From: a bacterium 210917-SL.2.15
GTDB lineage: Bacteria > Bacillota > Clostridia > Oscillospirales > Oscillospiraceae
Length of the DNA: 64,000 nt
NCBI GenBank assembly: GCA_020555605.1
Contig: JAJCJC010000002.1
Coordinates: forward strand, 184,627 to 248,626
Reading direction: 5' to 3'
Part shown: positions 1 through 64,000 of the stretch, in pieces
Position numbering within the stretch: position 1 is the first letter of the stretch
Layout of the letters: each line of letters opens with the position of its first letter
Made by a program: the position numbers and the translations under genes
The notes under the pieces: model-generated
Told to the model about the DNA's origin: nothing
Seen by the model: only the letters and a program-made list of their open reading frames with translations
Databases searched by the model: none

Positions 1-828
1 TACGCCTCCTTCGACAAACTGTGCATGCTCTGGTCCATCGGCAAGGACTCCACCGTCCTGTTGTGGCTGGCGCGCAAAGCCTTTTTCGGCCATGTCCCCT
101 TCCCTCTGGTCCATGTGGACACCCATTACAAGATCCCCGAAATGATCGAATACCGCGACCGTCTGGCTAAGGAATACGGGCTGTATATGATTTACGGCGA
201 AAACAGCGAATCCCTGAAAAACAAGCAGACTTGGCCCGATGGCAACGTCAGCCGCCTGGAATGCTGTAAGAATTTGAAAACCGAAGCCCTGAAGCACACC
301 CTGAGCGGCGAGTGGCCCCGTTATCGGCTGAATCTGCAGACCGGAAACTACGAAGTGGACGCCGACCGCACCGCCTACACCGGCGTGATCGTGGGCGCCC
401 GGGCTGATGAGGAAGGTTCTCGCTCCAAGGAGCGCTACTTCTCCCCCCGGGACAAAAACAACGACTGGAATGTGGACGATCAGCCGCCGGAATTCTGGAA
501 CCAGTTCAAAACCGATTTCGCCCCCGGCACCCATCTGCGCATCCACCCGCTGCTGGACTGGACGGAGCTGAACGTGTGGGAATACATCGAGCGGGAGAAC
601 ATCCCCACCGTGTCGCTGTACTATGACCAGGGCGACGGCACACGCTACCGCTCTCTTGGCTGCTGGCCCTGCACCAAACCGATCCGCTCCACCTCCAAGA
701 ACGTCCGGGACATCATCGACGAGCTGCGCTCCGGCGCCCTGGCGGGCATTGCCGAGCGCTCCGGCCGCGCCCAGGACAAAGAGGACGGCGGCGGCCTGGA
801 AACCCTGCGCCGGGACGGCTATATGTGA
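1..828 (+). CDS. cysD: Sulfate adenylyltransferase subunit 2 (5' end outside window)
   Basis: Small, ATP-binding subunit of ATP sulfurylase, which with CysN makes adenosine 5'-phosphosulfate and pyrophosphate from ATP and sulfate in the cytoplasm. The frame is open from base 1 and stops with TGA, so the gene began upstream; about 275 residues are visible against roughly 300 in the family, so about 25 are missing. The PP-loop SIGKDS lies at visible residues 12-17, followed by the family-typical [10 protein letters not shown] stretch, the FPLVHVDT strand, and the [14 protein letters not shown] and LGCWPCT motifs. It is followed after 15 bases by the cysN-cysC fusion, so the two form one operon. 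The ATG at 25 is internal and is not the start. Confidence 0.95.
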
Positions 829-843
829 GAGGGGGCGCACACT

Positions 844-2691
844 GTGCTGGAAGATATCATGAACATTGTCGTTGTGGGCCATGTGGACCACGGCAAAAGC
901 ACCGTCATCGGCCATTTGCTGGCCGACACAGATTCCCTGCCCAAAGGCAAGCTGGACGCCATCCGGGAAAACTGCAAGCGCAACTCCAAACCCTTTGAGT
1001 ACGCCTTTCTGCTGGATGCACTGAAAAATGAGCAGTCCCAAGGCATTACCATTGACACCTGCCGCTGTTTTTTCAAGACAGAAAAGCGCCGCTATATTAT
1101 CATCGACGCGCCGGGCCATATCGAGTTCCTGAAAAACATGGTCACTGGCGCTTCCCGCGCCGAAGCGGCCCTGATGGTGATCGACGCCTCCCACGGCGTG
1201 GAGGAAAACACACGCCGCCACGGCTACTACCTGTCCATGCTGGGCATCAAGCAGGTCGCTGTGCTGGTGAATAAGATGGATCTGATCGGCTACGATCGGA
1301 ATAAATACGAAACGATCTGTCAAGAATATACTGCATTCCTAAAGGAAATCGGCATTGCGCCCAAAACCTTTATCCCGGTTTCCGCCCGGGTGGGCGACAA
1401 TATCGCCACCCCTTCTGCCGAAATGCCCTGGTACCACGGAATGACTGTGCTGCAGGCACTGGACAGCTTTGAAAACATTCAACCCTCCCACCAACTGCCC
1501 TTCCGGATGAGTGTACAGGGCGTGTACAAATTCACTGCCGGCGGCGACAACCGCCGCATCATCGCCGGAACCGTGGATTCCGGCGTGCTCCACGTAGAGG
1601 ATGAAGTAATATTCTATCCCTCCGGCAAGCGCACCCGGGTAAAGGGGTTTGAAGTGTTCAACGCCGAAGCCCCCACGGAAGTGTGGACAGACGAGGCTGC
1701 GGGCTTTACTATGTCCGAAGAGATCTACGTCCGCCGCGGCGAGATCGCCTGCCGTGCCGAAGAGCCCGCTCCCCATGTGGCCGTGCGCTTCCGGGCAAAC
1801 CTGTTCTGGCTGGGTCGGGAAAAACTCCGCCCCGGAAAGGAATATCACTTCAAATGCGGCACCCAAAAACTGCCCATGCGCCTGCTGCAGGTGGAACGGG
1901 TGATCAACGCCTCAAACCTGAACTGTGAGGACCGGCAGTGGGTGGAAAAGAATGAAGTGGCCGTATGCACGTTCCAGCTCGCTTCCCCCGCCGCCTTTGA
2001 CACCACCGATAAACTGGCCGCCACGTCCCGCTTTGTCATTGTGGACGATTATGAGCAGTCCGGAGGCGGAATTATCGTAGAAGCTCTGGAGGATGAAGAT
2101 TACGACCGGCGCAATATCCGCGCTGGCGCAGGCGCTGTAGACGAAGCCGAGCGCCGCACTCTCACCGGTCAAAAGGGGCTTGTGGTGTGGTTCACCGGTC
2201 TCTCCGGCGCAGGTAAGTCCACTCTGGCTGCCCGGGCGGAACGCCAGCTTTTGGCTGCGGGCATCCCCGCGTTTTTGCTCGACGGCGACACACTGCGCAC
2301 CGGCCTGTGCCGCGACTTGGGCTTTTCGGATGACGACCGCACTGAAAATCAGCGCCGTGTGGCCGAGGTTGCTCTGCTGCTCAAGCAGGCGGGCCATGTA
2401 GTGCTGGTGAGCACCATCTCTCCCATGCAGGCCCATCGCGATTACGCTCGTGCGCGCATCGGCGAGGATTTCATGGAAATATACGTGAAAGCCGATCTCG
2501 CTACCTGTCAAAAGCGTGACCCGAAAAAACTTTACCAAAAGCTGGCCGCAGACGGCATTGAAAATTTCACCGGCGTCGACTCCGGCTATGAAGTCCCCCA
2601 GCACCCGGACCTGGTACTGGATACCATGAAAGAAAGCGAAGAATACTGCACCGGCGCGCTGCTGGAGGCTGTGGCCAAAAAGCGCAGCTGA
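844..2691 (+). CDS. cysNC: Sulfate adenylyltransferase GTPase fused to APS kinase (CysN-CysC)
   Basis: Bifunctional sulfate-activation protein of 615 residues. Residues about 5-420 are the CysN translation-factor-like GTPase that drives CysD: P-loop GHVDHGKS at 12-19, DAPGH and NKMD motifs, then beta-barrel domains. Residues about 445-615 are APS kinase (CysC), with P-loop GLSGAGKST near 452-460 and the DGDTLRTGL and [10 protein letters not shown] segments; it phosphorylates APS to PAPS. The start is GTG at 844 behind a purine-rich GAGAGGGGG site. Fusion of the two enzymes is common in bacteria. It lies between cysD and a TSUP permease. Whether PAPS feeds reduction or sulfation cannot be told here because no reductase is visible. 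Confidence 0.95.
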
Positions 2692-2728
2692 GTTCCCCCT
2701 ATTTCGATAAGAAACGGAAAACGACCTT

Positions 2729-3502
2729 ATGTTTGAACTTCTCATATGCATCGCCGCCAGCCTGGGCGCCGGTGTCACGGCGGGCCTGGCCGGCATCTCC
2801 ACCGCCACGGTCATTTCCCCGCTGCTCATCGCTCTGCTGGGTTTCGACGCATACGAAGCCCTGGGCATCGCGCTGGCCGCAGACGTTTTGTCTTCCGCCC
2901 TGGCGGCAGTGACCTACAGCCGGCAAAAGCACATTCTGTATAAAAAAAGCCTGCTGGTGCTAATCCCTGCAACACTGTTCACCCTGTTGGGCAGCTATGT
3001 GGGCTACAGCGTGTCCCGGGGATTTCTCTCCTATCTTTCCCTGATCGGCATGATCCTCATGGGGGTAAAATTCCTGACCAAACCCGTCAAGGAAGAGAAT
3101 CAGCCCCTGCGCTTTGTCAACTCCCGCCGCCGCGAAGTGCTGTGCCACTTGGGCACCGGCGTGATCATTGGTTCCATCTGCGGCTTCTGCGGTGTGGGCG
3201 GCGGCATGATGATGCTTTTGATCTTCACCGTCCTTCTGGGTTATGATATGAAGTCCGCCGTAGGCACCAGTATCTTCATTATGACCTTCATCGCCGCCGT
3301 GGGCGCTGTGAGCCACTATGCCTTCATCGGCACCGTGCACCATATGACGGCGCTGGCCGTGTGCGTTGTCACCACGCCCATTGCCGCAGTCATCGCCGCA
3401 CGCTATGCCAACCGGGTAAGCAACCGGGTTCTGAATCTGGCTGTGGGCATCTCGCTTTCGATGATCGGCGTGCTTCTGCTGTTGATCCACGCCTTCGGAT
3501 AA
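2729..3502 (+). CDS. TSUP-family (TauE/SafE) anion permease
   Basis: Membrane protein of 257 residues in the sulfite exporter TauE/SafE superfamily (TSUP). It shows about eight hydrophobic segments in two similar halves: glycine-rich first helix GAGVTAGLAGIST near residues 12-24 and the matching CGFCGVGGGMMM segment near 152-163. These are the paired signature loops of the family. It begins 37 bases after cysNC, in the same direction, so it is probably the transporter of the sulfate-activation operon, moving sulfate, sulfite or an organosulfonate. The substrate and direction cannot be read from sequence. A strong terminator follows. Confidence 0.85.
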   Translation: MFELLICIAASLGAGVTAGLAGISTATVISPLLIALLGFDAYEALGIALAADVLSSALAAVTYSRQKHILYKKSLLVLIPATLFTLLGSYVGYSVSRGFLSYLSLIGMILMGVKFLTKPVKEENQPLRFVNSRRREVLCHLGTGVIIGSICGFCGVGGGMMMLLIFTVLLGYDMKSAVGTSIFIMTFIAAVGAVSHYAFIGTVHHMTALAVCVVTTPIAAVIAARYANRVSNRVLNLAVGISLSMIGVLLLLIHAFG

Positions 3503-3555
3503 CATGCAGGATCCACAGCTCCCTGCGGCAGCGATTTTTCTCAAAAACGAAGCGG

Positions 3556-3594
3556 CGCCCCGGCGGCCCATCAGGGCTGCCGGGGCGTTTTTTT
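3556..3594 (+). terminator. Rho-independent terminator of the sulfate operon
   Basis: Perfect 9-bp stem (CGCCCCGGC at 3556-3564 with its complement at 3579-3587) followed by seven T. It lies between convergent genes and also has an A-rich left flank, so it may serve the MATE gene on the other strand. Confidence 0.85.
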
Positions 3595-3604
3595 CTATAA
3601 TTTA

Positions 3605-4981
3605 TTATGCCGCCTCTTCTGTCCGTTTGGTCCAATCCAGACGTCGTATGGTCCGACGGACGAAGAACAGCGCCAGGATAATGGATGCCACCTCCGCAAT
3701 GGGGAAGGCCAGCCACACCAGATTCAGCTGCCCCAGGCGGGACAGCAGGAACGCCGCAGGCACCAAAACTACGATCTGCCGTCCAAACGACACCGCAAGG
3801 CTGTACATTCCCTTGCCCAGCGCCTGGCAAACCGAGGAGGATACGATCGCAATGCCGGCAAACAGGAACGATGTGCTGATAATGCGCAGCGCAGGCACGC
3901 CAATACTCAGCATGTCCGCCGAGCCGCCAAACAGGAAGAGCAGCTTGTCCGGCGCCAGCTGGAAAATTGCCAGACCAATGATCATGATTACCTCCGCCGT
4001 GATATACGCCAGACGGATGGCGCGTTCCATGCGTTCCCTGTGGCGGGCGCCATAGTTAAAGGACACGATGGGCACCAAACCGTTGTTCAGGCCGAAGACG
4101 GGCATGAAAATAAAACTTTGAAGCTTGAAATAAACACCGAATACCGCCACAGCTGTAGAGGCAAACGCGATCAGGATTTTATTCATGCAGAACGTCATCA
4201 CCGAACTGATGGACACCATCAGCACGGACGGGATACCGATCATCAGGATCTGCTCCAGATATTCCCTGTGGGGCCGCAGGAGTTTCACGCGCAGCTGCAC
4301 GTCGCTGTTAAAGCGCAGATTCATAAAGAGTGCCAAGGCCGCCGCCGCGCACTGTCCCAGCACTGTGGCAATGGCCGCTCCGGCCACGCCCAGCTTCGGT
4401 GCGCCCAGCAGGCCGAAAATCAAAATAGGGTCCAGAATAATGTTGATCACAGCACCTGTGCTCTGGGTGATCATCGTCAGCATGGTACGGCCGGTGGACT
4501 GCAGGATCCGTTCCAGTGTGATCTGTGCAAAAAAGCCGAAAGAGCAGGCACAGCAAATGCGCAGATATACCTCACCATAGGAAGCAATACGCGCCATGCC
4601 CCCCGCCTGCGCCGAGATAAAGGCCCCGGCCCCTAATAATCCGATCAAAAGGAAAATCACATAACTGATACCCGCCAGCAACAGTCCCTGCATGGCATAG
4701 CCGTTGGCCGCCTCCCGGCGCCGCTCACCCAAGGAGCGGGAGATCATCGCATTGACACCCACGCCCAGGCCGGTACCCACGGCGATCATAAAATTCTGCA
4801 TCGGAAAAGCCAGGGACAGTGCAGACAGCGCGTCTTCGTTCAGCTGCGCCACAAACACGCTGTCCACTACGTTATACAGCGCCTGCACCAGCATCGACAC
4901 GATCATCGGCCCAGCCATATTGAACAGCAATCTGCCCACCGGCATAACACCCATTTTATTTTCGGAAAGTTGTTTCTCCAT
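3605..4981 (-). CDS. MATE-family multidrug/Na+ antiporter
   Basis: Integral membrane exporter of 458 residues, the usual MATE length, with about twelve hydrophobic segments and the typical N-terminus in which PVGRLLFNMAGPMIVSMLVQ leads into the YNVVDSVFVAQL helix. MATE proteins expel cationic drugs or metabolites using a sodium or proton gradient. The gene is monocistronic, has its own sigma-A promoter about 100 bases upstream and a leader with a strong hairpin. A second, different MATE gene is at 33550-34923. The substrate is unknown. Confidence 0.9.
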   Translation of the reverse strand: MEKQLSENKMGVMPVGRLLFNMAGPMIVSMLVQALYNVVDSVFVAQLNEDALSALSLAFPMQNFMIAVGTGLGVGVNAMISRSLGERRREAANGYAMQGLLLAGISYVIFLLIGLLGAGAFISAQAGGMARIASYGEVYLRICCACSFGFFAQITLERILQSTGRTMLTMITQSTGAVINIILDPILIFGLLGAPKLGVAGAAIATVLGQCAAAALALFMNLRFNSDVQLRVKLLRPHREYLEQILMIGIPSVLMVSISSVMTFCMNKILIAFASTAVAVFGVYFKLQSFIFMPVFGLNNGLVPIVSFNYGARHRERMERAIRLAYITAEVIMIIGLAIFQLAPDKLLFLFGGSADMLSIGVPALRIISTSFLFAGIAIVSSSVCQALGKGMYSLAVSFGRQIVVLVPAAFLLSRLGQLNLVWLAFPIAEVASIILALFFVRRTIRRLDWTKRTEEAA

Positions 4982-5017
4982 TTCTTCTTATCATCCCCTT
5001 GCATCTGCCGAAAATTC

Positions 5018-5045
5018 TCGCCCGTCCACCAAGGTGAACGGGCGA
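5018..5045 (-). promoter_or_regulatory. Leader hairpin in the 5' UTR of the MATE gene
   Basis: TCGCCCGT (5018-5025) pairs with ACGGGCGA (5038-5045), extended inside by CACC/GGTG. On the minus strand it lies between the promoter and the ATG and is followed by GAGAATTTT, so it could be an attenuator. No known riboswitch class is recognisable. Confidence 0.5.
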
Positions 5046-5068
5046 AAACATGTGTTCCATTCCTTTTT

Positions 5069-5096
5069 ATTATATACCGATCCCGACACCGTGCAA
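5069..5096 (-). promoter_or_regulatory. Sigma-A promoter for the MATE gene
   Basis: On the minus strand, TTGCAC (5096-5091) and TATAAT (5074-5069) are separated by 16 bases, about 90 bases before the start codon. Confidence 0.7.
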
Positions 5097-5202
5097 GAGC
5101 TTTTTGCACACAACGACGCTTTTCCCTATTGTATACAAGCCCATTTCTGGATTCCTTGCAAATTTTAGCCACATTTCCTATTACGGCCTATGACACGGCA
5201 AA

Positions 5203-5241
5203 CGCGCGGCGGAAGGGGCGTACCTCCCCTTTCGCCGCGCG
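5203..5241 (-). terminator. Terminator of the pyrophosphatase gene
   Basis: Sixteen-base stem, one imperfect pair, between 5203-5218 and 5226-5241, GC-rich, directly after the stop codon of the minus-strand gene. The T-run is short (TTTGCC). Confidence 0.65.
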
Positions 5242-5255
5242 CGCAAAAGTGCGTT

Positions 5256-6941
5256 TCAGCCAACGGACTGCCATTCGTTGATGCCTCGGGTCAAATTCGG
5301 CACCATCTGCTTCTTGCGGGACACGACGCCGGGCAAAAACACGCTGTTTTCCCCGAGAGTAGTATCGGGGAAGCTGTGGCCCACGATGGCTCCGGCATGG
5401 AAGCCCGCGTAAATCAGCTCGGTGGATTCGGTCAGAATATTGGTAAGCATATAGCACACCAGATCCAGCCCCTCCCGCTCGCGCACCTCGTCGAGATAAG
5501 GCAGCAGCAAATCCTTTGCCTTCTGCGCGCTGCGGTCGGACATAAAGCTGCTCTGTCCGATGCCGAAATGCACTTCCCCACAGGCGAAGGGCTTGAAATC
5601 GGTATAAAAAATGTCCTTGGCACTCTTGCCTTCCAGCGAAGCCCCCGCTTCAAACATCTCGTTGGCATACTCATCGATGCCAATCCCAGCCAACTCTGCC
5701 AGATGCTCCGCCGCATTGCGGTCCATCAGCGTGCAGGTAGGCGAGCGGAACGCCAGCGTATCCGACAAAATAGCCGAGCACATCAGCCCCGCGATCTCCC
5801 GGGGGATTTTCACACCGTTTTCCTGATACATCTGATGGATAATCGTGCAGGTGCATCCCACGGGCTGGTTACGGAAATATACCGGCGCGGCAGTCTGCAG
5901 TCCGCTGCCCAACCGGTGATGGTCGATGATCTCCAACACCTCGGCCTGGGGCAGCCCTTCCACAGCCTGGGCCAGTTCGTTGTGATCCACCAGGATCACC
6001 TGCTTGCGGCGCAAATCCATCATGTTCCGGCGGGAGATCATGCCGTAATAGCGTCCCTCTGTATCCAGCACCGGGAAATAACGGTGGCGGACATTGACCA
6101 TGACCTTCTGCACATCGTCCACAGCGGCTTCCAGGCTGAAAGAGAGCAGGTCCCCCTTCGTCATAAAATAGGACACCGGCGCGCTCTGGCTAACCAGACG
6201 GGCGGCGGTATAGGAATCGTGGGGTGTAGCAACCACCACCGTGCCATGGGCGCTGGCCATGCGCTGAATATGCTGGGGCACAGGGTTGCTTCCGGTGACG
6301 ATCATACAGCCCGCACCCAGTTCGATGGCCAGGATCTGCGACTCGGCACGGTTACTGACAATTACGGTATCTCCCTTTTCGATCACACTGGCCATGGTGG
6401 CGGCATTGCCCGCGGCCACGCAGATCTTGCCGTCACACACACTCTCATGGACATCGCCGACCACCATGGCGCCGTCCAGCGTCTGCACCATATTTTCATA
6501 GGTCGTCTTGGCGTCGGCCATGGTGTGCGCGTCAAAGGCGTCCATATAAGCTGTGGCCACATCGGTCATAGTGATCAGGCCCTGCAGACGGTTCTCCTCG
6601 TCCACAATGGGCAGCGTGTTAGCGTCGCTGTCACGCATCAGGTTCCATGCATCTTTCATGGACATGCTGCCGCTCACTCCGTCCACCCGGCGGATGCTCA
6701 AATCCTCCACCTGGGGGCTGACGTCGCCGCACAGATCTGGAGCGGCAAAGCCGAAATAGTTCAGCACAAATTTCGTTTCACTGCTGAGAACGCCGGCGCG
6801 GCGCGGCTCGTAATGCAGCGCTGGATTGATTTTATTTTTTAAGTAGGCATAGGCGATGGCAGAGCAGATACTGTCCGTATCCGGATTGCGATGGCCGACG
6901 ACCAAAACCGTTTTCTGCCCCTGCGGCTTATATTCTGCCAT
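5256..6941 (-). CDS. Manganese-dependent inorganic pyrophosphatase with CBS-DRTGG-CBS insert
   Basis: Family II (DHH) pyrophosphatase that hydrolyses pyrophosphate to phosphate, 561 residues from the chosen start. The N-terminal DHH metal site is visible as GHRNPDTDS (His17, Asp21, Asp23). A large insert follows: first CBS domain near 75-125, a DRTGG-type region near 200-245, second CBS near 250-300. The DHN and DHH motifs (VDHNELAQ, IIDHHRLGS) resume the catalytic domain and the DHHA2 part ends the protein. CBS inserts let adenine nucleotides tune activity in this family. The ATG at 6941 is chosen over one 33 bases upstream because GAGGGG lies at the right distance from it. Confidence 0.93.
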   Translation of the reverse strand: MAEYKPQGQKTVLVVGHRNPDTDSICSAIAYAYLKNKINPALHYEPRRAGVLSSETKFVLNYFGFAAPDLCGDVSPQVEDLSIRRVDGVSGSMSMKDAWNLMRDSDANTLPIVDEENRLQGLITMTDVATAYMDAFDAHTMADAKTTYENMVQTLDGAMVVGDVHESVCDGKICVAAGNAATMASVIEKGDTVIVSNRAESQILAIELGAGCMIVTGSNPVPQHIQRMASAHGTVVVATPHDSYTAARLVSQSAPVSYFMTKGDLLSFSLEAAVDDVQKVMVNVRHRYFPVLDTEGRYYGMISRRNMMDLRRKQVILVDHNELAQAVEGLPQAEVLEIIDHHRLGSGLQTAAPVYFRNQPVGCTCTIIHQMYQENGVKIPREIAGLMCSAILSDTLAFRSPTCTLMDRNAAEHLAELAGIGIDEYANEMFEAGASLEGKSAKDIFYTDFKPFACGEVHFGIGQSSFMSDRSAQKAKDLLLPYLDEVREREGLDLVCYMLTNILTESTELIYAGFHAGAIVGHSFPDTTLGENSVFLPGVVSRKKQMVPNLTRGINEWQSVG

Positions 6942-7076
6942 AAACTTTTGTTCCCCTCTCCCGCCCGCAGCCAAATCTGCGGTGCGTGTATAAATCTCTT
7001 CTTTCGTATTTTACACTGGCCTAACAAAAAGCGCAACGGGAAAAGGAAATCTTTTACAATAAAATTCCGCTTCTGC

Positions 7077-7121
7077 CCGCTTTTTTTGTGAAAAAAGCGG
7101 GCAGCGGCTGGGCCGCTGCCC
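7077..7121 (-). terminator. Terminator of the AIM24 gene
   Basis: Perfect 10-bp stem GGGCAGCGGC (7099-7108) / GCCGCTGCCC (7112-7121), followed on the minus strand by GCTTTTTTCAC. A second overlapping stem (CCCGCTTTTTTT with AAAAAAGCGGG, 7077-7101) could form alternatively. Confidence 0.8.
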
Positions 7122-7139
7122 TGCTTTGCGCCAATGGAC

Positions 7140-7823
7140 TCAGTTTCCGCTGGGCGGAAGGAAGGGGAGAATCGCGCCGGCCAGTGTAGAGGCAGGCATC
7201 GTCTGCAGCCAGATGTGGCCGGGCCCGGTGATGCGGGTGTTGAACAGGCCCTCGCCGCCGAAGAGCATGTTTTTCACGCCCTTAACCATCTGAACGTCGA
7301 TGCTGCAGGTTTCGTCCATCGCAGCCAGATATCCGGTATCCACCACAATAGTCTGGTCGGCCTGCAGATCATACTCCACCAAAGAGCCGTTAATTTCCAA
7401 AAACGCCATGCCGCTGCCCGAAAATCGCTGCATGATAAAGCCTTCGCCGCCGAAAAATCCGGCGCCCAGCTTCTTCTGGAAGAAGATGCTCATATCGACG
7501 CCTGCTTCTGTGGCCAAAAAGGCGGACTTCTGCGCCACAATGGCGCGCTGGGGCGCAATTTCAATGGGCAGCACCTGACCAGGCATGGAAGAAGCAAAGG
7601 AGATCATCCCCTCGCCCTGGCGCGCCGTGTAGGTGCAGCGAAACAGGGATTCGCCGGAAAGGGCCCGGCCAAACAGCTTTCCGATCCCGCCTCCGGTATT
7701 GGTGTCCATCTCCATATTCGGCGACATCCATGCCATCCCGTTGCTCTCACAATGCATCGCTTCATTCTGCGCCAGCCGGCAGACCACCGCCGGGAAAGGG
7801 GTTCCTACAATTTCATACTGCAT
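7140..7823 (-). CDS. AIM24-family protein
   Basis: Protein of 227 residues of the AIM24/TIGR00266 family, a beta-rich, trimer-forming domain of unknown molecular function widespread in Firmicutes. Recognised from the N-terminal MQYEIVGTPFPAV strand, the SGMAFLEINGSL segment, LQADQTIVVDTGYLAAM and the C-terminal GEGLFNTRITGPGHIWLQT signature. The ATG at 7823 is preferred to one 42 bases upstream because AGAGGAG sits a few bases before it. It is monocistronic with its own terminator. No membrane segment or catalytic motif is visible. Confidence 0.88.
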   Translation of the reverse strand: MQYEIVGTPFPAVVCRLAQNEAMHCESNGMAWMSPNMEMDTNTGGGIGKLFGRALSGESLFRCTYTARQGEGMISFASSMPGQVLPIEIAPQRAIVAQKSAFLATEAGVDMSIFFQKKLGAGFFGGEGFIMQRFSGSGMAFLEINGSLVEYDLQADQTIVVDTGYLAAMDETCSIDVQMVKGVKNMLFGGEGLFNTRITGPGHIWLQTMPASTLAGAILPFLPPSGN

Positions 7824-7972
7824 TATGTTCACTCCTCTTCTGCGGCCCATAAAAGGGATTTGCACTTTTGGGCAAAAACCAGTATAATAGCCGTATTCTA
7901 TTATTCATTATATAAGCTGGCAGTACATTTGAAAAGATGGCATTTTCTTAAGATTGCCGGCGGGAGGGGTTT

Positions 7973-8380
7973 ATGGCAAAGTCAAAGAAAAAAAGGAAAA
8001 ATGCCCGCGTCACCACAGAGGAAAAAGCGGCCCTGCGCCGGGAGCGCTCAGAACTGCGCGCCAAACAGAACCGCAAAGCCATATTGGCTCTGGGGGGCCT
8101 GATCCTTTGTTCCGCACTGCTGATCGCCATGCTGGTGGGCGCCGGCAGCACCGGCAAAAAATACAATATGGCCAAGTTTGAGCAACTTCACAACGGCATG
8201 AGCTATACCGAAGTGGTCGACGTGCTGGGCGCTGAAGGCGAAGCAGCGAACGACGACGGCAGCAGCCAGGAGGCGCCCGCATCCTACGTCTGGACGAACC
8301 GCAACGGCAGCGGCATTACCGCCGTGTTTGACGAAAACGATACGCTGGTTGCCGTTTATCAGGACGGACTGGACGAATAA
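7973..8380 (+). CDS. Small single-pass membrane protein with SmpA/OmlA-like domain
   Basis: Protein of 135 residues. Residues 1-37 are strongly basic and helical (KSKKKRKN, RRERSELRAKQNRK). A hydrophobic helix (ILALGGLILCSALLIAMLVG) spans about 38-57. The remaining extracytoplasmic domain begins with FEQLHNGMSYTEVVDVLG, ends with YVWTNRNGSGITAVF and DENDTLVAVYQ, and resembles the SmpA/OmlA or DUF3862 fold, in which a short helix pair precedes a beta-sheet. The start ATG has GGGAGGGG upstream. The cellular role is unknown. Confidence 0.75.
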   Translation: MAKSKKKRKNARVTTEEKAALRRERSELRAKQNRKAILALGGLILCSALLIAMLVGAGSTGKKYNMAKFEQLHNGMSYTEVVDVLGAEGEAANDDGSSQEAPASYVWTNRNGSGITAVFDENDTLVAVYQDGLDE

Positions 8381-8429
8381 GGCGCAAAAAGCCCCGCACA
8401 GATGGGGCACAGTTCGGATGATCCAAAAA

Positions 8430-8453
8430 CGCCCCGCCTGCGGCGGGGCGTTT
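8430..8453. terminator. Bidirectional terminator
   Basis: Nine-base perfect stem CGCCCCGCC (8430-8438) / GGCGGGGCG (8442-8450) with a 3-base loop. The five A on its left give a U-run on the minus strand for the small gene at 8453; the plus strand has only TTT. A weaker GCCCC/GGGGC hairpin lies at 8391-8408. Confidence 0.75.
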
Positions 8454-8548
8454 CAGCGTTGACTGATATTCCGGTCGTCGCCATAGATCAGATCATCCAC
8501 ATCGCTTCCGTCGCCAAAGCGGGCGGAATAAGGTTCATTGTTGTTCAT
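8453..8548 (-). CDS. Predicted 31-residue acidic small protein
   Basis: Short frame whose ATG at 8548 is preceded at normal distance by CGGAGG, and whose stop abuts a U-tailed terminator, so it looks like a complete small transcription unit. The peptide starts MNNNEPYSARFGDGSDVDD and contains a DDLIYGDDR segment; it is rich in Asp and Asn, has no membrane segment and no cysteine. I do not recognise a family. The evidence is the ribosome site and terminator only. Confidence 0.45.
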   Translation of the reverse strand: MNNNEPYSARFGDGSDVDDLIYGDDRNISQR

Positions 8549-8683
8549 ATAGGTATGCCTCCGTTTTAAGATACTCATAATAGTATATGAAAGCAAAGGC
8601 AAAAAATGTGTCGTACGCCGGGGCTGGCGAAAAATTTTTCTCGCTGCCGCCGGCGTATTCGGTGCCCCCAGGCCGGTCCACAC

Positions 8684-9529
8684 TCACCGCATTCCGAGGA
8701 TATACGTCTCAATGGCCGCCGCCGCGCCGTCATCATCGTTGGAACACGTGAGTACATCGGCATGCGCTTTCACGATTTCCTCACCGTTGTCCATGGCAAC
8801 ACCCAAGCCCGCTTTCTCAATCATATCCAAGTCGTTTTCGCTGTCGCCCACTGCCATAATTTCCGCGCGGCCGATGCCCAGCAGCTCTCCCAGCTTCAGC
8901 AGGGCGCTGCCCTTACCCGCGCTTTTGTGAATGATTTCAATATTGCCCACGCCGCCGGAAACAAAGGCGACGTCCGGATGCTGCCGCACCACTGCCACGG
9001 TTTCCTCCCGGAACCGTGCTTCGCCCTCAGGCGTCTTCAAAAAATTGATGACCACTTTTTCCGGCGCTTCGCCACGCTGCGCCACATATGCAGGCAAATC
9101 GGGGACAATCCTTCGCGAAGAAATCAGATAATCCTGCATGGCCGCCACCAGATCGAGAGCACGGATGCGCTGCCGGTCGATCTCCTCCATATACCCCCAA
9201 TCGCCGATAAACGCGCCCTGCACCACCTCCAGCGCCCGGGTGCGGCGAAGGATGTCTACCGCCGCTTCCAATGGCATGCAGTCAGCATACAGCCGCACTC
9301 CGGCACGCAGATCGCACACCGCCGCGCCGTTGCTCACCACCGCATAGCGAATACCCGGAATGGTCAGCAGCGCCTGCGGCAGCCCGATCCGAGGCCGCCC
9401 CGTGGCCGGCACCACTGCGACGCCCTGCCGTGCCGCCGCCGCCAGAACGGCGCAGGTATGGGCCGTCAGCTCTTTTTTGCTGTTGAACAATGTCCCGTCC
9501 AGATCCAGTCCCACCATACGGATCGCCAC
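8684..9529 (-). CDS. HAD-superfamily Cof-type phosphatase
   Basis: Cytoplasmic haloacid-dehalogenase-fold hydrolase of the Cof/YidA subfamily (IIB), about 281 residues. Motif I is DLDGTLF with both catalytic aspartates, motif II lies in VVPATGRP, the C2B-type cap follows, motif III includes the SAGKGSALLKL lysine, and motif IV is MAVGDSENDLDMIE near the C-terminus. Such enzymes remove phosphate from sugar phosphates or nucleotides with broad specificity. The start is set at the GTG at 9529 because AGGGAG lies eight bases before it; an ATG twelve bases downstream is an alternative. Confidence 0.88.
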   Translation of the reverse strand: MAIRMVGLDLDGTLFNSKKELTAHTCAVLAAAARQGVAVVPATGRPRIGLPQALLTIPGIRYAVVSNGAAVCDLRAGVRLYADCMPLEAAVDILRRTRALEVVQGAFIGDWGYMEEIDRQRIRALDLVAAMQDYLISSRRIVPDLPAYVAQRGEAPEKVVINFLKTPEGEARFREETVAVVRQHPDVAFVSGGVGNIEIIHKSAGKGSALLKLGELLGIGRAEIMAVGDSENDLDMIEKAGLGVAMDNGEEIVKAHADVLTCSNDDDGAAAAIETYILGMR

Positions 9530-9641
9530 CTGTAGCACTCCCTTTCCCTGAAAAAGCATTTGCTTTCTCCCTGTTCCTGCGTTATCATGATTATACAGGC
9601 TTTTTCCTGCCTGCGCAAGATGAAGGAGGCCGTGAATCCCT

Positions 9642-9938
9642 ATGAAACAGGAACTGCACCACGATGGCAGCGACGCCCTTTACGAAACCGTTCTCAAACT
9701 CCGAAACACCGACGAATGCCGCGCCTTTTTTGAGGACATCTGTTCTCCTCATGAGCTGCGCACCATCGAGCAACGCTTCCAGCTGCTGTTTTTGCTCACC
9801 TCCGGCCGCAGTTATTCCGAGATCGGCGAGATCACCGGCGCTTCCAGCGCCACCATCAGCCGCGCAAGCCGCCAGATTGCTAACAGCCACTGCGGCATCG
9901 CGGAGATCATCCTGCGGCATACCAAGGCTGAAGAATAA
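9642..9938 (+). CDS. YerC/YecD-type TrpR-related DNA-binding protein
   Basis: Protein of 98 residues of the YerC/YecD family, which has the Trp-repressor fold. The visible HTH is RSYSEIGEITGASSATISRA near residues 56-75, preceded by the helical segment in which ELRTIEQRFQLLFLLTSG matches the TrpR core. Its regulated genes and ligand are not known. The start ATG is preceded by GAAGGAGG at a rather long distance (about 12 bases). A long hairpin follows the stop. Confidence 0.88.
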   Translation: MKQELHHDGSDALYETVLKLRNTDECRAFFEDICSPHELRTIEQRFQLLFLLTSGRSYSEIGEITGASSATISRASRQIANSHCGIAEIILRHTKAEE

Positions 9939-9958
9939 GCCTCATATCAATGCCAAGG

Positions 9959-10004
9959 CAATACCCCTCTGCACACTTTGTGTTCTTATGCAGAGGGGGT
10001 ATTG
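9959..10004. repeat. Long inverted repeat between convergent genes
   Basis: CAATACCCCTCTGCA (9959-9973) pairs with its complement at 9989-10004, one base bulged. It lies between the stops of yerC and the Nudix gene. It has no U-tail on either side, so it may be a transcript-end stabilising hairpin or a Rho-type boundary rather than a simple terminator. Confidence 0.65.
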
Positions 10005-10016
10005 AATCGGAAATAT

Positions 10017-10490
10017 TTATCCTTTCAAACGCTGTGTCCCATTGAGTACCGCTTCGCGCAGAATATCTCCTTCGTAACGAAGTTTCAGTGTAAAGAAGGC
10101 TTCCCCGGCAGCCATTTTCTGCAGAAAGATGCGGTCGCCCTCCCAAGTGGGCAGCGCAAGCACTTTCTCCTTCTCCACCCAAACGAGTTCCCCTTCGTCG
10201 CATCCGGTCAGCGTGCCGGTAAACTCCGTGGCATGAAAAAGGTACATATATTCCCCTTCCCAAGTATCGGACACAAAGGTGATCACGCTGCACAGGCGAA
10301 AGCGCGTCAGCGTCAGTCCTGTCTCTTCCTGCACCTCCCGCAGAAGGCATTCCTCCGGGCTTTCGTTTTCTTCAAATTTTCCGCCCACACCGATCCATTT
10401 GTCATGGTTGAGATCATTTTCTTTTTTCGTACGGTGCAGCATCAGATATTTGCCGTATTGTTCAATATAACACAAGGTCGTATGTTTCAT
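10017..10490 (-). CDS. Nudix hydrolase (MutT-like)
   Basis: Protein of 157 residues with a complete Nudix box, GX5EX7REUXEEXGU, from the GGKFEENES segment through LLREVQEETGL at about residues 36-59. The N-terminus KHTTLCYIEQYGKYLMLHR and the GVGGKFEE context resemble 8-oxo-dGTP diphosphatases of Firmicutes. It probably hydrolyses an oxidised or non-canonical nucleoside triphosphate; the exact substrate is not readable. It is a single gene on the minus strand. Confidence 0.9.
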   Translation of the reverse strand: MKHTTLCYIEQYGKYLMLHRTKKENDLNHDKWIGVGGKFEENESPEECLLREVQEETGLTLTRFRLCSVITFVSDTWEGEYMYLFHATEFTGTLTGCDEGELVWVEKEKVLALPTWEGDRIFLQKMAAGEAFFTLKLRYEGDILREAVLNGTQRLKG

Positions 10491-10597
10491 CCATTTTCGC
10501 CTCCCGCCCTATTGTATCGAAGGTGGTGTCCGGATACAAGAGGCCTTCTGCCCATGTTCACAAATTGTTCACGTAACATTCAAAATTTTGTAACCAC

Positions 10598-10626
10598 TTC
10601 TTAGCGGCAAACTGTTAGGATAAAAT
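10598..10626 (+). promoter_or_regulatory. Candidate promoter for the small RNA
   Basis: TTCTTA (10598-10603) and TAAAAT (10621-10626) with a 17-base spacer. The -35 is weak. Confidence 0.45.
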
Positions 10627-10632
10627 CACAGC

Positions 10633-10825
10633 GAAGGATACCATGCTTCATAAAAATTATTCTTTTCTTTTTTACTCTCTCTAACACAGGCTGCGTTCCT
10701 GTTTCCCCCATAGGGCGCAGCCAACCGCTTTTTACCGTACCGGTTTCCTCCCATCTGGTACGTTTTCCAAAAAAGCTGTTCGGCGCTCCCGCCGGACAGC
10801 TTTTCCTGTTTTCTCCTCTTTTTTT
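10633..10825 (+). ncRNA. Candidate small regulatory RNA with twin C-rich loops
   Basis: Three consecutive hairpins in a 440-base gap without genes. Hairpin 1 (10689-10722) has stem GGCTGCG/CGCAGCC plus CCT/AGG and the 11-base loop GTTTCCCCCAT. Hairpin 2 (10736-10762) has stem CGTACCGG/CTGGTACG and the 11-base loop TTTCCTCCCAT. Hairpin 3 (10771-10804) has a 15-base stem with a CTCC loop and a U-rich tail, a typical terminator. The two loops are nearly identical and complementary to Shine-Dalgarno sequences, as in known C-rich-loop sRNAs such as RsaE and csRNAs. Upstream is a plausible promoter, and the next operon has its own promoter after hairpin 3. Boundaries and function are inferred. Confidence 0.55.
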
Positions 10826-10852
10826 ACAATCGTTTGAAAATGTAAATTGTAA
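10824..10852. promoter_or_regulatory. Candidate operator overlapping the -35 of the dehydratase-family operon
   Basis: Inverted repeat TTACAAT (10824-10830) / ATTGTAA (10846-10852), 15-base spacer; its right arm covers the -35 box. A nested TTTACA/TGTAAA pair is also present. Confidence 0.4.
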
Positions 10853-10875
10853 TCGCGGAGCAGCTTTTTTATAAT
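10847..10875 (+). promoter_or_regulatory. Sigma-A promoter of the dehydratase-family operon
   Basis: TTGTAA (10847-10852) and TATAAT (10870-10875) separated by 17 bases, about 55 bases before the GTG start at 10931. Confidence 0.75.
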
Positions 10876-10930
10876 AAAACAATCTGCAGCGATACCATCG
10901 CTCTGCTTTATACCAAAGGAGGCCCCTGTT

Positions 10931-11893
10931 GTGACGATCGGCATCCCAAAAGCGTTTTATTATTACCGCTACGGCGAATTGTGGCGCACATTTTTCCATA
11001 CGCTGGGCTGTGAAGTGCTGCTCAGCCCGGATACCAACAAGCAGCTTCTTACCGAAGGCAGCAAATGCTCCATCGACGAGGGCTGCCTTTCCATGAAAAT
11101 CTATCTGGGTCATGTCAAATGGCTGCTGGAACGCTGCGATTTGATCTTTGTCCCCCGCATCGCCAATTTCGGCTGGGTGGACACCGGCGTGAAAAAGATC
11201 TGCTGCCCCCGATTCGAGGCGCTGCACGACGTGGTGCGCAATACGTTCCGCACCCAGGCTGACCGGATTCTCGGCGGTCAGATCGACTATATCGACGTGA
11301 ATAAAAGCCTCGGCGTACACACCGAGGAGCACGCCTTTCTGGAACTGGGCCACGCTCTGGGCGCTTCCCGGGCAGAAACCGTGCGCGCATACCGCCGCGC
11401 CAAGGCCGCCGACGAACGTGTCCGCGCCGCCGCGGAGCGGCACCAGGAAACTCTGCTCGCCAGCAGCGGCACAAAAATTCTGTTAGCCGGTCATGGTTAC
11501 GTGCTCCACGATCCCTTTGTGGGCGCACCGGCCCAGCATATGCTCCAGTCCCTCGGCGTAAAAACGATCTTTTCCGATGCGCTGGACCGTACCGCCTGCC
11601 TGAACGCGGGCGGCCAGCTCAGCCCCACGGTCCCCTGGGAGGTCAATCGGGAAATTTTCGGCGCAGTGCAGCTGTGCCGCAGCCGAGTGGATGGCGTGAT
11701 CCTGATGAGCGCCTTCCCCTGCGGACCGGATTCCATGACCAACGACATGCTGGTACGTCTGGTCAAAGACGTGCCGATCTTAACGATCATCCTGGACAAC
11801 CAGTCCGGCAGCGCCGGACTGGAAACGCGGCTGGAAAGCTTTGTTGACATTCTGCGCTTTCGCAGGGCCGCCGCGGGCAAAAAGGAGGCCTGA
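10931..11893 (+). CDS. Acyl-CoA dehydratase activase-related protein (DUF2229)
   Basis: Protein of 320 residues of the DUF2229 / CoA-dehydratase-activase-related family. The N-terminal MTIGIPKAFYYYRYGELW is its signature. Conserved cysteine stretches GSKCSIDEGCLSMK, KKICCPRFE and SAFPCGPDS are candidate iron-sulfur ligands. It is the first gene of a tight three-gene operon (3-base gap, then a 4-base overlap) with an HgdB-like subunit and an HgdC-like ATPase. In many Firmicutes equivalent domains are joined in one very long protein; here they are separate. The biochemical role is unknown. The GTG start has AAAGGAGG nearby. Confidence 0.85.
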   Translation: MTIGIPKAFYYYRYGELWRTFFHTLGCEVLLSPDTNKQLLTEGSKCSIDEGCLSMKIYLGHVKWLLERCDLIFVPRIANFGWVDTGVKKICCPRFEALHDVVRNTFRTQADRILGGQIDYIDVNKSLGVHTEEHAFLELGHALGASRAETVRAYRRAKAADERVRAAAERHQETLLASSGTKILLAGHGYVLHDPFVGAPAQHMLQSLGVKTIFSDALDRTACLNAGGQLSPTVPWEVNREIFGAVQLCRSRVDGVILMSAFPCGPDSMTNDMLVRLVKDVPILTIILDNQSGSAGLETRLESFVDILRFRRAAAGKKEA

Positions 11894-11896
11894 GCC

Positions 11897-12976
11897 ATGG
11901 CAAAGCGAAGAATCGGCTTCCCGCGCATGGACAATTATAATATCGCCCTGAAATATATGGTCGAAATGGGCTGCGGCTGCGAATATGTCATGGCTCCGCC
12001 CATGACGCGCAAAACATTGGAGCTTGGCAGCAAATACAGCCCGGACTTTGTCTGCGCCCCGTTCAAATACACCCTCGGTTCCATGCTGGAACTGCTGCAA
12101 AGCAAAGGCAGTGTGGACGCCATTGTGGAAACCGGCGGCGTATGCCGTCTAGGCTATTACGGCGCACTGCAAAAACAGATCCTGCGGGATCTTGGCTATG
12201 GGACAGATTTTATCGACCTGGCAGAAATGGGCAAGCACAAACTGCGTGGCTACTATACCGCCCTGAAGCGGATGAACCCGGACGCCTCTACTGCCAAAGC
12301 CGCGCGGACGCTGCCCGATACCCTGAAGGCCGTGCGTTATATTGACGAGATCGAAGGCCGTGTACGCCTCGACCGCGGCTTTGAACGGCAGCGCGGCAGT
12401 ATGAAAACGGTGTTTGACACATTTTTGCAGGAGATGTCTTCTGCGCAGAATCGAAAAGAACTGGATGCAGCTTACCAAAAAGCTTCCGCAGCGCTGAGTG
12501 CAGTTGCCCTGGACAAACCCGAAAAACCGCTTCGCGTGGGGATCGTGGGCGAATATTACACGGTGATGGACGACTTCGGCAACCACAACGTGGAACAGAT
12601 TCTGAGCTATATGGGTCGAGGCGTGGAAATTCACCGCTGGATGACCTTCACACACCGTAATCTGGAATATGATGAGCAGGCCGATCTCCAAACCATCGCC
12701 CCTTATGTCCGCTATTCCATGGGACCTACCACCTCAGCCACCTTGGCTTCCGCCATCCGCTACGCCGATGCCGGCTTCGACGGAATCGTGCACGTCAAAT
12801 CCTTCGGCTGTACGCCGGAAGTAGACGCTATGGCGGTGCTGCAGAACATCAGCGCTGACCGCGGTATTCCCATCCTCTACCTGAGCTACGATTCCCAAAC
12901 CGGCGACGCGGGCATTCACACCCGCCTCGAAGCTTTTTACGATATGATCGATATGAAACGGAGAAAACAGCCATGA
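11897..12976 (+). CDS. 2-hydroxyacyl-CoA dehydratase-like (HgdB/D-component) protein
   Basis: Protein of 359 residues related to the iron-sulfur subunits of 2-hydroxyacyl-CoA dehydratases. It begins KRRIGFPRMDNYNIAL and carries the conserved cysteines in EMGCGCEYV, DFVCAPFKYTLG, TGGVCRLGYYG and KSFGCTPEVDAM, plus the SYDSQTGDAGIHTRLEAF ending shared with DUF2229-linked proteins. It is the middle gene of the operon. No acyl-CoA ligase, CoA transferase or dehydrogenase is nearby, so a role in amino-acid fermentation is not supported by context; it may belong to the poorly understood YjiM-type group. Confidence 0.83.
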   Translation: MAKRRIGFPRMDNYNIALKYMVEMGCGCEYVMAPPMTRKTLELGSKYSPDFVCAPFKYTLGSMLELLQSKGSVDAIVETGGVCRLGYYGALQKQILRDLGYGTDFIDLAEMGKHKLRGYYTALKRMNPDASTAKAARTLPDTLKAVRYIDEIEGRVRLDRGFERQRGSMKTVFDTFLQEMSSAQNRKELDAAYQKASAALSAVALDKPEKPLRVGIVGEYYTVMDDFGNHNVEQILSYMGRGVEIHRWMTFTHRNLEYDEQADLQTIAPYVRYSMGPTTSATLASAIRYADAGFDGIVHVKSFGCTPEVDAMAVLQNISADRGIPILYLSYDSQTGDAGIHTRLEAFYDMIDMKRRKQP

Positions 12977-13926
12977 AACACGCATATCTCGGCATCGACA
13001 TCGGCTCAATTTCCACCAAGGGCGTCATCATCGATGAGGACAACCACTTTCTGGCCAGCGAATACATCTGGACGGAAGGAAACCCCATCGAAGCGGTGCG
13101 CCGCCTGCTCAAGCTGCTCGAGCAGCAGTTTGACAAAGAGTGCTATACCGTGGTGGCCGTAGGCACCACCGGCAGCGCCCGGCGGCTCATCGGCGCAGTG
13201 GTGGGCGCATCCATGGTGAAAAATGAGATCACGGCCCACGCCGTGGGCACTACCGCATTGCACCCGGATGTACACACCATTTTTGAGATCGGCGGACAGG
13301 ACAGCAAAATCATTCTGCTGGAAAACGGCGTGGTGGTGGATTACGCCATGAACACGCTCTGCGCCGCTGGCACCGGCTCCTTCCTCTCCAGCCAGTCCCA
13401 CCGGCTGGGCGTAGAGGTGGAGGAATTTGGTCACATCGCTCTCAAAAGCGAAACCCCTACCCCCATCGCCGCCCGCTGCACCGTGTTTGCCGAATCCGAT
13501 CTGGTGCACAAGGCCCAGATGGGCTACAGCCGGGAGGACATTATTGCAGGACTCTGCAAGGCTGTAGTAACCAACTACCTCAACAATGTGGGCAAAGGCA
13601 AGCGCATTCAAAGCCCCATTGTCTTCCAGGGCGGCGTAAGCAAAAATGTGGGCGTAGTGCGTTTTTTCAAAGAAGCCACCGGCGAGGACATCCTGGTGGA
13701 CGACGCCGGCCATTTGATGGGCGCTTTCGGCGTGGCAATCCTGGCCCGCACCAGCGGCGAGGAAAAGCCTTTCGACTTCAGCGTCACGGATGATCGCTTC
13801 CAGACCCGGGAGGTCCACTGCGGCAAATGCGCCAACCAATGCGAAATCATCTGCGTCTACCGCGGCGAGCACCTGATCGACGCCTGGGGAAATCGGTGTG
13901 AAAAGGGCGCCATGAAGCTGGCATAA
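12973..13926 (+). CDS. Acyl-CoA dehydratase activase ATPase (BadF/BadG/HgdC family)
   Basis: Homodimer-forming ASKHA-fold ATPase of 317 residues that, in the known HgdC/HadI systems, injects an electron into the partner dehydratase upon ATP hydrolysis. Visible motifs: phosphate-binding GIDIGSISTKG at 6-16, GTTGSARRL, the EIGGQDSKII segment, and the iron-sulfur cysteine region NTLCAAGTGSF; a second CGKCANQCEIICVYRG cysteine cluster lies near the C-terminus. Its ATG overlaps the stop of the preceding gene by four bases, indicating translational coupling. A terminator hairpin follows. Confidence 0.88.
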   Translation: MKHAYLGIDIGSISTKGVIIDEDNHFLASEYIWTEGNPIEAVRRLLKLLEQQFDKECYTVVAVGTTGSARRLIGAVVGASMVKNEITAHAVGTTALHPDVHTIFEIGGQDSKIILLENGVVVDYAMNTLCAAGTGSFLSSQSHRLGVEVEEFGHIALKSETPTPIAARCTVFAESDLVHKAQMGYSREDIIAGLCKAVVTNYLNNVGKGKRIQSPIVFQGGVSKNVGVVRFFKEATGEDILVDDAGHLMGAFGVAILARTSGEEKPFDFSVTDDRFQTREVHCGKCANQCEIICVYRGEHLIDAWGNRCEKGAMKLA

Positions 13927-13941
13927 TGCCGCCGCAAAAAG

Positions 13942-13986
13942 AAACGAGGGCATTTTCTGCGCTATGCACAGGAAATGCCCTCGTTT
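13942..13986. terminator. Terminator hairpin after the dehydratase-family operon
   Basis: Sixteen-base stem between 13942-13957 and 13971-13986 (AAACGAGGGCATTTTC and its complement, one G-U). A-rich and T-containing flanks fit both strands; on the minus strand it ends the amidohydrolase remnant. Confidence 0.75.
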
Positions 13987-14086
13987 ACTTCTGCTGCACA
14001 AATACTCCGCAACAGCGCCTCCGGGAATGTATCGGAAAAATCTTTACCTGCAGACCATTTTCGTTTGTTGAATGGTATATTTCAAC

Positions 14087-14430
14087 TCAAACATTCTTCA
14101 AATGAAACAGTTCCTTGGGCGTATCATAAAATATCATTTTACCAATACGTTTCGCTTCTTCAACGTCAAATAGTCCTTCTTCCACCTTGATGGCCAGCGC
14201 GCGGCTGACATTCATCCGTGCCATATGCTGATGGCCGCTCACACCGTCGATGAAGCAGTAATCTCCGCCAAATGCATTAATCTTGTTCAGCGGCACGGAA
14301 CGGCCCACTCCACCAGAGAATTGACACAGGCCGTCGGTGAGATAATATGCGCCCAGCACATATCGATATAGACATTCGGGAAAACCTTCGCTAAAAAGGT
14401 ATACGATGGGATCGGCCACAATATCCAAAA
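14087..14430 (-). pseudogene. Truncated, frameshifted amidohydrolase (uronate isomerase-like) remnant
   Basis: Only the C-terminal third of an amidohydrolase-superfamily protein is left, and it is split across two frames. One minus-strand frame reads LAKVFPNVYIDMCWAHIISP then TACVNSLVEWAVP before a stop near 14287. The next frame continues VPLNKINAFGGDYCFIDG, HQHMARMNVSRALAIKVEEG and ends at 14087. Joined, they match the end of TIM-barrel amidohydrolases of the uronate-isomerase-like group, with the GGD metal-ligand motif. The break is near 14295-14310. There is no N-terminal two-thirds, ribosome site or start codon. Non-functional by inspection; the family assignment is from memory. Confidence 0.7.
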
Positions 14431-14459
14431 CGTGTGATTCTGTTTCCGGTTCTCTTTCT

Positions 14460-14494
14460 GCGCCCCGCGAAGGTATTCGCGGGGCGCACTTTTT
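14460..14494 (+). terminator. Isolated terminator-like hairpin
   Basis: Perfect 11-base stem GCGCCCCGCGA (14460-14470) / TCGCGGGGCGC (14477-14487) followed by ACTTTTTT. No gene ends just before it on the plus strand, so it may be a relic of lost DNA. Confidence 0.6.
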
Positions 14495-14574
14495 TCAGCG
14501 GAAACACCTCCTATGCATTTTCTTTGCCACGTCTTCTCCACCGAAAAAAGAACGCCGCAGAAAAATTTTTGTTC

Positions 14575-14603
14575 TTGCCAAATACCGTTGAATCAGCTAT
14601 AGT
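14575..14603 (+). promoter_or_regulatory. Sigma-A promoter before the flavin/ferredoxin pseudogene
   Basis: TTGCCA (14575-14580) and TATAGT (14598-14603), spacer 17. Confidence 0.65.
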
Positions 14604-14620
14604 ATCCTTTAGAAACTATG

Positions 14621-14634
14621 GCACAAATTTGTGC
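14621..14634. promoter_or_regulatory. Perfect 14-bp palindrome, candidate operator
   Basis: GCACAAATTTGTGC lies about 17 bases downstream of the -10 box, a typical repressor site position. No cognate regulator can be named; the HxlR protein at 17736 is one candidate. Confidence 0.4.
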
Positions 14635-14699
14635 TTACTTGCGTCTTTGGCCGCAGCGGTCCATGATGATTCCAGCAACCAAACAGGGAGGAAATCACC

Positions 14700-15317
14700 A
14701 TGAATCTAACTGCCAAAAAATATGTGCAACTGTTCCGCACCGTCAAGGTCACATCCGCAGCCACGGTGGACGCTCAGGGCCAGCCTCAAAGCCGCATCAT
14801 CAATGTGGTGCTGGCGCTGGGCGAAGGCATGGTCACCGTCACTAGCCGGGGCAAGCCTTTCTGGAAACAGCTTGTCGAAAGCGGCAAAGTCGCTCTGAGT
14901 GCCATGTGCCCGGAGCGCCAGAGCCTGTAATTCACCGGTTCCGTCCGCCGTATGGAGGACTCCCGAAAATGGGTGGATGAAGTATTCCTTCACAACTGCG
15001 TCATGAATGAGGTCTACCCCGGCCGGAGCCGCTATGCCCTGGATGCCTTCCTGATTTACAAAGGCGAGGGCGAGTGGTTCGACCTGCTGCACCACCCGAT
15101 CTCCCGCGAACGTTTTGCCTATGGGGGCGCAGAGATGGAACCTGTGGGGTTTTCCATCCGGGAAACATGCACCGGCTGCGGCGTATGCGCTTCGGTCTGC
15201 CCGCAGCAATGCATCACGCCCGGCACACCCTACCAGATCGCCTGGACGCGCCGCCTGCAGTGCGGGCTGTGCACAGAGCATTGCCCGGCAGACGCCATTG
15301 CGCGGTTGCATGCATAA
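14700..15317 (+). pseudogene. FMN-binding split-barrel protein with C-terminal 2x[4Fe-4S], cut by one in-frame TAA
   Basis: A single frame encodes a pyridoxamine-phosphate-oxidase-like split barrel (MNLTAKKYVQLFRTVKVTSA, QSRIINVVLALGEGMVTV, RGKPFWKQL) followed by a bacterial ferredoxin domain (CTGCGVCASVCPQQC and CGLCTEHCPADAI). The frame is interrupted only by TAA at 14928-14930 between residues 76 and 78, inside the context ERQSL-stop-FTGSVRR, where CAA (Gln) would fit the family; one C-to-T change explains it. Everything after the stop remains open and conserved, so the lesion is recent, a sequencing error, or is read through. The ribosome site before ATG 14700 is CAGGGAGG. Confidence 0.8.
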
Positions 15318-15360
15318 CATAGATTCCGTAGGATACCAATACACAAAGGAGCGGTAGGCA

Positions 15361-16011
15361 ATGGATTTCAGCTTTGCAAAGGTGCTTCAAATCTATACGG
15401 AACGCTGGCCCTGGTTTTTGGGTATGATTGGCGAACAGCTTTTCATCTCCTTGGTTTCCATCGCCATCGCCGGCACGCTGGGCTTGCTGATCGGCATCTT
15501 CATCGCCGAACACCGCCGCTTTGCCGAACCGGTCATCGCCGTATGCAATGTATTTTATACCATTCCCGCCATCGCCCTGATCGCCCTGCTGATCCCCATC
15601 GCCGGCATCGGCGCCAAAAATGCTGTGATCGCCATTATTCTGTACGGCCTGATGCCCATGGTGCGCAACACCTACGCCGGCATCACCTCCATCAGCCCGG
15701 AACTGCTGGACGCCGCAGTGGGCATGGGCAGCACGCCGCGCCAGGTGCTGATACGTATCAAGCTCCCGCTGGCTTCGGCCACGATCCTGGCCGGCGTGCG
15801 CACGCTGGCGGTCATGTCCATCGCCACCGGTTCCATCGCCGCGTTCATTGGCGGCGGCGGACTGGGCGAAGCCATTTTCCGCGGCATCACCATGTACAAT
15901 GTGGAAATGACCTTTTCCGGCGCGCTTCTTCTTGTCCTGCTGGCTCTGGCCTGTGACTACGGCCTGAGCTTTTTGGAAAAACATATTAAAAAGAAATGGA
16001 GAATGAACTGA
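15361..16011 (+). CDS. Osmoprotectant-type ABC transporter permease
   Basis: Inner-membrane permease of 216 residues of the OpuCB/ProW-type family that imports betaine, choline, carnitine or related quaternary amines. About five hydrophobic segments are visible, with FLGMIGEQLFISLVSIAIAG at the start, and the EAA loop region AAVGMGSTPRQVLIRIKLPL near 118-137. It is the first gene of a four-gene operon with binding protein, ATPase and HxlR regulator. Only one permease gene is present, so it should act as a homodimer. RBS AAAGGAG precedes the ATG. Confidence 0.88.
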   Translation: MDFSFAKVLQIYTERWPWFLGMIGEQLFISLVSIAIAGTLGLLIGIFIAEHRRFAEPVIAVCNVFYTIPAIALIALLIPIAGIGAKNAVIAIILYGLMPMVRNTYAGITSISPELLDAAVGMGSTPRQVLIRIKLPLASATILAGVRTLAVMSIATGSIAAFIGGGGLGEAIFRGITMYNVEMTFSGALLLVLLALACDYGLSFLEKHIKKKWRMN

Positions 16012-16012
16012 C

Positions 16013-16957
16013 ATGAAACATTACAAGCGTTTTCTCGCCCTGTCTGCCGCGGCAGTGATGGCCGTGTCCCTTGCCGCCTGCGGCAATGGCAGCAACAACG
16101 CTCCCTCCTCCAGCGAAGAGGGCGCTGCGAACACCGATCCCATCCAAATCGCTACCAAACCCATGACGGAGCAGTATATCCTCGGCCAGATGCTCAAGCA
16201 GATCATCGAGGCCAAAACGGATTATACCTGCGAGGTAACCGAAGGCATCGCCGGCGGCACCAACAATATCATGCCCGCCATGGAAAGCGGTGAGTTTGAT
16301 CTGTATCCTGAGTACACTTCCAGCGGCTATGTACTGGTGCTCAATCACGATGCCACCGGCGTGGATGACGAGGCCATGTGGGAGCAGCTTCTGCAGGAGT
16401 ATCATGACAATTACAACATGACCTGGGTCGGCAAATACGGCTTTAACAACACCTTTTGCCTGGCCGTGCGGGGCGATGTCGCCAGAGAGTATAACCTGAA
16501 GACCTCCTCCGATCTGACTGCTGTGGCCGATCAGTTGGTGTTTGGCGGTAACCCCGACTACATTGAGCGCGCTGACGGTTATCCCCTGCTCTGCAAAACG
16601 TATGGCTACAACTTCAAGGATACCCGCGGCATTGATATCGGTGTGAAATACGCCGTGCTGGAAAACGGCGATATCGACGTGACAAACGGTTTTACCACCG
16701 ACGCTCAGCTGAGCGCCCAGGACGTGGTGGTGCTGGAGGACGACAAGCACCTTCAGGCGAACTATTTCTGTTCCACCGTGGTTCGGGAGGATACTCTGGA
16801 AGAGTATCCCGGCCTGGAAGACGCTCTGATGCTGATGGACGGTATTTTGAGCGACACCGATATGTCTCGCCTGAACTATCTGGTGGAGGTCGAAGAACAG
16901 GATGAAAGCAACGTAGCCCACGATTATCTCGTGGAAAAAGGCATCCTGGATGCATAA
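16013..16957 (+). CDS. Osmoprotectant-type ABC transporter substrate-binding lipoprotein
   Basis: Extracytoplasmic solute-binding protein of 314 residues (OpuAC/OpuCC type II fold). It starts with a lipoprotein signal MKHYKRFLALSAAAVMAVS ending in the lipobox LAAC with Cys at residue 23, then a Ser/Asn-rich linker. Family motifs: IATKPMTEQYILGQML, TNNIMPAMESGEFDLYPEYT, GFNNTFCLAVRG. It begins one base after the permease stop. The ligand pocket cannot be assigned; glycine betaine, carnitine, choline or ergothioneine are all known ligands in this group. Confidence 0.88.
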   Translation: MKHYKRFLALSAAAVMAVSLAACGNGSNNAPSSSEEGAANTDPIQIATKPMTEQYILGQMLKQIIEAKTDYTCEVTEGIAGGTNNIMPAMESGEFDLYPEYTSSGYVLVLNHDATGVDDEAMWEQLLQEYHDNYNMTWVGKYGFNNTFCLAVRGDVAREYNLKTSSDLTAVADQLVFGGNPDYIERADGYPLLCKTYGYNFKDTRGIDIGVKYAVLENGDIDVTNGFTTDAQLSAQDVVVLEDDKHLQANYFCSTVVREDTLEEYPGLEDALMLMDGILSDTDMSRLNYLVEVEEQDESNVAHDYLVEKGILDA

Positions 16958-16996
16958 TCCCCTGCAGTGTGCCTCTCAGGAAAGGAGTCCGAACGT

Positions 16997-17731
16997 ATGG
17001 AAGAATGTATCCGTTTTGAAGGCGTGTGCAAAGCCTATGGCGGGCATACGGTGCTGCGGGACTTCGACCTGACTGTCTACAGCGGAGAATTTTTGACCAT
17101 GATCGGCCGCAGCGGCTGCGGAAAAACCACAGCCCTGCGCCTGATCAACGGACTTTTGACGCCGGATGCCGGGCGCGTCCTGGTGGACGGCAAAGACGTG
17201 GCCCAAACGGATCTGATCGAACTGCGCCGCGGCATCGGCTACGCCATTCAGAGTGTGGGGCTGTTCCCCCATATGACCGTGGAAAAGAACATCGCCTATG
17301 TCCCTTCCCTGTCCGGCAAGCAAGTCAGGGAAATCCGTGCAAAGCGCGTGAGAGAATTGCTGGAAACGGTGGGACTGGATCCATCCCTGGCCGGCCGCTA
17401 TCCCAATGAGCTTTCCGGTGGACAGCAGCAGCGCGTGGGCATCGCCCGTGCATTGGCAGCCAATCCCCGCATTCTGCTGATGGACGAACCTTTCGGTGCA
17501 GTGGATGAAATCACCCGGCGCATCCTGCAAAAGGAAATTCTGCGTCTGCAGCAGGGACTGGGTATTACGGTGGTATTTGTGACCCACGACATCAAAGAGG
17601 CCCTGCGCCTGGGCAGCCGCGTGCTGGTCATGGAAGCCGGGCGCATTTCCCAGTTGGGCACGCCGGAACAGATCAAAGCCGCTCCCGCGGACGCATTTGT
17701 GCGCGAGCTGATTTTTGGACAGGAGGAATGA
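16997..17731 (+). CDS. Osmoprotectant-type ABC transporter ATP-binding protein
   Basis: ATPase of 244 residues powering the importer. Walker A GRSGCGKTT near 37-45, signature LSGGQQQR near 137-144, Walker B ILLMDEPFGAVD near 157-168 and the switch histidine in FVTHDIKEAL. The length stops after the nucleotide-binding domain, so the regulatory CBS pair found in many OpuCA proteins is absent. The ATG at 16997 is chosen because GGAAAGGAG precedes it; an upstream in-frame ATG at 16967 lacks a ribosome site. Third gene of the operon. Confidence 0.9.
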   Translation: MEECIRFEGVCKAYGGHTVLRDFDLTVYSGEFLTMIGRSGCGKTTALRLINGLLTPDAGRVLVDGKDVAQTDLIELRRGIGYAIQSVGLFPHMTVEKNIAYVPSLSGKQVREIRAKRVRELLETVGLDPSLAGRYPNELSGGQQQRVGIARALAANPRILLMDEPFGAVDEITRRILQKEILRLQQGLGITVVFVTHDIKEALRLGSRVLVMEAGRISQLGTPEQIKAAPADAFVRELIFGQEE

Positions 17732-17735
17732 CGCC

Positions 17736-18065
17736 ATGCCCGCACCCAAAGCCGCACTGCCGGTCTGTCCCGTGGAAGTCACGCTGACGCTGATCAGCGA
17801 CCGCTGGAAAGTACTGATCCTGCGCGATTTGATGCAGGATACCCGGCGCTTCGGCGAACTCAAACGCAGCATAGGTCATATCAGCCAGAAAGTGCTCACC
17901 GCCAATCTGCGCGCCATGGAACAAAACGGCCTGATCGACCGTCACGTATATGCTGAGGTCCCGCCCCGGGTGGAATACAGCCTGACGGATTTGGGCCGCA
18001 GCCTGAAACCTGTGCTGGATGCCATGCGTACTTGGGGCGAGGAATACCGCAGCATGCTCTCCTGA
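17736..18065 (+). CDS. HxlR-family winged-helix transcriptional regulator
   Basis: Protein of 109 residues with the HxlR signature: CPVEVTLTLISDRWKVLILR near residues 11-30, RRFGELKRSIGHISQKVLT as the recognition region, and RVEYSLTDLGRSLKPVL as the wing and C-terminus. Cys11 corresponds to the redox/aldehyde-sensing cysteine of some members. Start at 17736 with GGAGG nine bases before, four bases after the ATPase gene, so it is co-transcribed and may control the importer operon or the adjacent flavin/ferredoxin gene. The effector is unknown. Confidence 0.9.
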   Translation: MPAPKAALPVCPVEVTLTLISDRWKVLILRDLMQDTRRFGELKRSIGHISQKVLTANLRAMEQNGLIDRHVYAEVPPRVEYSLTDLGRSLKPVLDAMRTWGEEYRSMLS

Positions 18066-18080
18066 TCGACGGTTTTATCA

Positions 18081-18122
18081 AAATGCCTTCGGCTCCCTGT
18101 AGGACGCCGAAGGCATTTTTTC
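18081..18122. terminator. Bidirectional terminator
   Basis: Thirteen-base perfect stem AAATGCCTTCGGC (18081-18093) / GCCGAAGGCATTT (18106-18118) with T-runs on both strands, between convergent genes. Confidence 0.9.
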
Positions 18123-18123
18123 T

Positions 18124-18945
18124 TTATTCCCTTTCGCCGCTGTCAGCCTTTCCATGCAAAAAACAGTACCATTGAACCATACCAACGGTCAGGCCGCCGA
18201 CCATATTGCCCAGCGTCACCGGCAGGAGGTTGCCCTCCAAAAAACGGCCCCAGGTAAGACAGGATACATCCACTCCCTTCAGCGCGTCGGCATACGCCGA
18301 AAGCTCTTTTGCCAGCAGTGCTACGGGAATATAGTACATATTGGCCACGCTGTGCTCAAACCCCGCCGCCACAAAAAGCATGATGGGCAGATAAATCCCC
18401 ATGATCTTGCCGGGCGCCGATCGAGAAGAGAGCGCCAGCCAGACGGCGACGCATACCAGGATATTACAGGCGACGCCGCGCAGAAAGGCGTCCGAAAAGC
18501 TCAGGCTGCATTTGGCCACAGCCGTACCCATCGCAGAAGCAGCCAGCGCCCCGGAAAAAGACGTAAGCTGATGGCTGTACACCGCCGCGGCGGCGGCCAA
18601 AGCGGCTCCGGCAAAATTGCCCAGATACACCACGATCCAGTTGCGCAGCACCTGCCGCGCCGTTACGGCGCGGCTGAGCCACGGAATTGCCAGCAAGCAG
18701 TTGCCCGTAAACAGCTCCGATCCGGTCAAGGTCACCATCACCAGCCCCGCCGGAAAGACGCAGGCACTGACCAGCCGCGCCGCCGCAGGCGGCACGGAGG
18801 CGGAAGCTGTAGACGCACCCACGCCTGCCAGGCCGATAAAAAGGCCCGCCATCACGGCGAGGCAGGCCATTCTTCCCACAGGCAGCAGCACTTTTCCCCG
18901 GCCCACAGCAAGGAACTGTGCAGCGGTTTCAGCAGGTGTATTCAT
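18124..18945 (-). CDS. Formate/nitrite transporter (FNT) family channel
   Basis: Pentameric six-helix anion channel family, 273 residues. Six hydrophobic helices are visible. Family signature regions include LVMVTLTGSELFTGNCL (the P1a motif region) and GFEHSVANMYYIPVA (P1b, with the central histidine of the channel). Formate, nitrite or hydrosulfide are known substrates; a formate role would fit an anaerobe, but context gives only the next gene, mobA, 22 bases upstream on the same strand. That pairing might suggest formate dehydrogenase physiology (inference). Confidence 0.9.
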   Translation of the reverse strand: MNTPAETAAQFLAVGRGKVLLPVGRMACLAVMAGLFIGLAGVGASTASASVPPAAARLVSACVFPAGLVMVTLTGSELFTGNCLLAIPWLSRAVTARQVLRNWIVVYLGNFAGAALAAAAAVYSHQLTSFSGALAASAMGTAVAKCSLSFSDAFLRGVACNILVCVAVWLALSSRSAPGKIMGIYLPIMLFVAAGFEHSVANMYYIPVALLAKELSAYADALKGVDVSCLTWGRFLEGNLLPVTLGNMVGGLTVGMVQWYCFLHGKADSGERE

Positions 18946-18967
18946 CTTCTATCGATCTCCTTTTCAA

Positions 18968-19576
18968 CTACGGCGCGTTATCTCTTTTTTCTTTGCCGTT
19001 TTCTTCCCGCAGCAGTGCTTCATAGTCCCCGCGGGTGTTGACGTTCCTCACCATACTGCCGCTCCAGCCCAAGTCGGCAAGCTCGATATACCGGGTGGGC
19101 ACACAGTCAAACAGCGCACGGGGCCGGCGCACCCCCGCCGAACGCATCCGTTCCAGCACCGGCAGCGCATCTTTGTGATAAATGCTGCAAAGCGGCTCCA
19201 GCCATGCGCCCCGGCAGGGCACCAGGCAACACATGCCCGGTCGGATCTGCCCGGCCAGCACCCGCAGCGCCGATGCCGTCAGGCACTGCAGATCAATGGC
19301 GGTCACCAGCATATAAGGATTCCGGGCCGCGCGCAGCAGCTGATAGAGCCCCTCCACCGGGCCGAAATCCGGGAGCTGATCCTCCACCAGCCGGCAGGGC
19401 GCGTCCGCCCATGCCCTCCGGTCCTCCACAGAAAGCAACACTTCGTCGAACTCCCGCAGTTCCCAAAGCAAATGGGAGAGAAACGTCTGATTACCATATG
19501 AAAGCCGGGCCTTATCTTCTCCCATACGAGTGCTTTTTCCGCCGGCCAAAATCCCTGCCGAGATTTGCCGCTCCAT
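18968..19576 (-). CDS. mobA: Molybdenum cofactor guanylyltransferase
   Basis: Transfers GMP from GTP to molybdopterin to make the MGD form of the cofactor, in the cytoplasm. Protein of 202 residues with the N-terminal nucleotide-binding signature ILAGGKSTRMGEDKA, the DFGPVEGLYQLL segment and the magnesium-binding VTAIDLQCL region. The aspartate-proline often seen there is replaced by DLQ. It precedes the FNT gene in the same operon. MoaA is encoded separately at 30504. The ATG has AGGAGG upstream. Confidence 0.88.
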   Translation of the reverse strand: MERQISAGILAGGKSTRMGEDKARLSYGNQTFLSHLLWELREFDEVLLSVEDRRAWADAPCRLVEDQLPDFGPVEGLYQLLRAARNPYMLVTAIDLQCLTASALRVLAGQIRPGMCCLVPCRGAWLEPLCSIYHKDALPVLERMRSAGVRRPRALFDCVPTRYIELADLGWSGSMVRNVNTRGDYEALLREENGKEKRDNAP

Positions 19577-19697
19577 CGTGCCAGCCTCCTCTTATTCTCT
19601 ATATCATCATTCTCGCCCCGTCCAGACACCGCGCGTAACCGCCTGGATGGCGACCTTCCCGGCAGAGACAGCGGCGCCGGGCAAAAACAGGAACTGA

Positions 19698-19719
19698 AAA
19701 GGGGGGATGATATCCCCCC
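19698..19719 (-). terminator. Terminator of glyA
   Basis: On the minus strand a GGGGGGATATCATCCCCCC stem is followed by TTTT, nine bases after the glyA stop codon. Confidence 0.8.
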
Positions 19720-19727
19720 CTTCCAAG

Positions 19728-20981
19728 TTATTCATATAGCGGAAAACGCTTGACCAGTGCCGCTACACGGCGCTGAATTTCCTCTTTCCTGCCCTCAAAA
19801 TCATTCAGGCAGTCGGCAATGCACTCAGCGATCTCCTCCATTTCGCCGGGTCCAAAACCGCGGGTGGTCACTGCGGGGGTACCCAGGCGGACGCCGGAGG
19901 TGACAAAGGGGCTGCGTTTTTCGCCAGGCACCGTGTTTTTGTTGGCGGTGATATGCACTTCATCCAACCGGCGCTCAAGCTCCTTTCCGGTAACTTCGCT
20001 GTCCGTCAGATCAATCAGCATCAGGTGGTTGTCGGTGCCGTTGGACACCAGGGAAATGCCGCGGGCCATCAGCGCATCGGCCAGCACATTGGCATTTTCC
20101 ACCACACGGTGGGCGTATTCGCGAAATTCCGGACGCAGCGCCTCACCGAAACACACCGCCTTGGCCGCGATCACATGCTCCAGCGGGCCGCCCTGGGTGC
20201 CGGGGAAGATGGCTTTATTGATCTTTTTGGCCAGCTCTTCGTCGTTCGCCAGAATCAGGCCGCCGCGCGGGCCGCGCAGGGTCTTGTGGGTAGTGGTGGT
20301 GGTCACGTCGGCGTACGGCACAGGGCTTTGATGGCAGCCGCCGGCCACCAGGCCCGCAATGTGGGCCATATCCACCATCAGATACGCGCCCACACTGTGG
20401 GCGATATCGGCCAGAATATCAAACTTGATGGCCCTGGGATATGCCGAGGCACCGGCCACGATCATCTTCGGACGCACTTCTTCCGCCTGGCGGCGCACTG
20501 CCTCATAATCGATATAGCCGTCGTCCCCCACGCCGTAAGACACAAAGTGGAAATATTTGCCCGACAGATTCACCGGACTGCCGTGGGTCAGGTGGCCGCC
20601 CTGGGACAAATCCATCCCCATCACGGTATCGCCCGGTTCCAGCAGAGCAAAATACACGGCGATATTGGCCTGAGCGCCGGAATGGGGCTGCACATTGGCA
20701 AACTGCGCGCCGAAAAGCTGGCAGGCCCGGTCGATGGCCAGCTGCTCCACCTCGTCCACATACATGCAGCCGCCGTAGTAGCGGTGGCCGGGATACCCTT
20801 CTGCATATTTATTCGTCAGCACGCTGCCCATGGCGGCCATCACCGCGGGGCTGACGATATTTTCGCTGGCAATCAGTTCAATGTTCCGGCGCTGGCGCTC
20901 CAGCTCCCGCTCCATAGCCCCGGCCAATTCCGCATCGGCCCGGCCCACCAGAGCGATGGAATCCATCATCGTATCATACAT
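19728..20981 (-). CDS. glyA: Serine hydroxymethyltransferase
   Basis: PLP enzyme interconverting serine and glycine with tetrahydrofolate, the main supply of one-carbon units. The chosen start gives 417 residues, the normal size. Motifs: [27 protein letters not shown], the PLP-lysine loop [15 protein letters not shown], and [11 protein letters not shown]. The ATG at 20981 is preferred over the one 48 bases upstream because GGAG lies ten bases before it and family proteins begin near here. Single gene with its own terminator. Confidence 0.95.
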
Positions 20982-21278
20982 AGCTCTTGTTCTCCTTTTC
21001 CCTTTTTTGCGATTGCTTACAGCAGGCAATATGGGGGCATGATAAAATATATAAAGGTATATTATCCGAATTTCACCAAAACCGCAAGCTTTTTATAAAA
21101 AGATTCTTTTTCTCTTTCCGTCGCGCCGACGACGGGCCGCCGAGCCAGCAGAGATGCAGCGCTGCAGCGGCACCCTTTTTCCGACGGCGGATGCTTCCCC
21201 GCCCGCCCTACTTGATTTTTCCACGCCCTGTGCTATAATAAAGCGAATTTTATACCGCAGCGTCAGGAGGACTTTGCC
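20982..21278. other. Intergenic region between glyA and pth2
   Basis: About 300 bases between divergent genes. It contains the glyA leader, an AT-rich stretch near 21045-21065 with the partial dyad ATATAAAGGTATAT, and the pth2 promoter. No riboswitch class or small gene is recognisable. Confidence 0.6.
21212..21239 (+). promoter_or_regulatory. Sigma-A promoter of pth2
   Basis: TTGATT (21212-21217) and TATAAT (21234-21239), spacer 16. Confidence 0.7.
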
Positions 21279-21701
21279 GTGTACAGTGCAAAACAGATGA
21301 TCGTGATCCGCCGGGATCTGCATATGCGCAAGGGAAAAATTGCAGCCCAGGCAGGACACGCCTGCGTGGAGGCCGTACTAATGGCCCTGGCCCGGGAGGA
21401 TCGGCTGGGCGATGTGGTCATCGCCGGTGATTTTGTCACCTTGCGCGAAAGCAGCCGGAAACCGACCGCCCTGAGCGACTGGTTCGAAAAGGGCGTCGCC
21501 AAAATCTGCGTATATGTGGATTCCGAGGAAGATCTTCTCGCCATTGACCGCCAGGCAAAGGAAGCTGGTATCCTCTCCGCCCTGATCTGCGACGCCGGAA
21601 TGACTGAGTTTCACGGCGAGCCGACGTATACCTGTCTCGCTTTCGAACCCCGGTATCCTGATGAGGTAGACCCCATCACCGGCGCGCTGCCCCTGTTTTA
21701 A
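21279..21701 (+). CDS. Peptidyl-tRNA hydrolase, PTH2 (archaeal/eukaryotic) type
   Basis: Protein of 140 residues of the PTH2 family, which cleaves peptidyl-tRNA and recycles tRNA; the ordinary bacterial Pth is unrelated. The signature QMIVIRRDLHMRKGKIAAQ and following AGHACVEAV at residues 6-33 contain the catalytic lysine, and the C-terminal segment includes ICDAGMTEFHGEPTYTCLAF. PTH2 genes occur in a minority of bacteria, including some Clostridia, usually besides Pth1. The GTG start has AGGAGG eight bases before it. Confidence 0.88.
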   Translation: MYSAKQMIVIRRDLHMRKGKIAAQAGHACVEAVLMALAREDRLGDVVIAGDFVTLRESSRKPTALSDWFEKGVAKICVYVDSEEDLLAIDRQAKEAGILSALICDAGMTEFHGEPTYTCLAFEPRYPDEVDPITGALPLF

Positions 21702-21718
21702 CGACCTCGATGCAAAAA

Positions 21719-21755
21719 AGCGCACAAGCGGCTGTCCTGCCGCCCGTGCGCTCTT
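21719..21755 (+). terminator. Terminator of pth2
   Basis: Interrupted stem AGCGCAC+GCGGC / GCCGC+GTGCGCT (21719-21752) followed by CTTCTCTT. Confidence 0.7.
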
Positions 21756-21839
21756 CTCTTATTATCCGCCGCGCATTCAGTTCCAGGCCAAACGCGCCTG
21801 CCCCATTCCACCGCACAGCGCCTTTGCGGCCCGACGGCA

Positions 21840-22304
21840 TCAGTCCTGAAGCAGCTTATTCAAATCTTCAACGGAAACATCCATCCGGGCAGACACTTCC
21901 TCCATTGTCATGCCCGTCGCCAGGAAACGTCGGACTACCATTGCCATGTTTTCACCGACCTCGATGATATGTCCGTCCGGATCATAGAAGCGGATCACAC
22001 GCTGGCCCCAGCTGTGCTCCCGCACACCGCCGAGAACCGTCAGATCCGGATACGCCTGCAGCTTTTCCAGAAACGCGTCGAAATCCGTTTCTTCAAAGCA
22101 GAGTTCCGCATTGTTCGGCCGCTGCACGATCTGTTCCTTCGGCAGCTGGACCAGCCAGTCAAACTCCTGCTGCAGGGACAGCCCGCAGGTAAAAGAAACA
22201 TTGATGCCGTAATCCTGATAGACCTCCAGGCCGAACAACTCCTCATAAAACGCTCTCGCCGCATGGATATCCGCCACAGCGAGTACTGTACTGACATACT
22301 TCAT
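21840..22304 (-). CDS. VOC (glyoxalase-like) family protein
   Basis: Protein of 154 residues. The first about 115 residues are a vicinal-oxygen-chelate domain: MKYVSTVLAVADIHAARAFY, a middle strand NNAELCFEETDFDAFL, and VIRFYDPDGHIIEVGE carrying a conserved metal-ligand Glu. The last 35 residues form an extra helical tail ending SARMDVSVEDLNKLLQD that looks like a small HTH-type domain and is common in Firmicute members. The catalytic activity is unknown. The start ATG at 22304 follows AAAGGAG; longer in-frame versions lack a ribosome site. Confidence 0.85.
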   Translation of the reverse strand: MKYVSTVLAVADIHAARAFYEELFGLEVYQDYGINVSFTCGLSLQQEFDWLVQLPKEQIVQRPNNAELCFEETDFDAFLEKLQAYPDLTVLGGVREHSWGQRVIRFYDPDGHIIEVGENMAMVVRRFLATGMTMEEVSARMDVSVEDLNKLLQD

Positions 22305-22420
22305 ATCCGCTCTCCTTTTCTCCATATGGCATTTTTTCAGTATAACACAGCTCTGCAAGCCGGGAAATCCTTCTTCCCGACGGCCGCACATGGGCCGTGG
22401 CAGATCGAAACCGTCTGCGG

Positions 22421-22690
22421 TCAATAGTCCAGCAGCGTGCCGTCCTCCATTACGGCCACCTCATTGGGCCAGGACTGCAGCGTAAATGCCGGCTTGCTGC
22501 AGCTTCCGTCGCTGCAGCGAAACGCCCGGCCACCGCCGGGCAGCCAGTACAGCGTTTTCAGCGCATCCTCCCGGTCCGGGTACAATGTCCGCGCCGCCGC
22601 AGTCACTCCATCTTTCGTTTTTTCCGCTGCCGCAGCGTAAATGGCCCGCAGCTCCTGCGGAGAAAAGTGCGGAGTGTCTTTGTTCATCAT
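22421..22690 (-). CDS. Uncharacterised 89-residue protein
   Basis: Small soluble protein with no recognised domain. It begins MMNKDTPHFSPQELRAIYAA, continues with KTKDGVTAAARTLYPDRED and ends in a tryptophan/cysteine-containing segment (GSCSKPAFTLQSWPNEV). The ribosome site GAAAGGAG precedes two adjacent ATGs (22690, 22687). It lies 17 bases downstream of mntP on the same strand and so may be in the manganese-riboswitch transcript. Function unknown. Confidence 0.65.
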   Translation of the reverse strand: MMNKDTPHFSPQELRAIYAAAAEKTKDGVTAAARTLYPDREDALKTLYWLPGGGRAFRCSDGSCSKPAFTLQSWPNEVAVMEDGTLLDY

Positions 22691-22706
22691 GACTGTTTTT
22701 CTCCTT

Positions 22707-23273
22707 TCAACCCAGGATGCCCAGATGCTCCAGCAGAATTTTGGAGCCGATCAGAATCAGGATCACACCGCCCACCAGTTCCGCTTTCGTTTCATATTTT
22801 GCGCCGAACAGGTGGCCGATTTTCACGCCCGCAACGCCGAAGCAAAATGTGGTCAGGCCGATGACTGCGACGGCTTTGAGAATGGGCGTCTGCAAAAAGG
22901 CAAAGGATACGCCCACTGCCAGCGCGTCGATACTGGTGGCCACTGCCAGCGGCAGCATGACCCGGAAGCTGAAATCGTCGTTCTGTTTTTCCTCTTCGCC
23001 GCCGCCCAGCGCCTCGCGGATCATGTTGGTGCCGATCAGGCCCAGCAGCAAAAAGGCGATCCAGTGATCATAGTCCTCGATCATCCCCGCAAACCCGGCG
23101 CCCAGCAGATAGCCCAGCAGCGGCATCAGCGCCTGAAAAGCGCCGAAATACAGCCCGGCCAGCAGCATGTGTCGCACCCTCAGGCGCTGCACAGACAGCC
23201 CTTTGCAGATGGACACGGCAAACGCGTCCATGGAAAGCCCGACACCAATCAAAAAAAACTCGACAAATCCCAT
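22707..23273 (-). CDS. mntP: Manganese efflux pump MntP
   Basis: Inner-membrane exporter of 188 residues with six helices, exporting Mn2+ when it is in excess. The two inverted halves carry the MntP signatures: FFLIGVGLSMDAFAVSICKG at 6-25 and VATSIDALAVGVSFAFL in the second half, each with the essential Asp in a membrane helix. It is preceded by a yybP-ykoY manganese riboswitch, which agrees with the assignment, and followed by a small gene of unknown function. Confidence 0.95.
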   Translation of the reverse strand: MGFVEFFLIGVGLSMDAFAVSICKGLSVQRLRVRHMLLAGLYFGAFQALMPLLGYLLGAGFAGMIEDYDHWIAFLLLGLIGTNMIREALGGGEEEKQNDDFSFRVMLPLAVATSIDALAVGVSFAFLQTPILKAVAVIGLTTFCFGVAGVKIGHLFGAKYETKAELVGGVILILIGSKILLEHLGILG

Positions 23274-23323
23274 ATGTTCTTTTCTCCCTTACAAACAACA
23301 TCCACACAAAGGCAAACAAAAAA

Positions 23324-23349
23324 CACATGCAGCAAAACAGCCACATGTG
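23324..23349 (-). terminator. Riboswitch expression-platform terminator upstream of mntP
   Basis: On the minus strand CACATG (23349-23344) pairs with CATGTG (23329-23324), extended weakly inside, and is followed by TTTTTTG. It lies between the aptamer and mntP and is the likely Mn-controlled terminator. Confidence 0.6.
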
Positions 23350-23407
23350 CACGCGGGGCAGATCCTGTATGGCAGCGCAGCAGCATGTATAGCGTTTCTC
23401 CCTATTA

Positions 23408-23510
23408 CTCTATACATGAGTCTCGTTGATTAAGACAAGCCAGGACGGAAAAATCGTCCAGTATGTTGACTTGCCGCGCATCGAACCACACGCCACTACT
23501 CCCTCAAACG
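23408..23510 (-). promoter_or_regulatory. yybP-ykoY (manganese) riboswitch aptamer
   Basis: On the minus strand the region reads, in order, GAGGGAGTAGT (near 23505), GTCAACATAC (23470-23461), CTGGCTTGTC (23443-23434) and ATCAACGAGACTC (23430-23418), the conserved blocks of the yybP-ykoY class, with TGGACGA/TCGTCC-type stems between them. The class binds Mn2+ and turns on efflux genes. A CATGTATAG/CTATACATG stem follows as part of the expression platform. The downstream gene is mntP, the expected target. Confidence 0.85.
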
Positions 23511-23696
23511 CCATTTACCATATCACAAATCCCCTCTTCTGTCAATGATTTCCCCTTTCCGCATCCTGTGAATAAGTGTATTTTCTCTGTTTTCGCACTG
23601 GACGGGTCCCCCTGACTATGCTACAATAGAATTAGAAAAGCAACGTATGCTCCAAGGGAAGGGGCGTATACTATTTGAGAAACGGAGGTCTTTTGT

Positions 23697-23942
23697 ATGA
23701 CCGAAAAAGATGTAACGGTTTCCATCCCTGCCGGACTGACTGCAAAAACGGTTACTGTCATTGTTGAAAAAGCCAACAGTTTTTCTTCCTCCATTGTCTT
23801 TGAAAGCGACCATCGCCGTGTCAACGGCAAAAGCCTGCTGGGCGTGCTGTCCCTGGGCCTGAAATGCGGCGACACCTTCGCCCTCAGCGCCAGTGGCGAC
23901 GATGAAACCGACGCTGTAGAGGCTCTCTCCTCCATGCTCTAA
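23697..23942 (+). CDS. HPr/Crh-like phosphocarrier paralogue lacking His15
   Basis: Protein of 81 residues with the HPr fold. In HPr, His15 carries phosphate from enzyme I to PTS sugar permeases and Ser46 is the regulatory site. Here position 15 is Thr (GLTAK in place of GLHAR), while Ser46 is kept in VNGKSLLGVLSLG at 42-54. That is the arrangement of Bacillus Crh (Gln15, Ser46), a catabolite-repression partner that cannot transfer phosphate. No PTS genes are near. Function as a signalling rather than transport protein is an inference. It has its own terminator; a candidate promoter (CTGGAC and TACAAT, weak -35) lies upstream. Confidence 0.85.
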   Translation: MTEKDVTVSIPAGLTAKTVTVIVEKANSFSSSIVFESDHRRVNGKSLLGVLSLGLKCGDTFALSASGDDETDAVEALSSML

Positions 23943-23955
23943 TCGTTTCTCCGAG

Positions 23956-23990
23956 GCAGGCATCCGTCCGCGGGGACGGATGCCTGCTTT
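23956..23990 (+). terminator. Terminator of the HPr-like gene
   Basis: Fourteen-base perfect stem GCAGGCATCCGTCC (23956-23969) with its complement at 23974-23987, then TTTT. The nudC ribosome site follows immediately. Confidence 0.85.
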
Positions 23991-24009
23991 TGGCAAAGGA
24001 AGTGTCCGT

Positions 24010-24843
24010 ATGATCCAAGACATTACCCCGGAGCAGTTCTCCGTGGCTTATGACCTGCGCGCGCCGAAAAGCGGGGATACCATCTGCCTGTTCCACGGAT
24101 CGCGCATTCTCGGCGTGCGCTGCGCCGAAGGCGAGCTGCGTCTGCCCCGTTTCTGCGAGCTGCCTGTGCAGGAAACAGACTGCTGGTTCCTGTTCTCTAT
24201 TTCCGGCCGGGATTATTTTTGGTGCCGCCGTGGCCTTGCCCCTGCCGGAGGCGACTACAACTGGATTTCCCTGCGCCGGAGCATGGTTTTTGCGCCCCAG
24301 CACGAGGCTTTTGCCGCCTTGACGGCCCGGCACCTTGCCACTTGGTACGATGACAACCGTTATTGCGGCCGCTGCGGCCGCGGTCTGGTGCGGGACGCCG
24401 AAGAGCGCGCGCTGCTGTGTCCCGAGTGCGGCAACCTGATCTATCCCCGCATCAACCCGGTGATTATCGTGGGGGTGGTGGACGGCGAACGTCTGCTGGT
24501 GACAAAATACGCCCCCAGCCATGCCGCAGCCAAATACTTCGCCTTGGTGGCTGGTTTCTGCGAAATCGGAGAAACGGCGGAGGACACCGTGCGCCGCGAG
24601 GTGTGGGAAGAGGTCGGCCTGCGGGTAAAGCATATCCGTTACTACGGCAGCCAGCCCTGGGGGATCGACGGGAACCTTTCACTGGGCTTTTTTGCCGATC
24701 TGGACGGCAGCGACACGATCCACCTGGAAAAGGATGAGCTGTCCCAAGCCCTGTGGCTGCACCGCCGTGACCTTCCTCCGCGCGGCGATACTATGGCTTT
24801 GACTTCTGATATGATGGAGGCTTTCCGAACAGGGCAGATCTAA
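24010..24843 (+). CDS. nudC: NAD(H) pyrophosphatase / NudC-type Nudix hydrolase
   Basis: Protein of 277 residues that hydrolyses NADH or removes NAD caps from RNA. It has the NudC layout: variable N-terminal domain, a four-cysteine zinc ribbon (CGRCGRGLV and CPECGNLIYPR near 117-140), the Nudix box GFCEIGETAEDTVRREVWEE near 176-195, and the NudC-specific SQPWGIDGNL (SQPWPFPxS-like) motif after it. ATG 24010 follows AAAGGAAG. The stop TAA (24841-24843) directly abuts a headless kce gene, suggesting a rearrangement at the junction. Confidence 0.92.
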   Translation: MIQDITPEQFSVAYDLRAPKSGDTICLFHGSRILGVRCAEGELRLPRFCELPVQETDCWFLFSISGRDYFWCRRGLAPAGGDYNWISLRRSMVFAPQHEAFAALTARHLATWYDDNRYCGRCGRGLVRDAEERALLCPECGNLIYPRINPVIIVGVVDGERLLVTKYAPSHAAAKYFALVAGFCEIGETAEDTVRREVWEEVGLRVKHIRYYGSQPWGIDGNLSLGFFADLDGSDTIHLEKDELSQALWLHRRDLPPRGDTMALTSDMMEAFRTGQI

Positions 24844-24863
24844 AGTACAAACGCATCATCACC

Positions 24864-25682
24864 GTGGCCCTGACCGGCGCATGGCCCAAGAAGGAAAACA
24901 ACCCCAACGTCCCCATGACCCCCGCCGAGATCTCCGAGGACATCTACGCATGCTGGAAGGCCGGCGCTGCCGTGGCCCATATGCACATGCGTGATGACGA
25001 CGGCAACGGCACCATGGACGTCAACAAGTTCCGCGAGACGGTGGAGCTGCTCCGCAAAAACCACCCCGAGTGCGACATCGTCCTGAACATGACCACCTCC
25101 GGCGACCTGAACGCCACCGAGGAAACCCGCCAGATCCACCTCAAAGAGCTGCGCCCCGAAATGGGTTCCTACGACTGCGGCTCCATGAACTGGATGAACA
25201 GCGGCCTGTTTATCAACAGCCCCAAGTTCCTGGAAGAGCTGGGCAAGAATATGCAGGAGTGGAACGTGAAACCCGAGATTGAGGCATTTGACCCCGGCAT
25301 GATCGCCAACGCCGCATATTATCTGAAAAAGGGCGTGCTGAAAGCGCCTCTGCACTTCCAGTTCTGCATGGGCTGCGCCAACGGCATTGTGGGCAACACC
25401 AAGAATCTGGTATTCATGAAGGAAACCATGGATTCTCTTTGCCCCGGTTCCACCTGGAGCTGCTTCGGCGTCGGCCACAGCGCCATGGAAATCATGTATG
25501 CCGGCGTGGCCATGGGCGGCCATATCCGCGTGGGCATGGAAGACAACGTAATGTACGCCAAGGGCCAGCTGGCCGAGAGCAACGTCCAGTTTGTCGAGCG
25601 CGCAAAGCGCGTTATCGAGGAATTCGGCTGCCAGGCCGCGACTCCCGACGAGGCCCGTCAGATCCTGAGCCTGAAAAAATGA
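24864..25682 (+). CDS. kce: 3-keto-5-aminohexanoate cleavage enzyme-like (BKACE), start codon apparently lost
   Basis: Zinc-dependent TIM-barrel enzyme that condenses a beta-keto acid with acetyl-CoA to give a new CoA ester and acetoacetate; the type member acts in lysine fermentation. Catalytic features are complete: Glu in KKENNPNVP, the HMHMRDD metal histidines, and the HIRVGMEDN Arg/Glu pair. The family-typical first strand KYKRIITVALTGAW is encoded, but in-frame codons upstream run back to a TGA at 24807-24809 with no ATG, GTG or TTG; at the expected position is CTA. The first possible start is GTG 24864, inside that strand, with no ribosome site. It is probably poorly expressed or a pseudogene. 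Confidence 0.75.
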   Translation: MALTGAWPKKENNPNVPMTPAEISEDIYACWKAGAAVAHMHMRDDDGNGTMDVNKFRETVELLRKNHPECDIVLNMTTSGDLNATEETRQIHLKELRPEMGSYDCGSMNWMNSGLFINSPKFLEELGKNMQEWNVKPEIEAFDPGMIANAAYYLKKGVLKAPLHFQFCMGCANGIVGNTKNLVFMKETMDSLCPGSTWSCFGVGHSAMEIMYAGVAMGGHIRVGMEDNVMYAKGQLAESNVQFVERAKRVIEEFGCQAATPDEARQILSLKK

Positions 25683-25867
25683 GCTGGGGTCCCTGTTTTC
25701 TGTATTACCGCTGCCCGCAGTGCGGCAAAAAATTCAAGTATGCCACAGATCTGATTCCAGAGTTCGGCGCTGATTTTGGTAAATGTTCCGCCTGCGGCAC
25801 CATGGGCATTTTGGAGAAAGAAGGCGCCCGCACCCCGGATGATTTGGATTACACAGAGGTGGAATAA
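25679..25867 (+). CDS. Small zinc-ribbon protein, 62 residues
   Basis: Starts at an ATG overlapping the kce stop by four bases (ATGA), so it is translationally coupled. The protein has two CxxC knuckles, CPQCGKKF and CSACGTMG, forming a rubredoxin-like or zinc-ribbon fold, and an acidic tail. It is otherwise unrecognised; a role linked to the kce locus is only suggested by coupling. A strong terminator follows. Confidence 0.7.
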   Translation: MSWGPCFLYYRCPQCGKKFKYATDLIPEFGADFGKCSACGTMGILEKEGARTPDDLDYTEVE

Positions 25868-25880
25868 CTGCCATCGGACC

Positions 25881-25925
25881 GCAAACGGTATGTATTTCGC
25901 AGAGATACATACCGTTTGCTTTTAT
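25881..25925 (+). terminator. Terminator after the kce/zinc-ribbon pair
   Basis: Fifteen-base perfect stem GCAAACGGTATGTAT (25881-25895) / complement (25905-25919) followed by TTTTATTT. Confidence 0.9.
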
Positions 25926-25996
25926 TTCGAAAACCAATGGAATATCATGCGGAGAAAGAAAAAATTCAAGCTATAAAACAAATCAGAATCAGCTTA

Positions 25997-26046
25997 CAGC
26001 AAGTCAGAATCAACTCATCAATTCGATTCTGACTTGCTGCTTTTTT
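25997..26046 (+). terminator. Second, orphan terminator
   Basis: Fifteen-base perfect stem CAGCAAGTCAGAATC (25997-26011) / complement (26025-26039), then CTTTTTT. No gene lies between it and the previous terminator (about 70 bases), so its own gene seems deleted; the transporter remnant begins right after. Confidence 0.85.
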
Positions 26047-26050
26047 ATTT

Positions 26051-26604
26051 TTGCTTCCTGTCCCGCACGAAGGCACCCGCCCGGCGGACTGGATCAACCA
26101 CAGCCCCCTGCTAAACCTGGTGATCGGCGGGTTCGGCCTGTTCTGGATCATCAAGCTCATGGCCGCCGGTGGATTTGCCAACATTTCTCTGGACAACATT
26201 ACTTTTATCCTGCTGATCCTCAGCGTACCGCTTTGCCGTGACCCGGAAACCTTCTGCAGCTGCGTTGTGCAGGCAACCACCTCCGTCCGGGGCGTGATCA
26301 TCCAGTTCCCCCTCTACGCAGGCATTTTCGGTATTATCGCCTATACCAGTCTGAGCGATGTCATCGTGAATTTTTTCATGTCCTTTGCAACCAAGGACAA
26401 TTTTCCAATGGTCGCCTCCATTTACTCTGCCATTCTCAATATGGCCGTTCCTTCCGGCGGATCAAAACTTGCCATTGGAGCGCCGTATATTCTGGATGTC
26501 TGCAGCCGTCTCGATATCGACGTGGGAAAAATCCTTCTCGCGTACACCTTCGGCGATCAGACCACCACTATCATTCAGCCCCTCTGGGCGCTTCCCTTCC
26601 CGGC
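26051..26604 (+). pseudogene. Truncated short-chain fatty acid transporter (AtoE/TIGR00366-like) remnant
   Basis: Reads as the C-terminal half of an AtoE-type permease: RPADWINHSPLLNLVIGGFG, GVIIQFPLYAGIFGIIAY, the NMAVPSGGSKLAIGAPYI signature and FGDQTTTIIQPLWALPF. Roughly 240 N-terminal residues are missing; the frame opens directly behind a terminator with no start codon or ribosome site. Similarity stops after WALPF near 26604; the open frame continues to 26698 as unrelated sequence antisense to another gene. AtoE-like genes commonly accompany kce in lysine or short-chain acid fermentation clusters, so this is likely debris of such a cluster. Confidence 0.75.
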
Positions 26605-26850
26605 AAGGTTCCGGCTCTTGCGAAAGCCGATCTTTTTTCCCGGCTGTGTCGCGGGCGTTTTCAGCCGAAGGCACAGCAGAGGCGTCTGGATACCCTGATC
26701 CGCATCCTTCTTTCCAAAACGCACCGCGCCGCGGCAAAGCTGCGCCTCCTCGATCTCTGCCACAAGCACAGTTTGTTTTCCCAGATGCAGAACGCCCTGC
26801 GCCTCATCCAGTGCCAGACAGCCTGTCCACAATTCCTTGCCTTCCAGCAT
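26575..26850 (-). CDS. Uncharacterised 91-residue protein, possibly truncated
   Basis: Starts at ATG 26850 behind GGAGAGG and lies 47 bases downstream of the HD gene, so it is probably co-transcribed with it. The first about 65 residues look like a genuine beta-rich protein (LDEAQGVLHLGKQTVLVAEI, TPLLCLRLKTP); the last 25 or so are basic and overlap the end of the transporter remnant on the other strand. That suggests the original C-terminus was replaced at a deletion junction near 26600-26660. No family recognised. Confidence 0.5.
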   Translation of the reverse strand: MLEGKELWTGCLALDEAQGVLHLGKQTVLVAEIEEAQLCRGAVRFGKKDADQGIQTPLLCLRLKTPATQPGKKIGFRKSRNLAGKGSAQRG

Positions 26851-26896
26851 AACCTGCCTCTCCTTCCGGCCTTCTTCTAACCGACTGCCGCCACAT

Positions 26897-27541
26897 TCAC
26901 CACAGCAGCGCCATGTCCCGCTCAGCACGGGACTGGCCCAGATCAAACCGCAGCTGGTCGCTGTCCCGATCCTGCCAAAACACTTCCCACACCAGACTGG
27001 CCAGTTCGTGCCATACAGGGTACACGCTCAGATCTTGCAACGCATCGGTTACAGCCTGATAATACCAGCCCTGCTCGGCCTTACTTTTGTTGTTGAACCG
27101 CTCCCAAACCTGCTCGCCTAAAATTCCATAATCCCGCTGCAGCGCTCGGATGTTGGAGAGCTTGTCCCCCAGCGCGATCATTTTCACTTCCAGCCGCGGC
27201 TCCTTCAACAGCTTTTCCACACTTTCCTGTTTGCGCAGACGCCAAGTCGCCTCCGCTGGCTGCTCCCGGCGCTTGTTTTCACTGACGGCCAGCACCAGCT
27301 CCGTCACATGACCGCCCACTGTCTCGCGCAGCTCTTCCTCGGTCACGCTGGTGTCCTCCAGCACATCATGCAACACCGCAGCGGCCAGCACGTCTTCGTC
27401 CTCCGTCATGGTGCCGACGATTTCCGCCGTTTCCATCACATGCAGAAGATAGGGCATCTTTCCGCCTTTGCGGTAAGCGCCGTCATGGGCCTGGGCCGCC
27501 AGTCTCGTCGCCTGGCACAGCAGGCTGCTCAAATATTCCAT
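26897..27541 (-). CDS. HD-domain phosphohydrolase, (p)ppGpp hydrolase-like
   Basis: Protein of 214 residues related to the SpoT/RelA hydrolase domain and small alarmone hydrolases (MESH1/SAH type). Visible motifs: AAQAHDGAYRKGGKMPYLLH (His-containing first metal motif), AAAVLHDVLEDT (HD plus ED), and MIALGDKLSNIRAL (Asp/Asn motif). There is no synthetase, TGS or ACT domain. It may remove the 3' pyrophosphate of guanosine alarmones or another nucleotide. A TACAAT -10 box lies about 80 bases upstream. Confidence 0.85.
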   Translation of the reverse strand: MEYLSSLLCQATRLAAQAHDGAYRKGGKMPYLLHVMETAEIVGTMTEDEDVLAAAVLHDVLEDTSVTEEELRETVGGHVTELVLAVSENKRREQPAEATWRLRKQESVEKLLKEPRLEVKMIALGDKLSNIRALQRDYGILGEQVWERFNNKSKAEQGWYYQAVTDALQDLSVYPVWHELASLVWEVFWQDRDSDQLRFDLGQSRAERDMALLW

Positions 27542-27787
27542 TCTCTTGCTTCCTTTGCCTTATGATCTTCAAAAAAATAATCCGCCGCCCAGCTCCCGCC
27601 GCCGCGGCTGAAATGTTTTTTTATTGTACCACAAATATGCAGCCAAGAAAAGGGCAATATCCTTCGCCCCGGCCGGACAGGCCAAAAGCCTGCTGCAGCG
27701 CATTCGGACATTGAACATCTGCGCTTTTCCGTCTTCTCTGGATGCAAATGTTCACGCATTGTTTACAAAGCAGGTATGTTTTTGCTC

Positions 27788-27815
27788 TTGACCCGCCTAT
27801 GAAAAGGGCTACAAT
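27788..27815 (+). promoter_or_regulatory. Sigma-A promoter of the phosphoketolase gene
   Basis: TTGACC (27788-27793) and TACAAT (27810-27815), spacer 16. A small GTGCGG/CCGCAC hairpin (27824-27841) starts the leader. Rest of 27542-27787: nothing recognised on the plus strand. Confidence 0.75.
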
Positions 27816-27897
27816 AAAACTGTAGTGCGGAGGCTTCCGCACCCAAACCATGCTCCCGCCTGTCGAATCGGGCGGGGCCCAACAAGGAGGAACAACA

Positions 27898-30297
27898 ATG
27901 GCTGAAACCCAAAAGGTGCTGTCTCCAAAGGAGCTGCACGGACTCGACGCCTGGTGGCGCGCCGCCAACTATTTGGCCACCGGCCAGCTGTATCTGCTGG
28001 ACAATCCCCTTCTGAAAGAACCTTTGAAACCAGATGACATCAAGAAAAAAATTGTGGGCCACTGGGGCACAGTCCCCGGCCAGAACTTCGTATACACGCA
28101 CCTGAACCGGGTGATTAACAAATACGGCCTTGACATGATCTACCTGTCCGGTCCCGGCCATGGCGGCAACGCCATGGTGGCCCAAGACTGGCTGGACGGT
28201 TCCTATACCGACGTTTACCCCAATATTACCCAAGACGAGGAGGGTATGCGCCGGCTGTTTAAGCAGTTCTCTTTCCCCGGCGGCATCCCCAGCCACGTGG
28301 CTCCGGAAACTCCCGGCTCCATCCACGAGGGCGGCGAACTGGGCTATTCCCTGGCCCACGCCTTCGGCGCTGTGTTTGATAACCCCAGTCTGATCGCCGC
28401 CTGCGTGGTCGGCGACGGAGAGGCAGAAACCGGCCCGTTGGCCACCTCCTGGCATTCCAACAAATTCCTTAACCCCAGAAGCGACGGCGCGGTGCTCCCG
28501 ATCCTGCATCTGAATGGGTACAAGATCTCCAACCCCACCGTCCTTTCCCGCATTTCCCACGAGGAGCTGGAAAGCTTCTTCAAGGGCTGCGGCTGGAAGC
28601 CCTATTTTGTCGAGGGACACGATCCGGAAACCATGCACGAGAAGATGGCCAAAACGTTGGACACATGCATCGAGGAGATCCAGGCCATTCAAAAAGGCGC
28701 CCGTGCGGGCGGCAAAACGGGCCGGCCCATCTGGCCCATGATCGTGCTGCGCACCCCCAAGGGCTGGACCGGTCCCAAGGCGGTGGACGGAAAAGCCGTG
28801 GAAGGTTCTTTCCGCGCCCATCAGGTGCCCATTTCCATGGAAGATCCCGCCCACCTGCCGCTGCTGGAGCAATGGCTCAAGAGCTATCGCCCCGAAGAAC
28901 TGTTCGACGAGAACGGCGTTCCGACAGCGGAGCTGCGCGCTTTCGCCCCCAAAGGAACACACCGCATGGGCGCCAATCCCCATGCCAACGGCGGCAAGCT
29001 CCTGCGAGACCTACGCATGCCGGACTTCCGGAATTACGCTGTGGAGGTGCCCGCCCCCGGCGCCGTGGAGGCCCAGGACATGATCGAGCTGGGCGGCTTT
29101 GTGCGCGATATATTTAAGTTAAACGAAAAAAGCCGCAATTTCCGCATTTTCGGGCCGGATGAAACCATGTCCAACCGCCTGGGGCGCGTGTTTGAAGAGA
29201 CTAACCGCGATTGGAATGCCCCTGTGGAGGAAAACGACGAATTTTTGTCCAGCGACGGCCGCGTGGTGGATTCCATGCTCTCCGAACACCTGTGCGAAGG
29301 GTGGCTGGAAGGCTATTTGCTGACAGGCCGCCACGGCTTTTTCAACAGTTATGAAGCCTTTATCCGCATCGTGGACTCCATGTTCTCCCAGCATGCCAAA
29401 TGGCTGAAAACCTGCAACGAACTGCCTTGGCGCGCGGATATCGCTTCGCTGAACTATATTCTCTCCTCCAACGTCTGGCAGCAGGATCACAACGGTTTCA
29501 CCCATCAGGACCCGGGCTTCCTCGACCATGTGGCCGACAAGAAGGCAGACGTGGTGCGCCTGTATCTGCCCCCGGACGCCAACTGCCTGCTCAGCTGCTT
29601 TGACCATTGTATCCGCAGCAAAAACTATATCAACGTGCTCGTCACTTCCAAGCATCCCCGCCCCCAGTGGCTGACCATGGAACAGGCGATCCGGCACTGT
29701 ACCCAGGGCATCGGCATCTGGGATTGGGCCAGCAATGACCAGGGTCAGGAGCCGGATATCGTGATGGCCTGCTGCGGCGACACGCCTACTCTCGAAACCC
29801 TGGCCGCTGTCAGTATCCTGCGCCACGCCCTGCCGGAGCTACGCATCCGGGTGGTCAACGTGGTGGATCTGATGCGCCTGCAACCCGAAGCGGAGCATCC
29901 CCACGGCCTGTCCGACGCAGACTACGATCTGCTGTTCACCCGGGATAAGCCTATTCTCTTCGCTTTCCACGGCTATCCCAAACTGATCCACGAGCTGACT
30001 TACCGCCGCCACAACCACCACCTCCATGTGCGTGGCTACAAGGAGGAAGGCACCATCACCACGCCCTTCGATATGCGTGTGCTCAATGACATCGACCGCT
30101 TTCATCTGGTCATCGACGCCGTCAAATACCTGCCCCAGCTGGGCAACCGCGGCGCATTCCTGGTGCAGCAGATGCGGGACAAACTAGTGGCACACCGCCA
30201 GTATATCATCACTTACGGTGAAGATATGCCCGAGATCAAGCACTGGACCTGGGAGAGCGCCATGGGCGGCGGTGCCGCCGGAGCCAGCGAACGCTGA
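27898..30297 (+). CDS. xfp: Phosphoketolase (xylulose-5-P / fructose-6-P)
   Basis: Thiamine-diphosphate enzyme of 799 residues that splits xylulose 5-phosphate (and often fructose 6-phosphate) with phosphate into acetyl phosphate plus glyceraldehyde 3-phosphate or erythrose 4-phosphate. Typical motifs: [35 protein letters not shown], the ThDP-binding [15 protein letters not shown] and the C-terminal [17 protein letters not shown] with [18 protein letters not shown]. The ATG at 27898 follows AAGGAGG. Monocistronic, with a strong promoter, so it is probably a major route of pentose use and acetate/ATP formation. Confidence 0.96.
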
Positions 30298-30321
30298 AGC
30301 CCCCCTTCCGCCTGCCCCAAC

Positions 30322-30373
30322 AGCGCCCTGTGGGAACAGCGCCGATGCAGCACCGTTCCCGCGGGGCGCTTTC
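30322..30373 (+). terminator. Terminator hairpin of xfp
   Basis: Sixteen-base stem (30322-30337 with 30355-30370, two G-U pairs). The tail is short (TTCATT), so efficiency is uncertain. Confidence 0.65.
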
Positions 30374-30374
30374 A

Positions 30375-30403
30375 TTGACAAGACGCCCAAAATATTGTAC
30401 TAT
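30375..30403 (+). promoter_or_regulatory. Promoter of moaA
   Basis: Consensus TTGACA (30375-30380) and TACTAT (30398-30403), spacer 17, about 100 bases before the start. An AT-rich leader with T-runs follows; no Moco riboswitch is recognisable. Confidence 0.65.
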
Positions 30404-30503
30404 TTACCTGAAATTACCCCTGTTTTTTCCCATTTTACCTATTTTTCGAATCATACTATTCTTTTTTAAATGATTTCCCGGCAGCCGGAAAGGAGTGAGC
30501 GCC

Positions 30504-31484
30504 GTGACCGACTCCCACAACCGCACCATCGACTACCTGCGTCTTTCGGTGACCGATCGCTGCAATCTGCGCTGCATCTACTGTATGCCTGAGAAGGGCG
30601 TCCAGTGGGTGCCCCACGGGGATATCCTCCGCTTTGAGGAGATCGTGCACCTGGTGCGGCTGTTCTCCGATCTGGGCATCCGCCGCGTACGCCTGACCGG
30701 CGGCGAGCCCCTGGTTCGCGAGGGTATCCTCGATCTGACCGCCGCTCTGTGCGCTCTGCCCGATATCAACGAAATTTACCTGACCACCAACGGCGTGCGG
30801 TTTGCTCCTATGGCAAACCAATTTCGGCAGGCGGGGGTGCAGGGCGTCAATTTCAGTCTCGACACCCTGAGGCCGGACACTTTCCGCCGCATCACCCGTA
30901 CCGACCAGTTCGCCGCTGCACGCGCGGGTATCGACAAAGCGCTGGAAGCAGGCTTTCCGTCGGTCAAAGTAAACTGCGTGCTGATGCGGGGTGTCAACGA
31001 CGGCGAGGCCGCCGCCCTGGCCGCCCTGGCCAAAGACGCTCCCCTGGAGGTGCGCTTTATCGAAATGATGCCCATCGGCTGCGGGAAGGGCTATGCTCCT
31101 GTGCCCATGGAAACGGTTTATGCCGCGCTGGTAAAAGCATTCGGGGAACCGCACGCTTTCACAGCGCCGCTGGGCAGCGGCCCGGCGGTTTATGTCTCCT
31201 TTCCCGCTTTCCAGGGCCACGTGGGCTTTATCAGCGCCGTAACCCATGAGTTCTGCACCCGGTGCAACCGGGTACGGCTGACGGCGGAGGGATACCTGAA
31301 ACTTTGCCTGCACGATCCGGCCGGCGTCGACCTGCGTGCGCCCCTGCGCGCCGGCATGGACGATGCGGCGCTGACGGCGCTGCTGCGCCGGGCAATTGAG
31401 CAAAAGCCGGCCCATCACCACTTCACTTCACGCCCAGCTGGCAAGGCCGGGGAAGCGCGCACCATGAACGCCATCGGCGGTTGA
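30504..31484 (+). CDS. moaA: GTP 3',8-cyclase (molybdopterin biosynthesis)
   Basis: Radical-SAM enzyme that converts GTP to 3',8-cyclo-GTP, the first step of molybdopterin synthesis. Protein of 326 residues: N-terminal cluster Cys20-x3-Cys24-x2-Cys27 (DRCNLRCIYC), SAM-binding RLTGGEPLVR, C-terminal cluster CTRCNRVRLTAEGYLKLC, and the required Gly-Gly end. GTG at 30504 is chosen because AAAGGAG lies eight bases before; GTG at 30495 is too close. It stands alone with its own promoter and terminator; other moa genes are not in the window, only mobA. Confidence 0.95.
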   Translation: MTDSHNRTIDYLRLSVTDRCNLRCIYCMPEKGVQWVPHGDILRFEEIVHLVRLFSDLGIRRVRLTGGEPLVREGILDLTAALCALPDINEIYLTTNGVRFAPMANQFRQAGVQGVNFSLDTLRPDTFRRITRTDQFAAARAGIDKALEAGFPSVKVNCVLMRGVNDGEAAALAALAKDAPLEVRFIEMMPIGCGKGYAPVPMETVYAALVKAFGEPHAFTAPLGSGPAVYVSFPAFQGHVGFISAVTHEFCTRCNRVRLTAEGYLKLCLHDPAGVDLRAPLRAGMDDAALTALLRRAIEQKPAHHHFTSRPAGKAGEARTMNAIGG

Positions 31485-31493
31485 AATGCATCG

Positions 31494-31533
31494 CCGCCCG
31501 GCTGGATCCAACGGCCTGCCGGGCGGTTTTTTT
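31494..31533 (+). terminator. Terminator of moaA
   Basis: CCGCCCGGC (31494-31502) pairs with GCCGGGCGG (31518-31526), followed by seven T. Confidence 0.9.
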
Positions 31534-31662
31534 GAATAGATTTTTCCCGTTTGGTTTCACTCAACATAAGTATTCCTGCTCTTTAAAAACGACTCCACTC
31601 CCGTTTCTGATTTGACTGAGACCGATACTTTGTTCTCGTCATCATCCGGGTACCAATCTACC

Positions 31663-31691
31663 TTGTCTTAGCATTGCAGCTGCGGTATAAT
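31663..31691 (+). promoter_or_regulatory. Sigma-A promoter of the CYTH-pseudouridine synthase operon
   Basis: TTGTCT (31663-31668) and TATAAT (31686-31691), spacer 17. The rest of 31534-31777 holds no recognised gene. Confidence 0.75.
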
Positions 31692-31777
31692 GAAGGCCCG
31701 TTGGCCCGTTGGCCGTGCAGTTCTCCGCAAACGGCGGTTTGGTACAATCAAGAAAACGCAGAGAGGACATACAACCC

Positions 31778-32275
31778 ATGGAAATTGAACGCAAGTGGCT
31801 GGTGAAAGGCTGGCCGGACGGGCTGTGCCCCGAACATATTTATACGATGGAACAGGGCTACCTTGCGCTGCACCCCACAACGGTGCGCATCCGCCGGGAG
31901 ACGGAGCGAGGCGGCATAACTGCATATATTTTGTGCTTTAAGGGCAAAGGCGGCCTGGTGCGCGAGGAGATTGAAGTCTCCATTGACGAAACCCTGTTCG
32001 AACGTCTGCGCGTGCTGATCGGCCTTCCCCTGATCCGCAAGGAACGGCGGGATTATCTCCTGCCGGACGGGCGGACGCTGGAGGTAAATGAGGTGGACGC
32101 CGGCGCGCCCGGCACCTTTTTCTATGCCGAGGTGGAATTCCCCACCGTGGAGGCATCGGAGGTCTGGTCGCCAGAAGCGGCCGGCCTGGCCTCTTATCTT
32201 GCCGACGAGGTAACAGAAAAGCAGGGCGTCAGCATGGGCGCCTACTGGGAACGGACACGCTATGATGTGCAGTGA
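31778..32275 (+). CDS. CYTH-domain (triphosphate tunnel) protein
   Basis: Protein of 165 residues of the CYTH/TTM superfamily, metal-dependent phosphohydrolases of triphosphate compounds. It starts with the defining ExExK motif (MEIERKW), then RIRRETERGG, CFKGKGGLVREEIEV and a C-terminal YAEVEFPTVEAS strand typical of the eight-stranded tunnel. Bacterial single-domain members often hydrolyse inorganic triphosphate. The ATG at 31778 fits the family start. The next gene overlaps its end by 14 bases. Confidence 0.9.
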   Translation: MEIERKWLVKGWPDGLCPEHIYTMEQGYLALHPTTVRIRRETERGGITAYILCFKGKGGLVREEIEVSIDETLFERLRVLIGLPLIRKERRDYLLPDGRTLEVNEVDAGAPGTFFYAEVEFPTVEASEVWSPEAAGLASYLADEVTEKQGVSMGAYWERTRYDVQ

Positions 32276-33227
32276 GCGCGAAACTGCACCAACCGACCTG
32301 ACCGGGGCGCACTACGCTCCCCGCACCCGCTATCTCTCCTATCCCATTCCTCCCGAACAGGGCGGCGCTCAGGTGCGCGCACTGCTACGCAATACGCTGC
32401 ATCTGTCGGCGGGCCTTATCAAGCGCATCAAATGGCTGGACGACGGCATTACCCTGGACGGCCTGCGCGTAACCACCCGTACCGCCGTCCGTTCCGGGCA
32501 GGTGCTGCGCGTTCGACTGAGCGACAGCGTGCGCCGCAGCGAGATTGTTCCGTCTCCGGGACCTCTGGATCTTTTATACGAAGATGAAGATCTCCTGATC
32601 CTCAACAAAGCCCCCGGCGTCGCCGTCCACCCTGGGCTGGGCCACTGGAACGATACGCTAGGCAGCTTTCTACTGGCCTATTACGACCGTTGCGGCATCC
32701 CAGCCGATTTCCACCCGGTTCACCGGCTGGACAAAGGCACTTCCGGTGCGATGGTAGTGGCCAAACACGCCCACGCCCAGGATGTACTGCGCCGCGCCCT
32801 GCATACCGACGCGTTCCGGCGCGAATATCTGGCTGTGTGCGACGGCGCGCCGCCCCGGGCATGCGGCGTGATTAATCTGCCGCTGGCCCATGCAGGGGAT
32901 TCCGTCATCCGCCAGAAAGTATGCCCCACAGGCTGCGCCGCCCGGACGGAATACGAAGTGCTGCGCCGCACACCAGAGCGGACACTGGTGCGCCTGCGCC
33001 TGCAAACCGGCCGCACCCATCAGATCCGCGTCCACATGGCGGCCATCGGCTGCCCGCTCACCGGAGATTTTCTCTATGGCAGGGAAAACCCGGCCCTGAT
33101 CGCCCGGCCGGCTCTTCATGCCCACATGCTTTCTCTCCTGCATCCCCTCACCGGCCAACACCTTTCTTTCACCGTCCCGCTGCCCCGGGATATAGCGGCA
33201 TTGCTCGCTCCAGCAGAGGAACTTTAA
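32262..33227 (+). CDS. RluA-family pseudouridine synthase
   Basis: RNA-modifying enzyme of about 321 residues, turning specific uridines of rRNA or tRNA into pseudouridine. An N-terminal S4-like region (residues about 35-95, with LIKRIKWLDDGITLDG) precedes the catalytic domain. The catalytic Asp is in HPVHRLDKGTSGAMVVAK, followed by GRTHQIRVHMAAIGCPLTGD near the C-terminus. It overlaps the CYTH gene and is expressed with it. Target site not predictable; RluD-like rRNA modification is the default guess. Two adjacent ATGs (32262, 32265) are possible starts. Confidence 0.9.
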   Translation: MMCSERETAPTDLTGAHYAPRTRYLSYPIPPEQGGAQVRALLRNTLHLSAGLIKRIKWLDDGITLDGLRVTTRTAVRSGQVLRVRLSDSVRRSEIVPSPGPLDLLYEDEDLLILNKAPGVAVHPGLGHWNDTLGSFLLAYYDRCGIPADFHPVHRLDKGTSGAMVVAKHAHAQDVLRRALHTDAFRREYLAVCDGAPPRACGVINLPLAHAGDSVIRQKVCPTGCAARTEYEVLRRTPERTLVRLRLQTGRTHQIRVHMAAIGCPLTGDFLYGRENPALIARPALHAHMLSLLHPLTGQHLSFTVPLPRDIAALLAPAEEL

Positions 33228-33549
33228 GTGCGCGCCGCGCCAGCTCTTTTCTGCAGCCGAGCCGTACCGCAGCCACCCCACACAGCGGTGCCGGGAAACA
33301 GGACATGGTAACCGATAGTTGCCGCGCAGTTGTTAGAAAAGCAGGCCTATGAGATTAAAATGACAGCCAGAGGTGGTTCTTACGACGCTGGGTGAAAAAA
33401 CTCAAATAATACAGAAAAGCGACAGGGTTATCGCAGGAAAAAGTCGCAAAGCGGATCGTTGTGAGCCGGCAAGCAGCTATCGCATGCTCACCTGCTTTTG
33501 TCTTTTGCCGCAAAAACGATGCTGTTGTCGCAGATCCCTAATCCCGTTT
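33228..33549. other. Intergenic region without recognised gene
   Basis: About 320 bases between convergent genes. No hairpin with a U-run and no convincing coding frame; a short peptide stretch around 33335-33400 resembles decayed coding DNA but cannot be assigned. Confidence 0.5.
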
Positions 33550-34923
33550 TTATCCTTGGTCTGCCCTTTCAGCAGGATTCTCCTGCTCCGCAATATTGCG
33601 CTGCAGGTGGTGCATCACCCAGAAAAAAGCGGGCACCAGAAACAAACAGGCCGCTACCCAGGCTGTGGGATCCGTAAAACATACGCCTGTAAAGCCCACC
33701 CGGGGCGTAATCATTTGACTGACCACGCCGCGCCCTATCAGTTCAAACACTCCCGCCAGCACAGCCAGAGCGGAAAATCCCACGCCCTGGATACTGTAAC
33801 GGATCGTATTCAACGGCGAAAGCAGCCAATAAAACAGGCTGGTACAGATGAGGAAGCGGCGGACATAAGCGATCACTGTCCAATCCGTCAGACCGAACAG
33901 TACCATACCGATCCTTCCGCCCAGTGTACACAGAATCAAAGCCGCCAGCGCTGCATACACAAAGCCCACCAGAATGCTCTGCTTCAAGCCCTGATAGATG
34001 CGCTGATACTGCAGCGCGCCGATGTTTTGCCCACAATAGGTTGCCATGGCGGTACCCAAAGCGTCAAAAGGACACAAAAAGAGCTGCTGCACCTTACTGA
34101 CAACTGCGTAAGCCGCCACGGGCGTGCTGCCCAGCAGGTTGACGGCGCTTTGCAGCATCATCAGCCCGATGGCCGTAATCGAATACTGCAATCCCATGGG
34201 CAACCCGCTGCACAGCAGCGTTCCCATGCAAGCCAACGAGGGCTTCTCCTCTCCGGGCTGTAATTTCAAAATGGCAAACCGCCGCACCAGAAACCGCAGA
34301 CACAATACTCCAGACATCCCCTGGCCAATCACCGTGGCCAGGGCCGCGCCGCTCACGCCCAGGCCGAGCGCCACAATAAAGAGCAGATCCAGCACCACAT
34401 TCACCACCGTGGACACCACCAGAAACAAAAACGGCGTGCGGCTGTCTCCCAGCGCGCGCAGGATGGAGGCGCTCATATTGTAAAGCACTGTGCAGGGAAT
34501 CCCCAGGAAAATGATCAGCAGATATTGATAGGCCCCGGCATAGATTGCCTCCGGCGTGGAGAGCCACTGCAGAATCAATCTGCACAGCAGGGTTGTCGCC
34601 ACGGTCAACACCGCCGCCAACGCCGCAGAGAGCAGCGCGGCGTTGGCTACATAGCGGCGCATGCTTCTCTCGTCCCCCGCGCCAAAACGCTGGGCCACCG
34701 GAATGGCGAAGCCACAACACACACCGATGACAAAATTGATGACCAGAAACAGCACGCTGGCGCTGGCATTGACCGAGGACAGGGCATTCAGGCCCAGAAA
34801 TTTCCCCACGATGACCGCGTCCACCAGATTATACATCTGCTGAAACAGATTCCCCAAAAGCAGCGGCAGAGTAAACACCAAGATCAGGCGCAGCGGCGCG
34901 CCTTTCGTCATGTCAAATGTCAT
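33550..34923 (-). CDS. MATE-family efflux transporter (second)
   Basis: Twelve-helix exporter of 457 residues, distinct from the one at 3605. Family features: TKGAPLRLILVFTLPLLLGN start, QQMYNLVDAVIVGKFLGLNA helix, VPVAQRFGAG-like loop (here IPVAQRFGAGDER), and duplicated second half. ATG 34923 is chosen because TTGGAGAG lies seven bases before it; the ATG at 34938 has no such site. Substrate unknown. Stand-alone gene. Confidence 0.9.
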   Translation of the reverse strand: MTFDMTKGAPLRLILVFTLPLLLGNLFQQMYNLVDAVIVGKFLGLNALSSVNASASVLFLVINFVIGVCCGFAIPVAQRFGAGDERSMRRYVANAALLSAALAAVLTVATTLLCRLILQWLSTPEAIYAGAYQYLLIIFLGIPCTVLYNMSASILRALGDSRTPFLFLVVSTVVNVVLDLLFIVALGLGVSGAALATVIGQGMSGVLCLRFLVRRFAILKLQPGEEKPSLACMGTLLCSGLPMGLQYSITAIGLMMLQSAVNLLGSTPVAAYAVVSKVQQLFLCPFDALGTAMATYCGQNIGALQYQRIYQGLKQSILVGFVYAALAALILCTLGGRIGMVLFGLTDWTVIAYVRRFLICTSLFYWLLSPLNTIRYSIQGVGFSALAVLAGVFELIGRGVVSQMITPRVGFTGVCFTDPTAWVAACLFLVPAFFWVMHHLQRNIAEQENPAERADQG

Positions 34924-35276
34924 GTGCAATCTCTCCAAAAAATTTTAAAATCTTTGTCTATTATAACGAGACACATGAAATTTGCAAGGTACAGATTTGC
35001 CAGATCTTACCGTACCGGAGCGCTGGATTTTCGCTCTTTTGCTCTCTCACCGCGTATTCCTTCCCGCCCACTGGCAAAACGGGCAGCAAAACAATATGTT
35101 TTTATTGTTTTTTTGCGCCGATTGTGCTATTTTTAATAAAACCGCACCGTCTGATCCCACCCGGCGGGCGCATATGCGGTTCTGACTTCGCGGCATATCC
35201 AATAATATAGTCCAATGTGATACCATATTTTCGCCGTTGTGCGCGGCGCTGCGACTGTGAAAGGAGCATTCTGATC
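34924..35276. other. Divergent intergenic region between MATE and dapA
   Basis: Contains an AT-rich stem AAAACAAT/ATTGTTTT with a T-run (35090-35115) and a weak AATATAGT -10 about 75 bases before dapA. No lysine riboswitch or T-box could be recognised. Confidence 0.45.
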
Positions 35277-36167
35277 ATGAAAACACCCATTTTCACCGGT
35301 TCCGGTCTTGCAATGATTACCCCCATGAATGCCGATGGCAGCGTGAACTACGCTGAGATTGACCGTATCCTGGAAGATCAGCTGGCCAGCCATACCGACG
35401 CCATTTTGTCCTGCGGCACTACCGGAGAAGCCTCTACCTTGGACGACGAGGAACACCTGCAGGTGATCGGTCATGTGGTCAAGCGGGTAAACGGCCGTAT
35501 CCCCGTCATCGCCGGCACCGGCTCCAACAATACCGCCCACGCGGTCATGATGTCCAAGGGAGCGGCTGATCTGGGCGCCGACGCCCTGCTGGTGGTTACC
35601 CCATATTACAACAAAACCAGCCAGGCCGGTCTAATCGCCAGCTACACCGCCGTGGCCGATGCCACAGAACTGCCCGTGATCATGTACAACGTCCCCTCCC
35701 GCACCGGCGTAAACATTGCCCCCGAAACAGCCCGGGTTCTGTCCGCGCATCCCAAAATCAACGCCATCAAGGAAGCCAGCGGCAACATCAGCCAGGTAGC
35801 CCAGATCGCAGCGCTGTGCGGCGACGATCTGAATATCTATTCCGGAAACGACGATCAGATTGTCCCCCTGCTTGCCCTGGGTGGCAAGGGCGTCCTGTCT
35901 GTGGCCGCCCATGTGGCCCCGCAGCAGATTCACGACATCTGCCAACTCTGGTTCGACGGCAAAGCCGCCGAATCTGCCGCGCTGCAGTTGCAGCTGCTGG
36001 AGTTGTGCAATGTTCTGTTCTGCGACGTGAATCCCATTCCGGTGAAAGCCGCCATGAGCATGCTGGGCTACAATGCCGGGCCTTGTCGTCTGCCCCTGGT
36101 TGCTCCCAGTGAAGCTAATCTGGAAAAAATTTGCGCAGCCTTAGAAAAATACGGTTTGCTGGGTTGA
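35277..36167 (+). CDS. dapA: 4-hydroxy-tetrahydrodipicolinate synthase
   Basis: Class I aldolase-type lyase joining pyruvate and aspartate semialdehyde, the first committed step to diaminopimelate and lysine. Protein of 296 residues: GTTGEASTLDDEEH with the catalytic Thr pair, PYYNKTSQAGLIASY, MYNVPSRTGVN with the catalytic Tyr, and the Schiff-base lysine in NAIKEASGN. ATG 35277 with AAAGGAG about ten bases before; the longer frame lacks family similarity. Stand-alone gene ended by a terminator. Confidence 0.95.
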   Translation: MKTPIFTGSGLAMITPMNADGSVNYAEIDRILEDQLASHTDAILSCGTTGEASTLDDEEHLQVIGHVVKRVNGRIPVIAGTGSNNTAHAVMMSKGAADLGADALLVVTPYYNKTSQAGLIASYTAVADATELPVIMYNVPSRTGVNIAPETARVLSAHPKINAIKEASGNISQVAQIAALCGDDLNIYSGNDDQIVPLLALGGKGVLSVAAHVAPQQIHDICQLWFDGKAAESAALQLQLLELCNVLFCDVNPIPVKAAMSMLGYNAGPCRLPLVAPSEANLEKICAALEKYGLLG

Positions 36168-36184
36168 CAACAGACCCCTTTTGG

Positions 36185-36220
36185 CGGGGAGCGCAGCTGC
36201 GCTTCCCGTTTTTCTTTTTT
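36185..36220 (+). terminator. Terminator of dapA
   Basis: Self-complementary CGGGGAGCGC..GCGCTTCCCG stem (36185-36208) followed by a long T-rich run. Confidence 0.85.
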
Positions 36221-36236
36221 CTTTGAAAATTTCTTC

Positions 36237-36265
36237 TTGACAAATCCGAAGATCTATGCTATCCT
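36237..36265 (+). promoter_or_regulatory. tRNA promoter
   Basis: Consensus TTGACA (36237-36242) and TATCCT (36260-36265), spacer 17, 15 bases before the tRNA-Leu. Confidence 0.8.
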
Positions 36266-36280
36266 GTACAAGATAAATCT

Positions 36281-36367
36281 GCCGGAGTGGCGGAATTGGC
36301 AGACGCACGGGACTTAAAATCCCGCGAAGGAAACTTCGTGCCGGTTCGATCCCGGTCTCCGGCACCA
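36281..36367 (+). tRNA. tRNA-Leu (anticodon TAA)
   Basis: Full class II tRNA of 87 bases: acceptor GCCGGAG/CTCCGGC, D-loop GGCGGAATTGGCAGAC, anticodon stem GGGAC/ATCCC type with loop CTTAAAA (TAA), long variable arm GCGAAGGAAACTTCGT, T-arm CCGGTTCGATCCCGG, and encoded CCA end. Confidence 0.97.
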
Positions 36368-36377
36368 AAATGAATAA

Positions 36378-36454
36378 CGCGGTGTAGAGCAGTTGGTTAG
36401 CTCGTCGGGCTCATAACCCGGAGGTCGTTGGTTCAAATCCAGCCACCGCAACCA
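36378..36454 (+). tRNA. Initiator tRNA-Met (anticodon CAT)
   Basis: Seventy-seven bases with encoded CCA. The first base C1 faces A72 (unpaired), and the anticodon stem ends in three G-C pairs (TCGGG / CCCGG around CTCATAA); both are the initiator identity features, so this is tRNA-fMet rather than elongator Met. Co-transcribed with tRNA-Leu. Confidence 0.93.
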
Positions 36455-36455
36455 C

Positions 36456-36494
36456 AAAAAGAGGCTGATTCAAAAAGAATCGGCCTCTTTTTCT
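36456..36494 (+). terminator. Terminator of the tRNA operon
   Basis: GAGGCTGATTC (36461-36471) pairs with GAATCGGCCTC (36477-36487), flanked by A-run and T-run. Confidence 0.9.
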
Positions 36495-37024
36495 AACTTT
36501 TTGAGCAACCATCAACTGAAACACTCTCTAACAGGACAAGAGGAAAGCCGTTCTTAACAGATAAAAATTACTCCAACTGCTTTGAGCAGATAGGTCTTAC
36601 ATTACACTGACGCAAAAGTTACTGAAATTTCCGCGCATAAAGAGGGTTGTACCAAATGTAGTACAACCCTCTTTTTTATTTTATCCAACTGCCCTGGCCG
36701 TCCCTTCCTTTACCGGCGGCCCTTTTGTTATCAGAGGAGACAGTGGATGCGGCGGAAGTGGACGGCTGCCCCCTGCGGAATAGGCTGCCAAATCGGGAAT
36801 ATACGTTGTAGATACGGGCACTGTACTCCATGTAGCAAACAATATTCACAAATTGAAACAACCAATATGAAACCAACCTGCGCCGACTGGTATCAGCCGG
36901 CGTTTTACAATTTTCCCAAGTTTTACATGAGCATGATTTTGAATTTTACAAAGCCCTTTTATAATAAATGTGCTATTTCAATGGTATTTGTTTCACATCA
37001 CCTATTCAACTTCAGGAGTATTTT
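36495..37024. other. Gene-free region next to the tRNAs
   Basis: About 530 bases with no supported gene other than the orphan terminator. Composition is more AT-rich than neighbours and contains broken frames on both strands, as expected of remnants at a tRNA-proximal insertion site; no attachment repeat could be demonstrated. Confidence 0.5.
36639..36682. terminator. Orphan terminator downstream of the tRNAs
   Basis: Perfect 14-base stem AAAGAGGGTTGTAC (36639-36652) / complement (36661-36674), T-run on the plus strand and A-rich left arm. No intact gene ends here; a short minus-strand frame ending at 36676 reads like the decayed C-terminus of a basic protein. Confidence 0.75.
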
Positions 37025-38212
37025 ATGCAAATTTTTCACCATTCTCAACTTTGGCGCCGCATGTTTGCAGTTTTTATCTTACTGTTTACCGTTGTACTGG
37101 CCCTCATGCCGCAGAGTGAGCATTTGTTTTCCGGCCTGACCAGCAACACCATTACCTATGAACCCGGAAGGGTCACAGCAGTGGAGACCGAAAACCTTTC
37201 CCCCAGCCCCCTCAAGGGCGGCCAGATGTTGGGCGATCAGACCTTAAGCATCGCATTGGACAATGGCGAAATGGTGCGCCTGACAAATTATCTCACCGAT
37301 ACACACAACATCCTTGCAGAAGAGGGCCTGAAAGTAATCGTGTGTGTGGATGCGCCAGAAGGCGTAGAACCGTATTATACCCTATATCAATATGACCGCA
37401 CCACAGGCGTTGCGGTCATTCTGGTAATTTTTCTCCTGCTGATGCTGCTGGTAGGTGGAGAAAAAGGATTCTCCGCTGCTCTGGCACTGGCATTCTCCAT
37501 GGTGTTCCTGATCCGGGTTACCATCCCAGCTATCTATCAGGGCAGTTCCCCGGTGGGTGCAGGGCTGGCGGCAGTGTTGATTGCAACGGCGGTAACGATC
37601 TTCCTGTTGTATGGCTTTTCGGTCCGCGGAGGCTTGGCTATCGCCGTAACTCTGGCCGGTGAATGCTTATCCTGTCTGCTGTTCCTGCTGTTTTCCTCGC
37701 TACTGCATTTGACGGGCTTCCAGAGCAGTGACGCGGAAAGCCTTCTGGTGGCGGCACAGAATACCGGTATGGATCTCTCTACGGTACTGTTTGCCGCAAC
37801 GATGATCGCCTCCCTCGGCGCCGTCATGGATGTGGCGGTCTCGCTTCTGTCAGCATTATGGGAAATCCATGAAACAGATCCTCTGCTCCCCGGCAAACGG
37901 TTGTTTGCCTCTGGCATACACATTGGCCGGGACATGATCGGCACCATGAGCAATACGCTGGTTTTTGCCTTTGCAGGCGGTTCCCTGACAACCCTTCTGG
38001 TGCTGATCTCCTACGGGACCCAGCCCAACCAGTTGCTTCATTCTGACTATGTCGCCTTGGAACTGGCCCACGGTCTGTGCGGAACTTGTGCCGTGATCCT
38101 GACGGTGCCGCTGGCATCCCTGGCTGCGGCGATCGTGTTTCCGCAGCTGAAAAATTCCCGAATAATCTCGGTTATACATAAAAGAAATTTTAAAAAAGGA
38201 GCGAACGTATGA
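37025..38212 (+). CDS. YibE/F-family membrane protein
   Basis: Integral membrane protein of 395 residues of the YibE/F family (function unknown in general; a few members affect amino-acid or exopolysaccharide transport). Layout: one N-terminal helix (residues about 9-28), an extracytoplasmic domain of about 80 residues, then about seven helices including VAVILVIFLLLMLLVGGEKG and the family core MIASLGAVMDVAVSLLSALWE. Start ATG 37025 after CAGGAG. Its stop overlaps the start of the giant surface-protein gene (ATGA), so the two are translationally coupled, an unusual partnership. Confidence 0.85.
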   Translation: MQIFHHSQLWRRMFAVFILLFTVVLALMPQSEHLFSGLTSNTITYEPGRVTAVETENLSPSPLKGGQMLGDQTLSIALDNGEMVRLTNYLTDTHNILAEEGLKVIVCVDAPEGVEPYYTLYQYDRTTGVAVILVIFLLLMLLVGGEKGFSAALALAFSMVFLIRVTIPAIYQGSSPVGAGLAAVLIATAVTIFLLYGFSVRGGLAIAVTLAGECLSCLLFLLFSSLLHLTGFQSSDAESLLVAAQNTGMDLSTVLFAATMIASLGAVMDVAVSLLSALWEIHETDPLLPGKRLFASGIHIGRDMIGTMSNTLVFAFAGGSLTTLLVLISYGTQPNQLLHSDYVALELAHGLCGTCAVILTVPLASLAAAIVFPQLKNSRIISVIHKRNFKKGANV

Positions 38213-41200
38213 AACGAAAGATGAAACATTTTGTGTCTTTGTTTCTAGTGCTGATATTGACACTGCAGCTGTTTGCAGCGGTACCGGCATCGGCGATCGG
38301 CACTGCAGAGGAGCCTTCCGACACCCTTGAGGAAATATCCGTTCAGGAAGAGGCTGAGGAGCCGGAAGCAGGGCTGGGCGAACCGCAGCTACCCAAACAG
38401 ACCACCTTTGCGCTAAACGGCCAAGGAACTGCGGAAGCACCTTATCAGGTCACCAACGAGACAGACTGGAACACCGCAGTGGCTGCAATCAACAGCGATA
38501 GCGCAACATACAGCAAACAATACTATGAAATCACTGCCGACATCCAATTCACAAAAGCTGTGACGCCTGTGGCTGTGTTTTCCGGTACGCTGGACGGCGG
38601 CGGCCACACAATGACCGGACTGACGGTGGACAGCGATACAAACGAAGCAGCACTGATTGCCACCAACAACGGAACCATCCGCGATCTGGGCCTGGCACAG
38701 GTGCGGCTGTCCGGCCCAGCCGACCAATCGAAAATCAAACGTGCGTCGTTTGCGGTCTATAACAGGGGCACGATTTCCGACTGCTATGCCACCGGTGATC
38801 TGTCCGGCGGCTGGCGCACCGGCGGCATTGTAACAGAGAACTACGGCAAAGTTGAAAACTGTTATTTTGTGGGCAGCGTCGCGGGAAGATGGGAAACCGG
38901 CGGCATAGCAGCCTGGTGTGCAGATAACAAAAGCAACGCAATCCAGAACTGCTATGCTCGCACCGATGCAGAGGCGCTGGTCAGCACTGTCGGCGTTGTC
39001 GCCGGATACGCCTATGCCGGCACAACCCTGATGGGCAACGTGGCTCTGGGGGGAGATGTACTCAGCCCCGGCTCGGTAGGCCGCTTGCTGGGCAAGGAAA
39101 AGAGCACTCCCATCACCTATCAAAACAATCTGGCCTGCACAAACATACTGGTCAACAACAGCGCTGTTTCCAGCAATGCAGACAATATGCAGGGTCTGGA
39201 TAAAACAGCTGAAGAACTGAAGCAGCAGAACACCTATACCGCCATCGGCTGGGACTTTTCCTCTGTATGGGCAATGGATGAGACACTGGGCCGACCCGTG
39301 CTGCAAGGCTGCCCGGAGGTTCAGGACGCTTTGGAGCGGGAAATGCCGGACGGCAAGGGAACAGAGGAGTCGCCGTACCTGATTTCCAACGCGGAAGAAC
39401 TCACGCTGGCCATTCAGGCCATCAATGCCGGCGGCGCATATGCGGAAGCATACTACCAGCTGGACGCAGATATCATGCTGAAAAAATCCATTCCCTCCAT
39501 TCTCCGCCTGGGCGGCACACTGGACGGCGGCGGGCATACCATCGACGGCTATACTCTGTCTACCAAGTATGATTGCGACGCCCTGATTCTCTGCAATGAG
39601 GGCACTGTCAAGGCCCTGGGGCTGACTAATGTGAACGTGACCGGCCCCAATACGCCCGAGGCCAGCCGGCGGGGCGGTTTATGCTACCAGAACCGCGGTA
39701 CGATTGAACAGTGCTATGTGAAAGGCAGCGTCTCCGGCGGCCACCGGAGCGGCGGTATCACAGCCGAGAATTACGCTACGATTTCAAACTGCTATTTTAT
39801 GGGCAGCGTGACCGGGCATTGTGAGACCGGCGGCATCGCGGCCTGGAACCAGGCCACCGGCGTGGTGGAAAACTGCTATGTGTCCGGAAGCTTCACCACT
39901 GAAACCAACAACAGCGGCTGCATTGGCGGCTACGGCTATACAAACACCCGTTATGAGGGTAACGTGGTACTCAGCGGCAGCACCCTGTCCACGGCCAACG
40001 ACCGGAATCATGCCCGGATCTGTGGCCGCAACAACGGCAATCCCACATTTTCCAACAACCTGTCCTGCACAGATGTGACTATCAATGGCAAAACCGTAAC
40101 CGGCGGTGCAGCAAACAATATGCAGGGCCTGGATAAAACAGCTGAAGAACTGAAGCAGCAGAACACCTATACCGCCATCGGCTGGGACTTTTCCTCTGTG
40201 TGGGCAATGGATGAGACACTGAACCGCCCGGTGCTGCTTGAGTGCCGGGAAGCGCCGGAAGCGCCGGATCTGGACGATCCTGCGCACGACAAACAGCATT
40301 ACACAGTCGCCAGTCCCGACGGCAGTGTGGAAGCCTATGTTTACGTCAACGCCTATGGTGAGCTGGGCTACTCCGTAACACTAAGCGGCACACCGGTACT
40401 GCTCCGCTCCTCCCTGGGACTGACAATGGATAGCGTGGAGATGGGGAAGAATGCCACGCTGGGTGAGCCGAAAACTACCACCGTTCAGGAAAGCTACGAA
40501 ACCCGCGGCATGCACACTCAGGCGGAGAACCACTACAATCAGTCCGCGTTTCCGGTAACCAGCGGCGAAAAGACGATAACCCTGAACGTACGGGCCTATA
40601 ACGATGGCATCGCCATTCAGTATGACCTGCCGGAGGGCGCACACACCATTTCCGGGGACAACACCCGCTTTACCATTCCCACCGACGCCAAAGCATTCTA
40701 TCAGTACGGCGACGGCTCCAATTACGAGGGTATTAAAAACATGCAGGTGCCCACCGAGACCTCCCTGGTCTCCGCCATCGGCGAAGAGCGCCTTCTGTGC
40801 ACCTTGCCCACCTTCGAACTGAAAGAGAAAGCAGCTTACGTGTGCATTACCGAAGCCAATCTTTACGACTGGTCCGGCATGGGTCTGCGCTCCGAGGGGG
40901 AAGGCGTGCTGAAGGCAGAATACTGGGACACCAACGGCACGACTTTCACCACAGAGGAAGATTCACCATGGCGTGTGGCCATTATTGCCGACAACTTGAA
41001 TGATTTTGTCAACAGCGACATGGTAACCAACGTATCCGATCCTATGGAGGGTGCGTTGTTTGCAGACGATACCAGCTGGATCCAGCCGGGTCGCTCCGTG
41101 TGGACTACCCAGGGCGGCGGCGCCTCCACGGTGGAAGGCTATAAGGAATACAGCGACCATGCCTCCCAACTGGGGATCGAGTTCAATCTGATCGAGGCCC

Positions 41201-44200
41201 GCAACGGGTTTGGCGACACGCTGGATGAGCAGTTTGCCGCCATCAAGGAAATTGTGGATTACAGCGCAGGTCTGGAGAATCCTGTTAAAATATGGCTGTG
41301 GGAAGACGCCCCCACCAGCCGCTATACCGGCGGTCTTTATACCGAGGAAAACGCCCGGGACTTCCTGTCGCGCTGCCAGAAGGCCGGCGTGGTTGGTGTC
41401 AAGATCGACCACATCCACAGCGAGTCCCCCGACAAGGTCAGTTTTTATGAAGATTTCACCCGGCTGGCCGCCGAGTACCACATCATGGTGAGCTACCATA
41501 ACCCGATGAAGCCCACCGGCCTTTCCCGTACCTATCCCAACGAAATGACCCGTGAGGCCATCCGGGGCATGCAGTATCAGTGCAACCCCAACGAGAACGC
41601 CATTCTCCCGTTTACGCGCCTGCTGGCCGGCGGCGCAGACTACACGCCGATGAACTTCTCCAATTCCGGCAAACTGGGCCGCGCCAGCTGGGTTCATATG
41701 CTGGCCAATACGGTCATCATGACCTCCAGCTACCTCCAGCTCAGTGAGAATCCCAAGAATATGGTGAATCAGGTTTACACCGATTTCATTAAAAACCTTC
41801 CCACAGTGTGGGACGAGACCATTGTACTCGAACAGTCCGAGATCGGCGAAGCAGCAGCATTCCTGCGCCGCAGCGGCGAGGACTGGTATCTGGCCGTGCA
41901 GAATTCGGCTCACAGTGAACAGGCAATGACCTTCGATCTGGATTTCCTGGGCGAAGGACAGTGGTATGCCGACATCTATTACGACAACATGAATTCCGCT
42001 GCGCAGATCCAGCGCCGCGTGGAACAGGTGACCAAGGACAGTCAACTGGAAGCGCAGATCCGCTCCGGCGGCGGCTATGTGGTGCGCCTGACGCAGGATG
42101 AGGTCATCTATGACAGCGATAAGGACAAGGTATTTGAGATCAACACTGCAGAGGATCTGGGCCTGATCCGGGAACATCCCGACGCTACCTTCAACCTGAA
42201 CGCAGATCTGACCCTGAGCGGAGAATTTACCCCCATTCCGATGCTGAACGGCACGCTGAACGGGAACGGCCATACCATTTCCGGCCTCCAGTTCACCGGC
42301 ATGGATGCGTCGGCAGCGCTGATCCTTCAGAACAACGGCACCATCCGGCAGCTGGGCCTGACAAACGTATATATGGAAGGCCCCTACACCGCTGACAACA
42401 GCTGGCGCGCGTCGCTGTGTGTAAAAAACTACGGCACCATCGAGGAATGCTATGCCCTGGGTACTGTCACCGGCGGCCACCGCACCGGCGGGCTGGTCAG
42501 TGAGAATCACAATGTCATTCGCAACTGCTATTTCATCGGTACGCTGGAATCCAACTTTGAAACCGGCGGCATCACCTCCTGGAATCGAGAAGGTTCCGCA
42601 ACGGTGGAGTACTGCTATGCCTCCGGAGATTTCACTTCCGCAGGAAACAATATGGGCTTCATCAGCGGCTATGCCTATGGCAGCACGCGGATGACAGGCA
42701 ATGTCGCGCTGAGCGGCACACTCACCGGCACCAAAAACCTGGCCCGGATCTGCGGCCGCAACAACGGCGTGGATGAGAATACGGTGTATCATAACAATCT
42801 GGCGTGCCGGGACATCACCATCAACGGCAAGCCCGTAACCGGCGGCGCGGCCAACAACAGGGACGGCGCAGACAAGACCACCGAGGAGCTGAAGCAGCAG
42901 AAAAACTATGCCGCCATCGGCTGGGACTTTTCCTCTGTGTGGGCCATGGACACGACGCTGGGCCGCCCGGTGCTCAAACAGGTGAAGGAGATCGCCTGCG
43001 AACAGCCTGTACTCCAGAACAGCGTTTCCCTGGCGCCCGGTTCGGATGAGACCAGCCGGAACCTGACCTGGTACGCCAACGATGAGGCAGACGGCATCGT
43101 TTACTGGGCGAAAGAAAGCGATCTCGTGAATGGCGCCATGCCGGAGGGCGCCAAGCACGTCCAAGCTTCCGTGACGGAAGCCAACAAGTCCGGCTATTAC
43201 TCCAATCAGGCAACTATGTCCCAGCTGGAGCAGGGCACCACGTATGCCTACCAGTTGGTCAATGGTGCCAAGCAGTCCCCGGTCTATACCTTTACCACAG
43301 AGGACGCTTCCAACGGATTTACCTTCCTATTCATGGGCGATCCGCAGCTGGGTGCCAGCGGCAACCTGATCAGCGACAACAGCGGTTGGAACACTACGCT
43401 ACGTGCAGCGGCAGCCAAAGTTCCGGATGCGGCATTCCTGCTCTCCGCCGGTGATCAGGTGAATACCGCCAACAACGAGGGACAATATACAGCCTATCTC
43501 GATCAGCAAGTACTCTACAGCCTGCCGGTGGCTACGGTCATTGGCAACCATGATAACTCCAGCAATGCCTATGGCCAGCATTTCAATGTACCCAATGAGA
43601 GCGGAGAGTACGGAACCACCGATGCCGGCAGCGACTACTGGTTCCGTTATGGCAACGTTCTGTTCCTGGTGCTCAATGTCAACAATATGAGCGATGCGGA
43701 GCATAGAATGTTTATGGAAAAGGCGATGGCACAGAATCAGGATGCAGAGTGGAACATTGTCACAATGCACCATTCGGTGTACTCCGTGGCAAACCATGCC
43801 TTGGATGATGATATTATCCAGCGCCGGAATACACTGGTACCCATTTTTGAAGAACTGGGAATCGATGTGGTTCTTCAGGGCCACGACCATGTGTATGTGC
43901 GCACGTATATGATGGATGACTTTAATGCGGTCACCGAATCTGAAAAGTATACTGACCAAAATGGCGACGGAGTTCCCGATGCAGTCACCGATCCGGACGG
44001 TATTCTGTATGTGACTGCAAACTCCGCTTCCGGCAGCAAGTACTATAACATCAAAACAGAGGAGCAGTTCCCTTATGCCGCGGTGAAGAGCCAGGAGCAC
44101 GTCCCCACCTATTCCGAGGTAACAATTACCGACACAGAATTTTCCATTGTGACCTACCGGGTGAGCAACGGCTCGGTAGTGGATGCCTTCACCATCCACC

Positions 44201-46548
44201 GTACGGAAGAGGAAACGCCGGACGCGCCGGTGGTCGAAGGGTTTAAGAACGGCGCATCTAGCCTGGATCTGACAGAAATCGGACGTTATGACTCCAACAT
44301 GACCAACGCTGACGGCGGCGTGATGGAGATCGTGGACTACAACGAAACCACCGGATATGCCTACGCCATCAACGGCCAGACCGGACGCCTGTCTGTAATC
44401 TCTCTGCAAGATCTGCAGGCCCGTGAAACCATCGAAATGCTGGAAGGTACCGCCATCGATATCAAATCCCTGGTTGAAGCAAACGGCTTTGTCTACGGTG
44501 ACATGACTTCCGTAGCCGTGTCTCCCGACGGCAAGACCCTTGCCGCCGCTCTCCAGGCCAAGGGATATGCCGATGCAGGCCGTGTGGCACTATTCACCTG
44601 CAATTCAGATGGCACTCTGACATTTGTGCGGGCTATTGAGGTTGGCGTGCAGCCGGATATGCTTACCTTTACCCCCGACGGCAGCAAAATTCTGACCGCC
44701 AATGAGGGTGAACCCCGCATGGGTTATGCCAGTGGAGTCTCCGATCCCGCCGGCTCTGTGACCATTATCGATACTGCTACCGGAAGCGCCAATACAGTAG
44801 GATTTGATGCCTTCGATGGCGAGAAGCGTCAGGAGCTTGTGAAGGCAGGCGTTGTGCTCATGAAAAATACCCAGCCTTCTGTGGATCTGGAGCCGGAGTA
44901 CATTGCATGCACCAATGGAATGGCCTATGTGACACTACAGGAAGCTAACGCCATCGCGGTGCTGGATCTGGCTCAAGGCACTTTTACTGGTATTTACTCC
45001 GCCGGCTTTGAGGACTACAGCAAGGCGCCAGTGGACATTGACAAGGGAGACAAAGCATACGCGCCTAACACCTATGCAGGACTCAAAGGCATCCGGATGC
45101 CCGACGGCATTGCGCTGTATACGGTGGGCGATACCAATTACCTGCTGACCGCCAACGAAGGCGACGCCCGCGAATGGGCTAAATACTCCAATGAAAATGA
45201 GGTCGGCAAGGGCCATGCATCTCCCGCCGGTAACATCACCGGAGGCATGGTGAACGGTAAGGTAGTCTACTTCAAGAGCAGCGACTTTGACGGCCTGGAT
45301 CCCCAGACGGATTATCTGTTCGGCGGCCGCTCCTTCACCCTTTATCGAGTGGATGGCAGCGCACTGACCGAGGTCTTTACCAGCGGCAGTGACTTCGAAG
45401 CCAAAACTGCCTCCTATCTTTCGGATTACTTTAACTGTTCCAACGATGACCGCTCCATTGACGACCGTTCCGGCAAAAAGGGTCCTGAACCGGAAACCGT
45501 CACGGTGGGCAAAGTGGACGGCAGAAGTTATGCTTTTGTGACGCTGGAGCGTATCGGCGGCGTCATGGTCTACGACATTACCGATCCAGCCAATGTGGCA
45601 TATGTTAACTATATAAACAGCCGTGACTTCTCTGAGGATGTGGCGGCAGACGATTCGCCCGAAGGATTGAAGTTTATTGATGCCAAGAGCAGTCCCACAG
45701 GAAACGCACTGCTGCTGGCGGCCTGTGAGGTGGGCGGCACCGTAGCCGTCTACGAACTGGAAGGGCGCAATACATCCACCGGCGGTTCCGGCAGTACTAC
45801 CACTTATTATACCATTACCGTGACCCAGCGTGAAGGCGGCAGAATCAATCCGGGTTCTATCCGTGTTGCCCGCCGCGGCGACAAAACCTTTACCATCACT
45901 CCTGACGAGGGCTATGAAATTGCCGACGTACTGGTGGACGGCAAGAGCGTTGGCTCGGTTCGTTCTTACACATTCGAGAACGTGATGACGCAGCACACAA
46001 TCACCGCCGGGTTTGTAAAGACTGACGAGTCCAGCCCCGTGAGCAGCTTTACCGATGTTAAGGTCACTGATTGGTTTGCTGACGCTGTTCAATATGTGGT
46101 GGACAACCATTTCATGAACGGTACTTCCGGGACTTCTTTCTCCCCCGGCGGCAATATGACTCGTGCCATGGTCATGACAGTTTTGGCACGGATGGCCGGC
46201 GTTGATACCACCACCAGTTCTGTTTGGTACGAAGTGGGCCGCGCTTGGGCCATGGAAAACGGTATCTCTGATGGAACCAACATGGATGGGAAAATTACCC
46301 GGGAACAGCTGGCCACCATGCTGTATCGATATGCAAAGCTGACCGGAGCCGATGTCTCCATAACTGCTTCTCTGGATCGCTTCCAAGATGCCGATTGCGT
46401 TTCCAGCTACGCAACGGACGCTTTGCAGTGGGCTGCTGCCGTGGGAATTATCACCGGTAGGCCCGACGGTACGATCGCCCCCCAGGCCGGAGCCACCCGC
46501 GCCGAGGCCGCCGCTATGCTGATGCGGTTTTCCAAGTTGAATAAATAA
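38209..46548 (+). CDS. Giant SLH-anchored surface protein with GH97, metallophosphoesterase and choice-of-anchor I domains
   Basis: Protein of 2,779 residues, exported and cell-wall bound. Order: signal peptide 1-29 (cut after ASA); two GLUG-like repeat domains at about 65-374 and 379-680; a GH97 glycosidase at about 693-1293 (candidate nucleophile Asp1067 in GVKIDHIHS, candidate Glu1112 in YPNEMTREAIRG); a third GLUG-like domain 1304-1594; an FnIII/purple-phosphatase N-domain-like stretch 1598-1697; a calcineurin-type phosphoesterase 1701-2001 (GDPQLG, GDQV, GNHD, MHH, GHDH); a choice-of-anchor I beta-propeller 2004-2521; an InlB-type repeat 2533-2604; three SLH domains 2610-2779. GH97 is best known from Bacteroidetes. 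The substrate is probably an alpha-linked glycan carrying phosphate (inference). RBS AAAAAGGAG. Confidence 0.88.
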   Translation: MKRKMKHFVSLFLVLILTLQLFAAVPASAIGTAEEPSDTLEEISVQEEAEEPEAGLGEPQLPKQTTFALNGQGTAEAPYQVTNETDWNTAVAAINSDSATYSKQYYEITADIQFTKAVTPVAVFSGTLDGGGHTMTGLTVDSDTNEAALIATNNGTIRDLGLAQVRLSGPADQSKIKRASFAVYNRGTISDCYATGDLSGGWRTGGIVTENYGKVENCYFVGSVAGRWETGGIAAWCADNKSNAIQNCYARTDAEALVSTVGVVAGYAYAGTTLMGNVALGGDVLSPGSVGRLLGKEKSTPITYQNNLACTNILVNNSAVSSNADNMQGLDKTAEELKQQNTYTAIGWDFSSVWAMDETLGRPVLQGCPEVQDALEREMPDGKGTEESPYLISNAEELTLAIQAINAGGAYAEAYYQLDADIMLKKSIPSILRLGGTLDGGGHTIDGYTLSTKYDCDALILCNEGTVKALGLTNVNVTGPNTPEASRRGGLCYQNRGTIEQCYVKGSVSGGHRSGGITAENYATISNCYFMGSVTGHCETGGIAAWNQATGVVENCYVSGSFTTETNNSGCIGGYGYTNTRYEGNVVLSGSTLSTANDRNHARICGRNNGNPTFSNNLSCTDVTINGKTVTGGAANNMQGLDKTAEELKQQNTYTAIGWDFSSVWAMDETLNRPVLLECREAPEAPDLDDPAHDKQHYTVASPDGSVEAYVYVNAYGELGYSVTLSGTPVLLRSSLGLTMDSVEMGKNATLGEPKTTTVQESYETRGMHTQAENHYNQSAFPVTSGEKTITLNVRAYNDGIAIQYDLPEGAHTISGDNTRFTIPTDAKAFYQYGDGSNYEGIKNMQVPTETSLVSAIGEERLLCTLPTFELKEKAAYVCITEANLYDWSGMGLRSEGEGVLKAEYWDTNGTTFTTEEDSPWRVAIIADNLNDFVNSDMVTNVSDPMEGALFADDTSWIQPGRSVWTTQGGGASTVEGYKEYSDHASQLGIEFNLIEARNGFGDTLDEQFAAIKEIVDYSAGLENPVKIWLWEDAPTSRYTGGLYTEENARDFLSRCQKAGVVGVKIDHIHSESPDKVSFYEDFTRLAAEYHIMVSYHNPMKPTGLSRTYPNEMTREAIRGMQYQCNPNENAILPFTRLLAGGADYTPMNFSNSGKLGRASWVHMLANTVIMTSSYLQLSENPKNMVNQVYTDFIKNLPTVWDETIVLEQSEIGEAAAFLRRSGEDWYLAVQNSAHSEQAMTFDLDFLGEGQWYADIYYDNMNSAAQIQRRVEQVTKDSQLEAQIRSGGGYVVRLTQDEVIYDSDKDKVFEINTAEDLGLIREHPDATFNLNADLTLSGEFTPIPMLNGTLNGNGHTISGLQFTGMDASAALILQNNGTIRQLGLTNVYMEGPYTADNSWRASLCVKNYGTIEECYALGTVTGGHRTGGLVSENHNVIRNCYFIGTLESNFETGGITSWNREGSATVEYCYASGDFTSAGNNMGFISGYAYGSTRMTGNVALSGTLTGTKNLARICGRNNGVDENTVYHNNLACRDITINGKPVTGGAANNRDGADKTTEELKQQKNYAAIGWDFSSVWAMDTTLGRPVLKQVKEIACEQPVLQNSVSLAPGSDETSRNLTWYANDEADGIVYWAKESDLVNGAMPEGAKHVQASVTEANKSGYYSNQATMSQLEQGTTYAYQLVNGAKQSPVYTFTTEDASNGFTFLFMGDPQLGASGNLISDNSGWNTTLRAAAAKVPDAAFLLSAGDQVNTANNEGQYTAYLDQQVLYSLPVATVIGNHDNSSNAYGQHFNVPNESGEYGTTDAGSDYWFRYGNVLFLVLNVNNMSDAEHRMFMEKAMAQNQDAEWNIVTMHHSVYSVANHALDDDIIQRRNTLVPIFEELGIDVVLQGHDHVYVRTYMMDDFNAVTESEKYTDQNGDGVPDAVTDPDGILYVTANSASGSKYYNIKTEEQFPYAAVKSQEHVPTYSEVTITDTEFSIVTYRVSNGSVVDAFTIHRTEEETPDAPVVEGFKNGASSLDLTEIGRYDSNMTNADGGVMEIVDYNETTGYAYAINGQTGRLSVISLQDLQARETIEMLEGTAIDIKSLVEANGFVYGDMTSVAVSPDGKTLAAALQAKGYADAGRVALFTCNSDGTLTFVRAIEVGVQPDMLTFTPDGSKILTANEGEPRMGYASGVSDPAGSVTIIDTATGSANTVGFDAFDGEKRQELVKAGVVLMKNTQPSVDLEPEYIACTNGMAYVTLQEANAIAVLDLAQGTFTGIYSAGFEDYSKAPVDIDKGDKAYAPNTYAGLKGIRMPDGIALYTVGDTNYLLTANEGDAREWAKYSNENEVGKGHASPAGNITGGMVNGKVVYFKSSDFDGLDPQTDYLFGGRSFTLYRVDGSALTEVFTSGSDFEAKTASYLSDYFNCSNDDRSIDDRSGKKGPEPETVTVGKVDGRSYAFVTLERIGGVMVYDITDPANVAYVNYINSRDFSEDVAADDSPEGLKFIDAKSSPTGNALLLAACEVGGTVAVYELEGRNTSTGGSGSTTTYYTITVTQREGGRINPGSIRVARRGDKTFTITPDEGYEIADVLVDGKSVGSVRSYTFENVMTQHTITAGFVKTDESSPVSSFTDVKVTDWFADAVQYVVDNHFMNGTSGTSFSPGGNMTRAMVMTVLARMAGVDTTTSSVWYEVGRAWAMENGISDGTNMDGKITREQLATMLYRYAKLTGADVSITASLDRFQDADCVSSYATDALQWAAAVGIITGRPDGTIAPQAGATRAEAAAMLMRFSKLNK
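39184..39304 (+). repeat. Direct repeat inside the giant gene, copy 1
   Basis: About 120 bases nearly identical to 40119-40239, encoding the end of each GLUG-like domain (KTAEELKQQNTYTAIGWDFS and SVWAMDETL). A diverged third version ends near 42970. Confidence 0.85.
40119..40239 (+). repeat. Direct repeat inside the giant gene, copy 2
   Basis: Partner of 39184-39304, 935 bases apart, differing at only a few positions. Recent duplication or gene conversion; recombination would delete one domain in frame (935 is not a multiple of three, but the two copies lie in the same frame only if the distance is; see finding). Confidence 0.6.
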
Positions 46549-46565
46549 CTTTCTATCCTGCGTCA

Positions 46566-46595
46566 AAGCCCGGCGGATTATCCGCCGGGCTTTGT
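46566..46595 (+). terminator. Terminator hairpin after the giant gene
   Basis: AAGCCCGGCGGA (46566-46577) pairs perfectly with its complement (46581-46592); a short T-containing tail follows. Confidence 0.75.
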
Positions 46596-46957
46596 ATAAT
46601 ACTGCGTGAACAAAACTTCTGAACGAAGCTTCTGTTCTATCGACACGGGAACTTTGCTCACCGTCACGCGGCTCTTTTGCCGGACGATATAACACCTCGC
46701 AACGGCTGGCGAATTCAATGAGAAAGATGGATGGATGGATGGATCAATCGATCTACCTCGTGCTTGATCATTGGCCTTACCGGCGGAAGAGACCAAATCA
46801 ATTTGAGAACAGTTCAAATCAGTACTGTATTGCGTTATATTCCGTTTGGAATACGGTACTTTTCTTTTTTGCCGGACTGTGATATACTAATCGTAAAATC
46901 TGCCGAAAGGGAATCATTTCCTTTGGCGGACACTGACCCATAAGGAAGGATCGATCC
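46596..46957. other. Intergenic region with short tandem repeat
   Basis: No gene seen. Contains four consecutive GATG units (about 46727-46743), a small dyad ATTCCGTTTGGAAT (46839-46852), and a likely -10 box TATACT near 46883-46888 preceded by T-rich sequence serving the zinc-ribbon gene. Confidence 0.5.
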
Positions 46958-48100
46958 ATGGCATATTGTCGTTTTTGCGGCGCGCTTTTGGCCGAGGGGG
47001 CGCGCTTTTGTCATCTCTGTGGAAAGGAAGTAACCGCTGCGCCCCGCTGCCCGCAATGCGGCGCGCTCCTGCCCGAAGGGAGCCGCTTTTGCAGCGCCTG
47101 CGGCGCAGCCGTCGCCAGCGCATCTTCGGCGGTAGCAGGCGCTGTGCCGCACCATCAGGGCCGCCCGCCCGAAATTCCTCTGGGCCGGGGCCGCACCATC
47201 GCCATCCCGGCGCCTCAGGTATCCCCTGCGCCTCCGCCCCAGCCCGTGCCGCCGCCGGACAGTGCGCCCCTCGCCGGGGTATACGTTCCTGCTGTGCAAA
47301 ATACGGGCGATTTCACCGGCTCCGTGCAGCGCTTTTTCGGCGCAGACGGCAGCCGCTACACATTCCAGGGTGCCGGAATGTACGGCTTTTTGGAGCCGTT
47401 TTCCATGAACTATACCGACGGGCAAGGACCTATTGCTAAGGGCGGTGGGACGTGGTTTTATCGGTCCGGCGGGCAAAGCATGGAGGTACCGGCCCTGCAG
47501 GGAGCACAGATTCTCTCCTCCGCTCCTGAAGGGATGTACGTCTACATGGCCCCGACCATCTACTTCATCTCCCCCGACGGCGCCATGCGCCCCTTTATGG
47601 ACGCCGCCGAAACGCTGACTGACATGGTGTGCTATCAAAACTGGCTGTTTGTCACCTATCTGGGACCTTTTGAGGAAAACCCACAGGAAAACGGCGGCAC
47701 ACTGTGCTGCGACCGCTCCTATGTGATCGTGTATGACCGCGCCAGCGGCGATGTGGCCGCTCTGCTGGAGCGCTGTGCCGGCGTATATTACATCGACCGG
47801 CACGTCATCCTCCTGTGCGACCTGCTGGACAGTGGCGAGATCTGCCGGAATGTCTATAAAGTCCCCATCCATGGCTGGACCGAAAACGGTTTCAAAACAC
47901 TCTCCAACTATGTGGGCCGCATTCGGGGAAGCCTGCCCTTCTCCCGCCTGCTCCTGGACAGCTGCGGCAGTCGGAGCAATTGGAAAAATCCCTCGGAGTG
48001 CACTGCCAATCTGCGCCAGTGCGACTGGGCCAACAAGCGCCTGGCCTATCAGCACAAGGATGCGCTGCTCTGGCGCGACTTTGCGGGGAATCCAATTTAA
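46958..48100 (+). CDS. Double zinc-ribbon protein with unknown C-terminal domain
   Basis: Protein of 380 residues. Two tandem zinc ribbons: CRFCGALLAEGARFCHLCG (4-22) and CPQCGALLPEGSRFCSACG (31-49), then a Pro/Ala-rich linker to about 105 and a globular beta-rich domain (KGGGTWFYRSGG, MYVYMAPTIYFISPDG, LCCDRSYVIVYDRASGD) of about 270 residues that resembles propeller-like DUF5050-type modules. No signal peptide or membrane segment. Likely cytoplasmic; no function assigned. RBS AGGAAGGA. Confidence 0.75.
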   Translation: MAYCRFCGALLAEGARFCHLCGKEVTAAPRCPQCGALLPEGSRFCSACGAAVASASSAVAGAVPHHQGRPPEIPLGRGRTIAIPAPQVSPAPPPQPVPPPDSAPLAGVYVPAVQNTGDFTGSVQRFFGADGSRYTFQGAGMYGFLEPFSMNYTDGQGPIAKGGGTWFYRSGGQSMEVPALQGAQILSSAPEGMYVYMAPTIYFISPDGAMRPFMDAAETLTDMVCYQNWLFVTYLGPFEENPQENGGTLCCDRSYVIVYDRASGDVAALLERCAGVYYIDRHVILLCDLLDSGEICRNVYKVPIHGWTENGFKTLSNYVGRIRGSLPFSRLLLDSCGSRSNWKNPSECTANLRQCDWANKRLAYQHKDALLWRDFAGNPI

Positions 48101-48114
48101 AAACAGCAGGAAAA

Positions 48115-48155
48115 CGCCTCGCGGCTTCGATTGGGCCGCGAGGCATTTTATTTTT
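48115..48155. terminator. Bidirectional terminator
   Basis: GCCTCGCGGC (48116-48125) pairs with GCCGCGAGGC (48135-48144), T-run on the plus strand and GTTTTCC on the minus strand; separates the zinc-ribbon gene and sbcC. Confidence 0.85.
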
Positions 48156-50911
48156 CATATAACGATTTCCACCCGGCTTCCGCCGGAGCGGTCTTTTTTC
48201 ACGATGATCTGCCGTTCAATGCATTCTTTCAGTTCCGCCACATGGGAGATCACCCCTACCAGACGGTTTCCCGCAGAAAGATCCCCCAACGCCCTGAGCG
48301 CCTGCTGAAGGGATTCCTCGTCCAGCGATCCGAAGCCCTCGTCCACAAACATGGTGTCCAGCTGTACGCCGCCGGCGCTGGACTGGATCTCATCGGACAA
48401 TCCCAGCGCCAGAGCCAGCGCCGCCTTAAAGGATTCTCCACCCGAGAGGGTTTTCACACTGCGTTCCGAGCCGTTGTAATGATCGATCACATCCAGTTCC
48501 AGGCCGCTCTGGCTGCGCTGATTGTCCGCATTGCGGCGGCGTTTGAGTTCATACTGCCCGCCGCTCATTACCATCAGGCGCAGATTGCTGCGCCGCAGCA
48601 CCCGATCAAAGCAGGCCGACTGCACGTAGGTTTCCAGCATGATCTTTTCCTTTCCGGAAAGTGTGCCGTTCGCGGTGTCCGACAAGGCCTTCACCCAGCT
48701 CCACTCCCGCTCCGCTTCTGTCAGCGCGCCAGTCTGGCTGGCCAGCGCATCCCGTACGGAGCGATCAGCCAGAAGGCAGGCCGCTGTATGCTCTCGTTCC
48801 CCCCGCAGTTCCCTTTGCCGCGCCTGCAGAGCAGCCTGCTCCGCCTCCAGCGCTTTTCGTTCCGGCGCCGGAGCTTCCCGCAGCTGTGTTTCCAGTGTAC
48901 GCGCACGAGTTTCGTGTTCCTCTAATTCCCGGCGGCAGGATTCCCAAGCCTGCCTCGTCTCTTCTTCCCGGCGGGCAAGCCGCTCCTTTTTGTGCCGAAG
49001 CCCCTCTACATACTGTTGGGCCTCCGCCTGACTGCCAAATTCCAGCGTTTGTACCAGGGCCGAGCGATCCCTTTCCAACTGCTGCGCCGCCAGACGCAGG
49101 CGCAAAACCTCCTGCTCCAGCGCCTGCTGTGCGCTGCGGCGCTGCTCCAACATCTTCTCCTGTTGAGGCAACGTTTCTTCCAGCTGCTTGTACTCCGAAG
49201 CCTGCGCTTCCAACTCCGTCCGGCGGCGCTCCCGTTCTTCCCATTGCGCCCGGGTCTGCGCCAAAACGCGCTCCAGCGTCTCCCCCGCTTGCAGCAATGC
49301 CCCGGCGCGCCGCATGTACTGGGCCTGCAGCTGTTCCAGACGTTCCGCCGCCCGCCCGGCAGCCAGGCTGGCTTCTCCGGCGAGGCGCTCCGCAGCAGAG
49401 GCCTCCTTCTGAAGTGCTTGCAGCGCAGCCTGCGTGGGCGCCGCCTCCGGCAAAGGCGCCGGAACGGGGTGGTGTGGTGCGCCGCAGACCGGACACGGCA
49501 CTCCCTCCTGCAGAGACTGTGCCAAAAGGCCCGCCTGAGCGTCCAAAAACAGCCGCTCCTGCCGCTGCGCCCTACTGCGCGCCGCTTCAGCAGAAGACCG
49601 CTCATGCACATACGTCTCCTGCGCCGCAGCACACTGTTCATGCGCGCTGCGACAATCATGCTCCAGCCCCGACAGCTCCTGCAGCTCCTGCAGGCGTCTG
49701 TGCAGCGTTTCCTGCGCCGCTGTTTCCCGCGCCAATTCCACTGCAGCAGCGCGCAGTTCCTGACACCGTGCGGTCAGCGCCGCGAGATTCGCCGCTTCGT
49801 TTTCCTGTACTCGACGGCCGGCAGCGCTTTGTTCCTCCTGTTCGGCCAGGATTCGGCGCGTTTGCTCTCTTTCTGCATCCAAGGCAGCCAAACGCGCATA
49901 CTCTTCCAAACGCCCTTCCGCCGCAGCGATCTGCACTGCCAGAGCCTCGCTACCTTCATTTTCCCGCCGGGCCTGTTCATAGTCCTCCCGGCAACGGATC
50001 TGCACCGGTTCCAGCCGTGCAATTTCCAGCTTTGCTTTGTTTAAGGCCCGGACTGCCTCCTCCCGGGCCGCAGCCCGTCCCAGCGTCTGATGCACAGCGG
50101 CCAACTGCTCTTCCACCGCTTCGGCAGCCGTTTCTTCCGCTGAGGCACGCGTCTCCAATTCTTCCACCAAATGCTCCGCCAATGCCAGCGCCGCGGACGG
50201 ATCGGCATGTTCTCCCTGCGCGCACAGCGTGCTCCATTCTTCTTCCACCGGAGTGCCCGGCGCACCGCGCAGCGCTGCAATCCCCCGGGCCATCGCGCTA
50301 TGCAGCGCTGCACAGTTCTCTGCGCGCCGCCTTGTTTCGGCCCGTAGCTGTTCCTGCAGGGTCTGATAGCGGCCGGTGCCGAACAGATCGCGGAAAATCT
50401 TGCTCCGCTCCTCCGTTTTTGCATGCAGCAATTTTAAAAAGGCGCCCTGGGCGATCATAGCCACCTGGGAAAACTGGCTGCGGTCTAGCCCCGTCAGAGC
50501 CACGATGGCCCGCGTCACCTCCCGGGCCTTGGTCACAGGCGCCCGGCCGTCGGAAAAGGTAAGCGTGGCGTCGGCGCGCTCGAGCACCATACCCTCGCCC
50601 CGCACCTTGGGCCGTTCATATTCCGGGTTGCGGCGGACGGTATACTGCTTTCCGCGGTATAGAAATTCCAATTCCACAAAAGTGGGGGTGCTGGGGGCGG
50701 CGTATTTGCTGCGCAGCATATCCGCTTCCCGCGCCGCGCCGCTGGCCTCGCCATAAAGCGCGAAGGTAATGGCGTCAAACAGGGTCGTCTTGCCCGCACC
50801 GGTGTCACCGGTGATGAGATATAACCCGCTGCTGCCCAGACGGGACAGATCGACCACCGTCTCTCCCGCGTAGGGTCCGAAGGCAGACAGGGTTAATTTC
50901 GTCGGTCTCAT
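48155..50911 (-). CDS. sbcC: Exonuclease subunit SbcC (Rad50-like ATPase)
   Basis: ATPase partner of SbcD in the nuclease that opens hairpins and processes DNA breaks. Protein of 918 residues: N-terminal ATPase half with Walker A GDTGAGKTTLFDAI, long coiled coils rich in Arg/Glu/Ala/Gln, zinc-hook CPVCGAPHH near residue 470, second coil, and the C-terminal half with signature LSGGESFKAALALALG and Walker B DTMFVDEGFGSLDEESL. ATG 50911 overlaps the sbcD stop by four bases and has AGGAGG upstream. Many alternative-frame open stretches here are artefacts of codon bias. Confidence 0.95.
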   Translation of the reverse strand: MRPTKLTLSAFGPYAGETVVDLSRLGSSGLYLITGDTGAGKTTLFDAITFALYGEASGAAREADMLRSKYAAPSTPTFVELEFLYRGKQYTVRRNPEYERPKVRGEGMVLERADATLTFSDGRAPVTKAREVTRAIVALTGLDRSQFSQVAMIAQGAFLKLLHAKTEERSKIFRDLFGTGRYQTLQEQLRAETRRRAENCAALHSAMARGIAALRGAPGTPVEEEWSTLCAQGEHADPSAALALAEHLVEELETRASAEETAAEAVEEQLAAVHQTLGRAAAREEAVRALNKAKLEIARLEPVQIRCREDYEQARRENEGSEALAVQIAAAEGRLEEYARLAALDAEREQTRRILAEQEEQSAAGRRVQENEAANLAALTARCQELRAAAVELARETAAQETLHRRLQELQELSGLEHDCRSAHEQCAAAQETYVHERSSAEAARSRAQRQERLFLDAQAGLLAQSLQEGVPCPVCGAPHHPVPAPLPEAAPTQAALQALQKEASAAERLAGEASLAAGRAAERLEQLQAQYMRRAGALLQAGETLERVLAQTRAQWEERERRRTELEAQASEYKQLEETLPQQEKMLEQRRSAQQALEQEVLRLRLAAQQLERDRSALVQTLEFGSQAEAQQYVEGLRHKKERLARREEETRQAWESCRRELEEHETRARTLETQLREAPAPERKALEAEQAALQARQRELRGEREHTAACLLADRSVRDALASQTGALTEAEREWSWVKALSDTANGTLSGKEKIMLETYVQSACFDRVLRRSNLRLMVMSGGQYELKRRRNADNQRSQSGLELDVIDHYNGSERSVKTLSGGESFKAALALALGLSDEIQSSAGGVQLDTMFVDEGFGSLDEESLQQALRALGDLSAGNRLVGVISHVAELKECIERQIIVKKDRSGGSRVEIVI

Positions 50912-52041
50912 GCTTCCTCCTCCCACACGCGCGCCATCAGCTCCTGTAAAAAGGCGCTCTGCTCATCGCTCAGCGGCGCATTGTTCTGCTGCTCGTACAA
51001 GGCTCCGAACAACTCCAGCGGCGAACGCGAACGTTCCTCCTCTCCCAGCTCAACCGTCTGACACTCCCGGGTACGGCGGTTGTCATAGCGCAGCCGCAGG
51101 AGATTGGAATAAATCGTGCGCAGTTTCGCCATGGCGTCGGGCACGTCTTCCTCATCCGTCAGCGTCGCCAGAAGATAATCCTCCACTGCAGTACCTTCAT
51201 AGGTTTCCCGGCGGGCCAGATCCAGATAACTTCCCCGCACTTCCCGCAGGCCATGCAGCGGCGCCAGTGGAATGGCGGTCCGCTCCACGCGGCCTTTTTC
51301 TTCCAGCGTCACCATGGTTACCGACTTCTCCTGACCCGCTTCGGAAAAGGAATAACCCAGGGGCGTTCCACAGTAGCGGGCGTTGACGCCCACGTCCTGC
51401 GCGGTGTGGATGTGGCCCAGGGCCACATAGTCAAAAGCCTCGTATACCGCCGCGTCCACGTTGTCCAGGCCGCCCACATTGATCTCTTCAGATTCACAGC
51501 GCACCGCGCCGGTGACAAACTGGTGCGACAAGAGCACGTTGCGCGCAGAGGGGTCCAGCGGGATGTGAGAAAGCGCACACTGCAGGGCATCTGAATAGGT
51601 TTCCACATTCTCCTCCGGCCAGACGTGGCGCACCACAGCGGGCTTCAGAAACGGCAGCAGCCACAGATGCACCGGCCCAAAGCCGTCCTGCAGCGTCACG
51701 CAGCGCACTGCGCCGTCGTACACCGGCGCAAGGTACACGCCTCGGCCGTCCATGAGCTTTGCGCCAAAGGAGAGCCGCTCGGCAGAATCATGGTTGCCGG
51801 CGATAAGACATACGCTGCAGCCCTGTCCGGCCAGCACAGTCAAAAATTGATCCAGCAGCGCCACAGCCTCCGCCGGCGGCACTCCCTTGTCGTACACATC
51901 TCCGGCAATCAGCACGGCGTCCACCGCCTCACGTGCTGCAATGGCAGCAATTTGGTCGAGGATATAGGCCTGATCTTCCAACAGAGAAACGTCACACAGA
52001 CGCTTTCCCAAATGCAGATCGGACAAATGCAGCAGTTTCAT
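50908..52041 (-). CDS. sbcD: Exonuclease subunit SbcD (Mre11-like nuclease)
   Basis: Metallo-phosphoesterase nuclease of 377 residues, the catalytic partner of SbcC. Motifs in order: LHLSDLHLGKR (Asp, His), AGDVYDKGVPP, AGNHDSAERL, LSHQFV, and ALGHIHTAQDVG. The start at ATG 52041 is chosen because GGGAGGAG precedes it; the upstream in-frame ATG adds non-family residues. It is the first gene of the sbcDC operon, divergent from the GreA-like gene. Confidence 0.95.
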   Translation of the reverse strand: MKLLHLSDLHLGKRLCDVSLLEDQAYILDQIAAIAAREAVDAVLIAGDVYDKGVPPAEAVALLDQFLTVLAGQGCSVCLIAGNHDSAERLSFGAKLMDGRGVYLAPVYDGAVRCVTLQDGFGPVHLWLLPFLKPAVVRHVWPEENVETYSDALQCALSHIPLDPSARNVLLSHQFVTGAVRCESEEINVGGLDNVDAAVYEAFDYVALGHIHTAQDVGVNARYCGTPLGYSFSEAGQEKSVTMVTLEEKGRVERTAIPLAPLHGLREVRGSYLDLARRETYEGTAVEDYLLATLTDEEDVPDAMAKLRTIYSNLLRLRYDNRRTRECQTVELGEEERSRSPLELFGALYEQQNNAPLSDEQSAFLQELMARVWEEEA

Positions 52042-52130
52042 TGCCTTCTCCTCCCTTTCGTTTTCATGCACCTCATTATAGCGGATTTTTGGCCGGAAGA
52101 ACAGAAAAAACTTTTCCCACCCCACCGCCC

Positions 52131-52159
52131 TTTACAGGCCAAAGGCCCACTGCTATAAT
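52131..52159 (+). promoter_or_regulatory. Sigma-A promoter of the GreA-like/AAA/TtcA operon
   Basis: TTTACA (52131-52136) and TATAAT (52154-52159), spacer 17. Confidence 0.8.
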
Positions 52160-52189
52160 AGGGAACACATTGGGAAAGAAGGCGTTTGT

Positions 52190-52696
52190 ATGTATGATGA
52201 ACTGACCCAGGTGGACATCGACAAAATGAACGAAGAGATTACCTACCGCAAAACGGTGCTGCGCCCCAAGCTGATTGAGGATGTGCAGACCGCTCGGGGC
52301 TTTGGCGATCTGAGTGAGAACTTTGAGTACAAATGCGCCAAGCGGGACAAAAACCGCAACGACAGCCGCATCCGCTATCTGGAGCGGATGGTCGCCACGG
52401 CCAAAGTGATCGACAACAGCGGCGCAGATGACGGCGCAGTGGCCCTGTTCAGCAAAGTGACACTGCTGAACGAAAAGCTGCAGAAGGAGCAGACCATCCG
52501 CATCGTGACCACCCTGCGGCAGAACGCGCTCAAAGGCCTTATCAGCAAGGAGTCCCCCGTGGGCCGGGCGCTGCTGGGCCACCGGGCAGGCGACCGGGTG
52601 GAGATCTCCGTCAACCCTGAAATGAAATACACCGTTGTGATCCGCTCCGTGGAACCGGGCGAAGACGACGCCTCCCTGGACATCAGCGCGTATTGA
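52190..52696 (+). CDS. GreA/GreB-family transcription factor
   Basis: Protein of 168 residues with an N-terminal antiparallel coiled coil and a C-terminal FKBP-like domain, as in Gre factors that rescue backtracked RNA polymerase. The tip motif is DLSENFEYKCAKRD (residues 40-53); the acidic pair Asp40 and Glu43 is kept, but the usual Ala-Glu-Tyr and following KEEQ are changed to FEY and KRDK, so it may be a diverged paralogue. The C-terminus has ESPVGRALLGHRAGDRVEI, which is typical. First gene of an operon with an ATPase and TtcA. Confidence 0.85.
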   Translation: MYDELTQVDIDKMNEEITYRKTVLRPKLIEDVQTARGFGDLSENFEYKCAKRDKNRNDSRIRYLERMVATAKVIDNSGADDGAVALFSKVTLLNEKLQKEQTIRIVTTLRQNALKGLISKESPVGRALLGHRAGDRVEISVNPEMKYTVVIRSVEPGEDDASLDISAY

Positions 52697-52706
52697 GGGC
52701 AGCGCC

Positions 52707-53594
52707 ATGTCTGCAACGTATCTTCGTGCCTTCACGCTGGCCAGCCAGGAGGCGGAAGAAGGATTCTGGGATCCTCTGAGTTCCAACCCCAAAACCCGGC
52801 GCACCTGCTACAGCACCCACTATCCGTTCGGCGTGTTTCGCCGCCGGAAGCCCGGCGCCTTTACCTTTGACCCCGTCACCATTTTCTACGGCGGCAACGG
52901 CAGCGGGAAATCCACCCTGCTGAACATCATGGCCGAAGCGCTGGGCCTGCTCCGGGGCGCAGTGTACAACCGCAGCGATTTCTTCAGCGATTACATTGCC
53001 CTGTGCCGCTGGGATGCAGGCGCTCTGCCGCCGCACAGCCGCATTCTCATCAGCGACGACGTGTTCGACCACCTGCTGGGCATCCGGGAGCTGAATGAAG
53101 GTATCCATCAAAAGCGCGCGGAGCTGTTTCAGGAATACACCAGCGCGCGAAACAGTTCCATTCAGCTTCAGTCCCTGGAGGAATACGAGGCCTTTTCCCG
53201 CGTGGTGGACGCCCAGCGCAAGAGCGCATCAAAATACGTCAAGGACCGGCTGATGAACAACATACCGGAGCACTCCAACGGTGAGAGCGCACTGGAATTT
53301 TTCACGCACGCCATCGGGGAAAACGCACTGTATCTGCTGGACGAGCCGGAAAACAGCCTGTCCGCCGCGCGGCAGTTGGAACTGAAGCAGTTTTTAGAGG
53401 ATTCCGCCCGGTTTTACCGCTGTCAGCTGATTATCGCCACCCATTCCCCCTTCCTGCTCTCCATGGCCGGGGCCAAGATATATGACCTGGACGAAAGTCC
53501 CGCCGCCGTAAAGCGGTGGACAGATTTGAAGAGCATGCGCACTTATTATGATTTTTTCAGCGCCCATGCGCGGGAATTCGACCGCGCCCCCTGA
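52707..53594 (+). CDS. AAA/ABC-type ATPase (COG3910-like)
   Basis: Predicted soluble ATPase of 295 residues. Walker A GGNGSGKST at 62-70; Walker B ALYLLDEPENSLS near 209-221; switch histidine in LIIATHSPFLLSM. The segment between is helical and contains no long coiled coil or zinc hook, and there is no membrane or nuclease domain, so it resembles the small ATPases related to RecF/ABC proteins. It lies between a Gre-like factor and TtcA in one operon (10 and 32-base gaps). Role unknown. The ribosome site GAGGG is weak. Confidence 0.8.
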   Translation: MSATYLRAFTLASQEAEEGFWDPLSSNPKTRRTCYSTHYPFGVFRRRKPGAFTFDPVTIFYGGNGSGKSTLLNIMAEALGLLRGAVYNRSDFFSDYIALCRWDAGALPPHSRILISDDVFDHLLGIRELNEGIHQKRAELFQEYTSARNSSIQLQSLEEYEAFSRVVDAQRKSASKYVKDRLMNNIPEHSNGESALEFFTHAIGENALYLLDEPENSLSAARQLELKQFLEDSARFYRCQLIIATHSPFLLSMAGAKIYDLDESPAAVKRWTDLKSMRTYYDFFSAHAREFDRAP

Positions 53595-53626
53595 ATTCCC
53601 CGGCCCCGCCGGGAAAGGAGATTGCC

Positions 53627-54511
53627 ATGAGCCGAACCTTTACCCCCTGCCAAACGGCAGAGCGGAGCATTCAAAAAAAATACCGCCGGGAACTGTGGGG
53701 GCCTTTCGTAGCCGCCTGCAAGCGCTATGAACTGGTCCAGAGCGGCGACCGCATCGCCGTGTGTATTTCCGGCGGCAAGGACTCCATGCTCCTGGCCAAG
53801 CTGATGCAAATGCTCCGGCGCATCAGCGACGTGCCTTTCGAGCTGCACTTCCTGGTGATGGATCCGGGCTACGCTCCCGCCAACCGCCAGCGCATTCAAG
53901 ACAACGCCGCCCTGCTGGAAATTCCTATTGAGATCCTGGAAAGCAATATTTTTGCGGTATCTGAGCGGATGGACGAACGCAAGCCCTGCTACCTGTGTGC
54001 CAAAATGCGCCGGGGCTGGCTCTACCATCACGCCCAGGCCATGGGCTGCAATAAGATCGCTCTGGGCCACCACTTCTCCGACGTGATCGAAACCACCCTG
54101 ATGGGCATGCTCTACGGCGGCCAGATTCAGGCCATGCGTCCCAAACTCCACAGCAACCATTTTCCCGGAATGGAGTTGATCCGTCCGCTGTATTGCGTCC
54201 ACGAAGAAGATATCATCGCCTGGAAGCGTTACAACCGTCTGGAATTCCTGCAATGTGCCTGCTCTTTTACAGAGCACTGCGCCGCCGGCGAGAGCGACTC
54301 CAAGCGCGCCGAAATGAAACAGTTGATCCGAACATTGAAGGCAGACTGTCCCCAGCTGGAAAAGAACATTTTCAACGCCATCCACGATGTGAACGTGGAT
54401 ACCCTGGTGGGCTTTTCCTACCACGGAACGGAAAAGGATTTTCTCTCCATGTTTGCAGAGGAAGCCGCGCGCCAGGAGCAGGAGCGCGCACACCCTGCCG
54501 CTTCTCTCTGA
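53627..54511 (+). CDS. TtcA/TilS-family tRNA-thiolation ATPase
   Basis: N-type ATP pyrophosphatase of 294 residues of the TtcA group, which uses an iron-sulfur cluster to make 2-thiocytidine 32 (or related thiolations) in tRNA. PP-loop SGGKDS at 48-53; two further Cys motifs, ERKPCYLCAKMRRGWLY near 119-135 and the FLQCACSFTEHC region near 205-216, fit the cluster ligands, while LGHHFSDVIET follows the nucleotide site. AAAGGAG precedes the ATG. Which tRNA position is modified cannot be told. Confidence 0.83.
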   Translation: MSRTFTPCQTAERSIQKKYRRELWGPFVAACKRYELVQSGDRIAVCISGGKDSMLLAKLMQMLRRISDVPFELHFLVMDPGYAPANRQRIQDNAALLEIPIEILESNIFAVSERMDERKPCYLCAKMRRGWLYHHAQAMGCNKIALGHHFSDVIETTLMGMLYGGQIQAMRPKLHSNHFPGMELIRPLYCVHEEDIIAWKRYNRLEFLQCACSFTEHCAAGESDSKRAEMKQLIRTLKADCPQLEKNIFNAIHDVNVDTLVGFSYHGTEKDFLSMFAEEAARQEQERAHPAASL

Positions 54512-54522
54512 TTTTGCATAGG

Positions 54523-54560
54523 AACGCGCCGCCGGTCTGTTTTCCGGCGGCGCGTTTGCC
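54523..54560 (+). terminator. Terminator of the GreA-like/AAA/TtcA operon
   Basis: AACGCGCCGCCGG (54523-54535) pairs with its complement (54544-54556). Tail is short. Confidence 0.7.
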
Positions 54561-54659
54561 TATGTGCAGCGGTTCAGCCACTCCACCCCGCAGACTCCAC
54601 ACAACAGCCGCTTTTTCTTGGCGAAATTTACCTTACCTACTGTATTCTTTTTTAGAAAT

Positions 54660-54682
54660 AATTTATTGTTATTCAATAAATT
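54660..54682. promoter_or_regulatory. Perfect inverted repeat upstream of the DUF2975 promoter
   Basis: AATTTATTG (54660-54668), five-base spacer, CAATAAATT (54674-54682), ending four bases before the -35 box. Candidate operator, perhaps for the XRE protein of the operon. Confidence 0.5.
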
Positions 54683-54686
54683 TATA

Positions 54687-54715
54687 TTGATTATCAGAAT
54701 TTGTTGTGGTATAGT
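54687..54715 (+). promoter_or_regulatory. Sigma-A promoter of the DUF2975-XRE operon
   Basis: TTGATT (54687-54692) and TATAGT (54710-54715), spacer 17. Confidence 0.75.
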
Positions 54716-54769
54716 AGACACACCAAGGCAAAAATTTCCATGCCATAAAAAAAGAAAGAGGGATGCTCG

Positions 54770-55249
54770 ATGGAACAGAAAACCCTTTCCCTGGTGCTCA
54801 AACTGGTGATCGTAGGTCTGGCAGCGGCAGGAATTATCGTATACTTTGCTGCGCTGCCTCTGCTGGGCAAAAGTCTGATCGCCGCCTATCCGGAATACAG
54901 CCGCTGCTATCTTCCGTGGCTTGCGTTTCTCTGGATCACGGCCGTTCCCTGCTTTGCTTCGCTCTTCCCAGGATGGAGCCTGGCGGCGGAAGTGGGCCGG
55001 GACAATTCCTTTTCCATGAAAAACGCCCGCTCTTTGCGTGCCATTGCCCTTCTGGCCGCAGCGGACGCCGTGTTTTTCTTTGCAGGAAACATCGTCTTTC
55101 TGCTGCTGGATTTGAGCCACCCGAGCATCTTCCTGTTCTCCTGCTTTGTCGTGTTTATCGGCATAGCCATCGCCGTAGCGGCTGCGTGCCTGTCCCACCT
55201 GGTGCGCAAAGCCGCCGTGCTGCGGGCAGAAAATGAACTGACCATTTAA
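54770..55249 (+). CDS. DUF2975 membrane protein
   Basis: Four-helix membrane protein of 159 residues of the DUF2975 family, typically encoded just before a small YozG-type XRE regulator, as here. Helices at about 9-30, 48-70, 90-112 and 118-145. The pairing suggests that the membrane protein senses or modulates the regulator, but no mechanism is known. RBS AAAGAGGG is weak-to-moderate. Confidence 0.85.
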   Translation: MEQKTLSLVLKLVIVGLAAAGIIVYFAALPLLGKSLIAAYPEYSRCYLPWLAFLWITAVPCFASLFPGWSLAAEVGRDNSFSMKNARSLRAIALLAAADAVFFFAGNIVFLLLDLSHPSIFLFSCFVVFIGIAIAVAAACLSHLVRKAAVLRAENELTI

Positions 55250-55261
55250 GGGGGCGCGGGT

Positions 55262-55489
55262 ATGATCGTAATCAACATCGATGTGATGCTGGCCCGGCGC
55301 AAAATGAGCGTAACGGAGCTATCCGAGCGGGTAGGCATCACCATGGCCAATATTTCCATCCTGAAAAACGGAAAAGCTAAAGCCATCCGCATGGAAACAC
55401 TGGACAAAATCTGCCGCGCGCTGGAATGCCAGCCCGGCGACCTTCTGGAATGGAGGGACGAACATGACGCAGAAACCAGTATTTCCTAA
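55262..55489 (+). CDS. YozG-type XRE (Cro/CI) transcriptional regulator
   Basis: Protein of 75 residues that is almost entirely a helix-turn-helix: MSVTELSERVGITMANISIL (15-34) with following KNGKAKAIRMETLDKICRAL, then CQPGDLLEW, the family end. It lies 12 bases after the DUF2975 gene and overlaps the start of the next gene by 26 bases. Probably controls the operon, perhaps at the inverted repeat at 54660-54682 (inference). Confidence 0.9.
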   Translation: MIVINIDVMLARRKMSVTELSERVGITMANISILKNGKAKAIRMETLDKICRALECQPGDLLEWRDEHDAETSIS

Positions 55490-56189
55490 ACCGCGCTTTT
55501 ATCTGGTGCTGGCCCTTCTGGCTGCAGTCGGGTTCGGTTTCACCGCTGTCTGCGGTGTTTGGGGCGTCCCCCGTCCCCCGTGGGGAAATATCGCTCTGAG
55601 CGCCGTTCCCATGACCGTCTTTTTTCTGTTCTGGCATCTTTCCCGCCGGGGACATTGGAGTGGTATCCCCGCCCTGGCGGTGACGATCGCACTGTTTGTC
55701 CTGTTTCTGGCCGGCGGCTTCTTCAACCTGCTCCTGATCGGCCTGGACGCCATGGGACAACCCCGGGACCCTACCCTGAAAAATGACGCGCATACAGTGT
55801 GCATTGTGGAGAAGGGGCTGGCACTGGATCTGGACGGCGCAAAAGTGCTCCTGGCCGAGGACACCCACGGCGGTTTCCACGGGGATGGTGAAACCCGGAT
55901 CATTCTGGCCTTGAACGACGCGCCCTCCGCTGTGGAATCGATCGTTTCCCAATGGCCGGCTTTCCCCGCAGACGAAACACTCAACACCATCTTTTTTGAG
56001 CACTCCGGGCTGGGTGAGGATTTCTTTTTCCCCCAGGTGCAGCAAGGACACTATTCGTTTCGCGACCGCTATGCCGAACAGTACCCCAACGATACGCGTC
56101 CCCTGCTGCAGCGTTCTTCCTACAATTACACCGCCGCACTCTATGACACAGAAAACAGCACACTCTACTATTACGAGCTGGACACCTGA
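55464..56189 (+). CDS. Uncharacterised membrane protein, 241 residues
   Basis: Three hydrophobic helices at about 11-30, 41-57 and 68-92, then an outside domain of about 150 residues (ALDLDGAKVLLAEDTHGGFH, NYTAALYDTENSTLYYYEL). No family recognised. Its start overlaps the XRE gene in a different frame, and translational coupling is likely, so it is third gene of the DUF2975 operon. No signal for a catalytic domain. Confidence 0.7.
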   Translation: MTQKPVFPKPRFYLVLALLAAVGFGFTAVCGVWGVPRPPWGNIALSAVPMTVFFLFWHLSRRGHWSGIPALAVTIALFVLFLAGGFFNLLLIGLDAMGQPRDPTLKNDAHTVCIVEKGLALDLDGAKVLLAEDTHGGFHGDGETRIILALNDAPSAVESIVSQWPAFPADETLNTIFFEHSGLGEDFFFPQVQQGHYSFRDRYAEQYPNDTRPLLQRSSYNYTAALYDTENSTLYYYELDT

Positions 56190-56193
56190 AAAA

Positions 56194-56226
56194 GGGCAGC
56201 TCCGCATATAGCGGAGCTGCCTTTTT
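56194..56226. terminator. Terminator between convergent genes
   Basis: GGCAGCTCCGC (56195-56205) pairs with GCGGAGCTGCC (56211-56221); T-run on plus, A-rich left flank serving the minus strand. Confidence 0.85.
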
Positions 56227-56230
56227 GATT

Positions 56231-56425
56231 TTACCATGCAGGACGGTGAGCCTGCATAGCGCGGTATTGGCGGGTCACCTGATCACACAGAGTCGTGTAA
56301 AAGCGTAAATATTGTTTTTTGGCCTGTCGCTCTTCGCGCTGTTCCTGCTGGAAGCGCTTCCAACGGACACAGGTCTTGTGGCAGCCCGGACAGTACGCCG
56401 GGCAGGACGATTGGCATGGCAACAT
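56231..56425 (-). CDS. Small cysteine-rich protein, 64 residues
   Basis: The ATG at 56425 has GGAGG eight bases before it. The N-terminal third contains CPAYCPGCHKTC, a CxxC-type metal site, followed by a basic glutamine-rich helix (RFQQEQREERQAKKQYLR) and ending HRPAW. Short Cys-rich proteins of this appearance are common in Oscillospiraceae, but the function is unknown. It is convergent with the upstream operon and ends just before the shared terminator. Confidence 0.7.
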   Translation of the reverse strand: MLPCQSSCPAYCPGCHKTCVRWKRFQQEQREERQAKKQYLRFYTTLCDQVTRQYRAMQAHRPAW

Positions 56426-56671
56426 CCTTCATTCCTCCTGACCTTGTTTGCTTCAAGCAAGATCAGTATATCTATTTCACAACTTCCTTGCTATCATATT
56501 GGGGTTATATTTTTGTAAAGTCAATCGACCCGTACGTTCCCTCCGCTCCACGTTCGTCCGCTATGGCAGTATTCCGCCTGCGGTCAACCTGTAAACAAAG
56601 ACCAGCCCAGCGCCGGCAATATATTACCTTTTGGAATATTCCCTTTTCTTCCAGAGGCAAATCGCATTTTC
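56426..56671. other. Intergenic region before the TetR gene
   Basis: No gene or strong structure recognised in about 250 bases apart from AT-rich promoter-like stretches on the minus strand near 56490-56530; the TetR operator starts at 56672. Confidence 0.5.
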
Positions 56672-56690
56672 ATGAATGAATTTTATTCAC
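56672..56690. promoter_or_regulatory. TetR-type operator, copy 1
   Basis: ATGAATG (56672-56678), 5-base spacer, TATTCAC (56684-56690). The same layout recurs at 57342-57360. It overlaps the -35 region of the TATACT -10 box at 56699-56704. Confidence 0.6.
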
Positions 56691-56722
56691 TCAAATAGTA
56701 TACTGCACATGAGGTGAACACA

Positions 56723-57292
56723 ATGGCACGCATTTCAAAAGCACCGGAAGTTCGGCGCCAAGAACTGTTGAACACGGCGATGGAGTTGTTTGCCCGACAG
56801 GGATACGAAGAAACCTCCATGAGTGATATCGCCCGGGCCGCCGGTGTGGCGCAGGGCTTGTGCTATCGCTATTTCGACTCCAAACAAAAGTTGTTTCAGG
56901 AGGCTATGGCCCAATATGTGCGCAACTGCTGCGACATCTATCTGCCCGTGATTCACGACCGGGGTAAAACGATCCGTATGCGTTTAGTCGAAATAGCCGG
57001 ACTGATCTCGGAATCGGACCGCCACAGCCAATACAGTGCCTTTTACCACCGCGCGGACAGCCGTGCCCTGCACGAGAAATTCCTTTCCATCGCCCGTTTT
57101 CTCCTGCCCCATGTGACGGAAGAGCTGTGCGCTGCCTGCGACAACGGCGAACTGCAGGTGCGCTGCCCTGAAGTGGCCGCCAGCTATTTGCTCTATGGCC
57201 TAATTGGCCTGCTGGGCGAAGGTGAACGTCCCCTCTCCCAGCGTCTGGAGGAGGCACTGCGCTATGCAGCCCTGATTTTACATGCAGGATAA
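56723..57292 (+). CDS. TetR/AcrR-family transcriptional regulator
   Basis: Protein of 189 residues. The N-terminal DNA-binding domain is typical: RRQELLNTAMELFARQGYEE, TSMSDIARAAGVAQGLCYRY, FDSKQKLFQEAM; the C-terminal ligand domain is variable. ATG 56723 follows GAGGTG. Near-identical dyads lie just before it and before the downstream methyltransferase pseudogene, suggesting it controls both. Ligand unknown. Confidence 0.92.
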   Translation: MARISKAPEVRRQELLNTAMELFARQGYEETSMSDIARAAGVAQGLCYRYFDSKQKLFQEAMAQYVRNCCDIYLPVIHDRGKTIRMRLVEIAGLISESDRHSQYSAFYHRADSRALHEKFLSIARFLLPHVTEELCAACDNGELQVRCPEVAASYLLYGLIGLLGEGERPLSQRLEEALRYAALILHAG

Positions 57293-57301
57293 TCCCCATG
57301 C

Positions 57302-57332
57302 CCGGCGGAGCATCGACTGCCGCCGGTTTTTT
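57302..57332 (+). terminator. Terminator of the TetR gene
   Basis: CCGGCGG (57302-57308) pairs with CCGCCGG (57320-57326), then six T. Confidence 0.8.
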
Positions 57333-57341
57333 CCGCCACAA

Positions 57342-57360
57342 ATGAATGGTGTTCATTCAT
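57342..57360. promoter_or_regulatory. TetR-type operator, copy 2
   Basis: Perfect dyad ATGAATG-GTGTT-CATTCAT, 18 bases before the methyltransferase ATG; same half-sites and spacing as 56672-56690. Confidence 0.6.
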
Positions 57361-57995
57361 AAAAGAAGCCTACGATTATGCAAAATCATCAAACCCCCTC
57401 CCGCATCCATTTTGATCAGCAGGCAACACGTTACGATACCGCTTCTTTCGGCTCTCACGCCCGAAAATTGTACCCGCTGCTTTTGGCGCAGCTGGAGCAG
57501 CTGCCCCCGCGCCGCGTCCTGGATGTGGGCTGCGATACCGGGGAACTGCTGCGCCAACTACGCCGGCGCTGACCGAAAACAGGCCTCTCCGGCATCGACT
57601 TATCTCCCAAAATGCTGGCAGTAGCCCGAGAAAAGCTGGGGCCGCAGGTGCCGCTCCACTTGGGCGAAGCGCAGGAGCTGCCCTTTCCCGACGGTGCCTT
57701 TGACGCCGTGCTCTGCTGCGATTCCTTCCACCACTATCCTAAGCCGGACGCCGTAGTGCAGGAAATGCGCCGGGTGCTCCGCCCCGGCGGCGTCTGTCTG
57801 TTGGCCGATCCCACAGCGCCTCCGCTCCTGCGGCAGCTGCTCAATGTGTGGATGCCCCGCAGCCGCGACGGCGGCGTGGCACCGTTTCTGCTTTCTTCTA
57901 TTGTTCGAAAAAAGCGGCCGCCGCACCACCAACCAGGTATTTCCTGCCCGGCCTTTTGCGCAACCTCAGGTTGCTTTCCGCGAAAATATGCCTCA

Positions 57996-60143
<2,148 letters not shown>

Positions 60144-60181
60144 GGGATACTCCTTTGTTTCTTACTGCTGTCCATTATAGC

Positions 60182-60221
60182 AAAAAAAGGCCGCCCGGCG
60201 CAAGTATATGCGCCGGGCGGC
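60182..60221 (-). terminator. Terminator of the acyltransferase/DUF6320 operon
   Basis: Thirteen-base perfect stem GCCGCCCGGCGCA/complement (60190-60202, 60209-60221), followed on the minus strand by CTTTTTTT. Confidence 0.88.
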
Positions 60222-60230
60222 TTCTGCCGC

Positions 60231-60935
60231 TCACATATGAAAGCGCCGCCTGGCTTCCTCCCGCAGAGAAGGCACATGGCGCACAACCAGCAGCGGAACA
60301 GTCAGGGCCACGCATACTGCCAGCACAATGAGGGACCAACCCGGCTGCCAGACGCCGTGGAAAAAGCAGTCGGCAAAATACTCCGTAGTCAGAGCTAAGA
60401 GCGCCGCAGCACTGGTGATAAATGTGGCGGTGGTCAGCATCCTGTGGCGGTGATCCCGCAGCAGAAAGCAGAGCACCAGCAAAATCACCACTGCTGAAAG
60501 CAGCACCGGAAGTACCAGATGCCGGTACCAGACCAGGCCGTCCAGATCCACAGCGATGAAAAAAATATACAGGCCCACAGCGGCCACGTCGATGGGCAGC
60601 GCCACCCAGGGCGGCATCTTCTTGGCTAAAAGAGGCAGCACCAGCCAGATCCACAGCATCACCGCCGCACCGACAATGTAGAGCGACCAGGTGTGCGAGG
60701 TGCGCAAAAAGAAATTGAGCACGCCGCAGCATACCGCCACGGAGCAGAGCATGGCACTGAGCAGCAGCGCCGCTTCCCGCCGGGACGCCGGCGCCACCAC
60801 CTCTTTTTCCGGCGCAAAAAACGGCGCGCTTTCATCCCGGCGCAGTTCATTTGGATTGTAGACCGGCGTGCCGCACAACGGGCAGTGTTTGACGCCCGCA
60901 TGCAGCTCCACACCGCAGTTGACACAGTAAGACAC
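60231..60935 (-). CDS. DUF6320-type zinc-ribbon membrane protein
   Basis: Protein of about 234 residues. An N-terminal zinc ribbon (CVNCGVELHAGVKHCPLCG) precedes six hydrophobic segments. The GTG at 60935 is proposed as start because GGAGGG lies upstream; a longer in-frame version starts within the previous gene. It immediately follows the acyltransferase gene (overlap or a few bases), and such pairs occur widely in Clostridia. Function unknown, perhaps an accessory to the acyltransferase at the membrane. Confidence 0.78.
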   Translation of the reverse strand: MSYCVNCGVELHAGVKHCPLCGTPVYNPNELRRDESAPFFAPEKEVVAPASRREAALLLSAMLCSVAVCCGVLNFFLRTSHTWSLYIVGAAVMLWIWLVLPLLAKKMPPWVALPIDVAAVGLYIFFIAVDLDGLVWYRHLVLPVLLSAVVILLVLCFLLRDHRHRMLTTATFITSAAALLALTTEYFADCFFHGVWQPGWSLIVLAVCVALTVPLLVVRHVPSLREEARRRFHM

Positions 60936-60951
60936 GTCCTCCGTCCCTCCT

Positions 60952-62229
60952 TCAGACCCGGTTGCTTTCAATTTTCACCGGCAGTCCCTGATGCACCAGA
61001 AAGCGGAAAAAATCCCGCTCGGTATCCGTCTCCTTCTGGGTGCCGGCAAAGGTGATCTCCATGATGTTGCCATAGCTGATGGTGGCGCAGTTTGGTTTGG
61101 GCTGCGTAGCCTGCCCCAGAATGACCTCCATATGGTGAATATGCTGCTCCATCTCCCGGGGCACATGAAAGGGTCCGGGATTGGTATAGGTCATGGTATA
61201 GGGCCGCACCCCGGCCACCCAATAGCTGAAAATCATCGCCGGGTTTTTCAGCACAATGGGCACCTTTTTGAGCAGCGGGTGCGTTTGAAACCGAACATTT
61301 CCGGTGAACTCCGCCCGCAGTTCCTGCCGATGGATGTGCAGCTGCATATAGTGGCGCACCTGCTGCAGGATCTCCTCAAAGGTATATTCCCCCCAGCGCG
61401 GGTCAATGCTGGGCCGTACAGTGGAGATAAAATTGCGCAGCGTGCGGGAAGGGAAATAGGCACGCAGATTGATAGGCACCGCCAGAGCCACCGGGAGGAT
61501 CCGCCGCGGGTTTTCCCGGCGCTGCTTTTCGATCAGCACCCACAGCAAAACCGCGGAAAGATACTCCGTGATGGATACACCATAGCTCTTGGCCTTGGCC
61601 CTGAGCGCGTCCACCGGCACAAAACCCATGGTCACATGAAAGGTATAATACGGCTCCGGCGTGCCCACATTGGGATACGCTTTGGCCGAAGAGCGGATAT
61701 AGGCCTTGCGCGGGCCGACATACCGGGCGTAGGCATCCTCCATTTCCTCGCGCGGCGGCTGCTCCGCCAGATCGCAGATCCCTGGCCCCACCGGAATGGT
61801 ATGCCCCAGCTGACGCAGGTATTCGGCCAGCAGCGTGCGGAAAAACACAATGGCCCCTCCCCCGTCGGACAAAGCATGGAACACTTCAATGGAAATGCGT
61901 CGGTCGTAGACGAAAAAACGCACCAGCCAGCCGTGCTCTTCCTTGAAATCCATGGGGCGGCACGGGTCTGCCACATCGGGCCGGACAAAGGGGCCCGGCG
62001 CGTCGTTCGGCTCGAGATAATACCAGAAGACCCCCATTTTAATGCAGGAGAAAAAGCCAGGAAAGCGCGGGCGCAGGCGGTCCACTGCCCGCTGCAGCGC
62101 CGCGGTGTCCACCTTTTCCGTCATCACGGCGGAAAAACGGTAGATAGCAGAATACTCCCTGCGCTGCAACGCAGCATACAAAACGCCGGCATTGTCCAAC
62201 GTATACCATTGTTTCACCTTTTTCGCCAC
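60952..62229 (-). CDS. Condensation/alcohol-acetyltransferase-type acyltransferase
   Basis: Protein of 425 residues with the CoA-dependent acyltransferase (condensation-like) fold. The active-site motif HxxxDG reads HALSDGGG with His118 and Asp122, and the second-half lock region is NFISTVRPSIDPRWGEY. The protein resembles yeast-type alcohol acetyltransferase or PapA-like enzymes that esterify an alcohol or lipid. The GTG start at 62229 follows GGAGAG. It is divergent from an HSL-type esterase, which suggests ester or lipid metabolism (inference). Confidence 0.8.
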   Translation of the reverse strand: MAKKVKQWYTLDNAGVLYAALQRREYSAIYRFSAVMTEKVDTAALQRAVDRLRPRFPGFFSCIKMGVFWYYLEPNDAPGPFVRPDVADPCRPMDFKEEHGWLVRFFVYDRRISIEVFHALSDGGGAIVFFRTLLAEYLRQLGHTIPVGPGICDLAEQPPREEMEDAYARYVGPRKAYIRSSAKAYPNVGTPEPYYTFHVTMGFVPVDALRAKAKSYGVSITEYLSAVLLWVLIEKQRRENPRRILPVALAVPINLRAYFPSRTLRNFISTVRPSIDPRWGEYTFEEILQQVRHYMQLHIHRQELRAEFTGNVRFQTHPLLKKVPIVLKNPAMIFSYWVAGVRPYTMTYTNPGPFHVPREMEQHIHHMEVILGQATQPKPNCATISYGNIMEITFAGTQKETDTERDFFRFLVHQGLPVKIESNRV

Positions 62230-62382
62230 GGACACGCTCTCCTTCGGATCAACTTTTTGTTTTATTTTACCACATCCCGGACCGGGCCGCAACGAAAACC
62301 GCATCGGCCCTTTTCAAAACGGCGGCGCTATGCTATACTGATTTCTCAAACAGTGTAAACAGCGGTAGACAAGGAGGTCCCC

Positions 62383-63357
62383 ATGGACAATGAAAAACGC
62401 GCCGGCGGCCTGCGCGGTGCCTGGAAACGCCAAAGCGCGGCACAGCAACAGGCGGCGGAAAAGCGCCGCCTCGGTCCGGCGCTGCAGGCCCTGAAAGCGT
62501 TGCACAGCGTCGGCGCCCCGGGTTCCATGAACGCCGAGGAACTGGAACGTCAGCGCAGGATGCAGGACATCGTCGGTCATCTGGCCGCCCCTATGGCGGG
62601 CCTTTCCTGGGAGTCCTTCTCTCTGGGCGGCATGAATGCCGCCTGGATGCGCCGTAAAGCGCCCCACAAGCGCAAACGCGCCATTCTTTACTGTCACGGC
62701 GGCGGTTATACCAGCGGCAATCTGGGCTATTCTCGGGTGCTTGCCTCCAAGCTGACCCACGTAACGGGCTACGACGTGCTCACCTTTGAATACCGCCTGG
62801 CCCCGGAGCACCCCTATCCCGCCGCAGTAGAAGACGCCCTGCGCGCTTGGGATCATCTGATGTATCTGGGCTATGGCGCCCGGGATATCACCGTGGTGGG
62901 CGACAGCGCGGGCGGGAACTTGGCGCTGGTGCTCTGCCGCCGTCTGCGCACCATGGAGCGCATGCTGCCGGCAGCACTGGTGCTCATGTCCCCCTGGACG
63001 GATATGACCGCCTCCGGCCCTTCCTACACGGAACGACAGGACATCGATCCCATGCTGACCATGGAATATATCAAAGCCGTCCGCAGCGCCTATGCCGGCG
63101 GGGCCGATCTTTCTTCTCCTGATCTCTCCCCCCTGCTGGGCGACTGCTCCGGCTTCCCGCCCACCTTGATCCAGGTGGGAACTTACGAGATCCTCTATTC
63201 CGACGCCGAGGGCCTGCGGGACAAACTGCTGGCTGCTCACATTCCCTGCACCTTCCAGGTTTACGACGAAATGTGGCATGTCTTTCAGATGTTCCCGCTG
63301 AAAAAAGCGGCTGCAGCCATGAACAATGTGGGCTATTTCCTGCTGGAACAGCAATGA
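62383..63357 (+). CDS. HSL-family alpha/beta-hydrolase (esterase)
   Basis: Serine hydrolase of 324 residues of the hormone-sensitive-lipase family. Oxyanion motif HGGG at 105-108, nucleophile Ser175 in GDSAGG, Asp274 in the YSDAEGL region and His299 in DEMWHVF complete the triad. No signal peptide; a basic N-terminal extension of about 40 residues (EKRAGGLRGAWKRQSAAQQQ) precedes the domain. Promoter box TATACT near 62335-62340. Divergently arranged with the acyltransferase operon. Confidence 0.9.
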   Translation: MDNEKRAGGLRGAWKRQSAAQQQAAEKRRLGPALQALKALHSVGAPGSMNAEELERQRRMQDIVGHLAAPMAGLSWESFSLGGMNAAWMRRKAPHKRKRAILYCHGGGYTSGNLGYSRVLASKLTHVTGYDVLTFEYRLAPEHPYPAAVEDALRAWDHLMYLGYGARDITVVGDSAGGNLALVLCRRLRTMERMLPAALVLMSPWTDMTASGPSYTERQDIDPMLTMEYIKAVRSAYAGGADLSSPDLSPLLGDCSGFPPTLIQVGTYEILYSDAEGLRDKLLAAHIPCTFQVYDEMWHVFQMFPLKKAAAAMNNVGYFLLEQQ

Positions 63358-63377
63358 TGCCCTTGCACAAATAAAAG

Positions 63378-63424
63378 AAGCGCGATCCCGTAGTGCAAAT
63401 GCACGGGACCGCGCTTCTTTTTTC
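63378..63424 (+). terminator. Terminator of the esterase gene
   Basis: GAAGCGCG+TCCCGT with complement on the other side (63378-63393, 63402-63417), followed by seven T. Confidence 0.8.
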
Positions 63425-63669
63425 AGGAATCATACAGTGAGATGGCTCGAAGCCGCTCCAGGTCCAGGATCATCACCGCCACCCGCTCGCAGCGAATCAG
63501 TCCCTTCCGCCGGAATTCCGCGCCGCCGCCTCACCGCTGCGGCTGAAAACTGTGTCCCGGGGATATCCCCACACCGGGCCGCAGACCGATAAAAAGACGC
63601 CCCGGTATTCTTTCAGCCGGTCATAGAGCACATAGCTGATCGCCGGACTGAGCAGCGTTTTCATGCACA
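63423..63669 (-). pseudogene. Possible decayed Crp/Fnr-type regulator
   Basis: One minus-strand frame from ATG 63669 reads MKTLLSPAISYVLYDRLKEY and stops early. A different frame, ending at 63423, reads EFRRKGLIRCERVAVMILDL and ERLRAISLYDS, like the last helix and wing of Crp/Fnr winged-helix proteins. Two frames and no complete domain suggest decay with one or more frameshifts near 63500-63530. Low confidence; could be chance. Confidence 0.35.
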
Positions 63670-63751
63670 CCTCTCCCTTCGCTTGTGAAAGAACTGTCAT
63701 TATTTCCGATGACTCGTCAAATTTATTGTCAATTTTCACAATTAAAAACAA

Positions 63752-64000
63752 GACATCCCCCCTTTATTTGTATAAATATATTATATGATATAGAAGTTTT
63801 CAAGGAATTGCGCAAAGATAGAAGGCAGAAAGGCGCAACCGCGCAAGTGTTTGAATGTGAAGTATGTTTGAAAAAGTCCAATGGTATTAAGTCAAGAGGG
63901 TGATGCAAGAAAAAATTGAGTAAAACAGTGCACAAAGCAGGATGTCGGCAGAAAAAAGGCAACACCAACCAAAGCCCTGTCCCCTAAGATTTTTTGAAAC
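63752..64000. other. AT-rich terminal region without recognised gene
   Basis: AT-rich with TATATTATATGATATAG near 63775-63793 and only short open frames on either strand. Nothing supported. Confidence 0.5.

Follow-up and report, generated by a model that had tools for sequence, protein, structure and literature searches.

A YibE/F membrane protein gene overlapping that of a giant surface protein: a recurrent pairing with exported metal-dependent phosphoesterases in Clostridia

What a membrane protein of the YibE/F family does beside a giant surface protein is the question raised by a locus of the gut-type bacterium 210917-SL.2.15 (Oscillospiraceae), which lies in the window, the whole stretch of 64,000 nucleotides that was analysed. 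A first-pass annotation had described two open reading frames here, the first overlapping the start of the second, and both frames and their overlap were found where it had placed them:

36456..36492, + strand: terminator-like hairpin, 3' of the tRNA genes (consensus scan, weak evidence)
36639..36674, + strand: second terminator-like hairpin, 5' of the YibE/F gene (consensus scan, weak evidence)
37025..38212, + strand: YibE/F family membrane protein, 395 amino acids from the ATG at 37025 (open reading frame; PF07907, E 1.4e-69)
38192..38201, + strand: ribosome-binding site of the giant, AAAAAAGGAG, within the 3' end of the YibE/F gene (read directly)
38209..46548, + strand: giant SLH surface protein, 2,779 amino acids (open reading frame, Pfam, homolog listing)

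The four nucleotides ATGA hold both the first codon of the giant (from 38209) and the YibE/F stop codon (38210-38212), and on the basis of this overlap the two genes may be translationally coupled. At three related loci described below, L001 has a further start, served by a separate ribosome site, 21 nt beyond the overlapping one, and in L002 and L003 YibE/F and its partner are separated by gaps of about 30 nt. Genes for tRNA-Leu and tRNA-Met precede both hairpins upstream of YibE/F, the consensus scan having found four such hairpins against 2.0 expected. Rfam at gathering scores returned the two tRNAs and no other RNA element, and a scan for sigma-70-like promoters on the plus strand from 36400 to 38300 gave no site. 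No Fur box was found near the pair, with two window-wide matches (up to three mismatches) against 0.96 expected. Downstream of the giant is a gene for a double zinc-ribbon protein (46958-48100), which probably lies outside the operon because about 410 nt separate the two. The regions 32262-36167 and 48155-50926 hold ordinary genes, encoding a pseudouridine synthase and MatE, dihydrodipicolinate-synthase-like and SbcC/Rad50-like proteins.

The giant was resolved into the following parts:

38209..38301, + strand: putative N-terminal signal peptide, about residues 1-31 (translation, by eye)
38437..39363, + strand: GLUG-type unit 1, residues 77-385 (own domain profiles)
39370..40284, + strand: GLUG-type unit 2, residues 388-692 (own domain profiles)
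40294..42102, + strand: GH97 domains, residues 696-1298 (Pfam, structure match, profiles)
42175..42999, + strand: GLUG-type unit 3, residues 1323-1597 (own domain profiles)
43021..43896, + strand: N-terminal domain of purple acid phosphatase (PAP) type and calcineurin-type phosphoesterase, residues 1605-1896 (Pfam, alignment)
44326..45759, + strand: choice-of-anchor I domain, residues 2040-2517 (Pfam, NCBIfam)
46024..46545, + strand: SLH domains, residues 2606-2779 (Pfam, profiles)

Domain searches recovered the GH97, phosphoesterase, choice-of-anchor I, SLH and GLUG-like parts named by the first-pass annotation (Pfam E values: GH97_N 1e-45, Glyco_hydro_97 6e-44, GH97_C 2e-20, Pur_ac_phosph_N 2e-14, Metallophos 1e-14, choice_anch_I 3e-69, SLH 6e-18, Glug 7e-10). 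They also revealed the PAP-type domain ahead of the phosphoesterase, which was absent from that description. The InlB-type repeat that it had included found no Pfam match in the giant at E<=0.01; the stretch 2530-2605 was judged by eye, and PF18998 is listed for some homologs. The three GLUG-type units, of about 300 residues each, are mutually 46-53% identical, and our own profiles, applied to the database protein P0001 (99% identical to the window giant), gave the order GLUG, GLUG, GH97, GLUG, phosphoesterase, choice-of-anchor I, SLH.

Homologs of the giant numbered 210, of which 120 were listed, and among these 120 GH97 was given only for P0001-P0015 and P0035. Among the matches listed, a GLUG-GH97-GLUG-phosphoesterase core is common to P0001-P0015; because P0001 is 99% identical to the window giant, 14 other listed proteins (P0002-P0015) have this core, and the statement that no described system has this design was too strong for the giant. 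Choice-of-anchor I is also found in P0001-P0003 among the core-bearing proteins. Many listed homologs keep the phosphoesterase, choice-of-anchor I and SLH, with PF09992, LTD or PF13385 replacing GH97. P0023 from Flavonifractor sp. An91, for example, resembles the window giant in its C-terminal half (phosphoesterase, choice-of-anchor I, SLH) but is without the GLUG-GH97-GLUG block. Four relatives (P0028, P0033, P0034, P0052) carry two tandem PAP-like phosphoesterase stretches per chain. P0002, a giant 78% identical to that of the window, and P0123, a YibE/F protein 83% identical, share a stated longest contig of 26,473 bases, suggesting that they are encoded on one contig. Judged from its domain content, the giant is a mosaic with an exported phosphoesterase as its base.

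Conservation in the phosphoesterase domain was assessed with 45 sequences, namely the window protein and the first 44 homologs passing E 1e-60. In 44-45 of the 45, the ligands Asp1711, Asp1749, Asn1780, His1781, His1854, His1892 and His1894 are conserved. Both a PAP N-terminal domain and a Metallophos domain with metal-ligand motifs are present, as in a true PAP. The tyrosine of the GDxxY motif, which we take to be the hallmark of purple acid phosphatases, is missing; the motif here reads GDQVN, with Asn1752 in 44 of 45 sequences. Because Asn1752 replaces this tyrosine, we call the phosphoesterase PAP-like rather than a true purple acid phosphatase.

A scan of genome contigs identified three loci (L001-L003) at which YibE/F, sharing 66-76% identity with that of the window, precedes a PAP-like phosphoesterase that has no GH97, indicating that the pairing tracks the phosphoesterase rather than GH97. 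The gene pair of the first-pass annotation is kept in other genomes as YibE/F with an exported phosphoesterase, whereas its GH97 part is missing from these three partners. Within the family of Pseudoflavonifractor sp. An44 (G003, the genome of L003), 150 genomes were searched with the window protein and 49 gave a YibE/F match at E<=1e-20, a threshold at which distant copies may be missed and thus be counted as absent. The set of 58 related loci comprises L001-L003, 53 places from the family search and two further copies in G001; it leaves out G090:C31, where an alkaline phosphatase adjoins by coordinates, and G022:C22. At 51 of the 58 loci YibE/F has a phosphoesterase gene beside it or close by, 50 of these assigned by script and one (L081, a Metallophos giant) added from Pfam. 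The script returned no partner for L052, L066, L067, L075, L081, L085, L089 and L095; L066, where a 443-residue frame on the opposite strand resembles the PHP-type giants without PHP motifs, was left uncounted. Counted loci include L065, split over several frames (gap 678 nt), L079 and L080, each with one intervening gene (gaps of 827 and 897 nt), and L074 and L083, which contain GNH and GHxH motifs and were classed from their resemblance to L073.

The 51 partners are PAP-like proteins (15), PHP-type giants (18), alkaline phosphatases (14) and other calcineurin-type proteins (4). Since the PAP-like and other calcineurin-type enzymes belong to one superfamily, three unrelated folds are represented. 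Partner and YibE/F share a strand and lie no more than 500 nt apart at 41 of the 58 loci (by script), and they are on opposite strands in six of the 51 (five PHP-type giants and one calcineurin-type protein); the phosphoesterase may be upstream or downstream, and at many loci the genes do not overlap. All 14 alkaline phosphatase genes are upstream of YibE/F on the same strand, L079 and L080 being those with one gene between. Pfam confirmed all five of the 14 that were run, and 13 exceeded the PF00245 cut-off in a genome search that did not include the genome of L080, the fourteenth. In the PHP-type giants, the His/Asp/Glu pattern that we take to be the PHP-type metal ligands is invariant in all 12 aligned proteins; the remaining six have the TDHS/SDHS, NHPG and DNH motifs, with the LHxH match missing in L065 and L076. 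These giants give weak Pfam PHP matches and a weak match to the PHP end of DNA polymerase III alpha (E 0.036), and because the group was defined among the neighbours, its count is partly circular. Those at L047-L051, L054-L058, L061, L069, L070 and L072 are mostly 1,600-2,800 residues long, and several have SLH, with an OB/DUF5689 region and poor Pfam coverage; by their motifs they look like a little-described family of surface phosphoesterases. In G003:C50 there is a second PAP-type gene (PF16656, a 1,200-residue frame) about 13 kb from the YibE/F-phosphoesterase pair.

The alkaline phosphatases allowed a test independent of neighbourhood. Among the 49 YibE/F-bearing genomes, 14 of 17 PF00245 genes fall within about 1.2 kb of YibE/F, the three others being in G098, G142 and G060. 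An alkaline phosphatase occurs in 17 of these 49 genomes and in 5 of the 101 other family genomes (3/80 plus 2/21 over the PF00245 cut-off; Fisher p 4e-6), genome completeness not being stated and the gene in G122, one of the five, lying 470 bases from a contig end. Rough binomial estimates of chance adjacency, which assume a gene number and independence, were given no weight. As seen in gene order, the pairing recurs in related genomes and persists when the enzyme is replaced by one of unrelated fold. The best explanation is that the window pair represents a broader clostridial module, consisting of YibE/F and an exported metal-dependent phosphoesterase. What YibE/F is matched with in this module seems to be the reaction that the exported phosphoesterase carries out, or the cofactor of that reaction, and not one protein fold.

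The YibE/F protein itself offers clues to what such a module might do. The window protein is a clear member of the family (PF07907; 234.8 bits against a cut-off of 27.2), and it belongs to a clade coupled to phosphoesterase genes. Class 9 of TCDB gathers poorly defined systems. YibE/F is entered as 9.B.141 (PMC3924187). In a literature search outside which lay most subscription journals and all preprints, we found no published function for YibE/F and no paper tying it to phosphatases. Its features are:

37136..37399, + strand: beta domain (YibE/F residues 38-125) modelled by AlphaFold with an OB-like fold, probably extracellular
37541..38164, + strand: YibE/F residues 173-380, membrane helices like the RND/SecDF core (AlphaFold models)
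37829..37831, + strand: Asp269 codon, kept in 113 of 114 YibE/F sequences (model helix 251-284)

Three parts are thus predicted: a helix at the N terminus, a beta domain of OB-like fold, and a helical domain that resembles RND/SecDF and includes the conserved Asp269. The RND-like fold is suggested by two AlphaFold models, of proteins 22% identical to each other. Foldseek with both models gave nothing at E<=0.001, the best rows being an ABC transporter and ribosomal OB folds; hhalign against SecD, SecF and RND profiles gave probabilities of about 1% or less, and remote homology to these proteins by profile was not significant. Asp269 falls roughly at the fourth-helix Asp of RND proteins, presumably their proton-relay residue, and the register agrees in one non-significant third alignment. 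In its predicted helical core and the approximate position of this Asp, YibE/F may resemble the RND superfamily (AcrB, MtrD, CusA) and SecDF, but it is half their size, has a small OB domain in place of large periplasmic domains, and lacks significant sequence similarity to them. A role as transport or export partner, suggested by the first-pass annotation, fits the predicted fold.

Outside the family the neighbours of YibE/F are different. Across the wider phylum, PF07907 was found in 58 of 199 genomes, and 60 loci were sampled from 73 PF07907 rows. A phosphoesterase neighbour occurs at just 12 of the 60 (alkaline phosphatase 7, PAP-like 3, PHP-type 2). Around the remaining 48 loci, 58 immediate same-strand neighbour proteins were scanned, and FUR was the commonest family, with 7 of the 58 (at 7 of the 48 loci). 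FUR is upstream of YibE/F in L141, L142, L144, L147, L154 and L157 and downstream in L146. The six upstream genes adjoin YibE/F directly on the same strand, in diverse genomes. Three of the seven FUR neighbours, run against NCBIfam, matched Fur models below the cut-offs, and the FUR-linked YibE/F proteins are mutually 40-78% identical. Among 58 control genes about 4.5 kb away at the same loci, FUR did not appear in the families with at least two members, and FeoB_N appeared once; as 25 of 128 control families were shown, a single FUR is possible, so that FUR accounts for at most 1 of the 58. ZnuA is upstream of YibE/F in L156 and L161, nearly a single event since these two YibE/F proteins are 86% identical. 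L146 also has FeoB and L178 a P-type ATPase of unspecified substrate; the three FeoB_N matches include the FeoB of L146 and an Era protein (L163). Further families that recur beside YibE/F, among them aminotransferases (5) and Cys/Met-metabolism enzymes (4), are of no evident relevance. Among named examples, Lachnospira eligens ATCC 27750 has an annotated metallophosphoesterase gene overlapping YibE/F (WP_041688979, WP_012740827). Six of 28 plasmid matches were examined. Plasmids of Priestia megaterium and Limosilactobacillus reuteri carry YibE/F genes as tandem pairs, and no adjoining phosphatase is annotated beside these or beside YibE/F on one Chloroflexota and one Cellulomonas plasmid; the region in a Photobacterium record is without annotation. 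Genes of L. reuteri listed together as responsive to glycerol include both YibE/F and a metallophosphoesterase (PMC10459645).

These observations can be brought together, tentatively and at somewhat less than even confidence, by a proton-driven YibE/F transporter that serves exported metallophosphoesterases, perhaps by supplying metal. YibE/F would use proton flow to move something that the exported enzymes need, and by analogy with TerC proteins the favoured cargo would be a divalent metal ion for their active sites. The giant would be a surface-anchored phosphoesterase, its GLUG, GH97 and choice-of-anchor I parts most likely serving for binding or as spacers. The three kinds of partner enzyme, PAP-like, alkaline phosphatase and PHP, are all metal-dependent. 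Metal supply explains both the phosphoesterase neighbours and the Fur and ZnuA neighbours elsewhere, whereas phosphate handling explains the first only; the link with metal is a correlation, and metal is a candidate cargo. In Bacillus subtilis, the TerC proteins MeeF and MeeY metalate exported enzymes (PMC10550928). The proposed job of YibE/F, that of a membrane transporter for exported metalloenzymes, is alike, but TerC acts broadly with Sec, whereas YibE/F would serve one operon partner. No TerC profile matched YibE/F, whose sole Pfam match at E<=0.01 is PF07907. TerC (E<=1e-8) was found in 2 of the 150 family genomes and was absent from 148, and SecDF (E<=1e-10) was absent from 122, genome completeness not being stated; in 14 well-known control genomes SecDF was found in 12 and TerC in 8. 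A more specific proposal is that YibE/F proteins are minimal, half-size, proton-driven exporters of RND type giving divalent metal to exported phosphoesterases encoded next to them. They would form a dedicated system for metalating surface metalloenzymes in Clostridia without TerC, indifferent to the client's fold; we consider this doubtful.

Alternatively, YibE/F may move the product of its partner, either inorganic phosphate or a dephosphorylated substrate freed outside the cell, which we regard as unlikely. From what is known of their families, the three kinds of partner share phosphate-ester hydrolysis in addition to metal dependence, and a Na/Pi cotransporter gene adjoins YibE/F in L137. 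Product transport would leave the Fur-family and ZnuA neighbours unexplained, however, and RND-type proteins are generally outward pumps or translocation motors, not phosphate importers.

A further idea is that of a SecDF-like, proton-driven motor or chaperone that aids export or folding of the partner exoenzyme, but we judge this distinctly unlikely. YibE/F is partnered by phosphoesterases in particular, and some of these are of ordinary size (the alkaline phosphatases have about 520-560 residues); no profile similarity to SecD or SecF was detectable. Moreover, SecDF is found in 9 of the 49 YibE/F-bearing genomes and in 19 of the 101 others, which indicates that YibE/F does not replace it; replacement of SecDF was accordingly rejected.

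It is also conceivable that the genes are merely co-regulated neighbours, for instance in a phosphate-starvation or metal regulon, and do no joint work. The scarcity of the pairing outside the family, the many loci without gene overlap and the opposite-strand cases are consistent with this, but a pairing that outlasts exchange of the phosphoesterase fold and occurs in both gene orders is unusual for a passive neighbour, and this reading seems decidedly improbable.

The first-pass annotation had proposed a surface machine for phosphorylated alpha-glycans, to which two codons of the GH97 part are relevant:

41407..41409, + strand: Asp1067 codon, nucleophile position of retaining GH97 (alignment)
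41572..41574, + strand: Gln1122 codon, position of the GH97 acid/base Glu (alignment)

GH97 of the giant has the N, catalytic and C Pfam models all above cut-off, and its best solved structure match is the retaining alpha-galactosidase 3a24, over 594 residues. Asp1067, at what we take to be the position of Asp415 in BtGH97b, is kept in the window protein and 16 of 16 homologs and aligns to the 3a24 nucleophile; the aligned residue in 5e1q is Gly. Gln1122 aligns to a Glu six residues after the Glu1116 position, presumably the catalytic acid/base (Glu470 in BtGH97b), and Gln is found there in the window, in all 16 aligned homologs and in G518. Glu is kept in two other GH97 proteins from genomes of the same family (L247, L249), the GH97 of L248 being unmatched by the motif search, and the near-identical PDB chains 8wg0 and 8wg1 have Glu and Gln, respectively. 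The giant's GH97 thus resembles the retaining alpha-galactosidases (3a24, 5e1q) in sequence and nucleophile, and differs from them in Gln1122 and in its fusion within a multi-domain surface protein. On the simplest reading it would bind, or turn over special substrates only. A natural Gln for the acid/base Glu, with the nucleophile Asp intact, marks a GH97 subfamily (window, P0001-P0015, P0035, L246) that from its residues looks like a pseudo-enzyme or an enzyme for activated substrates. Of 400 family genomes searched, 4 have the GH97 part at E<=1e-30, just one of them (G518) at 84% identity; in G518 the contig stops at GH97, and three YibE/F copies, 31-36% identical, are on other contigs. A tight link between GH97 and YibE/F was rejected on these results. 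Although the core stays joined in 15 listed proteins, and retaining glycosidases without an acid/base are generally known to act on activated substrates, a GH97-phosphoesterase machine for phosphorylated alpha-glycans, or its variant in which GH97 cleaves glycosides with good leaving groups such as glycosyl phosphates, is highly improbable given Gln1122, the pairing of YibE/F with phosphoesterases that lack GH97, and the lack of any phosphoglycan gene among the window neighbours examined.

YibE/F is a widespread membrane family, and in a 2026 study (PMC13227979) the genes listed with decreased fitness of Staphylococcus aureus in human blood include two that are YibE/F-like. In the present lineage, a pattern of gene neighbours that holds even when the enzyme fold changes links YibE/F proteins to exported metallophosphoesterases, and provides a testable clue to their function. 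If the cargo is metal, the pairing would address how surface enzymes are loaded with metal in bacteria without TerC.
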